Shown piece by piece: positions 1 to 64,000 of a stretch of 64,000 bases of DNA. Under the pieces are notes generated by a model. The model had not been told where the DNA came from, made no database searches, and saw only the letters and a program-made list of their open reading frames with translations. How positions within the stretch are numbered: position 1 is the stretch's first letter; each line of letters begins with the position of its first letter. Made by a program: the position numbers and the translations under genes. The stretch comes from Maribacter sp. (GTDB lineage: Bacteria; Bacteroidota; Bacteroidia; Flavobacteriales; Flavobacteriaceae), in assembly GCA_020629415.1 (NCBI GenBank), contig JAHDDL010000013.1, positions 1 to 64,000 on the forward strand. The letters run 5' to 3'.

Positions 1-408
1 TTCAAATTCAGCGTTTTCAATGCTAATGTCATTATATCTTGTAAACTCACAGCAGTCTTCAGTAGTTCTTTCTGCGTCAACAATTAAATTGAAAATATCA
101 ATACCTGACACGGTAATCAATGCATTTACTGTTTCAGATTCCCAACCAATCGAATTTATTTGAATTAGATTGACATCATCCTCATCTATAAAATTAAATT
201 CTAAATTCGAGTTATCAGCAAGGTTTGTTACACTAATTTCGTTTGAACTAAAGCTCTCGTTGGTAAACAAATTTTCCTTCGTTGTTTTATCTACCAATTC
301 AAAAGTGAAGCCTTCTGGTGGCGTAAAACAATCTTTATCACCACAATCATCGCAAGAATTAAAAATAAATACGAAAGTTATAAGGGCTATGAGGATATTA
401 TTTTTCAT
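1..408 (-). CDS. Putative lipoprotein, C-terminus beyond left edge
   Basis: An open frame runs on the minus strand from an ATG at 408 to the window edge (136 codons, no stop), so the C-terminus is missing. The N-terminus is a short hydrophobic signal (MKNNILIALITFVFIFNSC) ending in a lipobox-like FNSC at Cys19, followed by a Cys/Asp-rich stretch (DDCGDKDC). The predicted product is therefore an exported lipoprotein. The visible remainder is acidic and beta-rich, with a later CC pair near residue 124. I do not recognise a family. It lies downstream of the response regulator gene on the same strand with a 33-base gap, so co-transcription is possible. Confidence 0.7.
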   Translation of the reverse strand, partial: MKNNILIALITFVFIFNSCDDCGDKDCFTPPEGFTFELVDKTTKENLFTNESFSSNEISVTNLADNSNLEFNFIDEDDVNLIQINSIGWESETVNALITVSGIDIFNLIVDAERTTEDCCEFTRYNDISIENAEFE

Positions 409-441
409 TTAGAATTTTTCTTACAATATCATAAGATTTTT

Positions 442-1116
442 CTAAATCAAATTGTGTTTCTGTGATTTTTTAGAAAGATCAATAAGATTTTTTACATCCA
501 TCTTACGCATTAAATTAAAACGATGTGTTTCTATAGTACGTTTGCTGTTTTGAAGTTTCTCTGATATTTGTTGATTGGTTAAGCCAGAGAGTACCAACTC
601 TAGCACTTTTAATTCTTTATTGGTAAGGTCAAAGACATTATCACCTGACTTCTTTGGTGTTTCTTCTTTTTTTACAACCTCATTTTTACCGCCCAAAAGA
701 TTATTTACCAACACATTACTAATATCTCCGCTAAAATATTTACCACCTTCCCTAACGGTATGTATAGCTTTAATGAACTCTGATTTATCAGTATCTTTCA
801 ATAAATACCCATTGGCACCAGAGCTAATGGATTTCAAGATATACTCTTCAGAATCATGCATTGACAAGATTATAGTTTTCACCGAAGATTTACTTTGCGT
901 CAATTCAGCAACGGCATCAATACCGTTCATAACGGGCATTCTAATATCAATGATCAAAATATCGGGATTTACTTCCCCTACCAAATCAATGGCCTCTTTA
1001 CCGTTAGATGCTTCACCGATCACTTGTAAATCAGATTCTGATTCCAATAAAGAACGTATACCGTCCCTTACCAAAGCGTGATCATCTGCCAATACTATTC
1101 TTGTTATTTCGCTCAA
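442..1116 (-). CDS. NarL/FixJ-family response regulator, likely nitrate-region regulator
   Basis: This 224-aa response regulator has a receiver domain (about residues 5-120) with acidic pair D11/D12, phosphoacceptor D57 (in IIDIRMP) and a conserved Lys in YLLKDT. A LuxR/GerE-type helix-turn-helix follows (about 160-220; LTNKELKVLEL, SKRTIETHR). The start is TTG at 1116: no ATG precedes the receiver and this start gives the canonical N-terminus. A 16-bp dyad, TAAGTA-ATTA-TACGTA, sits only 5-20 bases upstream of the start. The same dyad occurs at the other nitrate-region promoters, so autoregulation is plausible. The obvious partner is the NarX/PilJ-like kinase at 17728-19578, at the opposite end of the cluster. 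Assignment to nitrate control is inferred from context; the family is clear. Confidence 0.85.
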   Translation of the reverse strand: MSEITRIVLADDHALVRDGIRSLLESESDLQVIGEASNGKEAIDLVGEVNPDILIIDIRMPVMNGIDAVAELTQSKSSVKTIILSMHDSEEYILKSISSGANGYLLKDTDKSEFIKAIHTVREGGKYFSGDISNVLVNNLLGGKNEVVKKEETPKKSGDNVFDLTNKELKVLELVLSGLTNQQISEKLQNSKRTIETHRFNLMRKMDVKNLIDLSKKSQKHNLI

Positions 1117-1120
1117 AATA

Positions 1121-1136
1121 TAAGTAATTATACGTA
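1121..1136 (-). promoter_or_regulatory. Candidate operator dyad upstream of the response regulator
   Basis: TAAGTA-ATTA-TACGTA is a 6-4-6 inverted repeat. It has the same half-sites and spacing as dyads upstream of nrtA, the globin operon, narK and the cobA/nirB divergent region. It lies directly in front of the TTG start of the NarL-type gene. Confidence 0.55.
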
Positions 1137-1167
1137 TGCAGCTAAATTACATATAATTTTAAAAAAA

Positions 1168-1203
1168 ATACGGTCTATACAAAAAGTGCTGTATAGACCG
1201 TAT
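1168..1203 (-). terminator. Rho-independent terminator of the nrt/porin operon
   Basis: A perfect 13-bp inverted repeat (ATACGGTCTATAC / GTATAGACCGTAT) with a 10-base loop lies 26 bases past the porin stop. Read on the minus strand it is followed by a run of Ts (1161-1168). It separates the transport operon from the response regulator gene. Confidence 0.85.
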
Positions 1204-1228
1204 AACCAAACTAATTTAAATACAAATA

Positions 1229-2509
1229 CTATTCTTTTTTAGTGTTCAAAAATTGAGGCTTTATGGTTAACTGTACCCATGCCCAATTTTGGCTACTGGC
1301 AGCAAGATCATCTGTAATTCCCTTAAGTTCATACATACCATCTGCAGCAAACATTTGAGAGTACCCGATTGCCAAACCGTAGCCTTTGAATTTTTTCGCA
1401 AATACCAAATCAATTTCAGTACCCAATGATTTCTCGCCACTTGGTAATTCTTGCTCACCACTAAAGTTCAACACCTTTACCAATAGGCTAGACTGCTTGC
1501 CTAAATCGAATTTTGCACTTGCGTGAATATCAAAAAGACCTACAGAATTGGCATGGTTACCTACGTAGAAATAATCCATGAATCCGTTGAACTTATGATT
1601 GGTGCCGTATAGTGGAAAAAACGCTTCGGTTTTGTCCGTAGTATCCGCTTTATTACCACTGATTACTTCTGTACCAATACCCAACGCTACTTTGTCACTT
1701 GCTTTATAACCCAATTCCAAACCTAATAAATAGGCACTAGATTTTACTTCGTTTTGTCTTTCTCCCGTCTGTAAAAACAAGTTGGCATTAGCATTGAACT
1801 TTCCTTGTTTTAAATTTAAATGCGTACCAATTGTTTGCAAATTGCTTACACCATCTGCAGCGTCTGTATCGTCAAAATTTTGAAAGCCATTGTTCAGGGC
1901 CAATAAACTTGCCGAAAAACCGTCCCATTGTTGTTTTGCATATACATATTGCATGGTCTTATAAGTAAAAAACCCTGCTGTATTATATGCCGTACCTACT
2001 GATTGAAACCCTGTTGGGTTGTCAAAATCTTGACTAAAGGCCAAACCTATATCCAAAATAAATTTATCTTTTTTGTACTTTAAAAGTCCCGCATCGTGGT
2101 TTCTTCCTTGTTGAGCCCAGTCTAACCCACCAAATATTCTTTGATCGTCATAAGATATCACTTGACGCCCCAATTTGGTAGACCAACCTTTTCCTAAATT
2201 AATATTTGCCCATGCTTCAAATACGGCAAAAGAATCGTTTTGATCATCTGGTAGAATTTGTCTGTTCTCACCCCAAACCATTACATCTTGTAGGCTTAGG
2301 TAAAACTGATACGCCTCAGATTCATACTTGGCATTTAAACGTGCACGTGTAGAAATGGCGAATCCGGCATCTGCCGCATCTGGTATTAAACTACCAAAGC
2401 CATGTCTGTATTCCGTTCTTGGCCTAAACTGCCCATCTAAAGTAAATTGTGCATGTATGGCATTCGCCGTTAGAAACAATAGGGTGATGATTAGATATTG
2501 CTTTTTCAT
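1229..2509 (-). CDS. Alginate-export-family-like outer-membrane porin in the nitrate transport operon
   Basis: This 426-aa protein has a cleavable signal (about 1-20, cleavage near HAQ). It continues as alternating aromatic/polar beta-strand segments to the C-terminus, as in 16-18-stranded porins of the alginate export (AlgE-like) family. Motifs such as RPRTEYRHGFG and LGRQVISYDDQRIFGGLDW are typical of flavobacterial members. It is the last gene of the nrtA-nrtB-ATPase-ATPase operon, 34 bases after the preceding gene and just before a strong terminator. Context suggests a channel that carries nitrate or nitrite across the outer membrane; substrate specificity is inference. No TonB-receptor plug is present. 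Confidence 0.75.
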   Translation of the reverse strand: MKKQYLIITLLFLTANAIHAQFTLDGQFRPRTEYRHGFGSLIPDAADAGFAISTRARLNAKYESEAYQFYLSLQDVMVWGENRQILPDDQNDSFAVFEAWANINLGKGWSTKLGRQVISYDDQRIFGGLDWAQQGRNHDAGLLKYKKDKFILDIGLAFSQDFDNPTGFQSVGTAYNTAGFFTYKTMQYVYAKQQWDGFSASLLALNNGFQNFDDTDAADGVSNLQTIGTHLNLKQGKFNANANLFLQTGERQNEVKSSAYLLGLELGYKASDKVALGIGTEVISGNKADTTDKTEAFFPLYGTNHKFNGFMDYFYVGNHANSVGLFDIHASAKFDLGKQSSLLVKVLNFSGEQELPSGEKSLGTEIDLVFAKKFKGYGLAIGYSQMFAADGMYELKGITDDLAASSQNWAWVQLTIKPQFLNTKKE

Positions 2510-2543
2510 AATCGTAATTTTTAAATATTGATTGAGTTATTTG

Positions 2544-3368
2544 TTAGTGTTCTAAAAAATCTATTAGGTGTTTTCTGTAGGTATAATAATCGTCGCTTTC
2601 CAAGACAGATTTGCGAGTTCGTGGTCGTTCAAAGTCAATGGAGAGTATATCCCCAATTTTTGCCCTAGGCCCACTGGTCATCATAATAACACGATCAGCT
2701 AAAAAAATGGCCTCATCCACATCATGGGTAATCATGACCGCCGTAATTTTCTCCTTGTTCCAAATTTCTATGAGAATATCTTGCAACTCACCCCTGGTCA
2801 ACGAGTCTAGCATTCCAAAAGGTTCATCTAACAACAATACTTTTGGTTTAATGGCAAAGGCTCTGGCAATACCTACACGTTGTTGCATGCCTTGAGATAG
2901 TTCTGATGCTTTTTTATGAAAGGCATTCTCAAGACCTACTTTGTGTAAATAATATTTGGCAATGTCTTCTCGCTGTCCTTTAGTGGCTTGAGGAAAAACC
3001 TGGTTGACCCCTAATAAAACATTCTGAAGTGCGGTCATCCAAGGCATTAAGCTTGGAGATTGAAAAATAACCCCCCTATCTGGACCCGGACCTTTTACCG
3101 GATTTCCCAAGACTGAAATATTACCGCCAGAAATAGGATTAAGACCTGCTATCATGGAAAGCATGGTTGTTTTACCACATCCTGAATGCCCAATAATGGT
3201 TACGAATTCTTCTTTTAAGATCTGTAAATTCAAATCTTCAAGAACCACATAATCTCCTTTTGGCGTAGGGTACACTTTTTTTAAGTCGGCCAAATCTAGC
3301 ATTACCTTGGATGGGTAGACAATGCCGTTCTCTGAATATACTTCGTTAGATTGTTCTATTGTATTCAT
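2544..3368 (-). CDS. Nitrate/taurine-type ABC transporter ATPase (second ATPase of the operon)
   Basis: This 274-aa ABC ATPase belongs to the nitrate/sulfonate/bicarbonate (NrtC/NrtD/SsuB) group. Visible motifs are Walker [10 protein letters not shown], a signature with the variant LSQGM (Gln for the usual Gly), Walker [11 protein letters not shown] and the switch ITHDVDEA. It would hydrolyse ATP on the cytoplasmic face to drive the NrtB permease. The gene lies 11 bases after the first ATPase gene. Cyanobacterial NrtC carries a C-terminal nitrate-binding regulatory domain, but this protein stops soon after the ATPase fold, so that regulatory domain is absent. The two ATPases probably form a heterodimer, as NrtC/NrtD do. 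Confidence 0.88.
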
Positions 3369-3379
3369 TTTCCAATTCT

Positions 3380-4219
3380 TTAGGCGACAAAACTTTTTGG
3401 TGTAAGCTCTGGCAATTTATATTCTACGTTAGATACCGTTTTTCTCTCTTCACCTATGTCCATTAGATATTCTATAATGGCATTTCTGGTTTTCTTGTAA
3501 ACAGGATTGTCATTCATGGCCGTTTTATCCCTTGGCCTTTCTATATCTATTTTAAACTCCGGACCCAAAGTGGCATTTGGTCCCGGCTTAAGAGGTATTA
3601 TTCTATCTGCCATGTAAATACCTTCATCAACATCATTGGTAATCAATAATGCCGTACGCTTGTCCTGGCTCCAAATATTCAAAATCTCATCTTGCAGATT
3701 ACCTCTGGTCAAAGCATCTAAAGCTCCTAAGGGTTCATCCATAATGATCATCTCAGGGTTCATGGCCAAGGCACGTGCAACCGCCACCCTTTGGCGCATT
3801 CCTCCAGAAAGTTCTTTGGGTCTTTTATTGATTGCGGGGCTAAGACTTACCATAGCCACATACTCTTTTACCCTTTTCATTAAATCTGCTTTGCTTTCTT
3901 TTGGAAAAGCTTCCTTTACCGCCATGTAAATATTTTGCCCAACAGTTAACCATGGCAATAGCGAATAGTTTTGAAAAATAACTCCACGTTCATGGCTGGT
4001 ATCGGTTACCGGTTTTCCTTTAAAAAGTACTTCGCCGCTTGTTGGCTGTAACAAGCCGTTGATCAAATTTACCAAGGTGGTCTTACCGCTACCCGTAAAC
4101 CCTACAATGGCAACAAATTCTCCTTCATCCATGGTGAGGTTAATGTTAGACAGTACTTCTGTACTTCCATCTCCTTCACCATAGGTTTTGTATATATTAT
4201 TTAGTTCTAAGTATGCCAT
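3380..4219 (-). CDS. Nitrate/taurine-type ABC transporter ATPase (first ATPase of the operon)
   Basis: This 279-aa ABC ATPase has Walker [10 protein letters not shown], a canonical LSGGM signature, Walker [12 protein letters not shown] and a switch region ITNDVDEG in which Asn replaces the usual His of ITHD. It is similar in size to its neighbour and likewise lacks the NrtA-like C-terminal domain of cyanobacterial NrtC. It starts 17 bases after nrtB. The switch His is lost here, while the partner ATPase keeps His but has a variant signature. That pattern is compatible with an asymmetric heterodimer having one catalytically weaker site; this is inference. Confidence 0.88.
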
Positions 4220-4236
4220 GCTCTTCTTTTTATAAA

Positions 4237-5337
4237 TTATGCCATCTCGTTTTTGTTGAAAGAAACCATGTTCTGTACGGTCAACATCAACCTATCCAAT
4301 AAAAACCCAATGATACCTATGACGAACATGGCCACAATGATTTTTGAATTGGAGTCGTTGGCACCATTCTGGAATTCCTCCCAAACGAAAAGACCTAAAC
4401 CTTGACTTTGTGCAAGCAATTCAATGGCGATCAAAACCATCCAAGCAACAGAAAGCGTAATTCTTAGACCTGTAAAAATTAAGGGTAACGATGATGGCAG
4501 TATTACTTTGAATACTTTTTGAAACGTGCCTAATTTCAATACCTTGGCTACATTGATATAATCTTTATCTACCGATGATACCCCCATTGCCGTATTGACC
4601 AAAGTTGCCCACATGGCACATAACCCAACACTGATAAAAGAAATTACAAAGGCATTATCTGAACTATCGCCTATGTACAATGTTTTTACGATCATAAAAA
4701 CCAATAAGTACCAAACCACGGGCGATACTGGCTTAAAAACTTGGATAAACCAGTTGAACGCACTACGTAAAGACGGACTAAGACCTATTATAATACCTAT
4801 GGGCACAGCAATCAACAATGCCAATAGAAAACCTGCAAATACCGTTTTAATACTAGTAAGTACTATATCTATAAATGACGCTCTACCCGTATAAACAATA
4901 GGATCTTTGCCCTGTGCAATTAATTTTTCATTGGTAGCCGACAATTTTTCCGCAAAGGCAGCCTTGTCCGCTTTTATAACTTGGTGATCTGCGACCAAAG
5001 ATTTTAAAGAAGCCCAAACCTGCGTAGGTGATGGTAGGGTGTTGGGCTGGCAACTACTGTCACCAGACTCTATACAAGCTCGCTCTGCCGCTGCAGCTTC
5101 TTCGCCCCGTTCTTGCAACGCTTTTTCTACCTTGTAATCTGCCTCTTTATTGTAGAGGGCTTTAGATCCCATATGCCATAAACCTATAAACAATAAGATG
5201 GATAGAAGTGTTATCCCAGCATTCTTCATAGATTTTATAATGCCATCCTTTTTTACACTTGGTGTAAGTTTTAAAAGTAACTGCTTAAAACTTACAGACA
5301 TGCTTTTTTCGTTTTTTAAGACCATTTCTTGCTCCAT
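4237..5337 (-). CDS. nrtB: Nitrate ABC transporter permease NrtB with a periplasmic insert
   Basis: This 366-aa inner-membrane permease belongs to the BPD_transp_1 family. The first membrane segment is about residues 39-57; the main transmembrane bundle begins near residue 156, and the EAA-type loop is visible around [21 protein letters not shown] (about 265-285). Between them lies an extra stretch of roughly 98 residues (58-155), charged and helical ([17 protein letters not shown]), with a close Cys pair (C88, C96) that could form a disulfide in the periplasm. Typical NrtB proteins are under 300 aa, so the insert is notable. The gene follows nrtA by 33 bases. Confidence 0.87.
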
Positions 5338-5370
5338 AATAATTTGTTTAAAGTCAATGAATAAATGTGC

Positions 5371-6759
5371 TTACTTTTTGTCTTTGTTACCTATAGAAAA
5401 ACTATTGATATATCCAATTGGATCTTTGGCATCATAGGTTGTACCGTCTATAAAATCTGCCGTAGGTGCTTTATATCCATCTGTTGCAGGTATATCCGTT
5501 GCAGGAATTTGACCTTCGGCAACCAAAAGATCCGCAGCCTTTTTCCAAATGTCAGGTCTGTAGATATCCTTAATGGTACTAGCGTACCAGTCTGTAGTTT
5601 TAGCTTCTGGAATTTGTCCCCATCTACGCATTTGAGTTAAGAACCAAATACCATCAGAATAGAATGGGTATGTTGCGTTGTACTTATAGAATACATTGAA
5701 ATCTGGCATTTCTCGCTTGTCTCCTTTTTCGAATTCAAAAGTACCGGTCATAGAATTTGCCAATACTTCTTTTGGCGCACCTACATATTGAGACATAGAA
5801 AGAATCTCAACCGCTTCTGCTCTATTAGAAGGCTCATCTAACCATTTACCCGCTCTGATCAATGCTTTTGTAACCGCAATTGCCGTATTAGGGTTCTGCT
5901 CTACAAACTGCTTGGTCATTACAAATACTTTCTCAGGATTATTCTTCCAAATATCATAGTTGGTAGTAACCGGAACACCTATTCCTTTAAATACCGCTTG
6001 TTGGTTCCAAGGCTCACCTACACAGTATCCGTAAATAGTACCGGACTCCAATGTAGCCGGCATTTGTGGCGGAGGTGTAACAGAAAGTAAAACCTCGGCA
6101 TCTATTTGCCCTTGTACATTATCTGCAGTATACATACCTGGGTGAATACCTGCTGCAGCCAACCAATAACGCAATTCGTAATTATGGGTAGATACCGGGA
6201 AAACCATTCCCATTTTAAAAGGTTTCCCTTCATTTTTATAAGAGGTAATTACAGGTTTTAATGCATCTGCCTTAATAGGATGAATTGGCTTACCATCTGA
6301 ATCTGCAGGTACATTTGGTTTCATTTTTGACCAAACATCATTAGATACCGTAATTCCATTTCCATTTAAATCCATAGAGAACGGAGTAACCAATTCTGCT
6401 TGTCTACCAAAACCTGCCCCTGCAGCAATTGGTTGGCCTGCCAACATGTGCGAACCGTCTAACTGACCGTCAATAACACGGTCCAATACATTTTTCCAGT
6501 TAGATTGTGCTTCTACCGAAACAAAAAGTCCTTCCTCTTCAAAAAAGCCCTTTTCTTTTGCAATGGCCAATGGTGCCATATCGGTCAACTTTATAAAACC
6601 AAAAGTTAACTGTGGCTTTTCAATATCCAGCATTTTAGTTTTTGAGGCTACAGCTTCTTCTGTATTTGTTGTTGCCTTTTTAGCGTCTTTTCCGCCACAT
6701 GACATAAGCACTGTCGCTACTGTTGCGAGTAATGTTGCTCGGTTAAAAATGGTTTTCAT
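5371..6759 (-). CDS. nrtA: Nitrate-binding lipoprotein NrtA (CmpA/NrtA family)
   Basis: This 462-aa substrate-binding protein has a lipoprotein signal with lipobox LMSC (Cys21) and a short linker, then the CmpA/NrtA fold ([21 protein letters not shown]..., about 52 onward). It is the periplasmic, membrane-anchored receptor that delivers nitrate (and usually nitrite) to NrtB. The length matches cyanobacterial NrtA. It is the first gene of an operon with the permease, two ATPases and a porin. Bicarbonate binding as in CmpA cannot be excluded from reading alone, but adjacency to narK, nirBD and a NarX-like sensor favours nitrate. Confidence 0.88.
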
Positions 6760-6782
6760 ATTAGTGTGTTTTAAAATTTAAC

Positions 6783-6973
6783 TACGTATTAATACTTATT
6801 TAAAGCAAATGTATACGTAATGACTAAATACCTATAATGTCCTAGCACATAAATAAGTATCTTTTTACGCCATATTGTAAACTGCCAAAACGCAGTTTTA
6901 TTTACGTAAACAACTAATAAACAGTACTTAAACAGAAATAAGTAATTCTTACGTAAAAAAGTATAATTACGTA
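6783..6973 (-). promoter_or_regulatory. nrtA control region with multiple TACGTA sites
   Basis: The 243-base gap upstream of nrtA holds five copies of the palindrome TACGTA (6783, 6814, 6903, 6950, 6968) and TAAGTA copies at 6854 and 6939. The first forms the 6-4-6 dyad TACGTA-TTAA-TACTTA at 6783-6798. On the minus strand TACATTTG (6813 to 6806) matches the Bacteroidota -7 consensus TAnnTTTG. No good -33 element is visible, which would fit an activator-dependent promoter. The site density is far above what base composition would give by chance (about one per 3 kb). Confidence 0.6.
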
Positions 6974-7002
6974 GCTACTAAAACTAGAAAGATGTATGTA
7001 AG

Positions 7003-7719
7003 CTATTTCTTTTGAAGTGTTTTAATCCATTCTGGCTCAGATAGGCCCAAATACTTTTTATCGTTGCTATAGGGATCTTCTCCACCTTCTAAATAGACTT
7101 GAATTCTATCTAAAGGAATGGTATCGTTCAATTTGGTAGGCACAACATACCTATGATTTCCATGAAAATCATGGCATTGAATACAAGTAAACCACTGTTC
7201 TTTCGCAATTAATTCTGAATGCGGAACATCTACGGGGTCATTTTCAACTTCTAAATCTTGATGACAATTCATACAGTAATTAACCGCCTTAAGACTTACA
7301 CGCTCACCATTATGTTCTGAATGGCAAGTAATACAGGTTGTAGCATCTATATTCTTAATTGCCTTTTTAAAGCGAGGTTCCGAAAATCTATATGTTGGAT
7401 GCCTGTCATTAGGGCGGTCATGACATTCTAAACAATTTTTAACGGTAACATCTTTTGAGCCAAAATCAACACTTTTTTCACGTATGCCAGCTGCATGTGA
7501 AATATTTGATTGTATTTGTTGCACTAAGTTTCCATTAGCATCTGCATGGCAAGCTACACATGAAATTTCTTCATGACCATTATTCATTGGACCCAATGAA
7601 ATATATTCTTCTGATGATTTCAATGAAAAAAAACCAATAATACCTGCGCCAATAAGAATACCTATTAGACCACCAATAAATTGTCTTTTTCGTAAAGGAG
7701 TTACCTTAAATATACCCAT
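7003..7719 (-). CDS. Membrane-anchored pentahaem cytochrome c
   Basis: This 238-aa protein has one N-terminal membrane segment (about 14-32) with basic residues in front, so the bulk should face the periplasm. Five CXXCH haem-c motifs are present: CVACH (54), CLECH (96), CITCH (129), CMNCH (149) and CIQCH (179). Additional His residues (for example H49, H75, H107, H167, H189) could act as distal ligands. It resembles NapC/NrfH or class III-type multihaem electron carriers, but the haem count and spacing do not match NrfH or NapC exactly. It is the last gene of a five-gene operon, 2 bases after the reductase gene. It probably accepts electrons from the di-haem membrane protein; the terminal acceptor is unknown. 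Confidence 0.82.
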   Translation of the reverse strand: MGIFKVTPLRKRQFIGGLIGILIGAGIIGFFSLKSSEEYISLGPMNNGHEEISCVACHADANGNLVQQIQSNISHAAGIREKSVDFGSKDVTVKNCLECHDRPNDRHPTYRFSEPRFKKAIKNIDATTCITCHSEHNGERVSLKAVNYCMNCHQDLEVENDPVDVPHSELIAKEQWFTCIQCHDFHGNHRYVVPTKLNDTIPLDRIQVYLEGGEDPYSNDKKYLGLSEPEWIKTLQKK

Positions 7720-7721
7720 AA

Positions 7722-8750
7722 TTATATTGAGATTACCACATTTTCACTTGTAGGATAGCTTACGCAGGTCAATATTTTTCCTGCATCTACATCTTTCTGC
7801 TCTAAAAAATGACCTTCGGTCATACTTATATCTCCAGAGATACAAGATGCTAAACAAGTTGAACACATTCCAGACCTACAGGAATAAGGCATCTCTATAT
7901 TATTTGCCATTGCCGCTTGCAAAATGGTAGTATTACCCTGCACACTAAGTTCATGACTTTTGCCTTTTAGTTGAATTTGTACTTTACTAAGTACTCCATT
8001 TTTTAACACTACCCTATCCGGTCTTTTAAATAACTCCTCTTTTATTTTTGTTGGTGATACTCCGTTTACATATAAAATGCTTTTTACAGCTTCCATAAAA
8101 CCGAAAGGACCACAAATCATATACTGACCTTTTCCAAAAGCCAAATCATATTTCTCTAAAACATCCATTACTATACCATCAGTAATTAAACCATGATGAT
8201 AATTATCCAATACCGGTATTTCTTTGGATATTAAAAATTCAATCTTGAACCTATCCTCATATTCTTTACGAAGTTTTTCCAATTTCTCTTTAAATATTAT
8301 TGAATTTAAAAATCGATTGGCATAAATAAGTATAATTTTAGATTTAGGTTCTTTATGTAAAAGCGAACTAATTATTGAAAATACCGGAGTTATTCCGCTT
8401 CCTCCAGCAAATAACACGTAGTTTTTTTGTTGTCCTTTTTCTGGTTTTACGAAAAAACTTCCGCCTGGCTTATCTACTGGTATCTTATCGCCAACCTTCA
8501 AAGAATCATGTATATAATTAGAAACTAATCCGTTTTTTACACGTTTAACCGTGATTTTCGGCTCATCATCAGTAAAAGGATTACTACTAAAAGAATAAGC
8601 TCTTTTATGCACTATATCATTTAACTTGAAATGCAAGGTTACAAACTGCCCTGGGTTATATTTTAGCTTATTGAACAAGCCTCCTTTTTTAAAACTTACA
8701 CTTACAGTATCCGCTGTTTCTTGTTGTATATTTTTTACTGTTAGTTTCAT
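7722..8750 (-). CDS. NAD(P)H:FAD:2Fe-2S oxidoreductase (PaaE/Hcr-like)
   Basis: This 342-aa cytosolic flavoprotein has an FAD-binding beta-barrel with RAYSFSS (50-56), an NAD(P)H-binding domain starting at GGSGITP (116-122) with CGPFGFM (213-219), and a C-terminal plant-type ferredoxin domain. The 2Fe-2S ligands are C291-x4-C296-x2-C299 and C329. This architecture is shared with phenylacetyl-CoA epoxidase reductase PaaE and the HCP reductase Hcr. It should move electrons from NAD(P)H via FAD to the 2Fe-2S centre. Neighbours suggest that the acceptors are the di-haem membrane protein (8759-9238), the globin, or both. No signal or membrane segment is seen. Confidence 0.88.
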   Translation of the reverse strand: MKLTVKNIQQETADTVSVSFKKGGLFNKLKYNPGQFVTLHFKLNDIVHKRAYSFSSNPFTDDEPKITVKRVKNGLVSNYIHDSLKVGDKIPVDKPGGSFFVKPEKGQQKNYVLFAGGSGITPVFSIISSLLHKEPKSKIILIYANRFLNSIIFKEKLEKLRKEYEDRFKIEFLISKEIPVLDNYHHGLITDGIVMDVLEKYDLAFGKGQYMICGPFGFMEAVKSILYVNGVSPTKIKEELFKRPDRVVLKNGVLSKVQIQLKGKSHELSVQGNTTILQAAMANNIEMPYSCRSGMCSTCLASCISGDISMTEGHFLEQKDVDAGKILTCVSYPTSENVVISI

Positions 8751-8758
8751 CTTTATTT

Positions 8759-9238
8759 CTATTTATAATAAAAAACCATGGCAACATGAAAAAACATTAA
8801 AATTGTTATGACTATTGAAAAGGCAACGTGTGCCATCATCCATCCTTTAAACAATACATCACTATTATTTTTTATAACATCTAAATTTACATACCCTAAA
8901 AGAGCATTTGCAAAAAACAGATATGATAATAGTGCCAAGTACCCATAGCCCAGACCAATGCTGTGAGCATAGAAAAATATAGGACTCAATGCTCCTGCCC
9001 ATTTATGCATTGCCGTCATTTTAATTGAATGCTTTCTTAACTTTTTAACCATCCTAAACAACGTTAATACCCATTGAAAGGTTATTAAAAGTGCCATAAA
9101 TAGACCAGACCATCTTTTATACATTTCTTGCTGCTGCTGTATTTTTAACCATGTCCATTCTAGTTTTAAAAAAAATTGTAAAAAGAACAAGGATAAAAGC
9201 AGTAGACCTAATATTGTAGTCAAGTTTTTGTTTTTCAA
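8759..9238 (-). CDS. Small membrane protein with paired His, putative di-haem b (ferric reductase/NOX-like core)
   Basis: This 159-aa integral membrane protein has about four to five hydrophobic segments (roughly 5-23, 43-63, 80-97, 99-118, 133-157). Two His pairs are each exactly 14 apart: H78/H92 and H137/H151. This is the bis-His spacing by which two helices of ferric reductase/NADPH oxidase transmembrane domains hold two stacked b haems across the membrane. H70 lies outside the pairs. I do not recognise a named family. The gene sits 8 bases before the FAD/2Fe-2S reductase gene, just where a NOX-type protein would fuse its dehydrogenase domain. The haem assignment is inference from spacing and neighbours. 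Confidence 0.65.
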   Translation of the reverse strand: MKNKNLTTILGLLLLSLFFLQFFLKLEWTWLKIQQQQEMYKRWSGLFMALLITFQWVLTLFRMVKKLRKHSIKMTAMHKWAGALSPIFFYAHSIGLGYGYLALLSYLFFANALLGYVNLDVIKNNSDVLFKGWMMAHVAFSIVITILMFFHVAMVFYYK

Positions 9239-9254
9239 AAATTGAGTTTTCTAA

Positions 9255-10085
9255 TTAATTACTGGCTATTAAAGTTTTCATGGTATCATAAGAAGAAAGT
9301 TTTCTAACACTATCTAGAAAAACTTCTGGCGATGGAAGGTAGTTTCCTTCTGCCGGCCACTTATCTCCAATTATTGGCTTTTCTGAAGATTTAAAAGCTG
9401 CTATTTCATCTAGGTATTCTACATAAATATCTACCGTACCTTGGGCATAGGCATTTAAAACCTCTACCGCACCAGAATACGTTAATGAATCTTTTGGATA
9501 TTGCCATGTAGTGGCGCCCATTACATCACCTAATTTCCAATCTGTTTTTGCTGTTTGAGGATGGTCATTGTGGCAGGTAACACATGCTTGCGCACTTGCC
9601 AAATCTGCAAACATTGCCGTATATAGTTCTTGAGATTCATCATAAAAATATTTTGGTTCTTGTGTAACCTTTATATCTTCAAATAGAGACTCTTGCTCTC
9701 CTTCGAATTTATTGGCATTATTAATTGGAAAATCTGATCCTAAGTATAAACCCAAAGGAACTGGACCTTTACGAATACTAGTTGCCACTCCCCGTAAAAA
9801 CAATGCTGGCAAGGGACCTGCTTCTACATCATCTTTACGCCAATCTTCATCAAATTTCATTCCTTGTAGCTTACCTTTCCCGACAATAGCTTTAGTGTAT
9901 AATGTTCTGGTAACATCATTTTCTTTGGATACCATTTCTAAAACTTCATTAACGGAGAAGACATTTTTTTCTGTAGTACTACCGCTACCTTTTTCTTCAG
10001 GAACTCCACCACATGAGTTTAAAACGATGAGGCTTACAATAAGAATTATTAACACAAGAAAGGGAGAGTTTTTTAGCTTTTTCAT
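9255..10085 (-). CDS. Tll0287-like (DUF3365) haem-c lipoprotein
   Basis: This 276-aa exported lipoprotein has a hydrophobic signal with lipobox LNSC (Cys25) followed by a Gly/Ser/Thr-rich linker. The core (about 45-200) resembles the Tll0287-like/DUF3365 domain, with one haem-c motif CVTCH (168-172) in ACVTCHNDHP and a downstream VMGATTW. In other bacteria this domain binds haem c and often serves as the sensor part of signalling proteins. Here it stands alone as a lipid-anchored periplasmic protein with a C-terminal extension of about 75 residues. It lies 25 bases after the globin gene and before the membrane and reductase genes, suggesting a redox or gas-ligand role in the same pathway. Confidence 0.75.
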   Translation of the reverse strand: MKKLKNSPFLVLIILIVSLIVLNSCGGVPEEKGSGSTTEKNVFSVNEVLEMVSKENDVTRTLYTKAIVGKGKLQGMKFDEDWRKDDVEAGPLPALFLRGVATSIRKGPVPLGLYLGSDFPINNANKFEGEQESLFEDIKVTQEPKYFYDESQELYTAMFADLASAQACVTCHNDHPQTAKTDWKLGDVMGATTWQYPKDSLTYSGAVEVLNAYAQGTVDIYVEYLDEIAAFKSSEKPIIGDKWPAEGNYLPSPEVFLDSVRKLSSYDTMKTLIASN

Positions 10086-10110
10086 AGTCTAATGTTTTAA
10101 GGTTATTATG

Positions 10111-10524
10111 TTAGTAGGATGCTTTTATCATTACTGAAGACATAGTGCCATAAACTTTTGTCCAAGCATCTTTTACATCTGGTGTAAATTCATCGCCCAA
10201 GCCAGTTTCCAACGTACTTAATAAAGCCGAACCTACCGTATTGTAATGCGATGGCTCAACTTTATAATTTACATGACGTTTTCCTAAATTTTCCAATACG
10301 GGCACTAGCATTTCCAAATTATTCAAACCCGCAACCGCACTTCCTAGCATGGTCATTAATTTATTCCCCTGCAGCGCCATAGCTTCTTCACTCTTTGGAA
10401 AAATACTCTTTAAAGTAGGGTCTAATTTAAATAGCTTGTCATAAAATATTTTAGCTGCCGTATCTGCTATTGGCTTAACTTTTTCAAATGAATTTTGTAC
10501 TAGTGTTATAGTGTTCTGTTCCAT
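10111..10524 (-). CDS. Single-domain globin (flavohaemoglobin-type / Vgb-like)
   Basis: This 137-aa globin matches the haem domain of flavohaemoglobins. Proximal His is H84 (LGKRHVNYKVEPSHY), B10 Tyr is Y28 (KIFYDKLF) and E7 Gln is Q52 (ALQGNKLM); Tyr B10 plus Gln E7 is the usual active site for NO dioxygenation. No FAD/NAD domain is fused; a separate reductase is encoded three genes downstream in the same operon. Because nitrite reduction can release NO, a protective NO dioxygenase role in this nitrate cluster is a reasonable inference. Oxygen delivery, as proposed for Vitreoscilla globin, is the alternative. It is the first gene of the operon. Confidence 0.88.
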   Translation of the reverse strand: MEQNTITLVQNSFEKVKPIADTAAKIFYDKLFKLDPTLKSIFPKSEEAMALQGNKLMTMLGSAVAGLNNLEMLVPVLENLGKRHVNYKVEPSHYNTVGSALLSTLETGLGDEFTPDVKDAWTKVYGTMSSVMIKASY

Positions 10525-10562
10525 AATAGTGTTTTGGATTTATAATTCTTTAACTGAACAAA

Positions 10563-10612
10563 TAAGTACTTATACTTAATTGTTTAAACAAATATATAAC
10601 CTTGACTACGTA
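10563..10612 (-). promoter_or_regulatory. Globin operon promoter with dyad and TACGTA half-site
   Basis: TAAGTA-CTTA-TACTTA (10563-10578) is the 6-4-6 dyad shared by the nitrate-region promoters. On the minus strand TATATTTG (10596 to 10589) is a full match to the -7 consensus. A TACGTA half-site (10607-10612) lies 10 bases upstream of that -7 box, the same distance as at narK. Further half-sites (TACTTA 10716, TAAGTA 10729, TACGTA 10744) stand closer to the fnr-like gene. Confidence 0.55.
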
Positions 10613-10758
10613 CTTATTATGGAATAACATAGTAGAAAAAAGACTTTTATAACATATAAAAATCTGTGAAATTGCAGGTTTTTTACAGAAACATCAATAA
10701 ACTACAGTACTGACGTACTTATTATATATAAGTAGATATACGGTACGTACTTAAACTA

Positions 10759-10774
10759 GGATAGTTAACTATCC
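10759..10774. repeat. Perfect 16-bp palindrome across the fnr-like stop codon
   Basis: GGATAGTTAACTATCC is self-complementary and contains the last codons and TAA stop of the Crp/Fnr gene. As RNA it could form a 6-bp stem with a UUAA loop, but no T-tract follows on the minus strand, so a standard terminator is doubtful. Confidence 0.5.
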
Positions 10775-11523
10775 AAATAGAAATTGTGCTCTGAGATTTC
10801 TTTTTTGAGCAATGCTATATCAGCAATACCAATTCTTTTGCCCTTGGTAATCAATAAGCCCTCTTTTTTGAGAATAGAGAACATTCTTATAACCTGCTCC
10901 TCGGTAGTACCCGCATAATCTGCATATTCTCTTCTGCTTAATAAAAGTGAGGAATACCCATTTACCTGACCAAATTTGCGGTTAATATATAATAGTGTGT
11001 CTATAACCCGTTCACGAACCGTCATTTGAGATAAGGATTTTACCCTAATTTCACTACGATTAAGTTCATTGGCATAAAACAGCATAAAATCATACGTAAG
11101 ACCAGGTGTTTCCCTTAATGTTTCTTGAAGTAACTCTTTTGAAAAATAACATAAGGTGCAATCTACCAAAGCAATGGCGCTAATTGGATAAGTCTCTTCT
11201 GTGCCAAAACCTCTATGCCCAATGATTTCACCTGGAGATGCAAATCGAACAATTTGTTCTTTACCATGTAGTCCGGTCCTTAAAACTTTAACCTTACCAC
11301 TTAAAAGAAAGAAGAGTCCGGTTACCGAAGCTCCTTCCATAATAAATTGCTGTCCTTTTTTACACTTTATTTCTTTTCTTGCCTTTACTAGTTTGCCAAT
11401 ACTAGAAGTGTGAATGTTCTTTTGAATAAGACAATTTTCATTGGAGCATAATCCACAGGCACTATCTAGCAGCTCCGATGAATCGGAAATACGCGTTGAT
11501 ATATGATTTGCACCTGCTCGCAT
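10765..11523 (-). CDS. Crp/Fnr-family regulator with candidate Fe-S cysteines
   Basis: This 252-aa protein has a cyclic-nucleotide-binding-type beta-roll (about 45-140), a dimer helix (about 145-170) and a winged helix (about 175-250; SRREYADYAGTTEEQVIRMF). N-terminal cysteines C23, C26 and C31, plus C122 and C125 in the core, mirror the ligand layout of oxygen/NO-sensing Fnr (three N-terminal Cys and one central), suggesting an Fe-S sensor. In the recognition helix the Glu and Arg used by Fnr/Crp are kept (E-E-Q-V-I-R), but Ile stands where Fnr has Ser and Crp has Gly, so the operator should differ from TTGAT-N4-ATCAA. The gene begins 10 bases after narK and is probably co-transcribed with it. 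Confidence 0.85.
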   Translation of the reverse strand: MRAGANHISTRISDSSELLDSACGLCSNENCLIQKNIHTSSIGKLVKARKEIKCKKGQQFIMEGASVTGLFFLLSGKVKVLRTGLHGKEQIVRFASPGEIIGHRGFGTEETYPISAIALVDCTLCYFSKELLQETLRETPGLTYDFMLFYANELNRSEIRVKSLSQMTVRERVIDTLLYINRKFGQVNGYSSLLLSRREYADYAGTTEEQVIRMFSILKKEGLLITKGKRIGIADIALLKKEISEHNFYLDS

Positions 11524-11533
11524 AGATATGAGT

Positions 11534-12961
11534 TTAGATACTACTTGGCGATAAATTGATAACGGGCTTATCTACCTTTTGTAATTCTTCCTTAACTAGT
11601 TTTTCATCTTCGGCAGAGAATTTAATGGCCAGCGTAACAAGTGCCGTGACTATTACAAAGCCACCTATAAGTAAATACCCACTTGAAACAGCCCCCGATG
11701 CCGCAGCAGATTGAGCGGCCTTCATTGCTTCTTCACCTAAATTAGCGTTAGCGGCCAAGGCATTGGTTTCTGCCAAAGCGGATTTTGATTTTAATAATAA
11801 TGCCGCCAAAAAAGCACCTACATTACCACCTGCTCCAACAATACCAGAGATAGAACCAATAGCCTTTTTATTTATAAAAGGCACTACCGAAAACGTTGCC
11901 CCTTCTGCCATTTGTACCGTTAAACTAAAGGCAATTAAAAATATAATTCCCATGGCAAAGCTTGTTGCCATTGAAAAAACGGAGAGCATAACTCCTTCTA
12001 AAGCCAATATGACCGTTAAGAAAAGTACCCTACCGCGCAAGCCTTTTAATCTACCGAAACGGTCTCCGAAAAAGCCGCCCAAGGTTCGGGCAAATATATT
12101 CATCAGGGCAAAAGAAAGTACCAAGTTTCCCGCAGTGGACCTTGTTAACCCAAAGGTGTTTTGCAAATAATCATCCATGGTTCCGTAAACTGTAAGCTCC
12201 ATTCCAAAAGATGCTGCGTATACAATGAAAAGAATCCATACCCTATAATCCTTTAAGACACTTAAAAACGATTCCTCATCTTTTTTTAGCTTCGGCATTT
12301 TACCTTCCTCCTTTAATTCCTTAAAATTACCTTCTGGTGTGTCTTGGGTAAAGAAATAATAAACAAGCCCCATTAGCATGGCAATGACACCTGCAATAAT
12401 CATTGAATATCTCCATGCAATTTCATCGGCAACCCCAAAGCTTACCACTGCAGCAGCAATTAATGGCATACCTAAACGGTTGGCACCACCACCCAAATTA
12501 CCCCATCCGGCAGAAGTTGCATTTGCGGTACCAACAATATTGGGTGCAAACATGATAGATGTATGAAACTGGGTTATTACGAATGAAGCACCTATAAAAC
12601 CAATAAACAATCTGCAAATTAAAAATTGAAGCGGCGTTTGCACAAAACCGATTAGAATTACAGGAATGGCACCTAGTATCAGTAAATAGGTATAACATAA
12701 CCTAGGACCATATTTATCACAAAGCTTTCCTATCAATAGTCTAGCGAAAACGGTTCCTGTAACCGCAAATATAATTGAGTTCCATTTTTGATCGGGAGTC
12801 AGCCCTAAATCTTTAACCACATCTGGCATGAAGGGTACAATACCAAACCATGCAAAAAAACAAATGAAAAATGCAATTGAGGTTATCCAAAAAGTACGAA
12901 TGGGTAAACTCTTTATATTCGTTAAATTTAAGGTGGTAGACTTTTTAGATTGATTTTTCAT
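11534..12961 (-). CDS. narK: NarK-family nitrate/nitrite MFS transporter
   Basis: This 12-helix major facilitator belongs to the nitrate/nitrite porter family. Family motifs are GWGNLGGGANRLG (starting near residue 152) and GAGGNVGAF in the second half. The substrate arginines expected in TM2 and TM8 appear in VFARLLIGKLCDKYGPR and NIFARTLGGFFGDRFGR. I chose the ATG at 12961 (475 aa). A longer frame from 13003 exists, but a consensus -7 element (12992-12999) and the operator dyad sit inside or next to that extension. It imports nitrate or exchanges nitrate and nitrite, complementing the ABC system. A loop with an Ala-rich stretch (ALAANANLGEEAMKAAQSAA) near the C-terminus is unusual. Confidence 0.92.
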   Translation of the reverse strand: MKNQSKKSTTLNLTNIKSLPIRTFWITSIAFFICFFAWFGIVPFMPDVVKDLGLTPDQKWNSIIFAVTGTVFARLLIGKLCDKYGPRLCYTYLLILGAIPVILIGFVQTPLQFLICRLFIGFIGASFVITQFHTSIMFAPNIVGTANATSAGWGNLGGGANRLGMPLIAAAVVSFGVADEIAWRYSMIIAGVIAMLMGLVYYFFTQDTPEGNFKELKEEGKMPKLKKDEESFLSVLKDYRVWILFIVYAASFGMELTVYGTMDDYLQNTFGLTRSTAGNLVLSFALMNIFARTLGGFFGDRFGRLKGLRGRVLFLTVILALEGVMLSVFSMATSFAMGIIFLIAFSLTVQMAEGATFSVVPFINKKAIGSISGIVGAGGNVGAFLAALLLKSKSALAETNALAANANLGEEAMKAAQSAAASGAVSSGYLLIGGFVIVTALVTLAIKFSAEDEKLVKEELQKVDKPVINLSPSSI

Positions 12962-12991
12962 ATTATAGCAGATCACATTATTGAGATCATA

Positions 12992-13055
12992 CAAACCTAC
13001 CATAAATAATACGTAATTATACGTAGTTTTTAATATAATTTTAAATTACTACGTA
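12992..13055 (-). promoter_or_regulatory. narK promoter with TACGTA dyad
   Basis: TAGGTTTG on the minus strand (12999 to 12992) matches the Bacteroidota -7 box. Ten bases upstream is the dyad TACGTA-ATTA-TACGTA (13010-13025), and another TACGTA lies at 13050-13055. The layout supports the start of narK at 12961 and places the dyad over the -33 region. Confidence 0.6.
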
Positions 13056-13207
13056 TTTTTGAGGAATTAAGGAAATGAGCCTGTTACTATTATTCGATTC
13101 TAAATTAAATGCTCGAAAAAATTGAAATAGTGTAATTTCTGCCACTAAAATGCCTTGCCGTTTACCTTTTATTAGACTGCTATAAAGGTGAAATCTCCTT
13201 TATTAGA

Positions 13208-13999
13208 TTAAATAGCATGGTGTAGAATACGCTGTACTTCTTCTTCAAAAAATGATGGATGATCAGCTACCACGTCTCCAATGACAATAATGCCCGGTTT
13301 GGTAATATCAACCTCCCCTATATTATTATTCAAGGCATCTAAAGTAGCTACATAACATTTTTCATGTTGGGTAGTTCCGTTTTGAATTATGGCAATAGGC
13401 GTCATTGAACCCCTATATTTACTAACTTCTTTCACTATTTCATTAAGCTTTCTAATGCCCATTAAAACTACCATAGTGGTAGAAGATTTTGCTGCATATT
13501 GCAAATCTTGCGAAAACGTACCATCTCTTTTTGTTGCCGTCATCACCCAAAAACTACTACTTATTCCTCTTTTGGTCATCGGTATACCTTGACTAGATGG
13601 TACAGCTATAGCACTGGAAATTCCAGGAACTACACTAACAGGTATGCCAAATGACTCTACATATTCTATTTCCTCATTTGCCCTGCCAAAAACAAAAGGA
13701 TCACCTCCTTTTAAACGTACCACATGACCGTATTCAAAGGCATATTTTACTATTAATTCATTGATTTTATCTTGGGAATGCGAATGTTGACCACATCTTT
13801 TACCCGTAAATATCTTAGGTATATCAGTACGTATTTCAGATAATAGATCATCACTGATCAATGCATCGTACAAAATAATATCGGCTTGGTTCAATACCTT
13901 CAAACCCCTTATAGTTATTAAATCTTTAGCTCCTGGGCCCGCACCTACTAAACTTACTTTTGCCGTTTTTTCTAATTCCATCTTCATAGTATTTAGCAT
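13208..13999 (-). CDS. cobA: Uroporphyrinogen-III C-methyltransferase
   Basis: This 263-aa SAM-dependent methylase converts uroporphyrinogen III to precorrin-2, the first step to sirohaem, the cofactor of NirB. Family motifs are VGAGPGAKDLITIRG (17-31), VVRLKGGDPFVFGR, and the SAM-site stretches VVPGISSA and MVVLMGI. The length is typical of stand-alone SUMT/CobA. The start may be ATG 13999, 13987 or 13981; the core begins soon after, so the difference is small. It faces nirB divergently and shares its control region. The second sirohaem enzyme is encoded at 19565-20149. Confidence 0.93.
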   Translation of the reverse strand: MLNTMKMELEKTAKVSLVGAGPGAKDLITIRGLKVLNQADIILYDALISDDLLSEIRTDIPKIFTGKRCGQHSHSQDKINELIVKYAFEYGHVVRLKGGDPFVFGRANEEIEYVESFGIPVSVVPGISSAIAVPSSQGIPMTKRGISSSFWVMTATKRDGTFSQDLQYAAKSSTTMVVLMGIRKLNEIVKEVSKYRGSMTPIAIIQNGTTQHEKCYVATLDALNNNIGEVDITKPGIIVIGDVVADHPSFFEEEVQRILHHAI

Positions 14000-14026
14000 T
14001 ATTATTTATCGATTCTTCAACAAGAA

Positions 14027-14081
14027 TACGTAATTATTTTCATAAAATCAGTATTTATATACGTATTTATACGTAATATTG
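14027..14081. promoter_or_regulatory. Divergent cobA/nirB control region
   Basis: The 99-base gap between the divergent genes holds TACGTA at 14027-14032 and the dyad TACGTA-TTTA-TACGTA at 14060-14075, with the same 4-base spacing as at narK. TAATATTG (14074-14081, plus) and TATTCTTG (minus, 14028 to 14021) are near matches to the -7 consensus with one mismatch each. Confidence 0.55.
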
Positions 14082-14098
14082 CTAAGTAGCTAAACAAT

Positions 14099-16621
14099 AT
14101 GGGTATGAAAACAATAATTGTTGTCGGTAACGGAATGGTAGGATACAAATTCTGTGAAAAATTTGCCGCAAGGGAAGAAAGCAAACATTTTAAACTAATT
14201 GTTTTTGGTGAAGAACCACGCGCAGCCTATGACAGGGTTCACTTAAGCGAATTCTTTGAAAATAGAAATGCCAAAGCTCTAGAAATGGCGCCCTTGGAAT
14301 GGTACGCGGATAATGATATAGAATTGGTGGTCAATGAAAGGGTCACCGATATCCACAGAAGTAAAAAGACCATTACTACTGCCAGTGAAAAAGAATTTAA
14401 ATATGACTACCTGATATTGGCTACGGGTTCTGCTCCATTTGTTCCTCCAATACAAGGCGTAGAGAAAAAAGGTGTCTTTGTTTATAGAACCATAGAAGAC
14501 CTAGAGGCAATGCTAGCATATGCCGAAGAAATTAAAAAAGCTAAACCTAACGGTAAAGCGGCTATTCTTGGTGGCGGACTACTTGGCCTAGAGGCAGGAA
14601 AAGCTGTCATGGACATGGGGCTAGAACCGCATGTGGTTGAATTTGCTCCAAAATTAATGCCTAGACAACTAGATTCCAGAAGTAGTAACGTACTACAATT
14701 AACACTGGAATCCATAGGTATTGCCATACATACTGGAAAAGCTACCAATAGTATTATGGGTAACGGCGCCATAACAGGTATGGATTTTGGCGAAGATGAT
14801 AAACTAGATGTAGATATGTTGGTCATTTCCGCCGGTATACGTCCAAGAGATGAATTGGGCAAAACCTGTAATCTAGAAATGGGCGTGCGTGGCGGTATTG
14901 TGGTCAACGATAAAATGCAAACCTCTGACCCAACTATATTTGCAATTGGTGAAGTAGCGTTATACAACCAAATGATCTACGGTTTAGTGGCACCGGGCTA
15001 TGAAATGGCCGAGGTGGCCGTAAATCAAATTCTTGAGCAAAACGAGGTTGTCATGAAACCGGAAATAGATATGTCTACCAAACTGAAATTAATAGGTGTT
15101 GATGTTGCCAGTTTCGGTATTCCTTACATGCCTGCGGAAAAGGGACTTTCCATTATCTACGAGAACAAAACAAAGGGTATCTATAAAAGAATAAACGTAA
15201 GCCATGACGGTAAAACTCTTTTAGGGGGAATTATGGTGGGCGACGCAGAAGATTATAGCATTTTACACCAAATGTATTTGAACAATATGCCGCTGCCCGA
15301 TAACGCTGAAGAACTGATCGTTGGTTCTAGAGGTGAAGGCGGCTCTGCTTTTGGTAGTGCCATGGACCTGCCTGATACCGCAGTTATTTGTTCTTGTGAA
15401 GCGGTTACCAAAGGCCAAGTTTGCTGTTCCGTATTAGAAGATGGCAATGAAACCATGAAAGATGTAGCCAAAGCCACAAAGGCAACTACAGGTTGTGGTG
15501 GGTGTAAACCTATGGTGGCAGATTTAATAAAGGAGAGCCTAAAGACTTTAGGGAAAACGGTAAAAGAGCGCTTGTGCGAACATTTTGATTATTCTCGCCA
15601 AGAGCTTTTTGATCTTGCCAAATTAAAGGGGATTACTGATTATGATACCCTATTGGATGAAGTAGGTACCGGGCATGGTTGCGAAGTATGTAAGCCTGCA
15701 GTTGCCGCAATATTTGCTAGTCTATATAATGAAACCGCCAACAGGCAAGAAACCATACAGGATAGTAATGACCGATATTTGGCCAATATACAACGTAACG
15801 GTACCTACTCTGTTGTACCAAGGGTTGCTGGCGGAGAGATTACACCTAAACAACTAATGGCCATTGGAAGAATAGCTCAAAAATATGACCTCTACACCAA
15901 AATTACCGGTGGTCAGCGCATAGATATGTTTGGAGCAAAACTGCACGAATTACCTCCTATTTGGGAAGAATTGATTGCCGAAGGATTTGAAACGGGCCAA
16001 GCTTATGGAAAATCTTTACGTACGGTAAAAAGTTGTGTGGGATCTACATGGTGCCGCTATGGTATGGATGAAAGCGTAAGTTTTGCTATTGAAATAGAAC
16101 ACCGGTACAAAGGCATACGATCTCCACATAAATTTAAAGGTGGCGTTTCGGGTTGTATTCGTGAATGTGCAGAAGCAAGGGGCAAAGACTTCGGATTTAT
16201 TGCCGTTGAAGGCGGATGGAACGTTTATGTAGGTGGTAATGGTGGTGCTACGCCTAAACATGCCCTTTTACTTGCTGAAAAAGTTGACAAGGAAACCGCT
16301 ATCAAATACGTAGATCGTTTTATTATGTTCTACATAAAAACAGCGCAACCTTTACAAAGAACCGCACCTTGGTTAGAGAAATTAGAAGGTGGCATTACCT
16401 ATTTACAAAACGTTGTTATTAACGACTCTTTGGGCATTGTTGATGAATTGGATGCCGAAATGCAAGCCTTGGTAGATTCTTATGTATGTGAATGGAAAGA
16501 AGCGGTAGAAACTCCAGAAATTAGAGAGCGCTATACACACTTTGTAAATTCTGAAGAAACGGATAACAATATTGAATTTGTGTCTTTAAGAGAACAAAAA
16601 ATGCCAAAGGAGTGGGCGTAA
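14099..16621 (+). CDS. nirB: NAD(P)H nitrite reductase, large subunit NirB
   Basis: This 840-aa cytoplasmic assimilatory nitrite reductase catalyses nitrite to ammonium using NAD(P)H. Domain order: FAD site (GNGMVGYKFC) and pyridine nucleotide-disulfide oxidoreductase fold (1-400), with a second dinucleotide site GGGLLGLEAG. A BFD-like [2Fe-2S] domain follows (C431, C433 and the later GCGGC), then a second BFD-like segment (about 492-545, ending GCEVCKP), then the ferredoxin-like and sirohaem/4Fe-4S domain with ligands C646, C652, C686 and C690. All key cysteines are present. The start may be ATG 14099 or 14105. It is first of an operon with nirD, a DUF4202 gene, a sensor kinase and sirohaem synthase. 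Confidence 0.96.
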   Translation: MGMKTIIVVGNGMVGYKFCEKFAAREESKHFKLIVFGEEPRAAYDRVHLSEFFENRNAKALEMAPLEWYADNDIELVVNERVTDIHRSKKTITTASEKEFKYDYLILATGSAPFVPPIQGVEKKGVFVYRTIEDLEAMLAYAEEIKKAKPNGKAAILGGGLLGLEAGKAVMDMGLEPHVVEFAPKLMPRQLDSRSSNVLQLTLESIGIAIHTGKATNSIMGNGAITGMDFGEDDKLDVDMLVISAGIRPRDELGKTCNLEMGVRGGIVVNDKMQTSDPTIFAIGEVALYNQMIYGLVAPGYEMAEVAVNQILEQNEVVMKPEIDMSTKLKLIGVDVASFGIPYMPAEKGLSIIYENKTKGIYKRINVSHDGKTLLGGIMVGDAEDYSILHQMYLNNMPLPDNAEELIVGSRGEGGSAFGSAMDLPDTAVICSCEAVTKGQVCCSVLEDGNETMKDVAKATKATTGCGGCKPMVADLIKESLKTLGKTVKERLCEHFDYSRQELFDLAKLKGITDYDTLLDEVGTGHGCEVCKPAVAAIFASLYNETANRQETIQDSNDRYLANIQRNGTYSVVPRVAGGEITPKQLMAIGRIAQKYDLYTKITGGQRIDMFGAKLHELPPIWEELIAEGFETGQAYGKSLRTVKSCVGSTWCRYGMDESVSFAIEIEHRYKGIRSPHKFKGGVSGCIRECAEARGKDFGFIAVEGGWNVYVGGNGGATPKHALLLAEKVDKETAIKYVDRFIMFYIKTAQPLQRTAPWLEKLEGGITYLQNVVINDSLGIVDELDAEMQALVDSYVCEWKEAVETPEIRERYTHFVNSEETDNNIEFVSLREQKMPKEWA

Positions 16622-16712
16622 CGGTTCATGGTTGACAGTTGTTGGTTATTTATAAACCAGTATTGCAATCATCTAAGTGTAGAAATTTATTAAAAATCAA
16701 AAAAACGAAATT

Positions 16713-17093
16713 ATGTCTTTATCTGTTTTGAATACGTATGCAAGTGTAGCTGCCAGTGATGTTAAGGTTTGGTTCAAGGCCGCGCCAATTTCTAAATTTC
16801 CTAAGAATGGCGGAGCTTGTATAAAATATAAGGACAAACAGATCGCCGTATTCAATTTTACAAGAGAAGGTACTTGGTACGCCTGCCAAAACCTTTGTCC
16901 GCATAAAATGGAAATGGTACTTTCCAGAGGTATGATCGGTGAAGAAAATATGGAAGCTAAAGTGGCCTGCCCACTTCACAAGAATACATTTTCGTTAAAA
17001 ACCGGGGAGAATTTAAACGGGACTTTAGATCCCATTGCTACATATCCTGTAAAAATAGAGTCGGACTTTGTGTATGTTGGCTTTTCTGAATAG
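16713..17093 (+). CDS. nirD: Nitrite reductase small subunit NirD (Rieske type)
   Basis: This 126-aa protein is the small subunit that assembles with NirB. It has the Rieske-like fold and, unlike many NirD proteins, keeps all four Rieske ligands: C62-P-H64 and C86-P-L-H89. It could therefore bind a true [2Fe-2S] cluster and take part in electron transfer. It starts 91 bases after nirB. That gap contains only a weak 5-bp stem (TGGTT/AACCA) and no clear promoter. Confidence 0.93.
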   Translation: MSLSVLNTYASVAASDVKVWFKAAPISKFPKNGGACIKYKDKQIAVFNFTREGTWYACQNLCPHKMEMVLSRGMIGEENMEAKVACPLHKNTFSLKTGENLNGTLDPIATYPVKIESDFVYVGFSE

Positions 17094-17114
17094 CTTTGAG
17101 TAAATAAAAGACTT

Positions 17115-17705
17115 ATGGCGACCACAGATAAATTACTACTAGCATTTCAACAATTTGACGAAGCCAATAAGCAAGATCCAAATACCGAAGTTTTTGAAGG
17201 TACTACCTACCCAAAAGAAGTATTGTACGGTATTCGCATGACAGAAAGACTAAATGCCTTTGACCCCAATGCATCTGAAGCATTACGCCTAACCGCAAGA
17301 TGTCAACATATCTGTAGATGGGAAATTCCTAGAGAATCTTACGAGATGAACCGTGAAGGGTATTTGAGATGGAGACAAGAATTAAAAAAGTTCCATGCCA
17401 CAAAAGCCGCTTCTATTCTAGAAGATATTGGCTATGACAAGGAAACCATTGACAATGTCAAATTTCTTTTACAGAAAAAACAACTAAAGAAAAACGAAGA
17501 AACCCAAACTTTGGAAGATGTTATTTGTTTGGTCTTTTTAGAGTTCTATTTTGAACCCTTTGCCCATAAACACCCAGAGGACAAAACTATTGATATTCTT
17601 CAAAAAACATGGAGAAAAATGTCAATCAAGGGTCAAGAAGCAGCTTTAAAACTTCCCCTTTCTAAATTCTCTTTAGACTTAATTACCAAGGCCCTAAACG
17701 CCTAG
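17115..17705 (+). CDS. DUF4202-family protein of the nitrite reductase operon
   Basis: This 196-aa soluble protein is recognisable as DUF4202 from its opening (FQQFDEANKQDP) and the conserved ARCQHICRWEIPRESY and YLRWRQELKKFHA blocks. It is all-helical in appearance, with conserved His, Cys, Trp and Glu residues suggestive of a metal or small-ligand site; no catalytic signature is known to me. It is embedded 21 bases after nirD and 22 bases before the sensor kinase, which argues for a role tied to nitrite reductase maturation, stability or regulation. The function is unknown. Confidence 0.85.
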   Translation: MATTDKLLLAFQQFDEANKQDPNTEVFEGTTYPKEVLYGIRMTERLNAFDPNASEALRLTARCQHICRWEIPRESYEMNREGYLRWRQELKKFHATKAASILEDIGYDKETIDNVKFLLQKKQLKKNEETQTLEDVICLVFLEFYFEPFAHKHPEDKTIDILQKTWRKMSIKGQEAALKLPLSKFSLDLITKALNA

Positions 17706-17727
17706 TTTAATATACGATTGCTTTTTT

Positions 17728-19578
17728 ATGGACCATAACGAGCGTAACATACCATTGGACACCGCTACGTTTATACGTATACGTAAATGGTACCTATTGG
17801 CATTGGCCGCTATTGCGCTTACGGTAATTATTGCCCAAGTACTTATTCAACTACATTTAAAGGCACAATCTGGCGATTCTCAACTTATAAACATTGCGGG
17901 TAGGCAACGTGCCTTTAGTCAAAAATTGACAAAAGAGACTTTACTATTAAAAGCGCTGAACAACCCTGAGGAGAAAAAATTAGTGTTATCGGAAATTGTA
18001 AAAACCCTAGAAATTTGGAAAGTTTCCCATATGGGCCTTCATTTAGGCGATGCCTCCTTTAACCTACCCTATGAAGATGACCCCAAAGTACAATCACTGT
18101 TCAAAAAACTTGATCCGCATCATAATGCCATGGTCAATGCCATAGAACATGTACTATTCACCCATCAACAAAATATTAATGCACCGGTAGAGCAAGCAGA
18201 TTTAGAAACCTTATTAAATAATGAGCGGCAGTTTTTAAACCTCATGGACCAAATTGTCAATGAGTATGATGCACGTAGTAACGAACAGCTTCAAAAGTTA
18301 AAACGAAAAGAATATTGGCTACTTGCTTTTTCGCTACTAATTCTTCTGCTCGAAATCTTTGTTATTTTCAGGCCCTTATCCATCCAAATTAAAAATACCA
18401 TTGGCCATTTAATAGGAAAAGATGCGGAGTCTAAAAATCAGCTTGAAAAAATACAAAGCCTCTATGACGAAAAGGAACGCTCGCTAAAAGAACTACAAGA
18501 ACTGAATTTTGTAATTGACAATGCTGCTCTTTTTGCAAGTATTAGAAAAGATGGTAGTATTGTTTTTATCAGTAAAAAGTTTTTAGATCTTTTAGGATAT
18601 GAAACTACCCCGGTCAACAAACCAATTTCAGAAATACTTACTGTAGAAGAAGGGCAGCAATCTTATTTAAAAGAGGTGTTGAAAATAAACCGAAAGAATG
18701 TAATACGTAATGAGGAATTGCAGGTGGTAACAGAAAATGGCCATACCGTTTGGTTAGATATGTCCATTGTTCCCATGCACCAATCTACCCTAGAACAAGA
18801 CATTCTTATTCTTTGTTCAGATATTACCGAGCGTAAAGAAAACCAGCTTAAGGTACAGGAATTGACCAAGCAAAATTTTGAGGAGCGCATGCAGCAAAAA
18901 AAGGCGCAAGCAAGTCAGATCGTAGAAGGTCAAGAAGAGGAAAGAAAGCGTATTGCAAAAGATATTCATGATGGAATAGGTCAAATGCTTACTGCATTAA
19001 AATTTAATATTGAATCTATAGATATTGAGGACCAAACAAAAACAGCTGAGAAAATTGATTACTTAAAAGCACTTACATCAGACTTAATAAAAGGTGTCAG
19101 AACAGCAACTTTTAACCTTACCCCTCCAGAATTAAGTGATCATGGTATATTTCCGGCCATACAAAAAATGACCGCCGAGCTTTCTAAATTGACCGGTAAG
19201 ACCATTCTCTTCAAAAATAAGACAGATGCCAACATTAGATTTGATTCTTTGGCAGAAACCAACATTTATAGAGTAACACAAGAAGCGGTGAACAACGCCA
19301 TTAAATATGCCGAAGCCAATTATATTTTGGTTACCCTAAATTATTCGTATCCCATTTTAAGTGTCGTCATTGATGATGATGGAAAAGGTTTTGACGATTC
19401 TATTTTAGGTAAATTACCTAAAAATAATAGTGAAGGCGGTATGGGCCTGTTTTTCATGAAAGAACGTATAGATTACATAAATGGGAGGCTGTTCATAAAC
19501 TCGGAATTGGGTAAAGGAACACGAGTAACCATTAATTATAAAACTGAGGAAAACAAAATTTTACATGGAAAGGAATGA
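17728..19578 (+). CDS. NarX/PilJ-type sensor histidine kinase, probable nitrate/nitrite sensor
   Basis: This 616-aa membrane kinase has TM1 (about 22-43), a periplasmic helical PilJ-like sensor with the P-box-like motif INIAGRQRAFSQKL (54-67), TM2 (about 197-217), a coiled linker and a PAS domain (about 260-370). HisKA_3 carries phospho-acceptor H414 in KDIHDGIGQ, and the HATPase_c domain shows EAVNNAIKYA, DDGKGFD and GGMGLFFMKERI. In NarX the equivalent P-box binds nitrate. HisKA_3 kinases partner NarL-type regulators, and the only one in the window is at 442-1116. The 3' end overlaps the sirohaem synthase gene by 14 bases. Ligand assignment is inferred from operon context. Confidence 0.85.
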   Translation: MDHNERNIPLDTATFIRIRKWYLLALAAIALTVIIAQVLIQLHLKAQSGDSQLINIAGRQRAFSQKLTKETLLLKALNNPEEKKLVLSEIVKTLEIWKVSHMGLHLGDASFNLPYEDDPKVQSLFKKLDPHHNAMVNAIEHVLFTHQQNINAPVEQADLETLLNNERQFLNLMDQIVNEYDARSNEQLQKLKRKEYWLLAFSLLILLLEIFVIFRPLSIQIKNTIGHLIGKDAESKNQLEKIQSLYDEKERSLKELQELNFVIDNAALFASIRKDGSIVFISKKFLDLLGYETTPVNKPISEILTVEEGQQSYLKEVLKINRKNVIRNEELQVVTENGHTVWLDMSIVPMHQSTLEQDILILCSDITERKENQLKVQELTKQNFEERMQQKKAQASQIVEGQEEERKRIAKDIHDGIGQMLTALKFNIESIDIEDQTKTAEKIDYLKALTSDLIKGVRTATFNLTPPELSDHGIFPAIQKMTAELSKLTGKTILFKNKTDANIRFDSLAETNIYRVTQEAVNNAIKYAEANYILVTLNYSYPILSVVIDDDGKGFDDSILGKLPKNNSEGGMGLFFMKERIDYINGRLFINSELGKGTRVTINYKTEENKILHGKE

Positions 19579-20149
19579 GCTTTACCCCGTATTTTTAAAA
19601 GTATCCAACCTGCATATCTTAATTGTTGGCGGTGGAAATGTTGCGTTAGAAAAACTTACTTTTTTATTGAAATCCAGCCCTACGGCACATGTTGAAATGG
19701 TATCACCAATGTTTAGGGAAGAAACTATAGCCTTGGCCAATAAGTTTGGCATTAAAATGAATGTGGCACCTTATGATGTTTCTTATTTGAAAGGGAAACA
19801 TATTGCCATTGCCACTACGGATAATGTTCCGGTAAACGAGCAAGTTTACCACGACTGCAGAGAAAGGCAAATACTGGTGAACGTAGCCGACAACCCACCG
19901 TTTTGCGATTTCTATATGGGGGGTATCGTAACCAAGGGAAATGTGAAAGTAGCCATTTCTACCAACGGAAAATCACCGACCACTGCCAAAAGATTACGTC
20001 AATTTTTTGAGGATGTAATTCCTGAAAATATTGATGACCTTGTTAAAAACCTCAACGAATTTAGAAAAACCATTAAGGGCGATTTTGAAGAAAAAGTTGA
20101 AACCCTAAATGAATTTACCAAGGGCTTGGTGAACAAGAAAAAAGACTGA
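19565..20149 (+). CDS. Precorrin-2 dehydrogenase / sirohydrochlorin ferrochelatase (Met8/CysG-N type)
   Basis: This 194-aa sirohaem synthase acts after CobA: it oxidises precorrin-2 with NAD to sirohydrochlorin and inserts iron. It has a Rossmann motif (HILIVGGGNVALEK), the family block NPPFCDFYMGGIVTKG and the substrate-site stretch VAISTNGKSPTTAKRLR. The length matches the stand-alone single-domain type rather than full CysG. It overlaps the kinase by 14 bases and is the last gene of the nir operon. It ends one base from the convergent neighbour. Together with cobA it supplies sirohaem for NirB. Confidence 0.9.
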   Translation: MERNELYPVFLKVSNLHILIVGGGNVALEKLTFLLKSSPTAHVEMVSPMFREETIALANKFGIKMNVAPYDVSYLKGKHIAIATTDNVPVNEQVYHDCRERQILVNVADNPPFCDFYMGGIVTKGNVKVAISTNGKSPTTAKRLRQFFEDVIPENIDDLVKNLNEFRKTIKGDFEEKVETLNEFTKGLVNKKKD

Positions 20150-20150
20150 C

Positions 20151-20705
20151 CTATTTCTCAAAACTTAAGTGGGCAACATCATGGCTACAACTGTAATGTG
20201 CATTATCCGCAGCGTAAACAGAAGCATCTGCAGACTCTTTTGCATCTTTTATTAGGCGTTGTGCTTTTCTCATGTAAAACTGTAAATTACCCAAATTGTT
20301 TGCCTTTGCGGCATTTTTTACATTTTCAAAAGCTTCAGTAGAAAAGTCGCGGGAATCTATGGCATGTCTTTCTGCATCGATCGTATAACTTATAGTCTCT
20401 TCTAAACCGCAAGTTTGAGAATCATATTGGGCTTCAGATGCTAATATTACCGCCTCGTCGGCAGCATTTACTGCTTGTCCCATTAATAACATAACCGTTT
20501 TTGCGTTTTTTCTTGCCTTACTTATTGAAGCATCAAAGGCAGCGATTTCCGCTGGGCCGCTTAATGAATCTGACAGTGTACTGAACTGTGACATAAAACG
20601 CTGTACGTCGCTAATTTCACTTTTAAAAACTTCGCATTGTGCTTGAACATACGTTGATACAAAAAACAGAAAAACAACTTTAAGGTAGGTTTTAATCGTA
20701 ATCAT
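20151..20705 (-). CDS. Secreted helical hypothetical protein
   Basis: This 184-aa protein has a cleavable signal peptide (about 1-23, cleavage after VQAQ) and a mature part rich in Ala, Asp and Glu. It is probably all alpha-helical (SKARKNAKTVMLLMGQAVNAADEA..., RKAQRLIKDAKESADAS) and has a few cysteines (near residues 24, 98 and 174) that could be disulfide-linked in the periplasm. I do not recognise a family. It converges with the sirohaem synthase gene with one base between stop codons and is apparently monocistronic. Confidence 0.7.
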   Translation of the reverse strand: MITIKTYLKVVFLFFVSTYVQAQCEVFKSEISDVQRFMSQFSTLSDSLSGPAEIAAFDASISKARKNAKTVMLLMGQAVNAADEAVILASEAQYDSQTCGLEETISYTIDAERHAIDSRDFSTEAFENVKNAAKANNLGNLQFYMRKAQRLIKDAKESADASVYAADNAHYSCSHDVAHLSFEK

Positions 20706-20885
20706 ATTTGGAAGAAATTTGATTTATTAAATACTAACTGCATAATTCTACAAATCGTATTATTATTAGGCCAACTGCATAAAATAAAGAAAATTCTTGT
20801 TAATTGTTAATTTGACCAACCAACATTGTTACAAATTATGAGCAAGTTTTCAATACCTTTAAAGTTTGAACTTCAGTGCTCTATA

Positions 20886-21938
20886 ATGACTAAAGAATCT
20901 ATCCAAAAAATAATTGCCAAGTTCAACCTTAACACTGGTTCGTTGCAATACACCCCATTAACGAACGGACTTATAAACGACACCTATTTAGTTACCAATG
21001 ACGATGACCAGCAATACATTCTTCAGAAAATAAACACTCACGTATTTAAGAATGCTGATGTTCTAATGGATAATATACAATTTGCTTTGCCTTTTCTTTC
21101 TGCAGAAGATTATGCTCATATTACTTTTCTTAGTACGTTATCAGGTAAGAATCATCTAGTTCAAGATAATGATTTCTGGAGAATGATGACCTACATACCC
21201 AACAGCTCCACTTACAATACAACAACCCAAACTTCTACCGCTTTTGAAGCAGGACGCATTGTTGGCAAGTTTCATCAGCTCATGCAACATGCAGATACGA
21301 CACTATTTAATGATACCTTGCCCAAATTTCATAATCTAAATTTTAGAACACAAGAGTTTCAAGAAACACTACGGAAAGCTGAAACGCAAAAAAAAGAAAT
21401 TGCCCACATTGCCATTAAAAAGGCGCAGTCATTTCTTAAAGAACTTCAGAATTTAAATACTAGTATTTTACCTGTTAGAATTTGCCATAACGATACAAAA
21501 CTGAATAATATTTTATTCTCTAAATCAACAAAAAAAGCATTGTGTCTTATTGATCTTGATACGATTATGAAGGGCTATTTCTTCTATGATTTTGGTGATG
21601 CCATTAGAACTGTAGTTAACCATGCACCTGAAGATGAGCAGAACCACGAACTCATTTATTTTAATGAATCATTATTCAAAGCCTTTGTAGATGGCCTAGC
21701 TGCTAACGGACCAATATTTACTTCCGCAGAAAAAGAGAGCCTACCCTTAGGTGCCGTTTTTATGCCATTTATTCACGGTCTACGGGCACTTACGGATTAT
21801 CTGAATAACAACAAGTATTACAAAGTAACTTACGAAAACCAGAATTTAGACCGTTGCCAAAGTCTATTTGATTTTGCGGAAAAAGCGTTGGCAAAAAAAG
21901 AGTTTATGAGCAATTATATTAAAAAGGTCCTAGTCTAA
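20886..21938 (+). CDS. APH/choline-kinase-fold sugar kinase (NahK-like)
   Basis: This 350-aa cytoplasmic kinase has the aminoglycoside phosphotransferase fold. Visible are the N-lobe with NGLINDTYLV and the ATP-lysine strand YILQKI, the catalytic loop ICHNDTKLNNILF (H-x-D-x4-N) and the metal site LIDLDTI followed by YDFGDAIR. This pattern resembles N-acetylhexosamine 1-kinase NahK and related phosphotransferases of Bacteroidota, so a sugar substrate is the best guess. I chose ATG 20886; an in-frame upstream ATG at 20826 would add 20 poorly conserved residues. Confidence 0.78.
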   Translation: MTKESIQKIIAKFNLNTGSLQYTPLTNGLINDTYLVTNDDDQQYILQKINTHVFKNADVLMDNIQFALPFLSAEDYAHITFLSTLSGKNHLVQDNDFWRMMTYIPNSSTYNTTTQTSTAFEAGRIVGKFHQLMQHADTTLFNDTLPKFHNLNFRTQEFQETLRKAETQKKEIAHIAIKKAQSFLKELQNLNTSILPVRICHNDTKLNNILFSKSTKKALCLIDLDTIMKGYFFYDFGDAIRTVVNHAPEDEQNHELIYFNESLFKAFVDGLAANGPIFTSAEKESLPLGAVFMPFIHGLRALTDYLNNNKYYKVTYENQNLDRCQSLFDFAEKALAKKEFMSNYIKKVLV

Positions 21939-21939
21939 T

Positions 21940-22506
21940 TTATTTTGAAACTAAACGGTCTAACAACTCTCGTACTTTTGTACCGTTCCAATCTGCGGCA
22001 CCGGTTTCTTTTATTAAAATTTTTCCGTTGGCACTGATTACAAAGTTGGTAGGAATGCTATTTTCTTGCAGTATTAAAGGAGCTTGCATTTGTGGGAAAT
22101 AGATAGGTAGCTCATAACCCCTCTTTTTAATAAACCGCTGCACAGTTTCTGGTTCTTCATGGGTCAAAAGTATAAAATTGACTTTGTCCCCGTAGTCTTT
22201 ATATAACTCTTGAATTCCCGGTAATTCTGCTATACATGGCGGACACCAAGTTGCCCAATAACTGATAAAAGTAACCTTGCCTTTACCTACTGATATGTTT
22301 TGTGAATTACCCTGTAAATCGACAACAGCATATTGAAATGGAGCAACCTCATTCTGGTCTTCTTCATCTTCAACACTAGGAGACCAAACAGCAACTTTAA
22401 GCTTATTGATCGCTACCTGTATAGGTGTTCTTGTCTGCGGAATCAACAGTAGCAAAATGAACACCACAAATAGGATATCGCTTATTTTTAATTTTCGCTT
22501 TCTCAT
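21940..22506 (-). CDS. TlpA/ResA-like membrane-anchored thioredoxin
   Basis: This protein has an N-terminal membrane anchor (about 10-27 from the chosen start MRKRKLKISD) and a periplasmic AhpC/TSA-type thioredoxin fold with active site WATWCPPC and the cis-Pro region SIPTNFVI. It is expected to reduce disulfides in exported proteins or cytochromes; a role in cytochrome c maturation would suit the multihaem proteins nearby but is not shown. An alternative ATG at 22554 adds 16 residues without a signal feature. Its stop codon nearly abuts the convergent kinase gene. Confidence 0.85.
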   Translation of the reverse strand: MRKRKLKISDILFVVFILLLLIPQTRTPIQVAINKLKVAVWSPSVEDEEDQNEVAPFQYAVVDLQGNSQNISVGKGKVTFISYWATWCPPCIAELPGIQELYKDYGDKVNFILLTHEEPETVQRFIKKRGYELPIYFPQMQAPLILQENSIPTNFVISANGKILIKETGAADWNGTKVRELLDRLVSK

Positions 22507-22638
22507 ATAAAGACTAAGTTGAAGTATTTGGGGATTATTTACAGGGAATTTCAATTTGTGCTACAAAATGGTACTATATTACCAGTAATTCATTTAAATT
22601 AAGTCTCAAACAGAACTATTGTTCAATTTAAAAGATAA

Positions 22639-22827
22639 TCATGTGTTATTCCGCTCTTGCAAATATCCATTCAAAATTACTCCAAATAAAGCAAGCCAAA
22701 TTAATCGGTACATCCAAATATCAATTTCATAACCGAAGAATCGTCCTGTATCTCCCATACCCCAAAAACTGTATGCGATGGTTATTAAAGCTAATATCAT
22801 TCCAATAATTGACAGTGTTTTTCTCAT
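22639..22827 (-). CDS. Small two-helix membrane protein
   Basis: This 62-aa protein has two hydrophobic helices (about 4-24 and 38-57) and a short polar tail (QERNNT). It has no recognised family or motif beyond membrane insertion. It lies in the same orientation as the other small genes from 22.6 to 24.2 kb. Confidence 0.5.
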   Translation of the reverse strand: MRKTLSIIGMILALITIAYSFWGMGDTGRFFGYEIDIWMYRLIWLALFGVILNGYLQERNNT

Positions 22828-22872
22828 AATGCTTAATGTTGTTTTTCTAATTACTGGACTAAAACTTAACCC

Positions 22873-23115
22873 TTATTTTCTGGAATCTAATTCTTTTTTT
22901 AACGTATTCATGTTCTTTACATTTAAAGGAATAATAGTTGATAAAGCTAACGGAACTGCCACTAAAGGAGTAAACCCATCTTGTATAGAAACGTAGATAA
23001 AGAAAAGTAAACAGCCTGTTAAAACAATTGCCAAAAGCCACACCATAGTTTTCGCAGCAGTATGTTTTTTAAGCAGTTTCTCATTACTTAATTTAGAAAG
23101 TGATTCTTTGTTCAT
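22873..23115 (-). CDS. Small two-helix membrane protein with basic N-terminus
   Basis: This 80-aa protein has a charged N-terminal helix (1-20, KLSNEKLLKKH) and two membrane segments (about 25-45 and 50-67), ending in a Lys/Arg-rich tail. The form resembles small flavobacterial membrane proteins of unknown role often found next to similar ones. No motif allows a functional call. The gene precedes the 62-aa membrane protein by 45 bases. Confidence 0.55.
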   Translation of the reverse strand: MNKESLSKLSNEKLLKKHTAAKTMVWLLAIVLTGCLLFFIYVSIQDGFTPLVAVPLALSTIIPLNVKNMNTLKKELDSRK

Positions 23116-23151
23116 TTTTAATAATTAAGACGGTCTATTAAATAAATCTTG

Positions 23152-23706
23152 CTATTCGTTACAACGTTTTTGGGTGTTCTTATTCTTCCATTGAATCCAA
23201 TATTCCTGTAAACCTTCAGGAGTCTTTTTCAGCTTACTGATATCTAAAGATTCTCCGGGCAGTAAAAGAGAACTCAACTCCGTTTTTCTTCTAAGTAATG
23301 AAGGAGCGTGATTCCACCCACCAACATGATCAAAAGATGTATAGGCGTCGCATTTCGTAAGCACAGTAACAAATGGAATCTTAAGCTTATACGTCACCTT
23401 ACCAGAACCCATACCTTCGGTAGACATATCTATGTTCGTAAAGTCTACTTTTACGTACTTATTCTTAGAATAGAGTTCCTTTAATTTATCCCCAACTTTG
23501 GCAGACATGGTGTTAGAAAACTGATGAGCAACATCTGACCCATCTATAAATTCTTTGCCATAAAAATTGCCAAAACAGCCATCATCTGTACATTCAATAC
23601 TAACCGTAGTTTGTACTTGAGTTTTCACTGTTACTTTTTGAGAATAGGCAGCATGAGATACGCAAACAGAAATAAGAAATACTTGTATATTCTTTATAAA
23701 TCTCAT
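23152..23706 (-). CDS. Secreted hypothetical protein with cysteine pairs
   Basis: From the ATG at 23706 the 184-aa product starts with a good signal peptide (MRFIKNIQVFLISVCVSHA, cleavage near YSQ). The longer frame from 23739 would put 11 charged residues in front of it. The mature protein has Cys in IECTDDGCFGNF, TKCDAY and KRCNE, suggesting disulfides in the periplasm. No known domain is recognised. It ends the small operon that includes the 89-aa and 58-aa proteins just upstream. Confidence 0.65.
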   Translation of the reverse strand: MRFIKNIQVFLISVCVSHAAYSQKVTVKTQVQTTVSIECTDDGCFGNFYGKEFIDGSDVAHQFSNTMSAKVGDKLKELYSKNKYVKVDFTNIDMSTEGMGSGKVTYKLKIPFVTVLTKCDAYTSFDHVGGWNHAPSLLRRKTELSSLLLPGESLDISKLKKTPEGLQEYWIQWKNKNTQKRCNE

Positions 23707-23745
23707 TTCTCTTGGGTTATTTTCAATGAATCTACTCAAAGAAAA

Positions 23746-24015
23746 CTACTCAGCCGTTTCTTCTTTAGACTTATTGTACTTAGTGAATTCTATCTTTTTA
23801 TCCTCTAAAATCTTATAGAACCTACGGTGACTAATTTTAAGGTCTTTAGTGATTTGAGCTACCTTTTTCTTTTTCTTCTTGTACAATTTAATCTCTGCCG
23901 TTACAGCTTTGTTGAAGTAATATTTTTGTAACGCATCTACTACTTCTAATTCGGTTTTGCTGCTAGTACTAGTCAACAATTCTATCTCATATTTTATTTG
24001 TTGTAAGCCTTTCAT
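23746..24015 (-). CDS. Small basic protein with helix-turn-helix-like C-terminus
   Basis: This 89-aa protein has an acidic helical N-terminal half and a run of Lys (KKKKKK) around residue 48, followed by a segment shaped like a helix-turn-helix (VAQITKDLKISHRRFYKIL, about 52-70). Nucleic acid binding is plausible but not proven. It starts 9 bases after the stop of the 58-aa gene and ends 39 bases before the secreted protein start, so the three probably form an operon. Confidence 0.55.
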   Translation of the reverse strand: MKGLQQIKYEIELLTSTSSKTELEVVDALQKYYFNKAVTAEIKLYKKKKKKVAQITKDLKISHRRFYKILEDKKIEFTKYNKSKEETAE

Positions 24016-24024
24016 GCCTCTGAG

Positions 24025-24201
24025 TTATTTTTCTGGAACTGGGTCAAAAAACCTGGTTTTCAGATGCTCATACTTTTCTAAATCTTCTAAAGAATGATTG
24101 CCATAATCATTGGCGATATCAAATTTTACATTGTTGTTTGCTAAAAATGTAGCTACTCTTTCTAGCTCTTCGGGGGAACCTTTAATTTCAATCTTTGCCA
24201 T
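24025..24201 (-). CDS. 58-aa small protein
   Basis: A short frame starts at ATG 24201 (MAKIEIKGSPEELERVATFL) and ends at TAA 24025-24027. It has an amphipathic beta-alpha pattern and an acidic, aromatic C-terminus (KTRFFDPVPEK). No signal or membrane segment is present. The 9-base gap to the 89-aa gene and the well-formed alpha/beta pattern support it as a real gene. The function is unknown. Confidence 0.6.
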   Translation of the reverse strand: MAKIEIKGSPEELERVATFLANNNVKFDIANDYGNHSLEDLEKYEHLKTRFFDPVPEK

Positions 24202-24636
24202 TATTTACAAGTGCATTTTATATAGTGCTTGCCTAATTTAATACTATTCTTTGAATTCTGTGCGGTAAAATACCCTCGTAAGGTATATACCTATAAAAGT
24301 TAATTGGATTTTTAGAATTATAGCTGTTACGTTACGAATTCAGTAGATTTTCTTGAAAGTAGCGTTAATTGGGGTAAAAAGTAAAGGTTAATTAATTCGT
24401 AGTTGTACGTTAATAAAAAAGCCCATTAATAAAGAGCAACACTAATAGATTCTGGGGGAACTTTAGTACACTAATATTAAGGGCTGCTTCAATTTAACAT
24501 TTTATTGGGAAATACAAAAATCGGTTTTTAGAGTTTAATTGAAGTTCATATCATAAAAACTACTTAAAAAGCAAGAAAGCAGCTATTTAGGCTACTTTCT
24601 AAAATCTGAATTTTTATTTCAGTTTTTGTTATAATT
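24202..24636. other. Intergenic stretch, no gene seen
   Basis: This 435-base AT-rich gap lies between the small-protein operon start and the terminator of the M14 gene. It has only short stop-interrupted frames. An imperfect hairpin (AGAAAG ... CTTTCT, about 24574-24600) is the only structure noted. It probably contains the promoter of the 58-aa gene operon. Confidence 0.5.
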
Positions 24637-24669
24637 AAAAATGCCCACCGAAATTCGATGGGCATTTTT
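24637..24669 (-). terminator. Rho-independent terminator after the M14 gene
   Basis: AAAAATGCCCA and TGGGCATTTTT form an 11-bp perfect stem, extended inside by CGAA/TTCG. T and A tracts on the two flanks let it work in both directions. It lies 68 bases past the peptidase stop on the minus strand. Confidence 0.85.
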
Positions 24670-24736
24670 GGTATTTACCCTTTCTGCTATTGAAAGATTA
24701 TATCACTTTAACCTATGTTAATTCATATACTTGATA

Positions 24737-27352
24737 CTATTCTGAAGCTCCTTCAAAAATAGTGTTGAATATTAGTTTATAGGTACCTCTTGGTTGTGCT
24801 CTAAACTGTGGTCTAAATGCGAACAACACAACAGAACCCTTACCGTATGTTGCTTTGACCATAGCTGGTTTTTTAGCAATGTACTTTTTCTCGCCCATTG
24901 CCCAGCCACTCATTAAAAGGTCTTTCTCCGCATAGGTGGCAATTACCTCAACTTCTGGAGCAGGTGCATCTTTTATATCTTCTGTACCACCTTCGCCCTT
25001 TTTACTTTGCTTATCAATAACAAAGGCACGACTTTTATTAAAGGATACAGCAACGGTATCTTGCATACCAAATGCCAACGGATGCGTGGTATCTATACCT
25101 GTCTTGATCAATGAACCCGGTATAAAAAATTCTTTGCTATCTGTACCTTCCGTAGCGTCTTTTAAAGGTAAACCAAATTGCTCTATCACATAATTACTGG
25201 CAGCATCAAAAGCCATTAAAATACCGCCATTTTTTACGTAGTTGCTCAAGGCAAGCGAACCTTCTAAACCAATACCACCTGTAAACTTCTCTGGCATTTT
25301 TAATGGTGAGTTACCATGTAAAATTGATTTTGCGCGTTGCGATGGTATGATCAGTACATCATACTGCGATAAATCTTTTGTTTGTATGTCGGTATCGTGA
25401 AGCGTATCGGTCTCGAACGAATATTCATCCATGATAAAGCGTGTCCACCCTTCATCCATATTGGATACCCAAGATTTATACAATCCTACTTTTGGCGTAT
25501 GTACCTTGGTCATTTCCACTTTTGGCTCAGCAGATAATCCAACAATATTTAAACCATATTCTGCCGCTAAGTCATGTATAGCTGCACTACTACCTGAAAC
25601 AATATATGACCCAGCAGGATACTCCGTTTTACCCGATTTAAACGCTGCTTTGGTTTTATGTGCCGTACCGCCTGCTTTTAATACTTTATTGGTCACAGCA
25701 ACAGATGCATTACTATTGGCACTTAATAGATATCCAAAGGAAGCATTCCCTTTTACGCTACCTTCATAGTACGGTGCAGCATCTATCACTTTTTCTGTAG
25801 TTACCTTGAACGGTTCTACAATTTTATCTACTGCAATACCCATTTGCATAGGCAATGTCCAACCGGCTAAATCATAAGGAGTGTCCGGTGGACCGCCTGG
25901 ATATTGAAAACGCGTTGGGTAATTCTGCTTTTCCATCAAATCCATTAAATACGGTCTAAAGGCTTGTGCAGTGTAAATTACATACGAACCTTTCTCATAT
26001 TTTTTTCCGTTGATCTCAAAATTCTTAGTGGCCTTTTCAATTTCAATTCCGCCCTTTAACAATACGTTTACCAGGTTTACAGCTTCAAAAGCATCCCACT
26101 GCTCTTTTGCTATAACATATGCGAACGGACCTTCCTCTTTTGATTTTTCAATTGCCGAAGCTCCCATTTTATAGATGTTGTACAAGTAGTTGCTCTTACG
26201 ATCAGCTGCTAAATCCAGAGTTGCCCAAGTTGCGGTCAGCATATAGTCTACGGCATCCCGAAAATGAGATTCGCCACCTTTCCAAGGGTCCGGGTACATA
26301 ATATCGGTACCATCTGTAGGTGTGCCACCTGCTACCGTTTTCGGTAATTTTTTTGGATCGTAATATCTTGGCGTTGGCGATGTATGCCCAACTTCGGTTA
26401 AAATACCGATCATGTTGTGGTAGTAAGGCACGGTACGCCCACCACCGTTCCAAAACATGGTATAAAAGTTATCGGCAATGGCACCTGGCATATTTTCCAA
26501 TGAAAACCTTTTGGTCATTGCAGAGCCTACTTCACTTACGCCGGCAGTGATTGCCGGGTGTATTCTTGGGTTTACGGGATCTGCATATGGTGGTAATGAT
26601 ATTTTTGTCCAAGATGGTGAAGATTGATGGTGGTTATATACTATCTGCGGATACCATTCATTGTACAAGATCTTCGTTACATTATAAGTTTCTGGCATGG
26701 TATTCATAAACCAATCCCTGTTATTATCATGCCCCATGTAATAATGATATAAAACTGGAGGTCTTGACGTCTCATAAGCCGTACCCAAATTCTTCTTGTA
26801 CCAGTCTACGACAATATCCAACCCATCAGGATTCATTACCGGCATTAATATCGTAATCACATTATCCCTAATTTTTTTAATCTCGGTGGTTTCTGAGGTA
26901 GCCAAGGTATATGCAAACTCAGAGGTCATTTGACCGTGCGCCAACTCTGTAGAGTGCATACCGCCGTCTATCCAAACCACTGCTTTTCCTTCCTCGGATA
27001 ATTTCATGGCTTCTTCGTCAGAAACCTGAACACGGGCAAGTTTGGTACTAATATCTTTCCATTTATCTAAATCTTTTAGGTTTTCCTCACTAGAAATAAA
27101 CAGAATATACATTTTTCTACCTAGTACCGTAGTTCCAATTTCTACTTTTTTGACACGATTAGATGAAGCGTCTAGTTTAGAAAGATAGTCTTCAATTTGG
27201 CTGTAGTCTGCCAATTTATAATCGGCACCAACTTTAAAACCAAAAACGTCTTCTGGTGAAGGTACGGTTTGCGCTATGGTCATGGGCATACACGAAATGG
27301 CTAGTACAAGGGTCAGCAATGCCGCCTTGTACCAAGAGTTTTTTGTAGTCAT
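24737..27352 (-). CDS. Secreted M14-family zinc carboxypeptidase
   Basis: This 871-aa exported metallopeptidase has a signal peptide (about 1-28, ending TIAQ). The M14 domain (about 45-350) carries zinc ligands H133 and E136 (GGMHSTELAHG), the third ligand in VYNHHQS (H241 or H242), an Arg in NNRDW and the MNPDG motif. A long C-terminal part (about 400-870) includes a region resembling the glutamine amidotransferase-like fold (YDVLIIPSQR, NYVKNGGILMAFD) that is common in flavobacterial M14 proteins. It probably degrades peptides in the periplasm or outside. It is monocistronic with its own terminator. Confidence 0.88.
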   Translation of the reverse strand: MTTKNSWYKAALLTLVLAISCMPMTIAQTVPSPEDVFGFKVGADYKLADYSQIEDYLSKLDASSNRVKKVEIGTTVLGRKMYILFISSEENLKDLDKWKDISTKLARVQVSDEEAMKLSEEGKAVVWIDGGMHSTELAHGQMTSEFAYTLATSETTEIKKIRDNVITILMPVMNPDGLDIVVDWYKKNLGTAYETSRPPVLYHYYMGHDNNRDWFMNTMPETYNVTKILYNEWYPQIVYNHHQSSPSWTKISLPPYADPVNPRIHPAITAGVSEVGSAMTKRFSLENMPGAIADNFYTMFWNGGGRTVPYYHNMIGILTEVGHTSPTPRYYDPKKLPKTVAGGTPTDGTDIMYPDPWKGGESHFRDAVDYMLTATWATLDLAADRKSNYLYNIYKMGASAIEKSKEEGPFAYVIAKEQWDAFEAVNLVNVLLKGGIEIEKATKNFEINGKKYEKGSYVIYTAQAFRPYLMDLMEKQNYPTRFQYPGGPPDTPYDLAGWTLPMQMGIAVDKIVEPFKVTTEKVIDAAPYYEGSVKGNASFGYLLSANSNASVAVTNKVLKAGGTAHKTKAAFKSGKTEYPAGSYIVSGSSAAIHDLAAEYGLNIVGLSAEPKVEMTKVHTPKVGLYKSWVSNMDEGWTRFIMDEYSFETDTLHDTDIQTKDLSQYDVLIIPSQRAKSILHGNSPLKMPEKFTGGIGLEGSLALSNYVKNGGILMAFDAASNYVIEQFGLPLKDATEGTDSKEFFIPGSLIKTGIDTTHPLAFGMQDTVAVSFNKSRAFVIDKQSKKGEGGTEDIKDAPAPEVEVIATYAEKDLLMSGWAMGEKKYIAKKPAMVKATYGKGSVVLFAFRPQFRAQPRGTYKLIFNTIFEGASE

Positions 27353-27634
27353 TTTTTGAATTAGTTTGTTTGAACTAGGAAATTAAGAAATAGTAAAGAG
27401 TTGCGTAAATCTTACAAACAAAGATTATGTTAAAAGAAATGTTAATTTCAGAGTTCGTGATTTGATGGGGGTGTTTTTGAGGAAATGGTTTATCCAAAAT
27501 TTAAAAGATTATTTAATAAACTAGTAATATTTAAAAAATAACTCGTTCTAATTAAAAATTCAAATTAAATCAAAGTGTTCAAATCATAAAGATTTAAGAT
27601 AATTCTACTTAAATTTATTTAAAGAATTCAATAC

Positions 27635-29368
27635 ATGAATATAGAAAAATTAATAGGACTAAAAGAGTCCGAAGACAAAGTTGAATTTAAGGAAGCATCA
27701 GGAGGAAATATTTCATACAATGGAGGTGGCAAGGTAGATATTTCAAAAAGAAGACGTTGTATCTTAGGGTATGTTATTGCTTTTGCAAATGAAGGAGGAG
27801 GTTATCTAGTTTTTGGCATAAAAGAAAGTATTCCACATATCGTTGTTGGCTCAAAACAAAATGAAAATACTACTGGAGAATTAGAAAGTAATATATATAG
27901 AGATACTGGTATCAGAGTGCTAACAAAAGAACTTTTCGATCAAAACGGTAAAAGGGTATTAGTTATTGAAATCCCATCTAGACCTATTGGAAGAGTATTT
28001 AAATTTGAAGATGTCCCACTTATGAGAGTAGGAGATCAGTTAAAGCCAATGTCAGATGCACAATACCTGAAAATCATTCAAGAACAGGAACCTGACTTTT
28101 CGGAAAAAATTTGCCTTGGTTTGACATTAAATGATTTAGACGATGATGCGATTAGAAAGATGAAAGAAGCATATTCAAAAAAGCAGAACAATACACAATT
28201 TTTGACTCTATCAAAAGAACAAGTTTTAACTGATCTTAATTTAGTTATAGATGACAAGGTAACTAATGCTGCAGTTATATTATTGGGTAAAAAAAATATT
28301 ATACGAAAGAATATTCCACAAGCATCTATAATGCTGGAGTATCGAAAAGATGAAGGGAAAATAACATTTGACCAAAGACATTCTTTTTCCGGGCCATTTT
28401 TCCTAGAAACAGATTCTCTTTGGGAAAAAATTAATTTAAGAAATGGATCTTTTCCAATACAAGAAGGGCCATTTATTTTTAATATACCGTATTTTAATAA
28501 TGAAGTTATTCGTGAAGCAATTAATAATGCTATTGCTCATCGAAATTATGGTCTTACCAGTGAAACCGTAATCAAACAGTATGATTCAAGATTAGATATA
28601 ATAAGCCCTGGTGGATTTCCTGTTGGAGTAAATTTGGAAAATTTGATTACTATTTCAAGTACTCCTAGAAATAGATTATTAACAGATGTTCTTCAAAAAA
28701 CAGGTATTGTAGAACGTTCCGGTCAGGGAATTGATAAAATTTATTATCAAACATTAAAAGAAGGTAAAAGTGAGCCAGATTATTCAAAATCAGATGCTTT
28801 TCAGGTAGAATTACGCTTATCAGCTATTATTGAAGATAAAGCATTTGCATTATTTATTGAATCTGTTCAATCAGAATTAAATGATGATAATAAACTTTCT
28901 GTACAAGAAATAATCCACTTAAACCATATTCGCAAAGTCACAACAAACTTTATATACGATAAGAATATAATTAAGCAACTTTTATCTAGAGAGTTAATTG
29001 AGCAACGAGGAAAAACAAAAGGTACATATTACGTCTTATCAAAGGCATACTACGAATTTTCAGATGAAAAAGGCAAGTATAGTAAAACCAATTGGGATAA
29101 GGATCAAGCATTTATAGTAATTCTTCAACATTTAAAAAAGTTTGAAAAAGCCAAAATGAAAGATTTTGTAGATCTTTTTCAAGGTAGACTTTCGAGAAAA
29201 CAGGTAAGAATAATTGTCAGTAAGCTAGTAGAAAATAAAGAATTGAAAAAAAGTGGTATTGGAAAAGGTACCTACTATGATATAGGAGAAAATTATATTA
29301 AAAGTATGGAGGTCTTAAGTAAGGCTCTACATATAGGTCTACAACAAATGGAAAACAATAAAGAATAA
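27635..29368 (+). CDS. AlbA_2/Schlafen-type ATP-binding protein
   Basis: This 577-aa soluble protein opens with an AlbA_2 domain (about 5-140; VEFKEASGG, IAFANEGGGYLVFGIKE). It continues with a GHKL-like ATPase (HATPase_c_4) containing REAINNAIAHRNYG (about 293-306), SPGGFPVGV and RNRLLTDVLQKTGIVERSGQGI, and ends with one or two winged-helix-like segments. Such proteins are annotated as putative transcriptional regulators or nucleic-acid-binding proteins and are frequent in accessory and defence-associated regions. Coding sequence is more AT-rich than its neighbours, and it stands alone between intergenic gaps of 282 and over 300 bases. Acquisition by transfer is possible. The function is unknown. 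Confidence 0.82.
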   Translation: MNIEKLIGLKESEDKVEFKEASGGNISYNGGGKVDISKRRRCILGYVIAFANEGGGYLVFGIKESIPHIVVGSKQNENTTGELESNIYRDTGIRVLTKELFDQNGKRVLVIEIPSRPIGRVFKFEDVPLMRVGDQLKPMSDAQYLKIIQEQEPDFSEKICLGLTLNDLDDDAIRKMKEAYSKKQNNTQFLTLSKEQVLTDLNLVIDDKVTNAAVILLGKKNIIRKNIPQASIMLEYRKDEGKITFDQRHSFSGPFFLETDSLWEKINLRNGSFPIQEGPFIFNIPYFNNEVIREAINNAIAHRNYGLTSETVIKQYDSRLDIISPGGFPVGVNLENLITISSTPRNRLLTDVLQKTGIVERSGQGIDKIYYQTLKEGKSEPDYSKSDAFQVELRLSAIIEDKAFALFIESVQSELNDDNKLSVQEIIHLNHIRKVTTNFIYDKNIIKQLLSRELIEQRGKTKGTYYVLSKAYYEFSDEKGKYSKTNWDKDQAFIVILQHLKKFEKAKMKDFVDLFQGRLSRKQVRIIVSKLVENKELKKSGIGKGTYYDIGENYIKSMEVLSKALHIGLQQMENNKE

Positions 29369-29678
29369 TACTCTTTTTGAAAAGACCATAAAGGACCAGA
29401 AAAGGACCAGAAAGACATGTAGTCACCATATAAAACTCAGAACATATGTTAATAACTCAGTATTATTGTTGATAAACAGAGGTTTTGAAAAAGACCATAA
29501 AACATGAATATTTTACTTTTAAATAGTAATATTTCTTAATGCTAACAAGTGATTGCATATAAAACTAACTCTATTAAAAATCAATTAAGTCAATTGAAAA
29601 TTTTTTCTAAAAAGATGATTCTATACTTTAACATTGATTAATGAGGTAAGCCTCGAGGTATTATCCTATTAGAAAATA
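29369..29678. other. AT-rich intergenic stretch with short repeats
   Basis: No gene is seen. Just past the AlbA_2 gene there is a short tandem repeat, AAAGGACCAGA twice (about 29389-29412). The segment TTTTGAAAAGACCATAAA near 29375 recurs with one change near 29483. No inverted repeats or mobile-element signature accompany them. Confidence 0.5.
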
Positions 29679-29680
29679 AA

Positions 29681-29717
29681 AAAACTCCTTTAAATCTAGT
29701 GATTTTAAAGGAGTTTT
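29681..29717 (-). terminator. Terminator downstream of the CAU tRNA
   Basis: AAAACTCCTTTAAA pairs with TTTAAAGGAGTTTT around a short loop. It lies 6 bases beyond the tRNA 3' end on the minus strand and is followed there by a T-rich tract. Confidence 0.8.
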
Positions 29718-29722
29718 ATGTG

Positions 29723-29796
29723 TGGTCCCACCTGGACTCGAACCAGGGACCACCTGATTATGAGTCAGGTGCTCTAACCAGCTGAGCTATAGGACC
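29723..29796 (-). tRNA. tRNA with anticodon CAU, probably tRNA-Ile2 (k2C34)
   Basis: A 74-base cloverleaf is encoded on the minus strand: acceptor GGTCCTA/TGGGACC, D-arm with AGCTCAGCTGG, anticodon stem CCTGA/TCAGG with loop CTCATAA (anticodon CAT), and T-arm CCTGG-TTCGAGT-CCAGG. CCA is not encoded. The acceptor has C4-G69 and C5-G68, the pairs known as TilS recognition elements in E. coli tRNA-Ile2, and the initiator C1 mismatch is absent. That favours the isoleucine AUA decoder over elongator Met, though elongator Met cannot be excluded by eye. Confidence 0.9.
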
Positions 29797-29930
29797 GGTA
29801 ACAATTCTATATGTTGTTCTGTAATATCGTATTTCGATTTAAACCGGTGCTCAAACCAGTTTTTACAAAACCTTCGAATTGCGGATGCAATATTACTACT
29901 TATTTTTAACTGTCACAAACAAAATAAAGC

Positions 29931-30335
29931 TTACTCTTTAATTTCTTGACATAACTCTACCAACACCCCATTTGCAGTCTTAGGATGTACAAAGGCAACT
30001 AGCTTATTATCTGCCCCTTTCTTAGGTTTTTCATTCAATAAAGTAAAACCTACAGCTTTTAAGCGTTCCATTTCTGATACGATATCTTCCACTTCAAAAG
30101 CTACGTGGTGTATGCCTTCTCCTTTTTTCTCCAAAAACTTGGCTATAGGTCCATTAGGTTCTGTGGCAGATAAAAGCTCTATTTTGTTAGGTCCGGTTTT
30201 AAAGAAAGATGTCATTACACCCTCAGAAGCTACCTCTTCTTGTTTATAAGGTGCAACACCCAATAATTTTTCAAAAAGCGCATTAGAATCTTCCATGTTC
30301 TTCACCGCTATACCTAAATGTTCGATCTTTTTCAT
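29931..30335 (-). CDS. mce: Methylmalonyl-CoA epimerase
   Basis: This 134-aa protein of the vicinal-oxygen-chelate (glyoxalase) fold interconverts (R)- and (S)-methylmalonyl-CoA in the propionyl-CoA/succinyl-CoA route. Metal-ligand signatures are IEHLGIAV at the N-terminus and GEGIHHVAFEV in the middle, with VLVELCQ at the C-terminus supplying the Glu. Length and motifs are standard. It is divergent from rbfA, and no mutase gene is present nearby. Confidence 0.92.
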   Translation of the reverse strand: MKKIEHLGIAVKNMEDSNALFEKLLGVAPYKQEEVASEGVMTSFFKTGPNKIELLSATEPNGPIAKFLEKKGEGIHHVAFEVEDIVSEMERLKAVGFTLLNEKPKKGADNKLVAFVHPKTANGVLVELCQEIKE

Positions 30336-30388
30336 GCCTTATTTACTTCAGAGTGTATTATAGAGGGGTTAAGATACATTTTTCTATG

Positions 30389-30396
30389 TATTTTTG
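30389..30396 (+). promoter_or_regulatory. Candidate -7 promoter element of rbfA
   Basis: TATTTTTG matches the Bacteroidota -7 consensus TAnnTTTG and ends only 4 bases before the rbfA ATG at 30401. This implies a very short or absent 5' leader. Confidence 0.4.
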
Positions 30397-30400
30397 CAGT

Positions 30401-30793
30401 ATGGAAACGCAAAGACAACGTAAAATAGCTGGGGTCATTCAAAAGGATATTGTAGACATTCTACAAAAGGCCGCTATAGATGGCGGGTTACGTAATACCC
30501 TTATTTCCGTATCTAAGGTTTCGGTGACAACAGACCTTTCTATCGCCAAAATTTACTTGAGCATTTTCCCTAATGAGAAAGCTGGAGAGTTAATGGAGGG
30601 CATAAAATCTAACCAACCCCTAATTAAACACGAACTTTCTCAACGTACACGTAACCAATTACGCAGAGTACCTGAGTTATTGTTTTATTTGGATGATTCT
30701 TTAGATTATATAGAAAACATTGAAAAGTCATTGAAGCGCGAAGAAAACCCAATAGAGAACAGAGATTTGTTACCCAAACGTAAAAAGAGCTGA
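30401..30793 (+). CDS. rbfA: 30S ribosome-binding factor RbfA
   Basis: This 130-aa KH-fold-like factor is needed for 16S rRNA 5'-end maturation and 30S assembly. The family pattern is clear: METQRQRKIAGVIQKDI at the start, ISVSKVSVTTDLSIAKIYLSIF in the middle and LRRVPELLFYLDDSLDY near the end. ATG 30401 gives the canonical N-terminus; an upstream in-frame ATG at 30353 adds 16 non-conserved residues. The ABC-type permease starts 4 bases after the stop. Confidence 0.94.
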   Translation: METQRQRKIAGVIQKDIVDILQKAAIDGGLRNTLISVSKVSVTTDLSIAKIYLSIFPNEKAGELMEGIKSNQPLIKHELSQRTRNQLRRVPELLFYLDDSLDYIENIEKSLKREENPIENRDLLPKRKKS

Positions 30794-30797
30794 TCGG

Positions 30798-32003
30798 TTG
30801 AACTTTCCTCTCTATATCGCTAAAAGGTATGTGCGTTCTAAAAGTACCCAGAACGCGGTCAACATTATTAATTTTATCACTTTTTTAGTAATAGTCATTG
30901 GCTCTGCTGCTCTATTTATTGTATTATCTGCATTCGCCGGATTAAAAACTTTTAGCCTTTCGTTTACCGAATCTTTTGACCCAGACTTAAAAGCTTCACC
31001 CATAACCGGAAAGATTTTCAACCTTACTCCTGAACAGGAAGAACGCTTGCAGTCTGTTGACGGACTAGCATTTTTCTCTAAAGAAATAGAAGAAAAGGTA
31101 TCTCTTGAGCACCGAGGCAAAAACCATATTGCCTATATAAAAGGCGTTGATAGTAATTACACTAAAGTAACTGGAGTTGATAGTACACTCTACATTGGCG
31201 ATTGGACCATTAACGATACTCAAGTTGTTTCTGGTTTAGGTATTGCCAACATATTAGGGGTAACCATCAACCAGTTTCGGAGTCCTATGCAGATCTATGC
31301 TTTTAAACCTGGTAAGGGTTCTATATCGCAACAAAGTATTTCATCGCTCTATAATCAATTGCCCATGGTTATTGGTGGCGTGTATGCCGTAGAGGCTGAT
31401 TTGGATAATAAATACGTTTTTGCCGATCTGCGATTGACACAAGCTTTATTGGAAAAAGATTCGCTTTCCATTTCCGGTATTAATTTTAAGATGGATGAAG
31501 GCGTAGAGCCAAGTGCCGTACGCGCAGAGATTCAATCTATATTGGGTGATGACGTTCAACTAAAAAACAGACAGCAACTGAACAGTACACTCTACAAAAT
31601 GCTGAATACGGAAAACGTGGCTACGTATCTCATTTTCACTTTGGTACTTATCATTGCCTTATTTAATGTGGTAGGCGCTATTATCATGATGATTTTAGAC
31701 AAGCAACAGAATTCTAAAACTCTGTACAGCCTAGGTACTACGATCAAAGAATTGCGCCGTATTTATTTTGTACAAGGCATTCTAGTTACCGGTTTTGGCG
31801 GATTAATAGGTGTTTTGCTGGGCGTGCTCATTGTATGGTCTCAACTTGCTTTTAGTTGGCTAAAAATAACGGCTACTTTAGCTTATCCGGTAAAGTTTGA
31901 ATTTATCAATATTGTCATAGTACTGGCAACCATTTTTGTATTGGGCGTTATTGCTTCTAAAATTGCAAGTAGCCGGATCAATAAGAAATTGGTAGACCTC
32001 TAA
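30798..32003 (+). CDS. LolC/LolE-type FtsX-family ABC permease
   Basis: This 401-aa inner-membrane protein has TM1 near 22-48, a large periplasmic domain (about 50-270), and three C-terminal helices (about 277-300, 323-350, 370-390). It fits the MacB/FtsX permease group used for lipoprotein release or similar mechanotransmission. The start is TTG at 30798, giving MNFPLYIAKRYVRSK, the usual N-terminus of flavobacterial members; there is no ATG nearby. No ATPase partner is encoded here, so a LolD-like subunit must be encoded elsewhere. The stop codon shares bases with the convergent dusB stop (CTAA). Confidence 0.85.
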   Translation: MNFPLYIAKRYVRSKSTQNAVNIINFITFLVIVIGSAALFIVLSAFAGLKTFSLSFTESFDPDLKASPITGKIFNLTPEQEERLQSVDGLAFFSKEIEEKVSLEHRGKNHIAYIKGVDSNYTKVTGVDSTLYIGDWTINDTQVVSGLGIANILGVTINQFRSPMQIYAFKPGKGSISQQSISSLYNQLPMVIGGVYAVEADLDNKYVFADLRLTQALLEKDSLSISGINFKMDEGVEPSAVRAEIQSILGDDVQLKNRQQLNSTLYKMLNTENVATYLIFTLVLIIALFNVVGAIIMMILDKQQNSKTLYSLGTTIKELRRIYFVQGILVTGFGGLIGVLLGVLIVWSQLAFSWLKITATLAYPVKFEFINIVIVLATIFVLGVIASKIASSRINKKLVDL

Positions 32004-32998
32004 GCATTGGTAAATTGGTGATCGCCGAATTTTTGCAACACCTCATCAAAAGCAGCGAATACCGAAGCAGAATCATCACTGGTTACCATTTTCATTCTAT
32101 ACTCCTTAAAATTAGGAATTCCTTTAAAGTAATTGGTGTAATGTCTTCTTGTTTCAAACACGCCCAAAGTTTCCCCTTTCCAATCTATAGACATTTGTAA
32201 ATGACGACGCGCAGCTTCTACACGCTCTGCCATTGTTGGGGGTGCTAAATGGGTTCCTGTTTCAAAAAAGTGTTTTATTTCCCTAAATATCCAAGGGTAA
32301 CCTATGCTTGCACGACCGATCATGGCGCCATCCAATCCGTATTCATCACGCATTTTCATGGCTGTTTCTGGTGAGTTTACATCACCGTTACCAAATACAG
32401 GTATGTGCATTCTTGGATTATTCTTTACCTCTCTAATAGGGTTCCAATCTGCACTTCCCTTATACATTTGTGCACGGGTTCTTCCATGTATTGCAATTGC
32501 GGCACAACCTACATCTTGTAAACGTTCTGCAACCTCAACAATTTTAATACTACTATCGTCCCAACCTAATCTGGTCTTTACCGTAATGGGTAAATTACTA
32601 TGCTCTACCATAGCTTTGGTCAAAGAGACCATTAAATCAATATCCTTTAATATTCCGGCTCCCGCTCCTCTAGACACCACTTTTTTTACCGGGCAACCAA
32701 AATTAATATCAATGATATCGGGCTTTGACTTTTCTACAATCTCTACAGATTGTAACATACTGTCTAAATTGGCACCAAAAATTTGAATACCTACTGGGCG
32801 CTCCTTTTCATAAATATCCAGCTTCATAACGCTTTTTGCGGCATCACGAATCAATCCTTCCGAAGAAATAAATTCTGTATACACAACATCAGCTCCTTGC
32901 TCTTTACAAAGGGCTCTAAATGGTGGGTCGCTTACATCTTCCATTGGCGCTAAAAGCAACGGAAAATCAGGTAGTTGTATGTCTCCTATCTTGGGCAC
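32000..32998 (-). CDS. dusB: tRNA-dihydrouridine synthase
   Basis: This 332-aa FMN-dependent enzyme reduces specific uridines in tRNA D-loops. Motifs are LLLAPMEDVSDPPFRALCK (15-33), the catalytic Cys region DINFGCPVKKVVSRGAG, the FMN/phosphate block VKTRLGWDD and HGRTRAQMYKGSADW, and GNGDVNSPETA. DusB-type is suggested by length and this motif set. The 3' end overlaps the convergent permease gene by 4 bases. Confidence 0.93.
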   Translation of the reverse strand: MPKIGDIQLPDFPLLLAPMEDVSDPPFRALCKEQGADVVYTEFISSEGLIRDAAKSVMKLDIYEKERPVGIQIFGANLDSMLQSVEIVEKSKPDIIDINFGCPVKKVVSRGAGAGILKDIDLMVSLTKAMVEHSNLPITVKTRLGWDDSSIKIVEVAERLQDVGCAAIAIHGRTRAQMYKGSADWNPIREVKNNPRMHIPVFGNGDVNSPETAMKMRDEYGLDGAMIGRASIGYPWIFREIKHFFETGTHLAPPTMAERVEAARRHLQMSIDWKGETLGVFETRRHYTNYFKGIPNFKEYRMKMVTSDDSASVFAAFDEVLQKFGDHQFTNA

Positions 32999-33204
32999 TG
33001 CTGTCTAATTTTGGGTTGCAAAGTTATATAAAAATACGGGAAGGGCATTACTTAGACTTTTTGATAAATTCTATGGTATTACAGGCTATTATTACTTGTT
33101 AAACACTTGTTAGTATAAACGGCGTAAATTAGTGTCCCAATGAAGTATTTATATACGCATCTAAATATATTTCAAATTTTAAATAAAGCTTTGACAATAA
33201 CTTT

Positions 33205-33987
33205 ATGACCCAAACGCTACTTATTGTCTCGCTACCTTTTGAGCCTATTGTATTTGGTGTAAAATTAAACATGCACCTTATTCTGGAGTACCTAGCTTTT
33301 TTTGTAGGGTTTAGATACTATGTATTTCTACGGAAAAAGAGCGCTGATGTCATTTCTTCCAATAACCGACTCTCCATAATCATAGGTGCTATTTTTGGGG
33401 CGCTGTTCTTATCAAGATTAGCGGCGTTTTTTGAAAACCCTATAGCCCACATAGATCAAGGTTTGCTTTATAACCTAAACAATAAAACCATAATGGGCGG
33501 ACTCTTTGGTGGCTTGTTAGGTGTGGAGCTTGCGAAGAAGATTATTGGCGAAAAACATTCGTCTGGAGACTTGTTTACACTGCCTATCATCTTAGGTATT
33601 ATCATAGGCAGAATTGGCTGCTTTTTAGCGGGTGTTAAAGAGTTTACCTATGGAAAAGAAACTACCTTTTTTACCGGTATGGACTTAGGTGATGGTGTTT
33701 TAAGACACCCTATTGCACTATATGAAGTGCTGTTTTTATCCGTGCTTTTCATCATCATCAAAAGGTTACAAAAATTAAATCTTACTTTTAAAAACGGAGA
33801 TATTTTTAAGCTCTTTATGGTTACCTATTTCTCCCTTCGGTTCGGTATTGAATTTCTAAAACCCAACTCTTTTTATTTCTTAGGGCTAAGTAGTATTCAA
33901 ATATTATGTCTAATTTGTTTGGTGTACTACCAAAAATTCATCCTACGGGGAATAACATATGTCAGAAAAAAACTATACCTATTATGA
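33205..33987 (+). CDS. Lgt-like membrane protein lacking two catalytic-type residues
   Basis: This 260-aa polytopic membrane protein has the fold pattern of prolipoprotein diacylglyceryl transferase: GRIGxF (135-140), RHPIALYE (167-174) and LRFGIEFLKP (211-220). Compared with Lgt, the HGGL motif reads IMGGL (Met97 in place of the essential His103 of E. coli), and GRIGN reads GRIGC (Cys139 in place of Asn146). The Arg of that motif and the RHP/YE residues are kept. It is therefore probably not the housekeeping Lgt but a paralogue with altered chemistry or lipid binding. It overlaps the radical SAM gene by 29 bases, pointing to coupled translation and a joint role. Confidence 0.8.
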   Translation: MTQTLLIVSLPFEPIVFGVKLNMHLILEYLAFFVGFRYYVFLRKKSADVISSNNRLSIIIGAIFGALFLSRLAAFFENPIAHIDQGLLYNLNNKTIMGGLFGGLLGVELAKKIIGEKHSSGDLFTLPIILGIIIGRIGCFLAGVKEFTYGKETTFFTGMDLGDGVLRHPIALYEVLFLSVLFIIIKRLQKLNLTFKNGDIFKLFMVTYFSLRFGIEFLKPNSFYFLGLSSIQILCLICLVYYQKFILRGITYVRKKLYLL

Positions 33988-35353
33988 TTTTACATTAAGC
34001 CTATGCCCAGAATGTTTACGTAGGGTAGATGCCAAAATCGTTTTTGAGAACAAGAAGGTGTATATGCTTAAAAACTGTAGAGAGCATGGTAGGTCTAAGG
34101 TGCTTATTGCAGACGATATTGAGTACTATAAGAACATAAGGAACTATAATAAGGCTTCTGAATATCCAAAAACGTTCAATACAAAAACACATTATGGATG
34201 CCCTTATGATTGCGGACTTTGCCCTGATCACGAGCAACATTCTTGTCTTACGGTCATTGAACTGACCGACCGCTGCAACCTTACCTGCCCTACTTGTTAT
34301 GCGGGGTCATCTCCCTCTTATGGTAGGCACCGTACATTAAAGGAGATTAAAAAAATGTTAGATGTTATCGTTAAGAACGAGGGAGAACCAGATGTGGTTC
34401 AGCTTAGTGGTGGTGAGCCTACCATACATCCTAACTTTTTTGAAATTCTTGATTACGCAAAATCGCTCCCTATTCGGCATTTAATGTTGAATACCAACGG
34501 AATTAAAATTGCAAAAGATTTTGATTTTGCGAAACGATTGGCAACTTACGCACCAGATTTTGAAGTGTATTTACAGTTTGATTCTTTGGATGACCATGTA
34601 CTACAAACCTTAAGAGGGGCAGACCTGGCAGATATTCGTCTACAAGCGTTAGATCACTTAAATCAATTGAACCTTTCCACAACATTGGTAGTCACATTAC
34701 AAAAGGGGTTAAATGACCATGAAATGGGAAGTACCATAGACTTTGCCCTAAAACAAAAATGTGTGCGCGGCGTAACTTTTCAACCCACACAAATTGCTGG
34801 TAGATTAGAAAATTTTGAAGTAGATGAAAACCGTATTACCTTAACTGAAGTACGTAGAAAAATTTTAGAGCAATCGCCCATTTTTGAACCAGACGATTTA
34901 ATACCGGTACCCTGTAACCCCGATGCCTTGGTGATGGCATATGCTCTAAAATTAGGCGATGAGGTAAATCCGCTAACACGGTTCATTAACCCTGACGATT
35001 TATTGAACGAAGGTAAAAACACCATTATTTACGAGCAAGATGAACAACTGCAGGGTAAAATGATCGAGCTTTTTAGTACAGGTAATTCTGTTGAAAAAGC
35101 TTCGGAAAATTTAAAAAGTATTATGTGCTGCCTTCCTGAAATTGACGCCCCAGAACTTGGATATGATAACCTGTTTCGCATCATCATTATGCAATTTATA
35201 GATGCCCATAATTTTGATGTCCGTGCCATTAAGAAATCTTGTGTACACATTGTAAACAAAGAATTTAAAATCATCCCTTTTGAAACTATGAACTTATTTT
35301 ATAGAGATGATAAAATAGAACGATTAAAAGAACTACAAAACGAAATGATATGA
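33959..35353 (+). CDS. Cysteine-rich radical SAM protein, MJ0619/Tes-like
   Basis: This 464-aa radical SAM enzyme has the SAM cluster motif C106-x3-C110-x2-C113 (CNLTCPTCYA) and the GGEPT motif (LSGGEPTIHP). Ahead of it are C16-P-E-C19 and C40, resembling a rubredoxin-type site, and C81/C85/C88/C96 (YGCPYDCGLCPDHEQHSC), resembling an auxiliary cluster; more Cys follow in VPCNPDA, IMCCLPE and KKSCVHI. This layout is that of the MJ0619-type family, which includes archaeal tetraether synthase (Tes), an enzyme that joins lipid alkyl chains by radical C-C coupling. The true substrate here is unknown. It is translationally coupled to an Lgt-like membrane protein upstream and a 66-aa membrane protein downstream. 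Confidence 0.82.
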   Translation: MSEKNYTYYDFTLSLCPECLRRVDAKIVFENKKVYMLKNCREHGRSKVLIADDIEYYKNIRNYNKASEYPKTFNTKTHYGCPYDCGLCPDHEQHSCLTVIELTDRCNLTCPTCYAGSSPSYGRHRTLKEIKKMLDVIVKNEGEPDVVQLSGGEPTIHPNFFEILDYAKSLPIRHLMLNTNGIKIAKDFDFAKRLATYAPDFEVYLQFDSLDDHVLQTLRGADLADIRLQALDHLNQLNLSTTLVVTLQKGLNDHEMGSTIDFALKQKCVRGVTFQPTQIAGRLENFEVDENRITLTEVRRKILEQSPIFEPDDLIPVPCNPDALVMAYALKLGDEVNPLTRFINPDDLLNEGKNTIIYEQDEQLQGKMIELFSTGNSVEKASENLKSIMCCLPEIDAPELGYDNLFRIIIMQFIDAHNFDVRAIKKSCVHIVNKEFKIIPFETMNLFYRDDKIERLKELQNEMI

Positions 35354-35550
35354 TTTTAGAGGTTGGTAATCTTGATGGTCTCGCTACTTTTTTATTTCTT
35401 ATAATGTTCGGCCCTGCAACAGTATTTATACTTATAGGAGCTGTCTTGTTTTATTATAAAAAGAAAAAGGCAGGTAAAGTATTTATGATTTTAGCGGGAG
35501 TGTATTGCCTAATAAGCCTTGGTATTTGCGGTACCTTGTTATCACAGTAA
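35350..35550 (+). CDS. Small two-helix membrane protein coupled to the radical SAM gene
   Basis: This 66-aa protein has two membrane helices (about 12-34 and 43-62) separated by a basic loop (YYKKKKAGK). Its ATG overlaps the radical SAM stop codon in an ATGA junction, a sign of translational coupling. It may anchor or assist the upstream enzymes at the membrane; that is inference. The stop is 3 bases from the convergent receptor gene. Confidence 0.65.
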   Translation: MILEVGNLDGLATFLFLIMFGPATVFILIGAVLFYYKKKKAGKVFMILAGVYCLISLGICGTLLSQ

Positions 35551-35553
35551 CTA

Positions 35554-37953
35554 TTATAATCGCTTATTTTCGTCAGTATGCTTGTTTTTAGAATTATCGC
35601 GAATTTTAGTGTTACCAAACTTATACCTAAAACCGAATACAAATAGTCTACTCTCAGGTCTAGTACTTGTGATATTGTTCTGTTCCAGATAGTTTCTTGT
35701 AGAATATGTGTTTCCTTTATTAAAAATATCTTCTATTCCTATTGAAACACTAGCATCCTTGTTCCAAAATGTCTTTCTGAAATTTATACTCAATTTGCTG
35801 TAAGATCTAAAACTCGCGTTACCTTGAACATATGGAGAAATATAATTGAACGCCATATCTGCATACAACGATTCGTCTTTTAATAACGTAAAATAATTAT
35901 TAACACGTAAGTATGTAGTCCAAATAGAATTGTCTATAATGGCATTCGTGTTTATATCAGCAAATTTATTTTGGTTGTAATATTGGCTCACAAAAAAATA
36001 AAAATACCAATACGAGGTTAAATATTTAGATACGCTGGCATCTGCACCAAAATTATAATTCGTTTCCAAATTAAGGTACTGTGCTTTAAGAATATTGGTT
36101 GTATTATCTTGAATAAATTGCTGTATCTGTTGGTCTGATTTTATACTTGTAAACAAAGCAAACTTAAAGTCCTTATCATACACATAATCAACTTCTATAT
36201 AACTACGATAAGCTGGTTTTAAATTTGGGTTTCCTTCAAAAATAGAATTTGCCGATAAGTAATATTGAAAAGGGTTTATACTGCTATATCTAGGTCGGGT
36301 AATTCTCCTGTAATATTTAACCATGTACGCATTCTTGTCTTTTGTATAGGACATTGAGAAGTTTGGGAACAAATCAAAATACGAATTTTTATTCGCTGAT
36401 GATAAAATATTAAGGTCTCCATTTGTATCTGTATATTCTGCTCGTAGGCCCGCATTTAACTTCCATTTTTCCCAACTGTTACTAAGGCTTACATAACCTG
36501 CATAAATTTGTTCGTCGTAATTGAAAATACCAGAAGCCGTAGGATTTATTTCTGCAAATGATTCATCAAAACCAGATTGTTGAATACTTGACTCCGAGTT
36601 TATATTTGCAAATCTTAAGCCCGTCTCTAAGGTAGACTGTTTTGATAACGGTAGTTTTAGGTCTGTTTGGGCGCTAAAAAGGTTTATAATCTGGTCTGAA
36701 TTTATATTTAAGGTATTCTCAGAAGTATTCTCTGTAAAACCTTCTACAATGTCATTATTTAATTCTTGATTATCCTTAGAATCATAATAGGTAAAGTGGG
36801 CGTTTGTTGCTATTTCTGCCCCTTTATCATTCAACTTATGTACCCAATCTAAATAGTTAGATGTGTTATAGGTATCATCGCTTAATATATTGAGACCTTT
36901 TAAACGTGCTATTACATCTGCACCGCTACTTTCTATATCTGTTGATGAGGTATAAATTATATTGTTATCTGGTGAAAAACTTGAGGTAGATGAAAAGCTC
37001 AGTGTATTTTTTTCATTTAATTCAATGTCTAAAAAAAGATTTAGATTATGACTTTTTCCTTTAGATATAGATTTTTGCTCTGCTGTCCAAATCTCATTTT
37101 CTTGTCCGTCTTCAAAAAACGTGGTAGCATCAGAATATCTGGTCCAATCCCTATCATGGCTAAAGCTGTAGTTCGTTGAAAAATCCACTCTTTTACCTTT
37201 AAAAAAGTGATCTGTACCTACAGTATGCTTTGGCAGAATACCTTGTGTATATCTATTAAATTTAGCGCCGTTATACCCCGCAACAAGGTTTTTCTTCATT
37301 TTAATATCAATAAGTAAACCACCCTCGGCACTATATTTTGCTGGCGGACTCGTAATTACTTCTATAGATTGTACATTACTTGCAGAACTACCACTAAGTA
37401 AATTAATTATATCCTCTTCCGGTAGGTTGATCAGCTTACCATTAATCATAATATTTACCTTAGAACTACCATTTACGTACAACCTATTGTTCATTACCAT
37501 TACACCAGGTGTACGCTTTAAAACATCCCAAATATCGCCATCGGAAATTGCGGTATTTTCAACATTAAAAATATGGCGATCTGCCAATTGTTCTAACTTC
37601 GGTTTGTTTTGGGTTACTACGACCTCATCCAATTCTTGAGCACTTTGTAATATAAGCGGTTCTATCTCAATACTACCGGTTATGGAAAGAATTTCACTTT
37701 CTACAGTATTTGCTATATAACTAGCTACTATACGGTAGTTGCCTGTGATGACGGACTTAATTTCATAAGCTCCTTGATCATTTGTGACAGTGCCTTTTAT
37801 AAACTCTCCCTCTTCGCTCAACAAAATTATATTAGCAAGAACAACCGGTGTTTGTTGTTCATCCTTTACAAAACCGCTAATGATAAATTCTTGGGAAAAT
37901 GCAAAAGAAATTGTAAGACAAAATAGAAACGTTAATAATAAATTTTTAAGCAT
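35554..37953 (-). CDS. Outer-membrane receptor-like beta-barrel protein (OMP_b-brl_3 type), copy 1
   Basis: This 799-aa outer-membrane protein has a signal peptide (1-20), a CarboxypepD_reg-like beta-sandwich (about 24-105), a plug-like domain (about 110-225; VWDVLKRTPGVMVM with NGSSKVNIMINGK) and a C-terminal barrel (about 380-790) typical of flavobacterial TonB-dependent-receptor-like proteins. It has clear paralogues at 38064-40490 and 44262-46628 (shared motifs include RPRYSSINPF and FEEGNPNLKPA-like). Substrate is unknown. Lack of a SusD partner argues against a polysaccharide locus. The promoter must lie in the 110-base gap to the next receptor gene. Confidence 0.85.
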   Translation of the reverse strand: MLKNLLLTFLFCLTISFAFSQEFIISGFVKDEQQTPVVLANIILLSEEGEFIKGTVTNDQGAYEIKSVITGNYRIVASYIANTVESEILSITGSIEIEPLILQSAQELDEVVVTQNKPKLEQLADRHIFNVENTAISDGDIWDVLKRTPGVMVMNNRLYVNGSSKVNIMINGKLINLPEEDIINLLSGSSASNVQSIEVITSPPAKYSAEGGLLIDIKMKKNLVAGYNGAKFNRYTQGILPKHTVGTDHFFKGKRVDFSTNYSFSHDRDWTRYSDATTFFEDGQENEIWTAEQKSISKGKSHNLNLFLDIELNEKNTLSFSSTSSFSPDNNIIYTSSTDIESSGADVIARLKGLNILSDDTYNTSNYLDWVHKLNDKGAEIATNAHFTYYDSKDNQELNNDIVEGFTENTSENTLNINSDQIINLFSAQTDLKLPLSKQSTLETGLRFANINSESSIQQSGFDESFAEINPTASGIFNYDEQIYAGYVSLSNSWEKWKLNAGLRAEYTDTNGDLNILSSANKNSYFDLFPNFSMSYTKDKNAYMVKYYRRITRPRYSSINPFQYYLSANSIFEGNPNLKPAYRSYIEVDYVYDKDFKFALFTSIKSDQQIQQFIQDNTTNILKAQYLNLETNYNFGADASVSKYLTSYWYFYFFVSQYYNQNKFADINTNAIIDNSIWTTYLRVNNYFTLLKDESLYADMAFNYISPYVQGNASFRSYSKLSINFRKTFWNKDASVSIGIEDIFNKGNTYSTRNYLEQNNITSTRPESRLFVFGFRYKFGNTKIRDNSKNKHTDENKRL

Positions 37954-38063
37954 TTAGTGTTCGTATTCTTACTAAATGTAGGAAAGTAAAATTGAATTAT
38001 CTTACAATTTATTTAAGTTTTTCTTAACTAAAAAATAAAATGCTGATTATTAACCCGTTATAG

Positions 38064-40490
38064 TTAATCGAGACGTTCACGTTCTATTTTATCTATATCT
38101 CGTTGGTTGTCTTCTAAACGGAAATTACCAAAGTTGTATGTAAAACCAAACTTTACATATTGGGTTTCAGGAACTACTAAATACCTGTTGTCTTGATTTA
38201 AATATTTTGAAGATACATAACCGTTATATTTTCCTAATAAATCATTGGCACTTACACTTAATACGGCTCTATTATTAAAAAATGATTTTCTTAACCCCAG
38301 GGTTAAATTTGTAGTTTCTTCTTGTATATAGGACCCTTGTAACCAACCTGATAAGAACACCAACCCTAATTCTCCCTTAAAACTACCGTCTTTAGAAAGC
38401 GTAAAATAATTGGTTAGATCTATATAAGCTCCGTTAAACTTATTTTTATAGGAATATTCATTGCTTTGCAACGCAATAAAAGACTCTTCTTCATGAAAAA
38501 GAGAAATATAACTGTACAAGTACCAATTGTTAGTGATAGACTTACCATAAGTAAAATCAAACCCATAAGAGTTGCTTTCTAAAACATTCTGCGTAATATC
38601 CCTTAAAACGAAATTATCATTGTCCTGAAAGGTCAGTGTAGATATATACCTACCGTTGTCTCGATAATAGAAATCAAAATAATACTCCTGATTTAGAGTA
38701 TAGTTCAAATTAAAATTATGGCTAAAACTAGGGGTTAGATTAGGATTACCTTCTTCAAAAGTACGTTCATTGATATAGGTCCTAAACGGATTTAAATCTT
38801 CATACCTAGGGCGTTCTAACTTTCTAGAATAATCAAAAGACAAACTGTGATTGTCGTTAATGTTATGTAATATGTAGAAAGATGGAAAAAGTTCAAAATA
38901 ATCAAGGTCGTTAATGCTTGATACATTAACAGATACCCCAGAACTTTCTGTTTGTTCTACACGCAAGCCTGTTTTTATACTCCATTTTTCCCAATCTTTA
39001 GATAGGCTAAAATAACCTGCATACACCCTTTCATCGTAAGTGTAATCATCGGACAAATTAGAAATAAATTCGGTGCCATCATTCTCTAAAAAATAATCCA
39101 ACCTACTTTCAGAATCAATAAAAGAACCTTTTACGCCTGTTTCAAAAAATACACTACCCAAATAATCAGTATAATCTATTTGAGCGGTCTTTATTTCTAT
39201 CTGTTGATCGGCAATGGTAGAGAAATTAAAATCGCGTAGAAATGAGCCGTTTGGTTGAAAATAATCTGAGTTTACATCTTGATTTCGGTCTAAATCAAAA
39301 TTTGTGTAGTGTGCATTTACAGTTAAATTTCCTTGGTCTTTAAACTGATGTTTAAAAGTAAGGTCGCCCGAAACATTATGCTTTTGTTCGCTTAAAAAAC
39401 TATTTGTGGTAAAAAGGGAATCCAATACACCAGATGCATTTTTAATAGTAGTTTCCTGAAAAAAATCAGCATCCTTTTTTGGTTGATACTGTGCGTTGCT
39501 TGTTAGACTTAGCGTGTTCTTATCATTAAATTCATAATCTACTGATACTCCTGCACTATGGGTATTAGTGCGTATTATTTGATCAAAATCTGTATCCCAC
39601 ACAGAAGTAATACCGGTAATATCCATAAAATTGGTATTACTCAAAGTATTCTTAAATTCCTTTTTAGGTGTATAATTATAGCTTGCGTTTACGTTTAACC
39701 TTTTAGTCTTATAAAAATGTGATGTTCCAAAATTGTACTTGGGAAAAACACCTTGCGTATACCCGGCATTTACATTGCCTTTATAACCAACAGATACATT
39801 TTTACTGGTAACGATATTTAAAATTGATCCACCCTCAGCATCATAACTTGCTGGCGGATTATGAATAACCTCCACAGATTTTATATTCTCACCCTGGTAA
39901 TTTTCCAACAAGCTTTTAACCTCTTCTGAAGACAGCTGCACTTTACGATCATTGATATAAATTGTAGTGGCTTGATTTCTCACTTTCAGTTCATCATTCA
40001 TCATAATGACTCCAGGTGTTTGACGAAGAATATCCCAAGAACTGTTCTGAGAAATAACGGTGTTTTCTACATTGAAAACAATTCGGTCCACTTCTCTTTT
40101 AACTACAGGTTTATTGCTGGTAACGGTTACCTCATTAAGTTGTTCTGCTTGTTGCTCAATTATAATAGCTCCGATCTTAGTGTCCTTTATAATTTCTATT
40201 GCCAAATCATTAGATACTTGACCTACGTAAGATGCTTTTAGAAAATAAAGTCCTTCTTTAATATCTGTAAATAAAAATGCACCGTTTTCGTCAGCAGAAG
40301 TGCCTTTGGCCAAAACAGAATCTTTAGCCGTTACTAAAAAAACAGAGGCAAATGCAACTGGTTCTTGATACTGATCTTTAACCTCACCTTTAAGTTCAAA
40401 GGTTTGTGAATGCGCAAATTGAGAAACACCAATGATGAAAAATAAAATAGCAAGAAGTAGTTTCAATGGTAATTTGGGGTTGATTATCAA
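38064..40490 (-). CDS. Outer-membrane receptor-like beta-barrel protein, copy 2
   Basis: This 808-aa protein has the same domain order as its neighbour: signal peptide (1-28), CarboxypepD_reg-like domain (about 32-110), plug (about 115-230; SWDILRQTPGVIMMNDELKV, TIYINDRKVQ) and outer-membrane barrel (about 390-800; RPRYEDLNPF, FEEGNPNLTPS). It is encoded in tandem with copy 1, 110 bases upstream, probably a local duplication that has since diverged. No SusD-like lipoprotein is adjacent. Transport or signalling substrate is unknown. Confidence 0.85.
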   Translation of the reverse strand: MIINPKLPLKLLLAILFFIIGVSQFAHSQTFELKGEVKDQYQEPVAFASVFLVTAKDSVLAKGTSADENGAFLFTDIKEGLYFLKASYVGQVSNDLAIEIIKDTKIGAIIIEQQAEQLNEVTVTSNKPVVKREVDRIVFNVENTVISQNSSWDILRQTPGVIMMNDELKVRNQATTIYINDRKVQLSSEEVKSLLENYQGENIKSVEVIHNPPASYDAEGGSILNIVTSKNVSVGYKGNVNAGYTQGVFPKYNFGTSHFYKTKRLNVNASYNYTPKKEFKNTLSNTNFMDITGITSVWDTDFDQIIRTNTHSAGVSVDYEFNDKNTLSLTSNAQYQPKKDADFFQETTIKNASGVLDSLFTTNSFLSEQKHNVSGDLTFKHQFKDQGNLTVNAHYTNFDLDRNQDVNSDYFQPNGSFLRDFNFSTIADQQIEIKTAQIDYTDYLGSVFFETGVKGSFIDSESRLDYFLENDGTEFISNLSDDYTYDERVYAGYFSLSKDWEKWSIKTGLRVEQTESSGVSVNVSSINDLDYFELFPSFYILHNINDNHSLSFDYSRKLERPRYEDLNPFRTYINERTFEEGNPNLTPSFSHNFNLNYTLNQEYYFDFYYRDNGRYISTLTFQDNDNFVLRDITQNVLESNSYGFDFTYGKSITNNWYLYSYISLFHEEESFIALQSNEYSYKNKFNGAYIDLTNYFTLSKDGSFKGELGLVFLSGWLQGSYIQEETTNLTLGLRKSFFNNRAVLSVSANDLLGKYNGYVSSKYLNQDNRYLVVPETQYVKFGFTYNFGNFRLEDNQRDIDKIERERLD

Positions 40491-40594
40491 ATCTAACTAA
40501 AAACGTCGTAATTTTTTACAATATATGTAATCCAAACTAATCTATGCAACAATAAATAGCTTACTACACTAAAGTTTAGCGCTATAAATTAGAT

Positions 40595-40602
40595 TATATT
40601 TG
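40595..40602 (+). promoter_or_regulatory. Candidate -7 promoter element of lepA
   Basis: TATATTTG fits TAnnTTTG, 65 bases ahead of the lepA start, with a TTTAG-containing segment about 17 bases upstream as a weak -33. Confidence 0.45.
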
Positions 40603-40667
40603 CAATTGCTCTTTGGTACCGGGCGTTATTCCTGGTATAAATTAGCATTATTATTACTGTTACCGCT

Positions 40668-42464
40668 ATGAAAAACATTAGAAATTTTTGCATTATTGCA
40701 CATATTGACCATGGGAAAAGTACCTTGGCAGATAGATTGTTGGAGTTTACCGGATCTGTTACCGACCGAGAGAAAAAAGAACAACTTCTGGACAGTATGG
40801 ACCTTGAAAGAGAGCGTGGTATCACCATAAAAAGTCATGCCATACAAATGGATTATATCTATAAGGGGGAACATTATATTTTAAACTTGATAGACACCCC
40901 AGGCCATGTAGATTTCTCATATGAAGTTTCTAGATCCATTGCAGCATGTGAAGGTGCGCTTTTGGTCGTAGATGCCGCACAGAGCATACAGGCACAGACT
41001 ATTTCAAATTTATATTTAGCATTAGAGAACGACCTTGAAATTATACCTGTTTTAAACAAGGTTGACCTACCAAGTGCCAACCCAGAAGAAGTTACAGATG
41101 ATATCGTTGATCTTTTAGGTTGTGATGCAGAGGAAGTTATACCTGCATCTGCAAAAACCGGTATTGGCATAGAAGAAATATTAGCGGCAATTATTGAGCG
41201 TATTCCTGCTCCTACGGGCAACCCGGACGAAGCCTTACAAGCTTTGGTCTTTGATTCTGTTTACAACCCTTTTAGAGGTGTTGAAACCTATTTTAGGGTC
41301 ATTAACGGTGAAATTAAAAAGGGACAAAAAATAAAGTTTGTAGCAACCGATAAGGATTATTTTGCGGATGAGGTAGGTACTTTGAAGTTGACCCAAGAGG
41401 TTAAAAAAAGCGTTAAAGCCGGTGATGTTGGTTATTTGATTACCGGAATTAAAGATGCGCGTGAAGTTAAAGTAGGTGATACGATAACCGATGCGGCCAA
41501 CCCAACTAAAAACCCTATTGGCGGATTTGAAGATGTAAAACCAATGGTATTTGCCGGTATTTATCCTGTAGATACAGATGAGTTTGAAGAGTTACGTGCT
41601 TCAATGGAAAAATTGCAGTTGAACGATGCTTCTCTTGTTTTTGCTCCAGAAAGTAGTGCTGCACTTGGTTTTGGTTTTAGATGTGGTTTCCTAGGAATGC
41701 TACACATGGAGATTATTCAAGAGCGTTTGGAACGAGAGTTCAATATGACGGTTATAACCACGGTACCCAATGTTAGTTACCATGCTTATACACGTAAAAA
41801 CCCTGATACCCCAATTATAGTCAATAATCCTACGGATTTACCCGATCCGTCTGGTATAGACCGTGTTGAGGAACCTTATATTAAAGCTACGATTATTACA
41901 AAATCTGACTTTGTTGGTAACGTAATGTCTTTATGCATAGAGAAAAGAGGGCAAATTACGAACCAAACCTATTTGACGACCGAACGTGTTGAACTAAATT
42001 TTGACATGCCTTTAGCGGAAATTGTTTTTGATTTTTATGATAGGCTAAAAACGGTTTCTAAAGGATATGCTTCATTTGATTATGCTCCTATAGGTATGCG
42101 TACCTCTAAATTAGTACGTGTAGATATTCTTTTAAACGCCCAACCGGTAGATGCCCTATCTGCATTGATTCACGCTGACAATGCCGTTCATATTGGTAAA
42201 AAAATGTGTGAAAAGCTAAAAGAACTGATTCCTAGACAACAGTTTGATATTCCTATTCAAGCTGCAATCGGCGCAAAAATTATCTCTAGAGAGACTACAA
42301 AAGCTTTACGTAAAGATGTAACCGCTAAATGTTATGGTGGTGATATCTCTCGTAAACGTAAGCTTCTAGAAAAGCAGAAGAAAGGTAAAAAACGTATGCG
42401 ACAAGTTGGTAACGTAGAAGTGCCACAAGAAGCTTTTATGGCGGTATTAAAGCTGAACGATTAA
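40668..42464 (+). CDS. lepA: Elongation factor 4 (LepA)
   Basis: This 598-aa translational GTPase back-translocates or remodels stalled ribosomes. The G-domain motifs are complete: AHIDHGKST (G1), RGITIKS (G2), DTPGHVD (G3), NKVDLP (G4) and SAKTGIG (G5). The LepA-specific C-terminal domain follows, with [20 protein letters not shown] near the end. Length matches the family. It is the only plus-strand gene amid minus-strand receptors, ending one base from the LytTR regulator stop. Confidence 0.97.
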
Positions 42465-42465
42465 C

Positions 42466-43230
42466 TTACTCTAACCACTTTCTAAAATCTGAAGTGGTAG
42501 AGGTACTGGTCATTGCTTTTTCTTTACAGCCTTTAATGGTTATAAGTAAACGGTTTTTAAAATGGCTCTCTATTTGTTCTATATAATCAATATGTACTAT
42601 TTGACTACGATTGATTTTAAAGAACTTATTGGGCGATAGTTGTTGTACTATGCTGCCAATGGTTTGTGATATGGGGTGTCGTTTACCTTCTTTGTCAATG
42701 GCGATGCAGAAATCTCCTGAAGCTTCAATCAAACTAATTTCAGAAGTGTTCAATAATTGAATACCATTGGGACGCTTTATTACAAAACGCTTCTTATAAT
42801 TGGTCTGCTCTTCTTGCAACGCAAGTTTTAATGCATTTAAAGTTTCGTTGCTCAGCTTACTATCATATTCGCCCTGCTTGAACAGAGACTGATATTTTTC
42901 CAGAGCTTTTATGAAATCGGTATTTGTATATGGTTTTAAAATATAGGCAATTCCGTTTGTATTGAATGCCTGAAACAAATAATCGTCATAAGCCGAACAA
43001 AAGATGATTGGGCAACTTACCTCAACGGCATTAAACAAATCAAAAGAAATACCGTCTAACAATTTAATATCAGACAAGATAAGGTCGTACGTATTAGCTT
43101 CTAAAAGCGTTTTACCTTCTGCAATTGATCTTGCCCAATGATTTGTTATATCATTATCAAAAAACGTTTTAAGGTGACTTAATAGTTTCTGGTATGCGGG
43201 AATTTCATCCTCTAAAATTAAAAGTGTCAT
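42466..43230 (-). CDS. LytTR-family response regulator
   Basis: This 254-aa response regulator has a receiver domain (1-118; acidic E7-D8, phosphoacceptor D54 in ILSDIKLLDG, Lys in YILKPY) and a LytTR DNA-binding domain (about 145-250; FFKINRSQIVHIDYIEQIE). It is 10 bases after its LytS-type kinase gene. The pair follows an outer-membrane receptor gene on the same strand, so a role in controlling that receptor or responding to its ligand is plausible. Confidence 0.92.
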   Translation of the reverse strand: MTLLILEDEIPAYQKLLSHLKTFFDNDITNHWARSIAEGKTLLEANTYDLILSDIKLLDGISFDLFNAVEVSCPIIFCSAYDDYLFQAFNTNGIAYILKPYTNTDFIKALEKYQSLFKQGEYDSKLSNETLNALKLALQEEQTNYKKRFVIKRPNGIQLLNTSEISLIEASGDFCIAIDKEGKRHPISQTIGSIVQQLSPNKFFKINRSQIVHIDYIEQIESHFKNRLLITIKGCKEKAMTSTSTTSDFRKWLE

Positions 43231-43240
43231 ATGCTTCCAA

Positions 43241-44248
43241 TTAGTTCCTTAATTTAATTATTGGGATCGAAATCTTAAATTCCTTTTCACTTTCCTCAAT
43301 TTTAGGCACCTTTTTGGAGAGTAATTGATATCTTGCTTTTAGGTTGATGAGTCCCGTGCCCAAACTATCCTTCGGTGATGCAAATTTTAATTTGTTGTTT
43401 GTAACTCTCAACCAATTCTCATCAATATCAATACTAGTAAGTATTTTATTTTCTCCACTTGCTTTGTTATGTTTTACTACGTTTTCTAATAACGTCTGTA
43501 TAGCACCGGTGGGTAAAAATTTATTGGAAAAATCAATGTTCTTATGGATATGAAAACTATAATCATCCCCAAATCGGGTTTGTATCAGAAACATATAATT
43601 ATCAGCTAAGTTCATTTCTTCAGATAGCTCCATGACCTCGGCATCTTTTGTTTGAATCAAGTATCTATAGATTAGTGAAAGACGATTTATATATTCTTTT
43701 GCCTTATTGGCATTACTGTCTATTAAAGCATCTAAAGTGTTTAGATTGTTAAATAGAAAATGAGGGTCTAATTGCGAACGCAAAAGCTTAAGCTCATTTT
43801 CCTTCTGTTGTTTTTGAATTTTTACAACCTGTGTTTGGCTTTCATAAAACTTCTTTGTCAACAAAATCCCCAAAGGAATACCTACATTATCCGCCCCGGC
43901 AAAAAGACCGTCCAATAATGCTCTGTGCCAAACCGGGTATGTTCTGCAATCATTTTCACATGACCAATACCCCGCAAGATTTTCTATAAAACCTGTAACG
44001 GTCAAGATTACAATTGCCAAACTAATGAACAAGAAATAGTTTGTGTTCTTCAATAAAAAATTTGGCAACAACCAATACATAAATAGCCCAATGGCAATGC
44101 ATGCCATAATTATGTATGTTGGAATATCAACTATAAATTCTAACAGGTCATTACCATAAACATAATATTGCCAAAAATTAAGAAGTGATGTTACGCCTAT
44201 AATGACACCCAGCAATATGAAGTCTGACTTATTTAGTTTCGTGTTCAT
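43241..44248 (-). CDS. LytS/YehU-type sensor histidine kinase
   Basis: This 335-aa inner-membrane kinase has four or so N-terminal membrane helices (about 10-140) with a short extracytoplasmic loop containing CENDC. The His_kinase domain carries the phospho-acceptor in LDPHFLFNNLNTLD (about residue 180), and a degenerate GHKL ATP site has ENVVKHNKAS and GTGLINLKARY. No separate sensor domain is visible, so sensing is probably by the membrane helices. It starts 13 bases after the receptor gene stop and precedes its LytTR partner by 10 bases. Confidence 0.92.
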   Translation of the reverse strand: MNTKLNKSDFILLGVIIGVTSLLNFWQYYVYGNDLLEFIVDIPTYIIMACIAIGLFMYWLLPNFLLKNTNYFLFISLAIVILTVTGFIENLAGYWSCENDCRTYPVWHRALLDGLFAGADNVGIPLGILLTKKFYESQTQVVKIQKQQKENELKLLRSQLDPHFLFNNLNTLDALIDSNANKAKEYINRLSLIYRYLIQTKDAEVMELSEEMNLADNYMFLIQTRFGDDYSFHIHKNIDFSNKFLPTGAIQTLLENVVKHNKASGENKILTSIDIDENWLRVTNNKLKFASPKDSLGTGLINLKARYQLLSKKVPKIEESEKEFKISIPIIKLRN

Positions 44249-44261
44249 TAACTATACTGTA

Positions 44262-46628
44262 TTAATTATCTTGTTTAATACGGTTTTGTTCTTCTTTTGA
44301 AGCGTTCTCTCGCTTATTGTTTTTTCCGAATTTTGAACCAAAACTATAGTTCAATTGTAAAAATACATTGTTTCTGGCCCAATTAGAAACGATGGTTGCA
44401 TCTACATTATCATACCTTACAGTACCTGTAAAAGGTCTTTGTATCAACTCTTCGTACTCTAAACTAACCTTTAATTTGTCATCAAGAAAACTTTTACTAA
44501 TGGCAATATCAATACCTGCCATCCAATCATATTCAATAATACCTTCTAAACCTCCAGAGGTGTAATATCCGGATATTTCTGAATTGATTTCCCAGGGCAA
44601 TTCATATTCAGCGCTCGTAAACCAGGTAATGCTCCACTTAGATAAATCTAGCTCAGGATCTAGATTTTCTGATGCGTAACGATTATGATTGGCAATTACA
44701 CCTGTGTAACCGTCTAATCCGTTAATAAAACTTAAGGGTGCAAATAGGCTAAAATTCCAATTTTTGTTCTGTGCCAAATTGATCATTGTTCTAGAAGTCT
44801 CGGCAGATGCATCGTTTTGGGTTATGATTTCAAATAATTGATCTGAGGTTTCTCTATAACTTATATTAAAGAACGGTTGGTTTTCATACGTCAAATTAAA
44901 TTGATAGCTGTTGGTAAAGGCAGGTTTTAGATTGGGGTTTCCTTCTTCAAAAGTAAACGGATCATAGAAATACACGAAAGAATTTAGCGAGCTGTAAGAC
45001 GGTCTGCGAATTCTATAACTGTATGCAAGGTTAGCACTGATTTCTTCGGTAATTTCTCGGCTTAGGCTAGCACTTGGAAATAGCTTTGATATTTTTCTTG
45101 TTCTTGTTTCCCCAGTAGTGGTTGCAGTACCCTGGGTATCACTTTCTTCCCAACGCAATCCGCCAGAAAAACTCCACTTATCAACTTTTACGTTTAATTT
45201 AGAATACAACGCCAAAATTGTTTCGTCTACCAAGAACCTGTTGCTCTCTGCCGGTTGAAACTGAAAGACACCTTCCTCATCTTCTGTAAAAGATTGCAGA
45301 TCACTATCTGATGCTACATCTGAAAATTTAGCTCCGGCATTCCAAGAGAAATTCTCATTTACCGTTCGTTTATAGTCAGCTTTATATGTATTTATTCTAT
45401 AGGCTGCATCTTGAAAGTAACGCCTATTATCATAAGGTAATTCTGATGTACCTACCTGAAATAAATTGTTTTCGTTATCATACCCATAATCAACAAAATT
45501 GTAATCAAGTACCAGTTTGTTTTTATCATCCTTAAATTCGTAATATGGGTTTACGGTATAAATACTTCTGTTACGATCAAAACTATTATCGGTTAACAAG
45601 CTAATCTCTGATGAAGCACTTGATATGGTGGTATTGTTATTGGAAACCCGATCAGAATCGCTGTTGACTATTCTACCACTAACACCAACTGAATGCTTGT
45701 CTGACAGATAATAGTCAACACCTGCACCAATATTAATGATTATGGGGTCAAAAGCAGATTTTGAGGTTTGTTCATAAGTATCTTCAAGAACTTTACGAGA
45801 AAGTGTTAAATCATCTCTAGAAGTAGATTTTCTATATCCCGCACTTAATTGCCAATTAAGTTTATTTTTATAACTAGCGACTGAAGCACTAGTAGCATAT
45901 TCAAATCTGTTCTCATAGCCTAACATTTGTTTTACATTACCATGTGTACCTAATTTTACGTTATTCTTTAGAATGATGTTTAAAATTGGTCCTGCCCCTT
46001 CTGCATCGTATTCCGAACCTGGTTGTTGTATTAATTCTACCTTAGAAATATTGTCTGCGGGCAAATCTCTAAGTAAGCTCGCCGTATCCATATAATCCGT
46101 AGTCTTGCCGTTTATGAGTATTCTAATATTACCTTGGCCGGCATAACTTACATTACCGTTGGTCAAAATAATACCCGGAACTTTTTTTACTACATCCTGT
46201 AGGTTGGTATTCACCATATCCGAGTTTTCAAGATTTACAATAAGCTTTTCTGCCGTTTGTTTTATTTGAGGTCGTTTACTTTTTACCACGACCTCATCTA
46301 AATTTTGGGTTTCTTCTTGTAAAGTAAAATCTACTTCCAAATCTGATCCTAATAATTGAAGTTCTTCAGATTTTTTAGTTTCAAAGCCCAATACCGATAC
46401 TTCTATAACATAGGTGCCATCTGCGATGTTTTTAAATTCATAAACTCCAATATCATTACTAATAGCCCCGGTTACCGGCTCTTCTTTTCCTAATTCATAG
46501 AGAATGATATTGGCGAAAGAAAGTGGCTCTTTTGATGTGTCCGTAATTATACCGTTAATTGAATTTTGAGCAATTGAGCTAACTGTGATTAAAAGCGCTA
46601 CTATTAGAAAAGCAAATCTTAATTTCAT
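44262..46628 (-). CDS. Outer-membrane receptor-like beta-barrel protein, copy 3, in operon with LytS/LytR
   Basis: From ATG 46628 this is a 788-aa protein with a signal peptide (MKLRFAFLIVALLITVSSIAQ), CarboxypepD_reg-like domain (about 22-100), plug (about 105-215; DVVKKVPGIILTNGNV, NIRILINGKTTD) and barrel (about 370-780; RPSYSSLNSF, FEEGNPNLKPA). It is the third paralogue in 11 kb. An in-frame ATG at 46667 would add 13 basic residues before the signal. The kinase gene begins 13 bases after its stop, so receptor, kinase and regulator are likely one operon. Ligand unknown. Confidence 0.85.
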   Translation of the reverse strand: MKLRFAFLIVALLITVSSIAQNSINGIITDTSKEPLSFANIILYELGKEEPVTGAISNDIGVYEFKNIADGTYVIEVSVLGFETKKSEELQLLGSDLEVDFTLQEETQNLDEVVVKSKRPQIKQTAEKLIVNLENSDMVNTNLQDVVKKVPGIILTNGNVSYAGQGNIRILINGKTTDYMDTASLLRDLPADNISKVELIQQPGSEYDAEGAGPILNIILKNNVKLGTHGNVKQMLGYENRFEYATSASVASYKNKLNWQLSAGYRKSTSRDDLTLSRKVLEDTYEQTSKSAFDPIIINIGAGVDYYLSDKHSVGVSGRIVNSDSDRVSNNNTTISSASSEISLLTDNSFDRNRSIYTVNPYYEFKDDKNKLVLDYNFVDYGYDNENNLFQVGTSELPYDNRRYFQDAAYRINTYKADYKRTVNENFSWNAGAKFSDVASDSDLQSFTEDEEGVFQFQPAESNRFLVDETILALYSKLNVKVDKWSFSGGLRWEESDTQGTATTTGETRTRKISKLFPSASLSREITEEISANLAYSYRIRRPSYSSLNSFVYFYDPFTFEEGNPNLKPAFTNSYQFNLTYENQPFFNISYRETSDQLFEIITQNDASAETSRTMINLAQNKNWNFSLFAPLSFINGLDGYTGVIANHNRYASENLDPELDLSKWSITWFTSAEYELPWEINSEISGYYTSGGLEGIIEYDWMAGIDIAISKSFLDDKLKVSLEYEELIQRPFTGTVRYDNVDATIVSNWARNNVFLQLNYSFGSKFGKNNKRENASKEEQNRIKQDN

Positions 46629-46767
46629 GACTGGTCGTTTTTTTATTGGATTTAATTGATATCGCAAAACTATAGTCCGGGTACTCTTTTATATAATAGA
46701 TTCTGCCCAATTGGGATAAAAAAGGGATGAGTTGGGTTTATTTCTTAGAAAATTGTTTCCAAAATAA

Positions 46768-46798
46768 AAAAGTCTTACATATAACATGTAAGACTTTT
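46768..46798 (-). terminator. Terminator after the small lipoprotein gene
   Basis: A perfect 13-bp stem, AAAAGTCTTACAT / ATGTAAGACTTTT, has a 5-base loop. It is A/T-flanked on both sides and lies 20 bases past the lipoprotein stop on the minus strand. Confidence 0.85.
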
Positions 46799-46818
46799 AA
46801 AATAATCTAATTGATATT

Positions 46819-47082
46819 TTAGAAATCCGAAAGGAGATTCAAAGCTTCGCAAGTTGCGTCTACTACTTGTTGTGGAGACATCCCGTCTAAATCAGATTCA
46901 TCTAACGTTCCGGCGCTCTCTCCGCCAACGGATAAATCATAAGTTCCGTCGCCATTATCGCAAATTTCAACTTTTTGGTCTGCAGCACTACATGATTTAC
47001 ATCCATTATCATCGTCATCTTTTGAACAACTCGTGAAAGTAACTGTAGCTGCTAAGGCTAAAAATAAAATTGATTTTTTCAT
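46819..47082 (-). CDS. Small Cys- and Asp-rich lipoprotein
   Basis: This 87-aa lipoprotein has signal MKKSILFLALAATVTFTSC (lipobox FTSC, Cys19). A run of Asp follows, then CKSC and further Cys residues (EICDNGDGTYDLSVGG, ATCEAL), a pattern suggesting disulfides and a possible calcium-binding turn (DNGDGTYD). Tiny lipoproteins of this type are frequent in flavobacteria and uncharacterised. It has its own terminator. Confidence 0.72.
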   Translation of the reverse strand: MKKSILFLALAATVTFTSCSKDDDDNGCKSCSAADQKVEICDNGDGTYDLSVGGESAGTLDESDLDGMSPQQVVDATCEALNLLSDF

Positions 47083-47330
47083 AAAAACATTTGGTTTTGG
47101 TTGGTTTTTCTTACTCCTTAACGAAATGATTTTAAATAATATTGTCAGAATTTTTTACACGCTTAAAACTTCTATTACAGATAAATTAAAAAAAGTCTTA
47201 TAAATATGGAGCTCAGAGAAAATAATACTTACTTAATTTTGATGACTTTTTTTAAAGCTGCTGTATAAAATTTTGTTAGACACTAATTTTGAAGATCATT
47301 ATTTTTAATAGAAACCTAGTTGATGAAACT

Positions 47331-49187
47331 TTAATTCTGTTTTGCCTCTTCTTTGTCTGGGTCTTCATTAGGAAACATTTTGCCCAAATACGCAAGTTTA
47401 TAACCCTTCTTAATATCTGTAAACTCTTTACTAAATGCGGTAATAATATGAATATTGCCTTCTGGGTCCAATAAAAATAAAGGAACAATATCTGCATCTG
47501 CTTTGGTAATCTCGATCAAGCCTTCATAATGTTCGGTATCATGAAGTTCAATTTCATGAATTGCAGGGAATTTTCTAGCAGCTTCCGTCAACTTAATAAA
47601 ATCATCTGTGTGCGAAAACAGTCCTTCTTTTGGATTATTCTCTGGATCAGACATTTCATCCGCATCTACCAACCTAAAGGACCCGTTCTCCCCAAATGCG
47701 TCTTGAAACTTATCTATGGCATACTTGTTTATGTCTGAGTTTGCGGTCAATGCCATTAAATATCCAATATCGTTCAATTCAATATTATCGGTCAAATTAT
47801 CTGAATATATGTTTGCAGAAATTGCCTCTAACCCCAGCTTTTCGGCCTTGTCAATATTAGATTGGTTATTGTCAATAAGCACAACATGCCTGTCATTCTT
47901 ATGTAAATATTCACCAATTAAACGCGATACTTTTGATGCTCCTAAAATTAAAATTCCTTCAGATTTATTTAAAAATACACCTATTAACTTAGCGAAAACC
48001 CTAGCCGTTGTAGCATTTAAAAGTACAGTACCAAGTACAATCATAAACACCAAAGGAGTTATATACTCTGCTCCTGCTTCTCCTTTAGAAAGTAGTTTGG
48101 ACCCAAATAAGGACGCTATACCGGCAGCAACAATACCTCTAGGACCCACCCAACTAATAAAAAGCTTTTCATTAAACTTTAAATTAGACCCAATAGAGCT
48201 TAAAAAGACTCCAAGTGGTCTAATAATCAATACAATAGCCAAGAACAGCGCTATCGTTTTCCATGTAAATATTAATTCTAGATCAGAAATATCAATGTTG
48301 GCAGCCAGTAGAATAAATAAGATGGATATCAATAAAATACTTAAAGATTCCTTGAAATAAAGTAACTCTTTAATGTTAGGTAAATTGGTGTTACCCATTA
48401 CCATACCCATAACAACTACTGCCAATAAGCCAGATTCGTGTGCAAAAACATCCGACATTACAAAAACTCCCAATACTACGGAAAGTGACACTACATTTAA
48501 TAAATAATGTGGTATAAAGTTCTTTTTGATTAAAAAGGTAAGGGCATGTGCAAAGGTAAATCCGAATGTAAAACCAAATAACAGAATTTTAGCAAACTCG
48601 ATCAATGCGGTCATGGTATAGGCTTGACCTTCACCAACACTAATAAACTCATAGACCAATACTGCCGCCAAGGCACCAATGGGATCAATCAAGATTCCCT
48701 CCCATTTTAAAATTGCCGAAACATCTTTTTTAAGAGGTATGTTTCTTAATATAGGGGTAATTACCGTTGGTCCTGTTACAATGATCAAAGCAGAAAACAA
48801 AAAACATAGTTGCCAAGAGAGTCCAAATAAAAAGTAGGCTGCCAATGCCGCACCAAAGAATGTGGTTAAACTACCTAGAGTAATCAATTTAGTTATCACC
48901 GGACCAATATTTTTTATCTCCGATCGCTTAAGTGTAAGTCCGCCTTCAAATAAAATTATACTAATGGCCAGCGATACAAAATAATACAATCCTTCACCAG
49001 GAAAAAGACCTTTATCTCCGTTCCAAATTGGCTCTATAATTTTTGATCCGTCTTCAGTATACAATGTTGACAAAGGCCCAACGATTAAACCAATAAGAAT
49101 TAATGGTAAAATAGCCGGTAGTTTTAAGCGCCAAGCCACCCATTGAGCAAGTATTCCTAAAATGATTATTCCAGCAAGCTCTAGCAT
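47331..49187 (-). CDS. CPA1-family cation/proton antiporter with TrkA-N domain
   Basis: This 618-aa protein from ATG 49187 has 12 or so membrane helices of the sodium(potassium)/hydrogen exchanger fold (about 1-390), a cytosolic NAD-binding TrkA-N (RCK) domain (about 400-520; ILILGASKVSRLIGEYL) and a C-terminal tail. It exchanges K+ or Na+ for protons and is probably gated by nucleotide or ligand through the RCK domain. Residues around SWVGPRGIVAAGIASLF fit the family. An ATG at 49214 would add 9 residues. The gene appears monocistronic. Confidence 0.88.
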   Translation of the reverse strand: MLELAGIIILGILAQWVAWRLKLPAILPLILIGLIVGPLSTLYTEDGSKIIEPIWNGDKGLFPGEGLYYFVSLAISIILFEGGLTLKRSEIKNIGPVITKLITLGSLTTFFGAALAAYFLFGLSWQLCFLFSALIIVTGPTVITPILRNIPLKKDVSAILKWEGILIDPIGALAAVLVYEFISVGEGQAYTMTALIEFAKILLFGFTFGFTFAHALTFLIKKNFIPHYLLNVVSLSVVLGVFVMSDVFAHESGLLAVVVMGMVMGNTNLPNIKELLYFKESLSILLISILFILLAANIDISDLELIFTWKTIALFLAIVLIIRPLGVFLSSIGSNLKFNEKLFISWVGPRGIVAAGIASLFGSKLLSKGEAGAEYITPLVFMIVLGTVLLNATTARVFAKLIGVFLNKSEGILILGASKVSRLIGEYLHKNDRHVVLIDNNQSNIDKAEKLGLEAISANIYSDNLTDNIELNDIGYLMALTANSDINKYAIDKFQDAFGENGSFRLVDADEMSDPENNPKEGLFSHTDDFIKLTEAARKFPAIHEIELHDTEHYEGLIEITKADADIVPLFLLDPEGNIHIITAFSKEFTDIKKGYKLAYLGKMFPNEDPDKEEAKQN

Positions 49188-49796
49188 TTGATTGATTTTG
49201 GATAAAAATAACAATTAAACGCCACTATATAACATAAAAACCAAGTGAACATCTTATTTTAAATGCAAGGTTCAATTGGCAAATTTCACTTAATAATAGT
49301 ATACTTAAATAGTTGAACGCATTTATTGGAACCGGCTACTTAACAAATTACATGAGTAAGTTTATATTTCTATCCCTACATTACAGTCAACCTAACAGTT
49401 TCTGCCATTATTCCAAAAAAACTATTGATACCTCTCTTATAAGTAAAATTATAGCTTGGTTTATAAATTAACCACATAAACCTATCTGTTAAAAGGCATA
49501 TGTTCAACGATATTTTGTTTTAGTTAAATGTCTAAAACAAATCAAAATAGGGGCTTTTAACAAGATCTAGTTAAACACTTTGAGCCATATTGAATGAAAA
49601 AGAGTAAATTAATTCCGGTAGAAAACTAAAAACATAACTGATAAAAGGCTTACATATTGAAGTTAAATCTTACAAAATATAGAAAAAAATACTATTGTAA
49701 GCATGACTTTTTTAACTTCGTATTACCCTCATGGCATAAGCTATTACTATTTATATAGTAGTTTTTAGTATAATTATATAATCCTTACCAACAAAA
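49188..49796. other. Long intergenic region upstream of the CHASE/PAS kinase
   Basis: About 600 bases without a credible gene. It holds inverted repeats TTTGTTTTAG (49514-49523) / CTAAAACAAA (49532-49541), CTTACAA (49669-49675) / TTGTAAG (49695-49701), and TACTAT-TTAT-ATAGTA close to the kinase start. These may be regulatory or part of divergent promoters; none fits a terminator with a T-tract. Confidence 0.45.
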
Positions 49797-52700
49797 ATGT
49801 CTGAAACCTTTAAATGGTCCATCTTAAAAAACCCTTTATTACACGGTTTTTTGGCATTTTTACTTGTTTTGATCATTACCCAGTTTATTGCTTTTCAGAA
49901 ATACCAGCTTTATCAACAAACAGAACAGCAAGAAATAGAGAATAGGGTATCAAGCCTAAAAATCGATTTACAAAATATCTTAGGTCAAAGCTATAATGCT
50001 ACACAAACGCTTGCATTTATTGTTGATCATTATGGTATACCAGATGATTTTGATAGCATTGCACAACTACTATTAAACAACAACAATAGTATTGATGCCC
50101 TTGAGCTTGTAAATGAAAAAGGTATAATTACCCATGTACACCCTTTAGAAGGAAACGAGGTCATTGGCATGAATATCCTAAATGACCCAGACAATAAATT
50201 TGGTGCCAAAATTACCCTAGAAAGAAAAGATTATTACACCGCCGGACCTATTTACCTTAAACAAGGTGGTTCTGGCATAATTGGTAGAAGACCCTTATAT
50301 AAAAATGGAGATTTCAATGGTTTTGTAGCCGCTGTAGTACGCCTATCTACAGTCATCAATGCAGTTCAATTAGACAGTACCAACAATGAAAAATTCTCTT
50401 ATAAATTAGTAAAAATCAATGCAGATAATACTGAAGAAACGTTTTACGCTTCTAAAAACATATCTAAAGAAAGCGCAACCACCTTACCACTAACCACTAG
50501 TCAAGGAGAATGGAAACTGTATGTCTACTTGGACAGTAATAAAATGAACTCTTCTACCATGCTTTTTTCATTATTGGGCATGTTACTCTCTATAGTATGT
50601 GGTATTCTTTCTTGGTCCCTAATGCGGCAACCAGCAAAATTAAAAAGAATAGTAGAAGAAAAAACAGCACTTTTAAAAGATAGTAAGGAGCGATATAAAT
50701 CATTAATAGACGGGGCTTCTGACGGTATATTTTTAAATGATTTTCGGGGAAACATCTTAGATGTAAATCCTTATGGAATTAAAATGTTCGGCTATTCAAA
50801 AGTTGAGTTGTTGAACATTAATATAACAGACCTGACCATTGATGAGGAAACAACAAAACGATCAGTTAACTATGCTGAATTGCGAAAAGGGAAAACTATA
50901 CGTTCAGAACAAAAATTAATAAAAAAGAACGGCACTATTTTTTACGGAGAAGTCAGTGCTAAAATGCTTGACAATACTACTATTATGGGTATTGTTAGGG
51001 ATATTACAGAAAGAAAACAATTAGAGCTGGCGGCAGAAGAAAACTTAGTTAAGTTCAGTAAGGCATATAACAACCGCTTTGTAGGTATGGTCATAAAAGA
51101 TCATAATAATCGTTTTGTTGACGCTAATTCTTATTTTCTAGATTTAATAGGATATTCTTTAGAAGAGATTAAGGGCAAATCTATATTAGAACTTGGTTTA
51201 ATAGATTTTAGCGAAAATTTAAATGCCGACCCTGATATTCTTGCATTGAACGATTCTCAAAAAATAGAAAAATTAGAGGTTGATTTTATAGCTAAAAATG
51301 GTAGTATTCTACATTTACTACTATCAAAAGAGCCTTATGAATATTTAGGCGAAAACTATAGTTTAAGTACTTACGTTAACCAGACCGAAGCAAAGAAAAC
51401 CGATGAAGAAAGGCAACGCTTAATCTCAATAATTGAAAATAGTCCAGGTTTTATTGGTCTTGCAACGCTATCCGGTGATCCATTGTATTTAAATGATGCT
51501 GGAAAAAAAATGGTTGAATTGCCCTGTGATTTTGATGTGAACAATTCAAAAATGTTCGATTTTTTTGAAGACAGTTACAAAAGTGTCATAATCAACGAGC
51601 ATTTACCCACCATAATGAAAACAGGATTATGGACAGGAGAAGTACCACTTAAAAATTTTAAGACCAATAAAATAATTCCTTTAGAATTTTCTGGTTTTCT
51701 CATTAAGGACAAAACAACGAACAAACCTATAGCTATTGGGTCTGTAGGCTTTGACCTAACCGAGCGAAAGCAAAATCAAAAAGAAATTCTTGAACTACAA
51801 AGCAAGATGGATGCGGCAATACGCATTGGTAAAATTGGCTATTGGGATTTTGATATTGAATCGGCAACTTTTAATTGTTCTCCTCTCATGTACTCTATAT
51901 ACGAGATGGATGAAAGTACAATTTTAACTATATCGTATTTAGAAAGTATCATCCATCCAGACGACCTAGAATTACATAGAAAAAAAGTATATGACATTGT
52001 TAAAAATAAAATTAACCATGCCTTTACCTATAGGATCATAGTAAATGGTAAGGTCAAATATTTAATGGTAGAGGTAGAGGTGATCAGGGAACCTGAAAAT
52101 TTAGCTATAAAATATAGAGGTACGGTAATAGATATTACAAAAGAAAAAGAAGCTGATATTGAAATTTTAGATTTAAAGAATAAAATGGAAATAGCCATGC
52201 GGATCGGTAAAATTGGTTATTGGGATTATGATTTTAGCACTAAAATTCTTTACTGGTCACCTAGACTATATTCTATTTATGATGTAGACCCAGCAACCGA
52301 AATAACTTTACCTTTTGTAGAAAGTCTAATGCATCCAGATGATCTGGAAAGTCATAGGGAGCTTTTAAGTAGCGTAACAGAAGATGTTGATACGTATTCG
52401 TTAAATTATAGAATAATTTTAAAAGATGGATCTATAAAGCATATTATAGCCGAAATGGAGGTCTTAAGAAACGAAGATAAATCTCCAAATAAGTATAGAG
52501 GTACTATTATAGATATTACAAAGCAAAAAGAAGCAGATTTTGAAATTCTAGACCTACAAGCTAAAATGAATGCGGCCATTAGAATTGGAAATATTGGTTA
52601 TTGGCATTGGGATATGACCGGCAATATAGTAGAATGGTCTAAAGAAATGTATGCTATGCACGGCATTGACCCTAAAACAAAAATGACTCCAGATTTGGTA

Positions 52701-54008
52701 AGGGAAATTATATATGAAAAAGATGTAATTGTTTTAGACAAGAAACTGGCAAAGAAAAAAGGAAAAGGAGATGCGGTACCAAGTAATTATAGAATTCAAC
52801 TAAAAGACAACTCATTTAAGTATTTCTTGGCCTTTTCAGAAATAGTCTATGATACTAATGGTGAACCTCTTATTTACCATGGTACTTCTATGGATATAAC
52901 CAAGAACGTTCTATCTGAACTAGCACTTAAAGAAAGTCAGGAAAAATTTTCAAAGGCCTTTCAAACAAACCTTATGGGTATGCTAATTTTAGATGAAGAA
53001 AGAAGAGTGGTCGATGCCAATGAAATGGTTTATGCCATACTTAATACTACCAAGAAAAAATTACTGGGTAAGACCGTTATAGATTCTAAAGAAATTTTTA
53101 TTGACGAAGTAGAGCGTGAAAGACTTTGGAAAAAACTAAAAGAAGAAGGTGAAATAGTAAACCAAGAATATAAAATAAGACTTAAAAATGGTGTAAAGAA
53201 AACACTGTTAATGTCTATAAAACCCTTGCATTTAAAAAGTAAGGTCAGTTATCTCGTCAATATCTATGATGACTCTAAGAGAAAAGAGGCCGAAAATAGT
53301 TTAGAGACACAATTTCATGAACTACAGAAAACCAATTCAGAATTGGACAGTTTTGTTTATAGTGCTTCACACGAGTTAAGAGCTCCATTATCTTCGGTCT
53401 TAGGATTGATACAATTAATTCAAATGGAAGATATCAACCCAAAACTATATGAACATTTAAACATGATGGAAAAATCTATTGAAAGATTAGATGATTTTAT
53501 CAAAGACATCATTGAATATTCTAGAAATAAACATATTGCCCTTAGACTAGAACCTATAAATTTTACTACTTTAATAGAACATTCCATAGAAAGTTTGTGG
53601 TACTTAGAAAATACCCACAAAATAAATATTGAAATTAATGTGGACGATAAGTTCAATTTTATCTCAGATAGTAAGAGAATTTCAGTTTTATTGAATAATT
53701 TTATATCTAATGCCATCAAGTACCATGATGTTAATAAAGATAATGCAGCTATTTGGATCAATGTGAAAACCACCAAAAAAGAGGCAATCTTAATTATAAA
53801 AGATAATGGTGTAGGTATGGCAGAAGATCAATTGGAAAAAATATTTGAAATGTTCTATAGGGTATCTTCTAAGGTAATGGGTTCTGGTATAGGGCTTTTT
53901 ATAGTTAAAGAAGTACTTTCTAAATTGAAAGGAACAATAAATGTACAATCAAAAATAGGTGACGGATCAACGTTTACTTTAAAAATACCAAATGAAGCAG
54001 GTAAATAA
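49797..54008 (+). CDS. CHASE-domain, multi-PAS sensor histidine kinase
   Basis: This 1403-aa membrane kinase has TM1 (about 15-33), an extracytoplasmic CHASE-like domain (about 40-235), TM2 (about 257-277) and about seven PAS/PAC modules (about 295-1170). HisKA has H1192 in SASHELRAPLSS, and HATPase_c shows ISNAIKYHD, IKDNGVGMA and GSGIGLFIVKEV. Three consecutive PAS units share near-identical openings (RIGKIGYWDFD, RIGKIGYWDYD, RIGNIGYWHWD), showing internal duplication. No receiver is fused; the CheY-like protein encoded 4 bases downstream is the likely partner. The ligand is unknown; CHASE domains in other bacteria bind cytokinin-like or peptide ligands. Confidence 0.9.
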   Translation: MSETFKWSILKNPLLHGFLAFLLVLIITQFIAFQKYQLYQQTEQQEIENRVSSLKIDLQNILGQSYNATQTLAFIVDHYGIPDDFDSIAQLLLNNNNSIDALELVNEKGIITHVHPLEGNEVIGMNILNDPDNKFGAKITLERKDYYTAGPIYLKQGGSGIIGRRPLYKNGDFNGFVAAVVRLSTVINAVQLDSTNNEKFSYKLVKINADNTEETFYASKNISKESATTLPLTTSQGEWKLYVYLDSNKMNSSTMLFSLLGMLLSIVCGILSWSLMRQPAKLKRIVEEKTALLKDSKERYKSLIDGASDGIFLNDFRGNILDVNPYGIKMFGYSKVELLNINITDLTIDEETTKRSVNYAELRKGKTIRSEQKLIKKNGTIFYGEVSAKMLDNTTIMGIVRDITERKQLELAAEENLVKFSKAYNNRFVGMVIKDHNNRFVDANSYFLDLIGYSLEEIKGKSILELGLIDFSENLNADPDILALNDSQKIEKLEVDFIAKNGSILHLLLSKEPYEYLGENYSLSTYVNQTEAKKTDEERQRLISIIENSPGFIGLATLSGDPLYLNDAGKKMVELPCDFDVNNSKMFDFFEDSYKSVIINEHLPTIMKTGLWTGEVPLKNFKTNKIIPLEFSGFLIKDKTTNKPIAIGSVGFDLTERKQNQKEILELQSKMDAAIRIGKIGYWDFDIESATFNCSPLMYSIYEMDESTILTISYLESIIHPDDLELHRKKVYDIVKNKINHAFTYRIIVNGKVKYLMVEVEVIREPENLAIKYRGTVIDITKEKEADIEILDLKNKMEIAMRIGKIGYWDYDFSTKILYWSPRLYSIYDVDPATEITLPFVESLMHPDDLESHRELLSSVTEDVDTYSLNYRIILKDGSIKHIIAEMEVLRNEDKSPNKYRGTIIDITKQKEADFEILDLQAKMNAAIRIGNIGYWHWDMTGNIVEWSKEMYAMHGIDPKTKMTPDLVREIIYEKDVIVLDKKLAKKKGKGDAVPSNYRIQLKDNSFKYFLAFSEIVYDTNGEPLIYHGTSMDITKNVLSELALKESQEKFSKAFQTNLMGMLILDEERRVVDANEMVYAILNTTKKKLLGKTVIDSKEIFIDEVERERLWKKLKEEGEIVNQEYKIRLKNGVKKTLLMSIKPLHLKSKVSYLVNIYDDSKRKEAENSLETQFHELQKTNSELDSFVYSASHELRAPLSSVLGLIQLIQMEDINPKLYEHLNMMEKSIERLDDFIKDIIEYSRNKHIALRLEPINFTTLIEHSIESLWYLENTHKINIEINVDDKFNFISDSKRISVLLNNFISNAIKYHDVNKDNAAIWINVKTTKKEAILIIKDNGVGMAEDQLEKIFEMFYRVSSKVMGSGIGLFIVKEVLSKLKGTINVQSKIGDGSTFTLKIPNEAGK

Positions 54009-54012
54009 CAGT

Positions 54013-54411
54013 ATGGCTAATAATATTAATATTTTATTGATTGACGATTCAGATGTGGACAACTTTATTAATAAAGCCATAATTTCAAAAGAAGATAATA
54101 TTTCTGAAATTACGACCATGACCTCAGGGTCTGAAGCGTTGGCCTATTTAAAAAATATTATTGAAAATGATGAAACTTACCCAGATGTGATATTTTTGGA
54201 TATTAAAATGCCCGGTATGAGCGGATTTGAATTTTTAGATGAATATATAAATTTATCAGACTCGCTTACCAACCATTGTAAAGTATATATCTTAAGTTCT
54301 TCGTTAGATAATTTAGATTCTGAAAAAGGAAAAGAATATGCTGTTGTCAAAAAACATTTGACCAAACCTTTGGCACATCATATTATTGGAGATTTAATAA
54401 ATGAAGATTAG
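54013..54411 (+). CDS. Single-domain response regulator (CheY/Rcp1-like)
   Basis: From ATG 54013 this 132-aa receiver has the acidic pair in LLIDDSDVD, phosphoacceptor in VIFLDIKMPGMSG, and Thr/Ser and Lys in LSSSLD and HLTKPL. No output domain is present. It starts 4 bases after the multi-PAS kinase stop, so it is its phospho-acceptor or relay partner. An upstream ATG at 53992 inside the kinase end is less likely. Confidence 0.9.
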   Translation: MANNINILLIDDSDVDNFINKAIISKEDNISEITTMTSGSEALAYLKNIIENDETYPDVIFLDIKMPGMSGFEFLDEYINLSDSLTNHCKVYILSSSLDNLDSEKGKEYAVVKKHLTKPLAHHIIGDLINED

Positions 54412-54567
54412 TTTTTTAGCATAAGTACCATTGATGAGATAGGCTACTATTGGGTAATTTGATAATCTCGCTACTACAACATGATTAAGTCTTATTATCT
54501 AGCGGTTAAATGATAATACTTTCTTAATATTCCCAAGATTACCCTCACTTTTATTATTTTGCCCTTT

Positions 54568-55428
54568 ATGAAAATTTATCCTGTTGAAACCGGTAATTTT
54601 AAATTGGATGGTGGTGCCATGTTCGGCGTAGTACCTAAAACCATTTGGCAAAGAACTAACCCGGCAGACGATAATAATCTAATTGATATTGCCGCAAGAA
54701 GCCTTCTAATAGAAGATGGCGATAGGTTGATTTTGGTAGATACCGGCATGGGCAATAAACAGTCTGAACGGTTTTTTGGCTATTACTACCGCTGGGGAGA
54801 TTTTAGCATAGATTCTTCTTTAAAAAAGCATGGTTTTCATAGAGATGATATAACGGATGTTTTTTTAACACACCTACATTTTGATCATGTTGGTGGGGCC
54901 ATTCAATGGAACAAGGACAGAACAGGTTATGAACCCGCATTTAAAAACGCTAAGTTCTGGACCAATGAAAAACATTGGAAATGGGCAACAAAACCAAACC
55001 CAAGAGAAAAAGCATCTTTCTTGACAGAGAATTTAATACCAATTCAGGAAAGTGGCCAACTATCATTTATAGATTTTGAGGATGATAATTTTCTCAAAAA
55101 TAGTCCCTTAGGTTTTGATATTCGTTTTATAGACGGCCATACGGAGAAACAAATGCTGCCACAATTTTCATATCAGGGCAGGACTATAGCTTATATGGCA
55201 GATTTGATACCAACCGTTGGCCATATTCCCCTGCCTTATGTTATGGGTTATGATACTAGGCCATTATTGACAATGTCAGAAAAAGAACTATTCTTGAACG
55301 AAGCTGCGGACAATAATTACTATCTGTTCTTTGAACATGATGCGCATAACCAACTTTGTACCTTAAAATACACTGATAGAGGTGTTCGTTTAGATAAAAT
55401 ATACACTTTTAACGAACTCTTCAATTAA
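54568..55428 (+). CDS. Metallo-beta-lactamase-fold hydrolase
   Basis: This 286-aa cytosolic MBL-fold enzyme has the zinc motif THLHFDHVGG (HxHxDH), a later metal His in FIDGHTEKQM, an Asp in YMADLIPT, and a final His in FEHDAHN. It resembles the quorum-quenching lactonase/organophosphate hydrolase-like branch in length and layout, but substrate cannot be told from sequence. I chose ATG 54568 (MKIYPVETGNF); a TTG at 54559 would add 3 residues. Confidence 0.85.
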   Translation: MKIYPVETGNFKLDGGAMFGVVPKTIWQRTNPADDNNLIDIAARSLLIEDGDRLILVDTGMGNKQSERFFGYYYRWGDFSIDSSLKKHGFHRDDITDVFLTHLHFDHVGGAIQWNKDRTGYEPAFKNAKFWTNEKHWKWATKPNPREKASFLTENLIPIQESGQLSFIDFEDDNFLKNSPLGFDIRFIDGHTEKQMLPQFSYQGRTIAYMADLIPTVGHIPLPYVMGYDTRPLLTMSEKELFLNEAADNNYYLFFEHDAHNQLCTLKYTDRGVRLDKIYTFNELFN

Positions 55429-55472
55429 TTTTACATTATAAACAAGAAACATTAACTAACAGTTGCCATTAT

Positions 55473-57122
55473 ATGACAAATTCATATTTTAAATCAATTT
55501 TTGCCCTTTCTATTGCCGCAATATTGACAGGATGCGGAAGTACTAAAACAGCAGGAGGAAGCGGATTAATTCTTACTCCTGTAGAAAACATAGATGCTAC
55601 TCCTTTAAAAATTTCTGACCTCACCACCAGTGAAAAAAACAACTGGGGGCATTTAGATCTTGTTGCGGATACCATACCGGGTATGAGTGTTGATAAAGCG
55701 TATAACGAAATCATCAAGAACAAAAAAGGAACCAAAACGATCGTTGCCGTTCTTGATTCCGGTATCGATTTAAAACATGAAGACCTTGTAAACGTATTAT
55801 GGACCAATACAAAAGAAAAAGCGGGTAATGGTATTGACGATGATGGCAATGGCTTTATTGACGATATACACGGTTATAATTTCTTGGGCGAGTCTTATAA
55901 CGAGCAGTTAGAATATGTTCGTATGCTTCGTTTAAACATTGGTGACGCTGCTACTTTAGCAAAGGCTAAAACCAAACTTGACTCTAAATATAACGAAGCT
56001 CTTCAAGGTAAAGAGCAATATGAATCTATATACCAAGCCGTAAAAAATGCAGATGCAGATGTAAAGAAGTATTTAAATAAAGATACCTATACCAAAAAAG
56101 ATTTAGCCGGTATAAATGCTACAGATGAAACTATGCAACGTAATGTTGCCATTCTAAATCAAATGTTCGGTATAAAAGATTCTATACCCGAAGTTCTTGA
56201 TGAATTGAACAATGGTATCAAATATTATACTGAGCAACTTAACTACAACCTAAACAAAGATTTTAATGGCCGTGAGAGCGTAGGTGATGACCCTTATGAT
56301 ATTACTGATGTAGATTATGGCAATGGCAACCCTAATAACAGGCTAGATGATGAAAGTCATGGTACACATGTAGCCGGTATTATAGGTGCTGAACGTAACA
56401 ACGGTAAAGGGGTTAACGGTGTTGCCAATAATGTAGCTATCATGAGTATTAGGGCCGTACCTAACGGTGATGAGTATGATAAGGATATTGCTAGAGGTAT
56501 AAGATATGCCGTTGACAATGGTGCACGTATTATAAACGGTAGTTTTGGCAAGTCTTTTTCCCCTAATGCGCAATGGGTTTATGATGCCATAAAATATGCT
56601 GCAGATAATAACGTGCTTTTTGTACATGCTGCCGGTAACGATGGTGCAGATCTTGACAATCCTATCAATTCTAATTTTCCTAATGACCAAGTCAACAATG
56701 GACCTGAAATTGCGGATAACGTAATTACCGTAGGTGCTTTAAACCCTAAATATGGTTCAGAGCTTGTAGCTAGCTATTCTAACTATGGTAAAATAAATGT
56801 CGATATTTTTGCTCCTGGTACAGATATCTATTCTACATACCCAAACAATGAGTATGAATATTCTCCAGGTACTTCAATGGCCGCACCCGGGGTTGCCGGG
56901 GTTGCCGCGTTGGTAATGTCCCAATATCCAAAACTAACTGCTGCACAAGTAAAAAAGATCATATTACAGTCTGGTTTACCTATTAAGACCAAAGTAGTAT
57001 TGGGTAAGAATACGGGCAAAAGCGGTTCTTTAGATGAAATCTCTACTTCTGGTAAAATAGCTAATGCTTACAATGCCTTGGTAATGGCCAGTAAAGTGGC
57101 TGCAGGGCAGATCAAACTTTAA
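55473..57122 (+). CDS. S8 (subtilisin-family) peptidase, lipoprotein
   Basis: This 549-aa exported serine protease has lipobox LTGC (Cys21). The catalytic triad is D95 (VAVLDSGID), H296 (ESHGTHVAG) and S468 (PGTSMAAP), all intact. About 200 residues separate Asp from His, far more than in subtilisin, with a helical Lys/Asp-rich insert (about 130-285). It probably works at the cell surface or periplasm in protein turnover. The M1 peptidase gene follows by 17 bases, forming a peptidase pair. Confidence 0.92.
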   Translation: MTNSYFKSIFALSIAAILTGCGSTKTAGGSGLILTPVENIDATPLKISDLTTSEKNNWGHLDLVADTIPGMSVDKAYNEIIKNKKGTKTIVAVLDSGIDLKHEDLVNVLWTNTKEKAGNGIDDDGNGFIDDIHGYNFLGESYNEQLEYVRMLRLNIGDAATLAKAKTKLDSKYNEALQGKEQYESIYQAVKNADADVKKYLNKDTYTKKDLAGINATDETMQRNVAILNQMFGIKDSIPEVLDELNNGIKYYTEQLNYNLNKDFNGRESVGDDPYDITDVDYGNGNPNNRLDDESHGTHVAGIIGAERNNGKGVNGVANNVAIMSIRAVPNGDEYDKDIARGIRYAVDNGARIINGSFGKSFSPNAQWVYDAIKYAADNNVLFVHAAGNDGADLDNPINSNFPNDQVNNGPEIADNVITVGALNPKYGSELVASYSNYGKINVDIFAPGTDIYSTYPNNEYEYSPGTSMAAPGVAGVAALVMSQYPKLTAAQVKKIILQSGLPIKTKVVLGKNTGKSGSLDEISTSGKIANAYNALVMASKVAAGQIKL

Positions 57123-57139
57123 TTATATATATCTCTAAG

Positions 57140-58993
57140 ATGACTAAATCACTTTTCACCTTTTTTACGGCAATTTTCTCTATAGGATTATTGGCCCAAA
57201 ACAAGACCGATTATTGGCAACAACATGTTGATTATACCATGGCGGTCAATATGGATGTCGAAACTTTTCAATATACAGGTACCCAAACTTTAGTATATAC
57301 CAATAACTCTCCAGATGAGCTTAAAAGAGTGTATTTCCATTTGTATTTCAATGCTTTTCAACCTGGTAGTGAAATGGATATTCGTCTACAGAACATTGCC
57401 GATCCAGATGATAGAATGACGACGCCCGATAAGAAAAGTAGAATTGCTTCACTTACGGAAAGCGAACAAGGCTACTTACATGCAATCTCTTTAACACAAG
57501 ATGGCAGCAAAGTTTCCTTTTCTGAAGAAGGTACAGTGTTGGTTGTTGATTTAGCCAAACCGATAGCTTCTGGTGCAAAATCTACCTTTAACATGGAATT
57601 CAAAGGTCAAGTGCCTTTACAGATTAGACGTTCAGGTAGAAATAGTGAAGAAGGAGTCGCTTTATCAATGAGCCAATGGTATCCAAAATTGGCGGAATAT
57701 GATTTTGAAGGTTGGCATGCCGATCCGTATATAGCTAGAGAGTTTCAAGGTGTATGGGGAGATTTTGATGTAAAATTGACCATTGATAAAGAATATACCG
57801 TTGGGGGAACCGGTTATTTACAAAATGCCGATGAAATAGGGCATGGGTACGAAACTCCCGGTACAAAAATTAAAAAACAAAAAGGTAAGACCTTAACGTG
57901 GCACTTTAAAGCTCCAATGGTACATGACTTCATGTGGGCGGCAGATCCAGATTATATACATGACGTTCAACAAGTGCCTAATGGTCCTGTTTTACATTTC
58001 TTATATAAGGATGATCCTAAAATTTTAGAGAACTGGAAGAATCTTCAGCCTAAGACTATTGAGGCAATGGAGTTTTTCAGTAATAATATAGGTAAATATC
58101 CTTATGACCAATACTCTGTTATACAAGGTGGTGACGGCGGTATGGAGTATGCAATGTCTACTTTAATAACAGGTAATCGTAAATTTGGAAGTTTGGTAGG
58201 TGTAATGGCTCATGAACTTGCACATTCATGGTTTCAACATATATTGGCAACAAATGAAAGCAAGCATGAATGGATGGATGAAGGTTTTACTTCGTTTATA
58301 TCTAAACTTTGTATGACCGAAATAATGGATTTTGATAAGGAAAATCCGTTCGAGAGTACTTACAAAGGTTATAGAAACTTGGCTTTGTCCGGCAAAGAAC
58401 AACCACAAACAACACATGCCGATCGTTATGCACTTAATTTTGCATATGGTATTTCTGCATACAGTAAGGGATCTATTTTTCTTTCTCAACTAGGTTATGT
58501 AATCGGTCAAGATAAATTGATGCAAACGATCCGTACCTATTACGATGAATTTAAATTTAAACATCCTGTACCAAACGATGTTAAACGTGTTGCAGAAAAA
58601 ATATCCGGCATTGAACTAGATTGGTATTTAACAGATTGGACACAAACTACCAATACCATTGACTATGGTATTAAAGAAGTTTCTACAACGGAAAACAGTA
58701 CAAAGGTAACCTTAGAGCGTGTTGGTCTAATGCCAATGCCGCTAGATATTCTAGTAGTGTATAATGATGGCAGCAAAGAAACTTTTTATGCGCCATTAAG
58801 AATAATGCGCGGTGAAAAAGAGAACCCTTATGAAGGTATTGAAAGAACTGTACTAGAAGATTGGCCATGGGCCTACCCAACCTATGATTTTGAAATTAAT
58901 AAACCAATGTCTTCAATACAAGCAATTGTTATAGACCCTTCTCAACTAATGGCAGATGTTAATTTAGAGAACAATGTTTGGCAAGCAGAGTAA
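57140..58993 (+). CDS. Secreted M1-family metallopeptidase
   Basis: This 617-aa aminopeptidase has a signal peptide (1-19, LLAQ). Its catalytic zinc site HELAH (358-362) is followed 18 residues later by E381 (EWMDEGF), and the exopeptidase substrate motif reads GGMEYAMS. These mark the gluzincin M1 family. It probably trims peptides released by proteases such as the S8 enzyme encoded directly upstream. A terminator follows. Confidence 0.93.
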   Translation: MTKSLFTFFTAIFSIGLLAQNKTDYWQQHVDYTMAVNMDVETFQYTGTQTLVYTNNSPDELKRVYFHLYFNAFQPGSEMDIRLQNIADPDDRMTTPDKKSRIASLTESEQGYLHAISLTQDGSKVSFSEEGTVLVVDLAKPIASGAKSTFNMEFKGQVPLQIRRSGRNSEEGVALSMSQWYPKLAEYDFEGWHADPYIAREFQGVWGDFDVKLTIDKEYTVGGTGYLQNADEIGHGYETPGTKIKKQKGKTLTWHFKAPMVHDFMWAADPDYIHDVQQVPNGPVLHFLYKDDPKILENWKNLQPKTIEAMEFFSNNIGKYPYDQYSVIQGGDGGMEYAMSTLITGNRKFGSLVGVMAHELAHSWFQHILATNESKHEWMDEGFTSFISKLCMTEIMDFDKENPFESTYKGYRNLALSGKEQPQTTHADRYALNFAYGISAYSKGSIFLSQLGYVIGQDKLMQTIRTYYDEFKFKHPVPNDVKRVAEKISGIELDWYLTDWTQTTNTIDYGIKEVSTTENSTKVTLERVGLMPMPLDILVVYNDGSKETFYAPLRIMRGEKENPYEGIERTVLEDWPWAYPTYDFEINKPMSSIQAIVIDPSQLMADVNLENNVWQAE

Positions 58994-59022
58994 TTTCTTT
59001 TGCTAAAATTTAAGATATTTAT

Positions 59023-59039
59023 GCCCCCATCTTGGGGGC
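59023..59039 (+). terminator. Terminator after the S8-M1 peptidase operon
   Basis: GCCCCCA-TCT-TGGGGGC is a 7-bp GC-rich stem followed by TGATTATTTTT. It separates the peptidase genes from rnpA. Confidence 0.8.
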
Positions 59040-59066
59040 TGATTATTTTTAATAATTTCTTTTATA

Positions 59067-59450
59067 ATGGATCGATCCTTCGGAAAAAAGGAAAAACTGA
59101 AAAGTAAAATACTCATTACCCAATTGTTTGAAGAGGGTAGGGGTATTTCCGTTTATCCGTTGAAATTGATTTATCTATCCTTAGAAAAAAAAGAAGCACA
59201 TATTAAAACTGCAGTAACGGTATCTAAGCGAAATTTTAAAAGTGCCGTAGACAGAAACCATATTAAACGTTTACTAAGAGAGTCTTATAGACTCAATAAA
59301 GCACTGGTTTTTAACAATACAGATGCTAACTTTGCGTTTCTATTTTTATACCTTGGTAAGGATATGCCCACCTTTGAGCAGTTAGATCATAAAATGAAGC
59401 TCGTTTTAAACAAGTTTAAGCTACAGATTGATGAAAAAAATAGTAAGTAG
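59067..59450 (+). CDS. rnpA: Ribonuclease P protein component
   Basis: This 127-aa basic protein cofactor of RNase P helps cleave the 5' leader of pre-tRNAs. The family core is SKRNFKSAVDRNHIKRLLRESYR (the RNR-x2-R type motif) with a basic N-terminus (FGKKEKLKSKILI). rpmH, its usual partner, is not next to it here. Its last 20 bases overlap the S41 peptidase gene. Confidence 0.93.
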   Translation: MDRSFGKKEKLKSKILITQLFEEGRGISVYPLKLIYLSLEKKEAHIKTAVTVSKRNFKSAVDRNHIKRLLRESYRLNKALVFNNTDANFAFLFLYLGKDMPTFEQLDHKMKLVLNKFKLQIDEKNSK

Positions 59451-61059
59451 AAAAATACTAGTACCCATAATTGCCGTCGCTTTTCTTTTTGTAGGAAGTA
59501 GTTATAAAAGCGATTTTTTTGAAATAGCTAAACAAATTGAAATCTTTACCACTCTGTTCAAAGAATTGAACATGAACTATGTGGATGAAACCAACCCGGC
59601 AGAATTAATGGATACCGCCATTAAAAACATGCTGAACGAGCTAGATCCTTATACTAAATTTTTAAATGAACAAGATGTTGAAACATACCGTATAAACAAC
59701 GCCGGTGAATACTCCGGTATTGGTGCCATGGTACGTTCTTTTGATGATAAATTGTTAATTATAGAACCGCACCAAGGATACCCCGCAGATAAAGCAGGAT
59801 TAAAGGCCGGTGATGAAATAATTCAAATAGGAGATATCAAAGTAGCCGATTTTGAAGATAATGCAAGTGAGCTTTTAAAAGGAGCTAACGGATCTACTAT
59901 TAATGTTACCTATAAAAGACAAGGTAAAATAAACACTACAAGTATAACACGAGAAGGTATTGAAGTAGATGCGGTACCATTCTTTAAAATGATAGATAAC
60001 AAAACCGGTTATATCGTTTTAGCAAAATTCAATGCAAAAGCAACCGAACAGACAAAATCCGCTTTATTAGATTTAAAGGGAAAGGGTGCTGAAAAAATCA
60101 TTTTGGACCTAAGAGGCAACCCTGGTGGTTTATTATCCGAAGCTATTAACGTTACCAACTTATTCGTCCCAAAAGGAGAATTGGTAGTAACTACAAAATC
60201 AAAGGTCAAAAAATTCAACAGAGAATACCATACCAACAACCAACCTGTAGACGAAGAAATTCCGTTAGTGGTTTTGGTAAACGGTAGTAGTGCTTCTGCC
60301 AGTGAAATAGTTTCAGGTAGTTTACAAGATTTGGATAGAGCAGTGATCATGGGCGCCAGAAGTTTTGGAAAAGGCCTGGTACAACGCCCTCTTAAACTAA
60401 CGTACGGTACACAGTTAAAGGTTACTATTTCTAGATACTATACCTCTTCCGGTCGTTGTATACAATCTTTAGATTATTGGAACAGAGATGAAAGCGGTAA
60501 AGCGGTACGTAATAACACCTTCAATGATTTTACGACCCGTAATGGTAGAAAAGTACAAGATGGTGGTGGTATTCTACCAGATATTGAAATAGCAACTTCT
60601 AAAACTAATGACCTTACATTGGCTTTACTTCAAAACAATATTATTTTTGATTATGCAACCAACTATCATTATACCCACAAATATGACAATGTTGCCGAGT
60701 TCAATTTTACAGATGCCGATTTTAGCGCTTTTAAAAATTATGTAAAACAAAGTAACTTCTCTTTTGAGACCAAAGCGGAAGAAGCAATTAAAAAGGCGCT
60801 CTCAGGCGATGAAAACGACTTTTTAGGCCCAGATGTCAAGGATAGTTACAAAACGTTGTTAGCCAACATTGAAAAGGGCAAACTAAATGCATTGGACAAA
60901 TACCAAAGCGAAATTCAAAAGAATTTAGAAGATGAAATAGTAAAGCGCTATTTTTATAGAGATGGCCTGTACCAATATTACTTGAATAATGACGAAGCTA
61001 TTTTAGCAGCTACAGAACTATTGGGCAATAACTCAAAATATAAAGCTATTTTGAAATAG
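59431..61059 (+). CDS. C-terminal processing peptidase, S41 family
   Basis: This 542-aa CtpA-like protease has an N-terminal membrane/signal segment (about 5-22), an N-terminal helical domain, a PDZ domain (about 88-170; GIGAMVRS, PADKAGLKAGDEIIQIG) and the S41 catalytic core with Ser in VNGSSASASEIVSG and Lys in RSFGKGLVQ. It processes or degrades exported proteins. ATG 59431 is chosen over the TTG at 59428. It ends 2 bases from the convergent DUF1080 gene. Confidence 0.93.
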   Translation: MKKIVSRKILVPIIAVAFLFVGSSYKSDFFEIAKQIEIFTTLFKELNMNYVDETNPAELMDTAIKNMLNELDPYTKFLNEQDVETYRINNAGEYSGIGAMVRSFDDKLLIIEPHQGYPADKAGLKAGDEIIQIGDIKVADFEDNASELLKGANGSTINVTYKRQGKINTTSITREGIEVDAVPFFKMIDNKTGYIVLAKFNAKATEQTKSALLDLKGKGAEKIILDLRGNPGGLLSEAINVTNLFVPKGELVVTTKSKVKKFNREYHTNNQPVDEEIPLVVLVNGSSASASEIVSGSLQDLDRAVIMGARSFGKGLVQRPLKLTYGTQLKVTISRYYTSSGRCIQSLDYWNRDESGKAVRNNTFNDFTTRNGRKVQDGGGILPDIEIATSKTNDLTLALLQNNIIFDYATNYHYTHKYDNVAEFNFTDADFSAFKNYVKQSNFSFETKAEEAIKKALSGDENDFLGPDVKDSYKTLLANIEKGKLNALDKYQSEIQKNLEDEIVKRYFYRDGLYQYYLNNDEAILAATELLGNNSKYKAILK

Positions 61060-61061
61060 GA

Positions 61062-61922
61062 CTACTGATAATTACACGCTTTTCTATCTGAAATTTCATA
61101 GTACTTCTTATAGTTCAATGCCCTGGGGTCCGTACATCCTTTTAAGTTGCGTATTTCAATGTTCTTAAAATCAATAGGTTGACCTTCGCTTTGCAAAGCT
61201 ATAAATCCTTCTTTCAAGAGTTTACCATCTTCTTTCATCTTAGGATCGTAACCGTTTGCAACACCGCCCCCTATTTGTGGTTTTGTGTATTCCAATACTG
61301 TTTTACCATTGATTATATGTTTAACCAATGAATCATGATATACCATTAATTCTGCCGTTACCCATTGATTTCCGTAATACGTATCTGATGTTGATTTAAT
61401 GCAATGTCTAGGGTCTATTTTACCTTCATAAACCACATCTGTACCTGGTGAGCACATATTACCTGTTGGTCGATCTACACCTTCTTCAACCCCTGCTAAA
61501 AATTGTATTTCTACACTTATAGGCCAATCTTGTTCTTTTAACATGGTTTGCGGATCCTGTGAATGAAACATGACACCACTATTCAAAATAGTATATTCAG
61601 GTGCACCTTCATATAATTCACCTACAAATCTATACTGTACCTTAAAATGAAAATCTGAAAAAGGCTTATCATAATATAAATGCGAAAATCTATTATTAAA
61701 ATCTCCCTCATATTTATCATATCTTACCTTGATCATTTCATCTTCTGCCCTAAAGGTATCCGCATAGTTATCACCAACCTCATAATGGTACACTTTGGTA
61801 GTCCATCCACTTAAATCATTTCCATTGAACATGGTTTCCCAACCATCGTCCGTTATTTGCGAGGTAAGTAATCCGCATCCAAATAAAAATAAAAGTGAAG
61901 TTCCTAATAGTTGAGTTTTCAT
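61062..61922 (-). CDS. DUF1080 (3-keto-disaccharide hydrolase-like) protein
   Basis: This 286-aa exported protein has an N-terminal signal with a possible lipobox (LFGC, Cys16). The DUF1080 concanavalin-like jelly roll opens with the family hallmark WETMFNGNDLSGW and includes NSGVMFHSQDP and a C-terminal strand INGKTVLEYTKPQ. Some members cleave 3-keto-glycosides; others are structural. A Cys-rich tail (KGCTDPRALNYKKYYEIS...ACNYQ) resembles the repeat-like tails seen in flavobacterial secreted proteins. Confidence 0.87.
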   Translation of the reverse strand: MKTQLLGTSLLFLFGCGLLTSQITDDGWETMFNGNDLSGWTTKVYHYEVGDNYADTFRAEDEMIKVRYDKYEGDFNNRFSHLYYDKPFSDFHFKVQYRFVGELYEGAPEYTILNSGVMFHSQDPQTMLKEQDWPISVEIQFLAGVEEGVDRPTGNMCSPGTDVVYEGKIDPRHCIKSTSDTYYGNQWVTAELMVYHDSLVKHIINGKTVLEYTKPQIGGGVANGYDPKMKEDGKLLKEGFIALQSEGQPIDFKNIEIRNLKGCTDPRALNYKKYYEISDRKACNYQ

Positions 61923-62314
61923 GTTGATGTGTAGTTGATTCTTTTAATGTGAGCATTAATAAAATATATATACTTCTAAATATACTTAATGTTTACATAC
62001 GTTAAGTACTATCTATAAAGAAACAACTTCAACTATAAGCTGAACATTAACTTGAATTATGGCAATTAAATGCCAATTCTATAAACGATTTTTAAAAAAA
62101 ACTTTGACTAAAATGCTATAGTATATATGAAATCAGATAATCAATTCAATTAAAATTAAGGCTTATGGAAAACTGACGGAAGATAAAAATTTGTATATAT
62201 TGTGTTAAAACGAATTAGTATAATACAGGTCATATAACCTATACACATGAACCAAATTTCTCGATTAAATTAGGATAAAAGGGCGTTTATTTATCAAAGT
62301 AATTTTAAACATTC
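61923..62314. other. Intergenic stretch, no gene seen
   Basis: About 390 AT-rich bases. TACTTAA (61983-61989) and TTAAGTA (62002-62008) form a 7-bp inverted repeat about 60-85 bases upstream of the DUF1080 start, with half-sites in the opposite orientation from the nitrate-region dyad. A 5-bp stem TGGCA/TGCCA lies near 62059. No frame longer than a few dozen codons was seen. Confidence 0.4.
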
Positions 62315-62944
62315 CTATTTCTTTAGTATTACTACCTGCTGATCATTACATTGTAGATTGTAAAAGTTTACAATGTCCCTAACATGCTTTTTCTTGAATT
62401 CTTTACTTTGAATTTTTTCTACCAAAACGGGGCAATCGGAAAAATAGGTAGAGGCTGCATTTTTAAAATTTTTACTAAAAAGTTGATTAGATCCAAGGTG
62501 CGTAATTTCTCCGTTCAAACCTCTTCTAACATAAAGGTTTTTTATATCGTAGTAAGTACCATGCGCCATATTCATTTGCCCATTGGCACCACCCACGAAC
62601 ATTGGCGAAGAATATCCAGTTTGTTCAAGAATATATAAGTTGACCATACCTATCTCTAGTTCCCTTACAACATTGAAGTAGTCTTTCTTGGTTTCTAAAT
62701 AAACATAGGTAGATGGTTCTTCCCTATCATTGATGACTACCTGCTCAAGTTCTTTAAAATGGAATTTTTTAGGTTTATCTCCCTTATTTTTTTTGAATTT
62801 TACTTGATTTCCGTTAATAAGTTTGGCTAAACCTTGAATTTTGTTTCCGTCCTTAAAATAAATTGTAGCTGCATCTTTTTGGGCAATAGCTATTGATGAT
62901 CCTACAAAACAGCCGATTAAAACTAGAAGAGTGGTTTTTTTCAT
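62315..62944 (-). CDS. Secreted hypothetical protein
   Basis: From ATG 62944 this 209-aa protein has a signal peptide (MKKTTLLVLIGCFVGSSIA, cleavage near AIAQ). The mature protein begins with a beta-strand-rich segment (ATIYFKDGNKIQGLAKLINGNQVKFK) like an SH3-like or DUF-type exported domain, and ends with Cys in SDCPVLVEKI and LQCNDQQ. Family not recognised. A frame from 62971 would add 9 residues before the signal. Confidence 0.68.
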   Translation of the reverse strand: MKKTTLLVLIGCFVGSSIAIAQKDAATIYFKDGNKIQGLAKLINGNQVKFKKNKGDKPKKFHFKELEQVVINDREEPSTYVYLETKKDYFNVVRELEIGMVNLYILEQTGYSSPMFVGGANGQMNMAHGTYYDIKNLYVRRGLNGEITHLGSNQLFSKNFKNAASTYFSDCPVLVEKIQSKEFKKKHVRDIVNFYNLQCNDQQVVILKK

Positions 62945-63046
62945 AGCACGTAATTGATAGATAACTATCATAAAACGGGCACAATTTTAGTATGTTATAA
63001 TTTTTATCTTAAAATCGATGAAACACCTTTTAAGCAAATGAACGCC

Positions 63047-64000
63047 CTAATCTGTTATTGGCATAGTAATATTTAGATTCTGTAACAGTGGGTCTTCTTC
63101 ATTCAACAAACGTTTTGTTCTTAAATATCTACCTACATTGAAGGCATCATAATTTGGTGCATCTTTATCTACACTACTTATGCGCACCATTTCAGATGAA
63201 TGTATAAATTGATTATCGCCTATCCACATACCTACGTGTACCACTTTTTCTGATGTACTTTCTGTTGCCTTTCTTCCAAAAAACAACAAATCCCCTTTTT
63301 TCAATTTGCTAAAATCCGCAATAGAATCTATAGGTTTACCAGCGTGTACCTGTTGAGATGCATCGCGTGGTATTACCATACCGTTTAAATAATAAATAGT
63401 TTTTGTATAACCACTGCAGTCTACACCTTTTGTGGAGGTACCGCCCCATAAATAAGGCACACCCATTAATGTTTTTGAGGTTGCAACAAGTGAATCTGTA
63501 TTAAAACTTAAATTTGAAAGCCAAGTGTTATATTCTTCTGCTTCGGTCTTTAAAATATATGACTGCCTGCCATCTGGAAATTCAACCTTATAAAATTCAT
63601 CATCGCTGCTTACTAATTTTAATAAACTACCGGCAACAATATCTGAAGTTCTACCTTCTGCCTCTGTAGAATTAAAAGCATGCCCATAAGTATTAACGTA
63701 AATGATTTTATCTGCCATAATCCAATTTTTAATACTTTGTGTATTCATTAATTGAATTCCGCCTGGATCAACCCATGCCAAATACTTATCCGGTGTTTGT
63801 ATAAGGTACCAATCCCCTTCTTTTTTCAAGACATTTACAACGGTACCTAAAGTTGCCTGTGTAGCCAGTTCTGCAGAATGTTTTGGGTTACTTCTAAGGT
63901 TGGCGGCAGAAATGTTTATAACTGCCTTGGTCATTCCTTCTAATTCCTCTGTAGGTAAAATTTTTATCTCATTGGTAACGCTAATTCCTTTTTCTTTTAA
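63047..64000 (-). CDS. NlpC/P60 (C40) cell-wall hydrolase with SH3 domains, N-terminus beyond right edge
   Basis: The frame is open to the window edge: residues before the internal Met at 63934 (EKGISVTNEIKILPTEEL...) read through without a stop, so the true start lies outside. The visible 317 codons include bacterial SH3-like segments (VINISAANLRSNPKHSAELA; LAWVDPGG) and a C-terminal NlpC/P60 peptidase with catalytic Cys in GVDCSGYTKT and His in KVVHVGMWIGD. It cleaves peptide stems of peptidoglycan between D-Glu and diamino acid, as other C40 enzymes do. Confidence 0.87.
   Translation of the reverse strand, partial: LKEKGISVTNEIKILPTEELEGMTKAVINISAANLRSNPKHSAELATQATLGTVVNVLKKEGDWYLIQTPDKYLAWVDPGGIQLMNTQSIKNWIMADKIIYVNTYGHAFNSTEAEGRTSDIVAGSLLKLVSSDDEFYKVEFPDGRQSYILKTEAEEYNTWLSNLSFNTDSLVATSKTLMGVPYLWGGTSTKGVDCSGYTKTIYYLNGMVIPRDASQQVHAGKPIDSIADFSKLKKGDLLFFGRKATESTSEKVVHVGMWIGDNQFIHSSEMVRISSVDKDAPNYDAFNVGRYLRTKRLLNEEDPLLQNLNITMPITD

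Follow-up and report, generated by a model that had tools for sequence, protein, structure and literature searches.

A conserved 16-bp dyad as the putative operator of a NarL-type regulator of nitrate assimilation in Flavobacteriaceae

Results

The dyad at the nitrate locus

The window, a 64-kb stretch of a Maribacter genome analysed here at its full length, carries nrt, narK and nirBD genes, a globin operon, a NarL-type response regulator, a sensor kinase and a Crp/Fnr-type regulator (Table 1). A 16-bp dyad, TAMGTA-N4-TACKTA, is present in five copies against a mean expectation of 0.02, and none of 100 shuffles gave five. These are exactly the five copies of the original prediction, and the other intergenic gaps of the window lack the pattern, as had been claimed. 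The half-site TACGTA alone is found 37 times where 12 are expected; the cluster described before nrtA is real, with five copies inside 6783-6973.

Table 1 Features of the window (positions in nucleotides)
Feature	Sequence	Position	Strand	Remarks
Dyad	TAAGTAATTATACGTA	1121-1136		pattern scan; 4 bp ahead of the NarL-type regulator gene (start codon TTG)
Dyad	TACGTATTAATACTTA	6783-6798		pattern scan; before nrtA, directly downstream of the nrtA -7-like box
Dyad	TAAGTACTTATACTTA	10563-10578		pattern scan; precedes the globin operon, on the downstream side of the operon's -7-like box
Dyad	TACGTAATTATACGTA	13010-13025		pattern scan; before narK
Dyad	TACGTATTTATACGTA	14060-14075		pattern scan; before nirB, final TA is the TA of the -7-like box
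nirB -7-like box	TAATATTG	14074-14081	+	overlaps dyad 14060-14075
narK -7 box	TAGGTTTG	12992-12999	-	inside the annotated narK ORF
nrtA -7 box	TACATTTG	6806-6813	-	abutted by half-site TACGTA 6814-6819
Globin-operon -7 box	TATATTTG	10589-10596	-
Single TACGTA half-site		14027-14032		on the cobA -7-like box (14021-14028, minus strand)
NarL-type response regulator		442-1116	-	receiver and GerE HTH; proposed dyad binder
nrtA-type binding protein		5371-6759	-	first gene of nrtABCD (2544-6759)
Globin		10111-10524	-	first gene of an operon reaching down to 7003
Crp/Fnr-type regulator		10765-11523	-	rejected as main binder
narK-type transporter		11534-13003 (annotated)	-	profile 310.5 bits, cut-off 311.7
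nirB, nitrite reductase large subunit		14099-16621	+	followed by nirD, 16713-17093
Sensor kinase		17728-19578	+	PilJ, PAS, HisKA_3 and HATPase; P-box INIAGRQR; proposed partner

Across the whole 3.9-Mb genome the dyad stands at seven places and the reversed control pattern at two, so it is scarce rather than a common intergenic sequence. Six of the seven stand before nitrate genes. The two copies beyond the window lie ahead of a molybdopterin nitrate-reductase-like gene (C46:47-62) and of a 60-aa ccoS-like ORF (C44:12169). The earlier claim that the dyad marks all five transcription starts of the nitrate region is right as to the five dyads but not as to completeness, a sixth nitrate promoter being found on another contig. 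The copy placed between cobA and nirB fits nirB; the -7-like box of cobA itself carries one lone TACGTA. The observation as such is confirmed, and is stronger than first claimed. In three regulator-bearing genomes (G286, G108 and G129) the genome-wide dyad count falls below that of the reversed control.

Near-dyads with up to two mismatches were discarded as background in the Maribacter genome (66 places, compared with 70 for the reversed control). A double near-site is seen at C55:54684 and 54724.

Conservation of the dyad across the family

The NarL-type regulator is encoded in 67 of 299 family genomes, and NirB in precisely these 67. Among the 66 of them that were testable, 65 have an exact dyad no more than 300 bp ahead of nirB, and the remaining one has a one-mismatch copy. 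Gene by gene, the dyad precedes nirB in 36/36 genomes and then in 25/25 further ones, narK in 22/27, nrtA in 16/19 and the globin operon in 3/5; most fetched genomes also have it before nasA. The position before the regulator's own gene is the least conserved (16/41). Conservation upstream of orthologous genes is thus present at nirB, narK, nrtA and nasA. Spacing is equally strict: the pattern with a spacer of 4 occurs in 141 of 423 upstream regions (the shared cobA/nirB gap being entered twice); no other spacer length between 0 and 15 gives more than 12. TACGTA reaches a density of 7.7 per kb in target promoters and 0.23 per kb before operon-internal genes, a difference of about 30-fold. Taken together, these data strongly support a predicted regulator site common to the nitrate genes.

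The commonest form of the dyad is TAMGTAT-NN-ATACKTA: of 128 dyads, 91 have T at position 7 and 90 have A at position 10. At position 3 of the first half, 60 carry A and 68 carry C. The 7-2-7 geometry of NarL that had been suggested thus fits. A hairpin in the leader RNA that an antiterminator of the NasR or NasT kind would recognise is a very improbable account of the same symmetry. RNA-binding proteins do control nitrate assimilation elsewhere (NasS-NasT, PMC3795266), and there is a modest excess of A/T and C/G end pairs (79/128, Fisher P 0.013), which symmetric DNA sites explain. The third stem pair would be broken in 49 of the 128 dyads, and at nirB the dyad reaches no farther than the -7 box, so that it would not be transcribed from that box.

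The extra half-sites show spacing peaks at 12, 21-24, 33 and 42 bp in promoters that are mutually related; the apparent phasing is suggestive only, and the 33-bp peak is taken to be mostly the cobA half-site.

Position of the dyad on predicted promoters

Most dyads sit on the predicted core promoter, overlapping the -7 box or lying just downstream of it. At nirB the register between dyad and -7 box is kept in 35/36 and 21/25 genomes, one change in TTTG being allowed. Other registers are found at narK, nrtA, nasA and the regulator gene, and 10 of 16 genomes place the nrtA dyad downstream of the -7 box. The TACGTA at narK and at the globin operon had been described as starting exactly 10 bases before the -7 box; 10 bases is in fact the gap, and the start-to-start distance is 16. 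The fixed nirB register could point to a dyad that is part of a promoter class for a special sigma factor. We consider this hardly credible: the register changes from gene to gene, and TACKTA fused to a -7 box has 28 matches genome-wide (both strands) against 39 for the reversed control.

At narK the next in-frame ATG, at 12961, lies past the -7 box, and the NarK alignment starts at residue 14 or later in 20 of 25 other aligned genomes (the nearest relative, G286, excluded). The late alignment starts and the in-frame ATG suggest that the true narK start is probably the ATG at 12961 rather than the annotated one.

The regulator, its helix and the choice of binder

The closest solved relative of the regulator is NarL (1a04, best PDB match, E 1.7e-34), and its scores lie below the NCBIfam equivalog cut-offs for both NarL (147.1 of 250 bits) and NarP (137.5 of 343). 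The preferred half-site shifts with residue 197 of the predicted recognition helix: TACGTA makes up 121 of 162 half-sites where this residue is Thr, and 42 of 146 where it is Val or Ala. This covariation leans mainly on one deep split, with G082 as the clearest additional example; two exceptions, G017 and G398, have Val at 197 and yet mostly TACGTA. Five remoter class-level regulators (39-47% identity) have a divergent recognition helix, and no exact dyad was found in the fetched stretches that surround them. Very probably, the dyad is bound by the NarL-type regulator, which would control nitrate assimilation through it.

The original prediction had left room for the local Crp/Fnr-type protein, since a 6-4-6 layout also suits a Crp/Fnr dimer. 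Its gene lies within the cluster and often adjoins dyads, and N4-spaced palindromes are known in the family, such as the HcpR site GTAACnnnnGTTAC in the part of PMC1274295 used here, although the half-site of HcpR differs. The gene does not track the dyad. Of 40 regulator-bearing genomes, 23 have a counterpart with at least 50% identity; the other 17 (one of which, G082, is an 89%-complete draft) all have the nirB dyad, whereas the NarL-type regulator and NirB match throughout. Weaker relatives (27-36%) occur also in genomes without the regulator and nirB. A Crp/Fnr-type protein as the main binder that maintains the dyad is therefore improbable; it may act as a second binder.

The proposed partner kinase

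The sensor kinase of the window carries the NarX-type combination of a nitrate P-box (G-x-x-R) and HisKA_3. Its P-box fits the nitrate-binding motif given in the consulted part of a review (PMC8199190), and 39 of 45 dyad-associated kinases have one. A Pfam search of the window's kinase found neither HAMP nor GAF; the absence of HAMP is expected, since the same part of the review describes the class i kinases of Bacteroidetes as lacking it (PMC8199190). Six kinases have no usable nitrate P-box and the dyads are kept nonetheless, so that nitrate cannot be the sole signal in that lineage.

Discussion

The system is best read as a NarX/NarL-like pair that would serve nitrate assimilation with a changed heptamer. 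Likeness to NarX-NarL and NarQ-NarP of E. coli extends to (i) a receiver-GerE regulator; (ii) a kinase with a P-box; (iii) a 16-bp inverted repeat with heptamers 2 bp apart. The E. coli NarL heptamer consensus is TACYYMT, whereas the heptamer here is TAMGTAT, in which the G at position 4 follows from the pattern definition. The kinase also differs from NarX and NarQ in having PAS in place of HAMP or GAF, and the targets here are assimilatory. In the part of PMC4549865 used here, the NarL 7-2-7 operator is given as the palindrome TACCCCTAAAGGGGTA. NasS-NasT, NasR and NnaR have the same physiological task, but are described in the consulted sources as RNA-binding antiterminators or an orphan regulator, in contrast to a two-component pair with a DNA dyad. 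The Bacteroidetes class i kinases are the nearest match for the sensor (P-box, PAS, HisKA_3, no HAMP); the sections of PMC8199190 considered here give no operator or target genes for them.

We propose that the regulator and the kinase form a nitrate-responsive two-component system. Two regulator subunits would occupy TAMGTAT-NN-ATACKTA as a 7-2-7 inverted repeat, with additional subunits on nearby TACGTA half-sites. The predicted targets are the nrt, narK, nas and nirBD genes, the globin operon and, in part, the regulator itself. When nitrate is absent or unwanted the bound regulator would block RNA polymerase, and in the presence of nitrate the kinase would lift this block.

The position of most dyads on the core promoter favours repression over activation, and we infer that repression is somewhat likelier. 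Such a sign would be opposite to activation by NarX-NarL. The alternative, in which the regulator binds the dyad, is phosphorylated by the kinase on nitrate and aids RNA polymerase where the promoter has a good -7 box and lacks any recognisable -33 element, is a serious contender, if the less probable one. Nitrate induction is the usual logic for assimilation. Extra half-sites sit farther upstream, and in one clade the glnA dyads are found 46-47 bp ahead of the -7 box, a spacing that would suit an activator. Among 38 promoters in which the dyad is fused to the -7 box, one has a TTG at a distance of 21-25 bp upstream of that box; control -7 boxes, themselves without a clear -33 signal, are likewise poor in it (14/132). 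The downstream nrtA dyads and the gene-dependent register also speak against activation. In favour of activation, E. coli NarL activates napF through a 7-2-7 site at -40 to -49 (PMC4549865).

We found no description of the nitrate-use switch of marine flavobacteria in the open-licence literature searched. With the dyad, a candidate operator, regulator, sensor class and target list become readable from sequence. The role of nitrate-sensing kinases across organisms is raised as an open question in the consulted part of PMC8199190, and the dyad opens a direct test of it in Bacteroidota.

In one clade, made up of Flavicella and two related genera, the nitrate sensor of the kinase is lost and glutamine synthetase carries the dyad, where other genomes have ACCCC/GGGGT-type elements instead. 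The kinase would have lost its nitrate-binding domain while the operator was captured by glutamine synthetase; sensor-less kinases beside a retained operator would represent a two-component circuit under rewiring. That an inverted logic, with a -7 repressor lifted by nitrate, is combined with rewiring of the switch in this clade into a general nitrogen/carbon regulator is a tentative and, taken whole, rather unlikely proposal. In two members of the clade the dyad is also found in the gap between citrate synthase and ilvD.

Occurrence and conservation of the dyad

The window contains five copies of the 16-bp dyad TAMGTA-N4-TACKTA (0.02 expected), each where the original prediction had placed it, and no sixth. 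Across the whole Maribacter genome (3.9 Mb, 81 contigs) the dyad is found at seven places and the reversed control pattern at two. The sixth copy precedes a molybdopterin oxidoreductase gene similar to nitrate reductases, whose counterparts in relatives are located inside nitrate clusters; the ORF is cut, and it falls below all curated cut-offs tested, the top score being for formate dehydrogenase alpha. The seventh, with a GC-containing spacer, precedes an ORF named by sequence reading, with cbb3-oxidase-type genes nearby, and may be either chance or a respiratory target.

Positions of dyads and associated features (window coordinates unless a contig, C, or fetched stretch, L, is named)
Feature	Position	Strand	Remark
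Dyad	1121-1136		regulator gene
Dyad	6783-6798		nrtA
Dyad	10563-10578		globin
Dyad	13010-13025		narK
Dyad	14060-14075		nirB
Sixth dyad	C46:47-62		11 bp before TTG, 50 bp before ATG of molybdopterin oxidoreductase gene
Seventh dyad	L001:1501-1516 (own genome C44:12169)		spacer CAGG; before 60-aa ccoS-like ORF
Inverted repeat	1169-1203 (approximate)		between porin and regulator gene; T-run after it on minus strand; read by eye
Globin, Tll0287-like gene, 159-aa ORF, flavin reductase, multihaem cytochrome c block	7003-10524	-	
narK	11534-13003	-	annotated start 13003; next in-frame ATG 12961; -7 box between
DUF4202 gene	17115-17705	+	between nirD and kinase

Searches of 299 family genomes with the NarL-type regulator (E <= 1e-50) and with NirB (E <= 1e-200) returned an identical set of 67. 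For 40 of these (the Maribacter genome apart) the surroundings of the regulator gene were fetched in stretches of at most 38 kb, with a second stretch for five of the 40 that did not have nirB in the first; a further 25 contributed the sequence upstream of nirB. The expectation that the dyad is kept before orthologous genes was borne out: an exact copy lies within 300 bp upstream of nirB in 65 of 66 testable genomes (36/36 including Maribacter, 25/25 of the further genomes and 4/5 of the second-stretch genomes). The one remaining genome, G228, has TAGGTATTACTACGTA, with a single mismatch; G271 is not among the 66 because its contig starts inside nirB. Exact dyads also precede nrtA (16/19), narK (22/27), nasA (26/37), globin (3/5), the regulator gene (16/41), the Crp/Fnr gene (3/13) and the porin gene (1/24). 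The 18/20 recorded for cobA are the nirB dyads viewed from the opposite side, and for the 11 dyad-less nasA genes the nearest mapped upstream gene is narK or nrtD. None was found upstream of nrtB, nrtC or nrtD (0/19 each), nirD (0/36), the DUF4202 gene (0/38) or the kinase gene (0/36). A class-wide regulator search of 345 genomes gave 11 matches; G562 and G502, from other families (G+C 44-49%), carry dyads within the same nitrate cluster. In G502 the 140 bp inspected immediately upstream of nirB contain none.

Among 423 upstream regions (the shared cobA/nirB gap counted twice), 141 have the pattern with a spacer of 4, and no other spacer length between 0 and 15 is seen in more than 12. Target promoters contain 255 TACGTA in 33,000 bases (7.7 per kb), and regions before operon-internal genes 9 in 39,200 bases (0.23 per kb); seven other 6-bp palindromes range from 0.06 to 0.48 per kb in the target promoters. 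Genome-wide counts covered 46 genomes: 28 with the regulator average 6.2 dyads against 2.9 control matches; 18 regulator-free ones, drawn from 232, average 1.8 against 2.2. Contrary to this trend, G286, G108 and G129 bear the regulator yet have fewer dyads than control matches (G113 has equal numbers), and G005, G013 and G009, without it, have 7, 6 and 5 dyads. In G082 the identical dyad TACGTAACGTTACGTA stands at C1:185601, C2:75661 and C5:58360, perhaps as a repeat element.

Matching dyad ends are somewhat commoner than independence predicts (P 0.013), as an RNA hairpin would require, but symmetric DNA sites also account for this excess; the hairpin is disfavoured, its third pair being broken in 49 of 128 dyads.

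The candidate binding protein

The original prediction allowed either local regulator to bind. The NarL-type protein, present in the same 67 genomes as NirB, is favoured; the Crp/Fnr-type protein is not, as a counterpart (at least 50% identity) exists in 23 of 40 regulator-bearing genomes and the 17 without one all have the nirB dyad. The likeness to a NarL site also held, TAMGTAT-NN-ATACKTA being the 7-2-7 arrangement. Binding would be by a dimer of the regulator and would respond to nitrate.

All 45 dyad-associated regulators (for G180 and G228 the dyads lie outside the fetched stretch, for the others within it) have the recognition helix RTxExHR[FY]. In five regulators that are more distant and have no exact dyad close by, the helix is RTxDxHR[YRAS]; these five group together in the tree. 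By our reading of the alignment, residues 196, 197 and 200 would correspond to NarL 188, 189 and 192, which we take to be base contacts. Where the fetched stretch itself contains dyads (43 genomes), TACGTA makes up 121/162 half-sites if residue 197 is Thr (20 genomes) and 42/146 if it is Val or Ala (23 genomes; P ~8e-8, rank test over genomes, kinship ignored). This covariation reflects mainly one deep split, plus G082; G017 and G398 run against it, with Val yet mostly TACGTA. The literature searches listed no description of this operator or of nitrate-assimilation control in Flavobacteriaceae.

Promoter register

We take the Bacteroidota-type -7 box to be TAnnTTTG. The nirB dyad overlaps this box, its final TA doubling as the TA of TAnnTTTG (exact box in 25/36, at most one change in 35/36; the same fused register in 21/25 further genomes). 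Among exact boxes, the narK dyad is fused in 9/22 and 10 bp upstream in 5/22, the nrtA dyad is downstream of its box in 10/16 and fused in 3/16, and the regulator-gene dyad stands 7 bp upstream in 6/16. In Maribacter itself the dyad stands 10 bp upstream of the box at narK and downstream of it at nrtA and globin; at nirB the two are fused. A sigma-type element is disfavoured because the register varies between genes and the fused half-site is not enriched genome-wide (28 matches against 39 for the control).

Repressor operators are usually scattered over the core promoter, and we infer that binding of the dyad would repress. In E. coli, a NarL 7-2-7 site at -4/+6 mediates repression of frdA, and one at -40 to -49 mediates activation of napF (PMC4549865).

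Gene neighbourhood and sensor kinase

Among named genomes the regulator is closest to that of Maribacter (99% to M. huludaoensis). From 442 it is followed by a porin-like gene, four nrt-type transporter genes, cytochrome c, flavin reductase, the 159-aa ORF, the Tll0287-like gene, globin, the Crp/Fnr-type gene, narK and a tetrapyrrole methylase gene (cobA), then on the opposite strand by nirB, nirD, DUF4202, the sensor kinase and a sirohaem-synthesis gene. The globin-to-cytochrome block is also kept in G152, G002, G237, G177 and G017. DUF4202 lies near the regulator in 38 of 41 fetched genomes, and its name is not mentioned in the open-licence literature searched. The true narK start probably lies 42 bp downstream of the annotated one, and the inverted repeat looks like a terminator of the porin operon.

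Pfam assigns PilJ, PAS, HisKA_3 and HATPase domains to the kinase. Its P-box, INIAGRQR, matches the motif of NarX/NarQ-type kinases in the review PMC8199190, which describes a Bacteroidetes class of nitrate-sensing kinases with PAS and lacking HAMP and GAF. The P-box is present in 39 of 45 dyad-associated kinases; in the other six no usable P-box is left while dyads and regulator stay. Five of these (G002, G237, G180, G228, G082) are short kinases of 446-477 aa against 616; the sixth, from G030, has a degenerate motif. The one short kinase searched with Pfam, that of G002, retains PAS, HisKA_3 and HATPase; PilJ was not found. There appear to have been about three losses on the regulator tree (the four-genome group G002, G237, G180 and G228; G082, which adjoins P-box-bearing G113; and G030), as read from the printed tree; an automated count, limited to labelled rows, gave one.

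Glutamine synthetase

The gene for glutamine synthetase was identified in 19 of the 21 genomes searched. In the same four-genome group a dyad stands upstream of its -7 box, at a distance of 46-47 bp; since the four form one lineage, this is a single event and not a statistical association. No dyad precedes the gene in the remaining 15 genomes, of which 13 have the regulator and two do not. All 15, Maribacter (contig C38) among them, carry one or more copies of ACCCC or GGGGT at that place (L288-L302), and seven of them the full ACCCC..GGGGT palindrome. Both are absent upstream of the gene in the four-genome group. The element may mark a putative second nitrogen regulator. G180 and G228 have further dyads between citrate synthase and ilvD, beside a porin gene and before a thioesterase gene.
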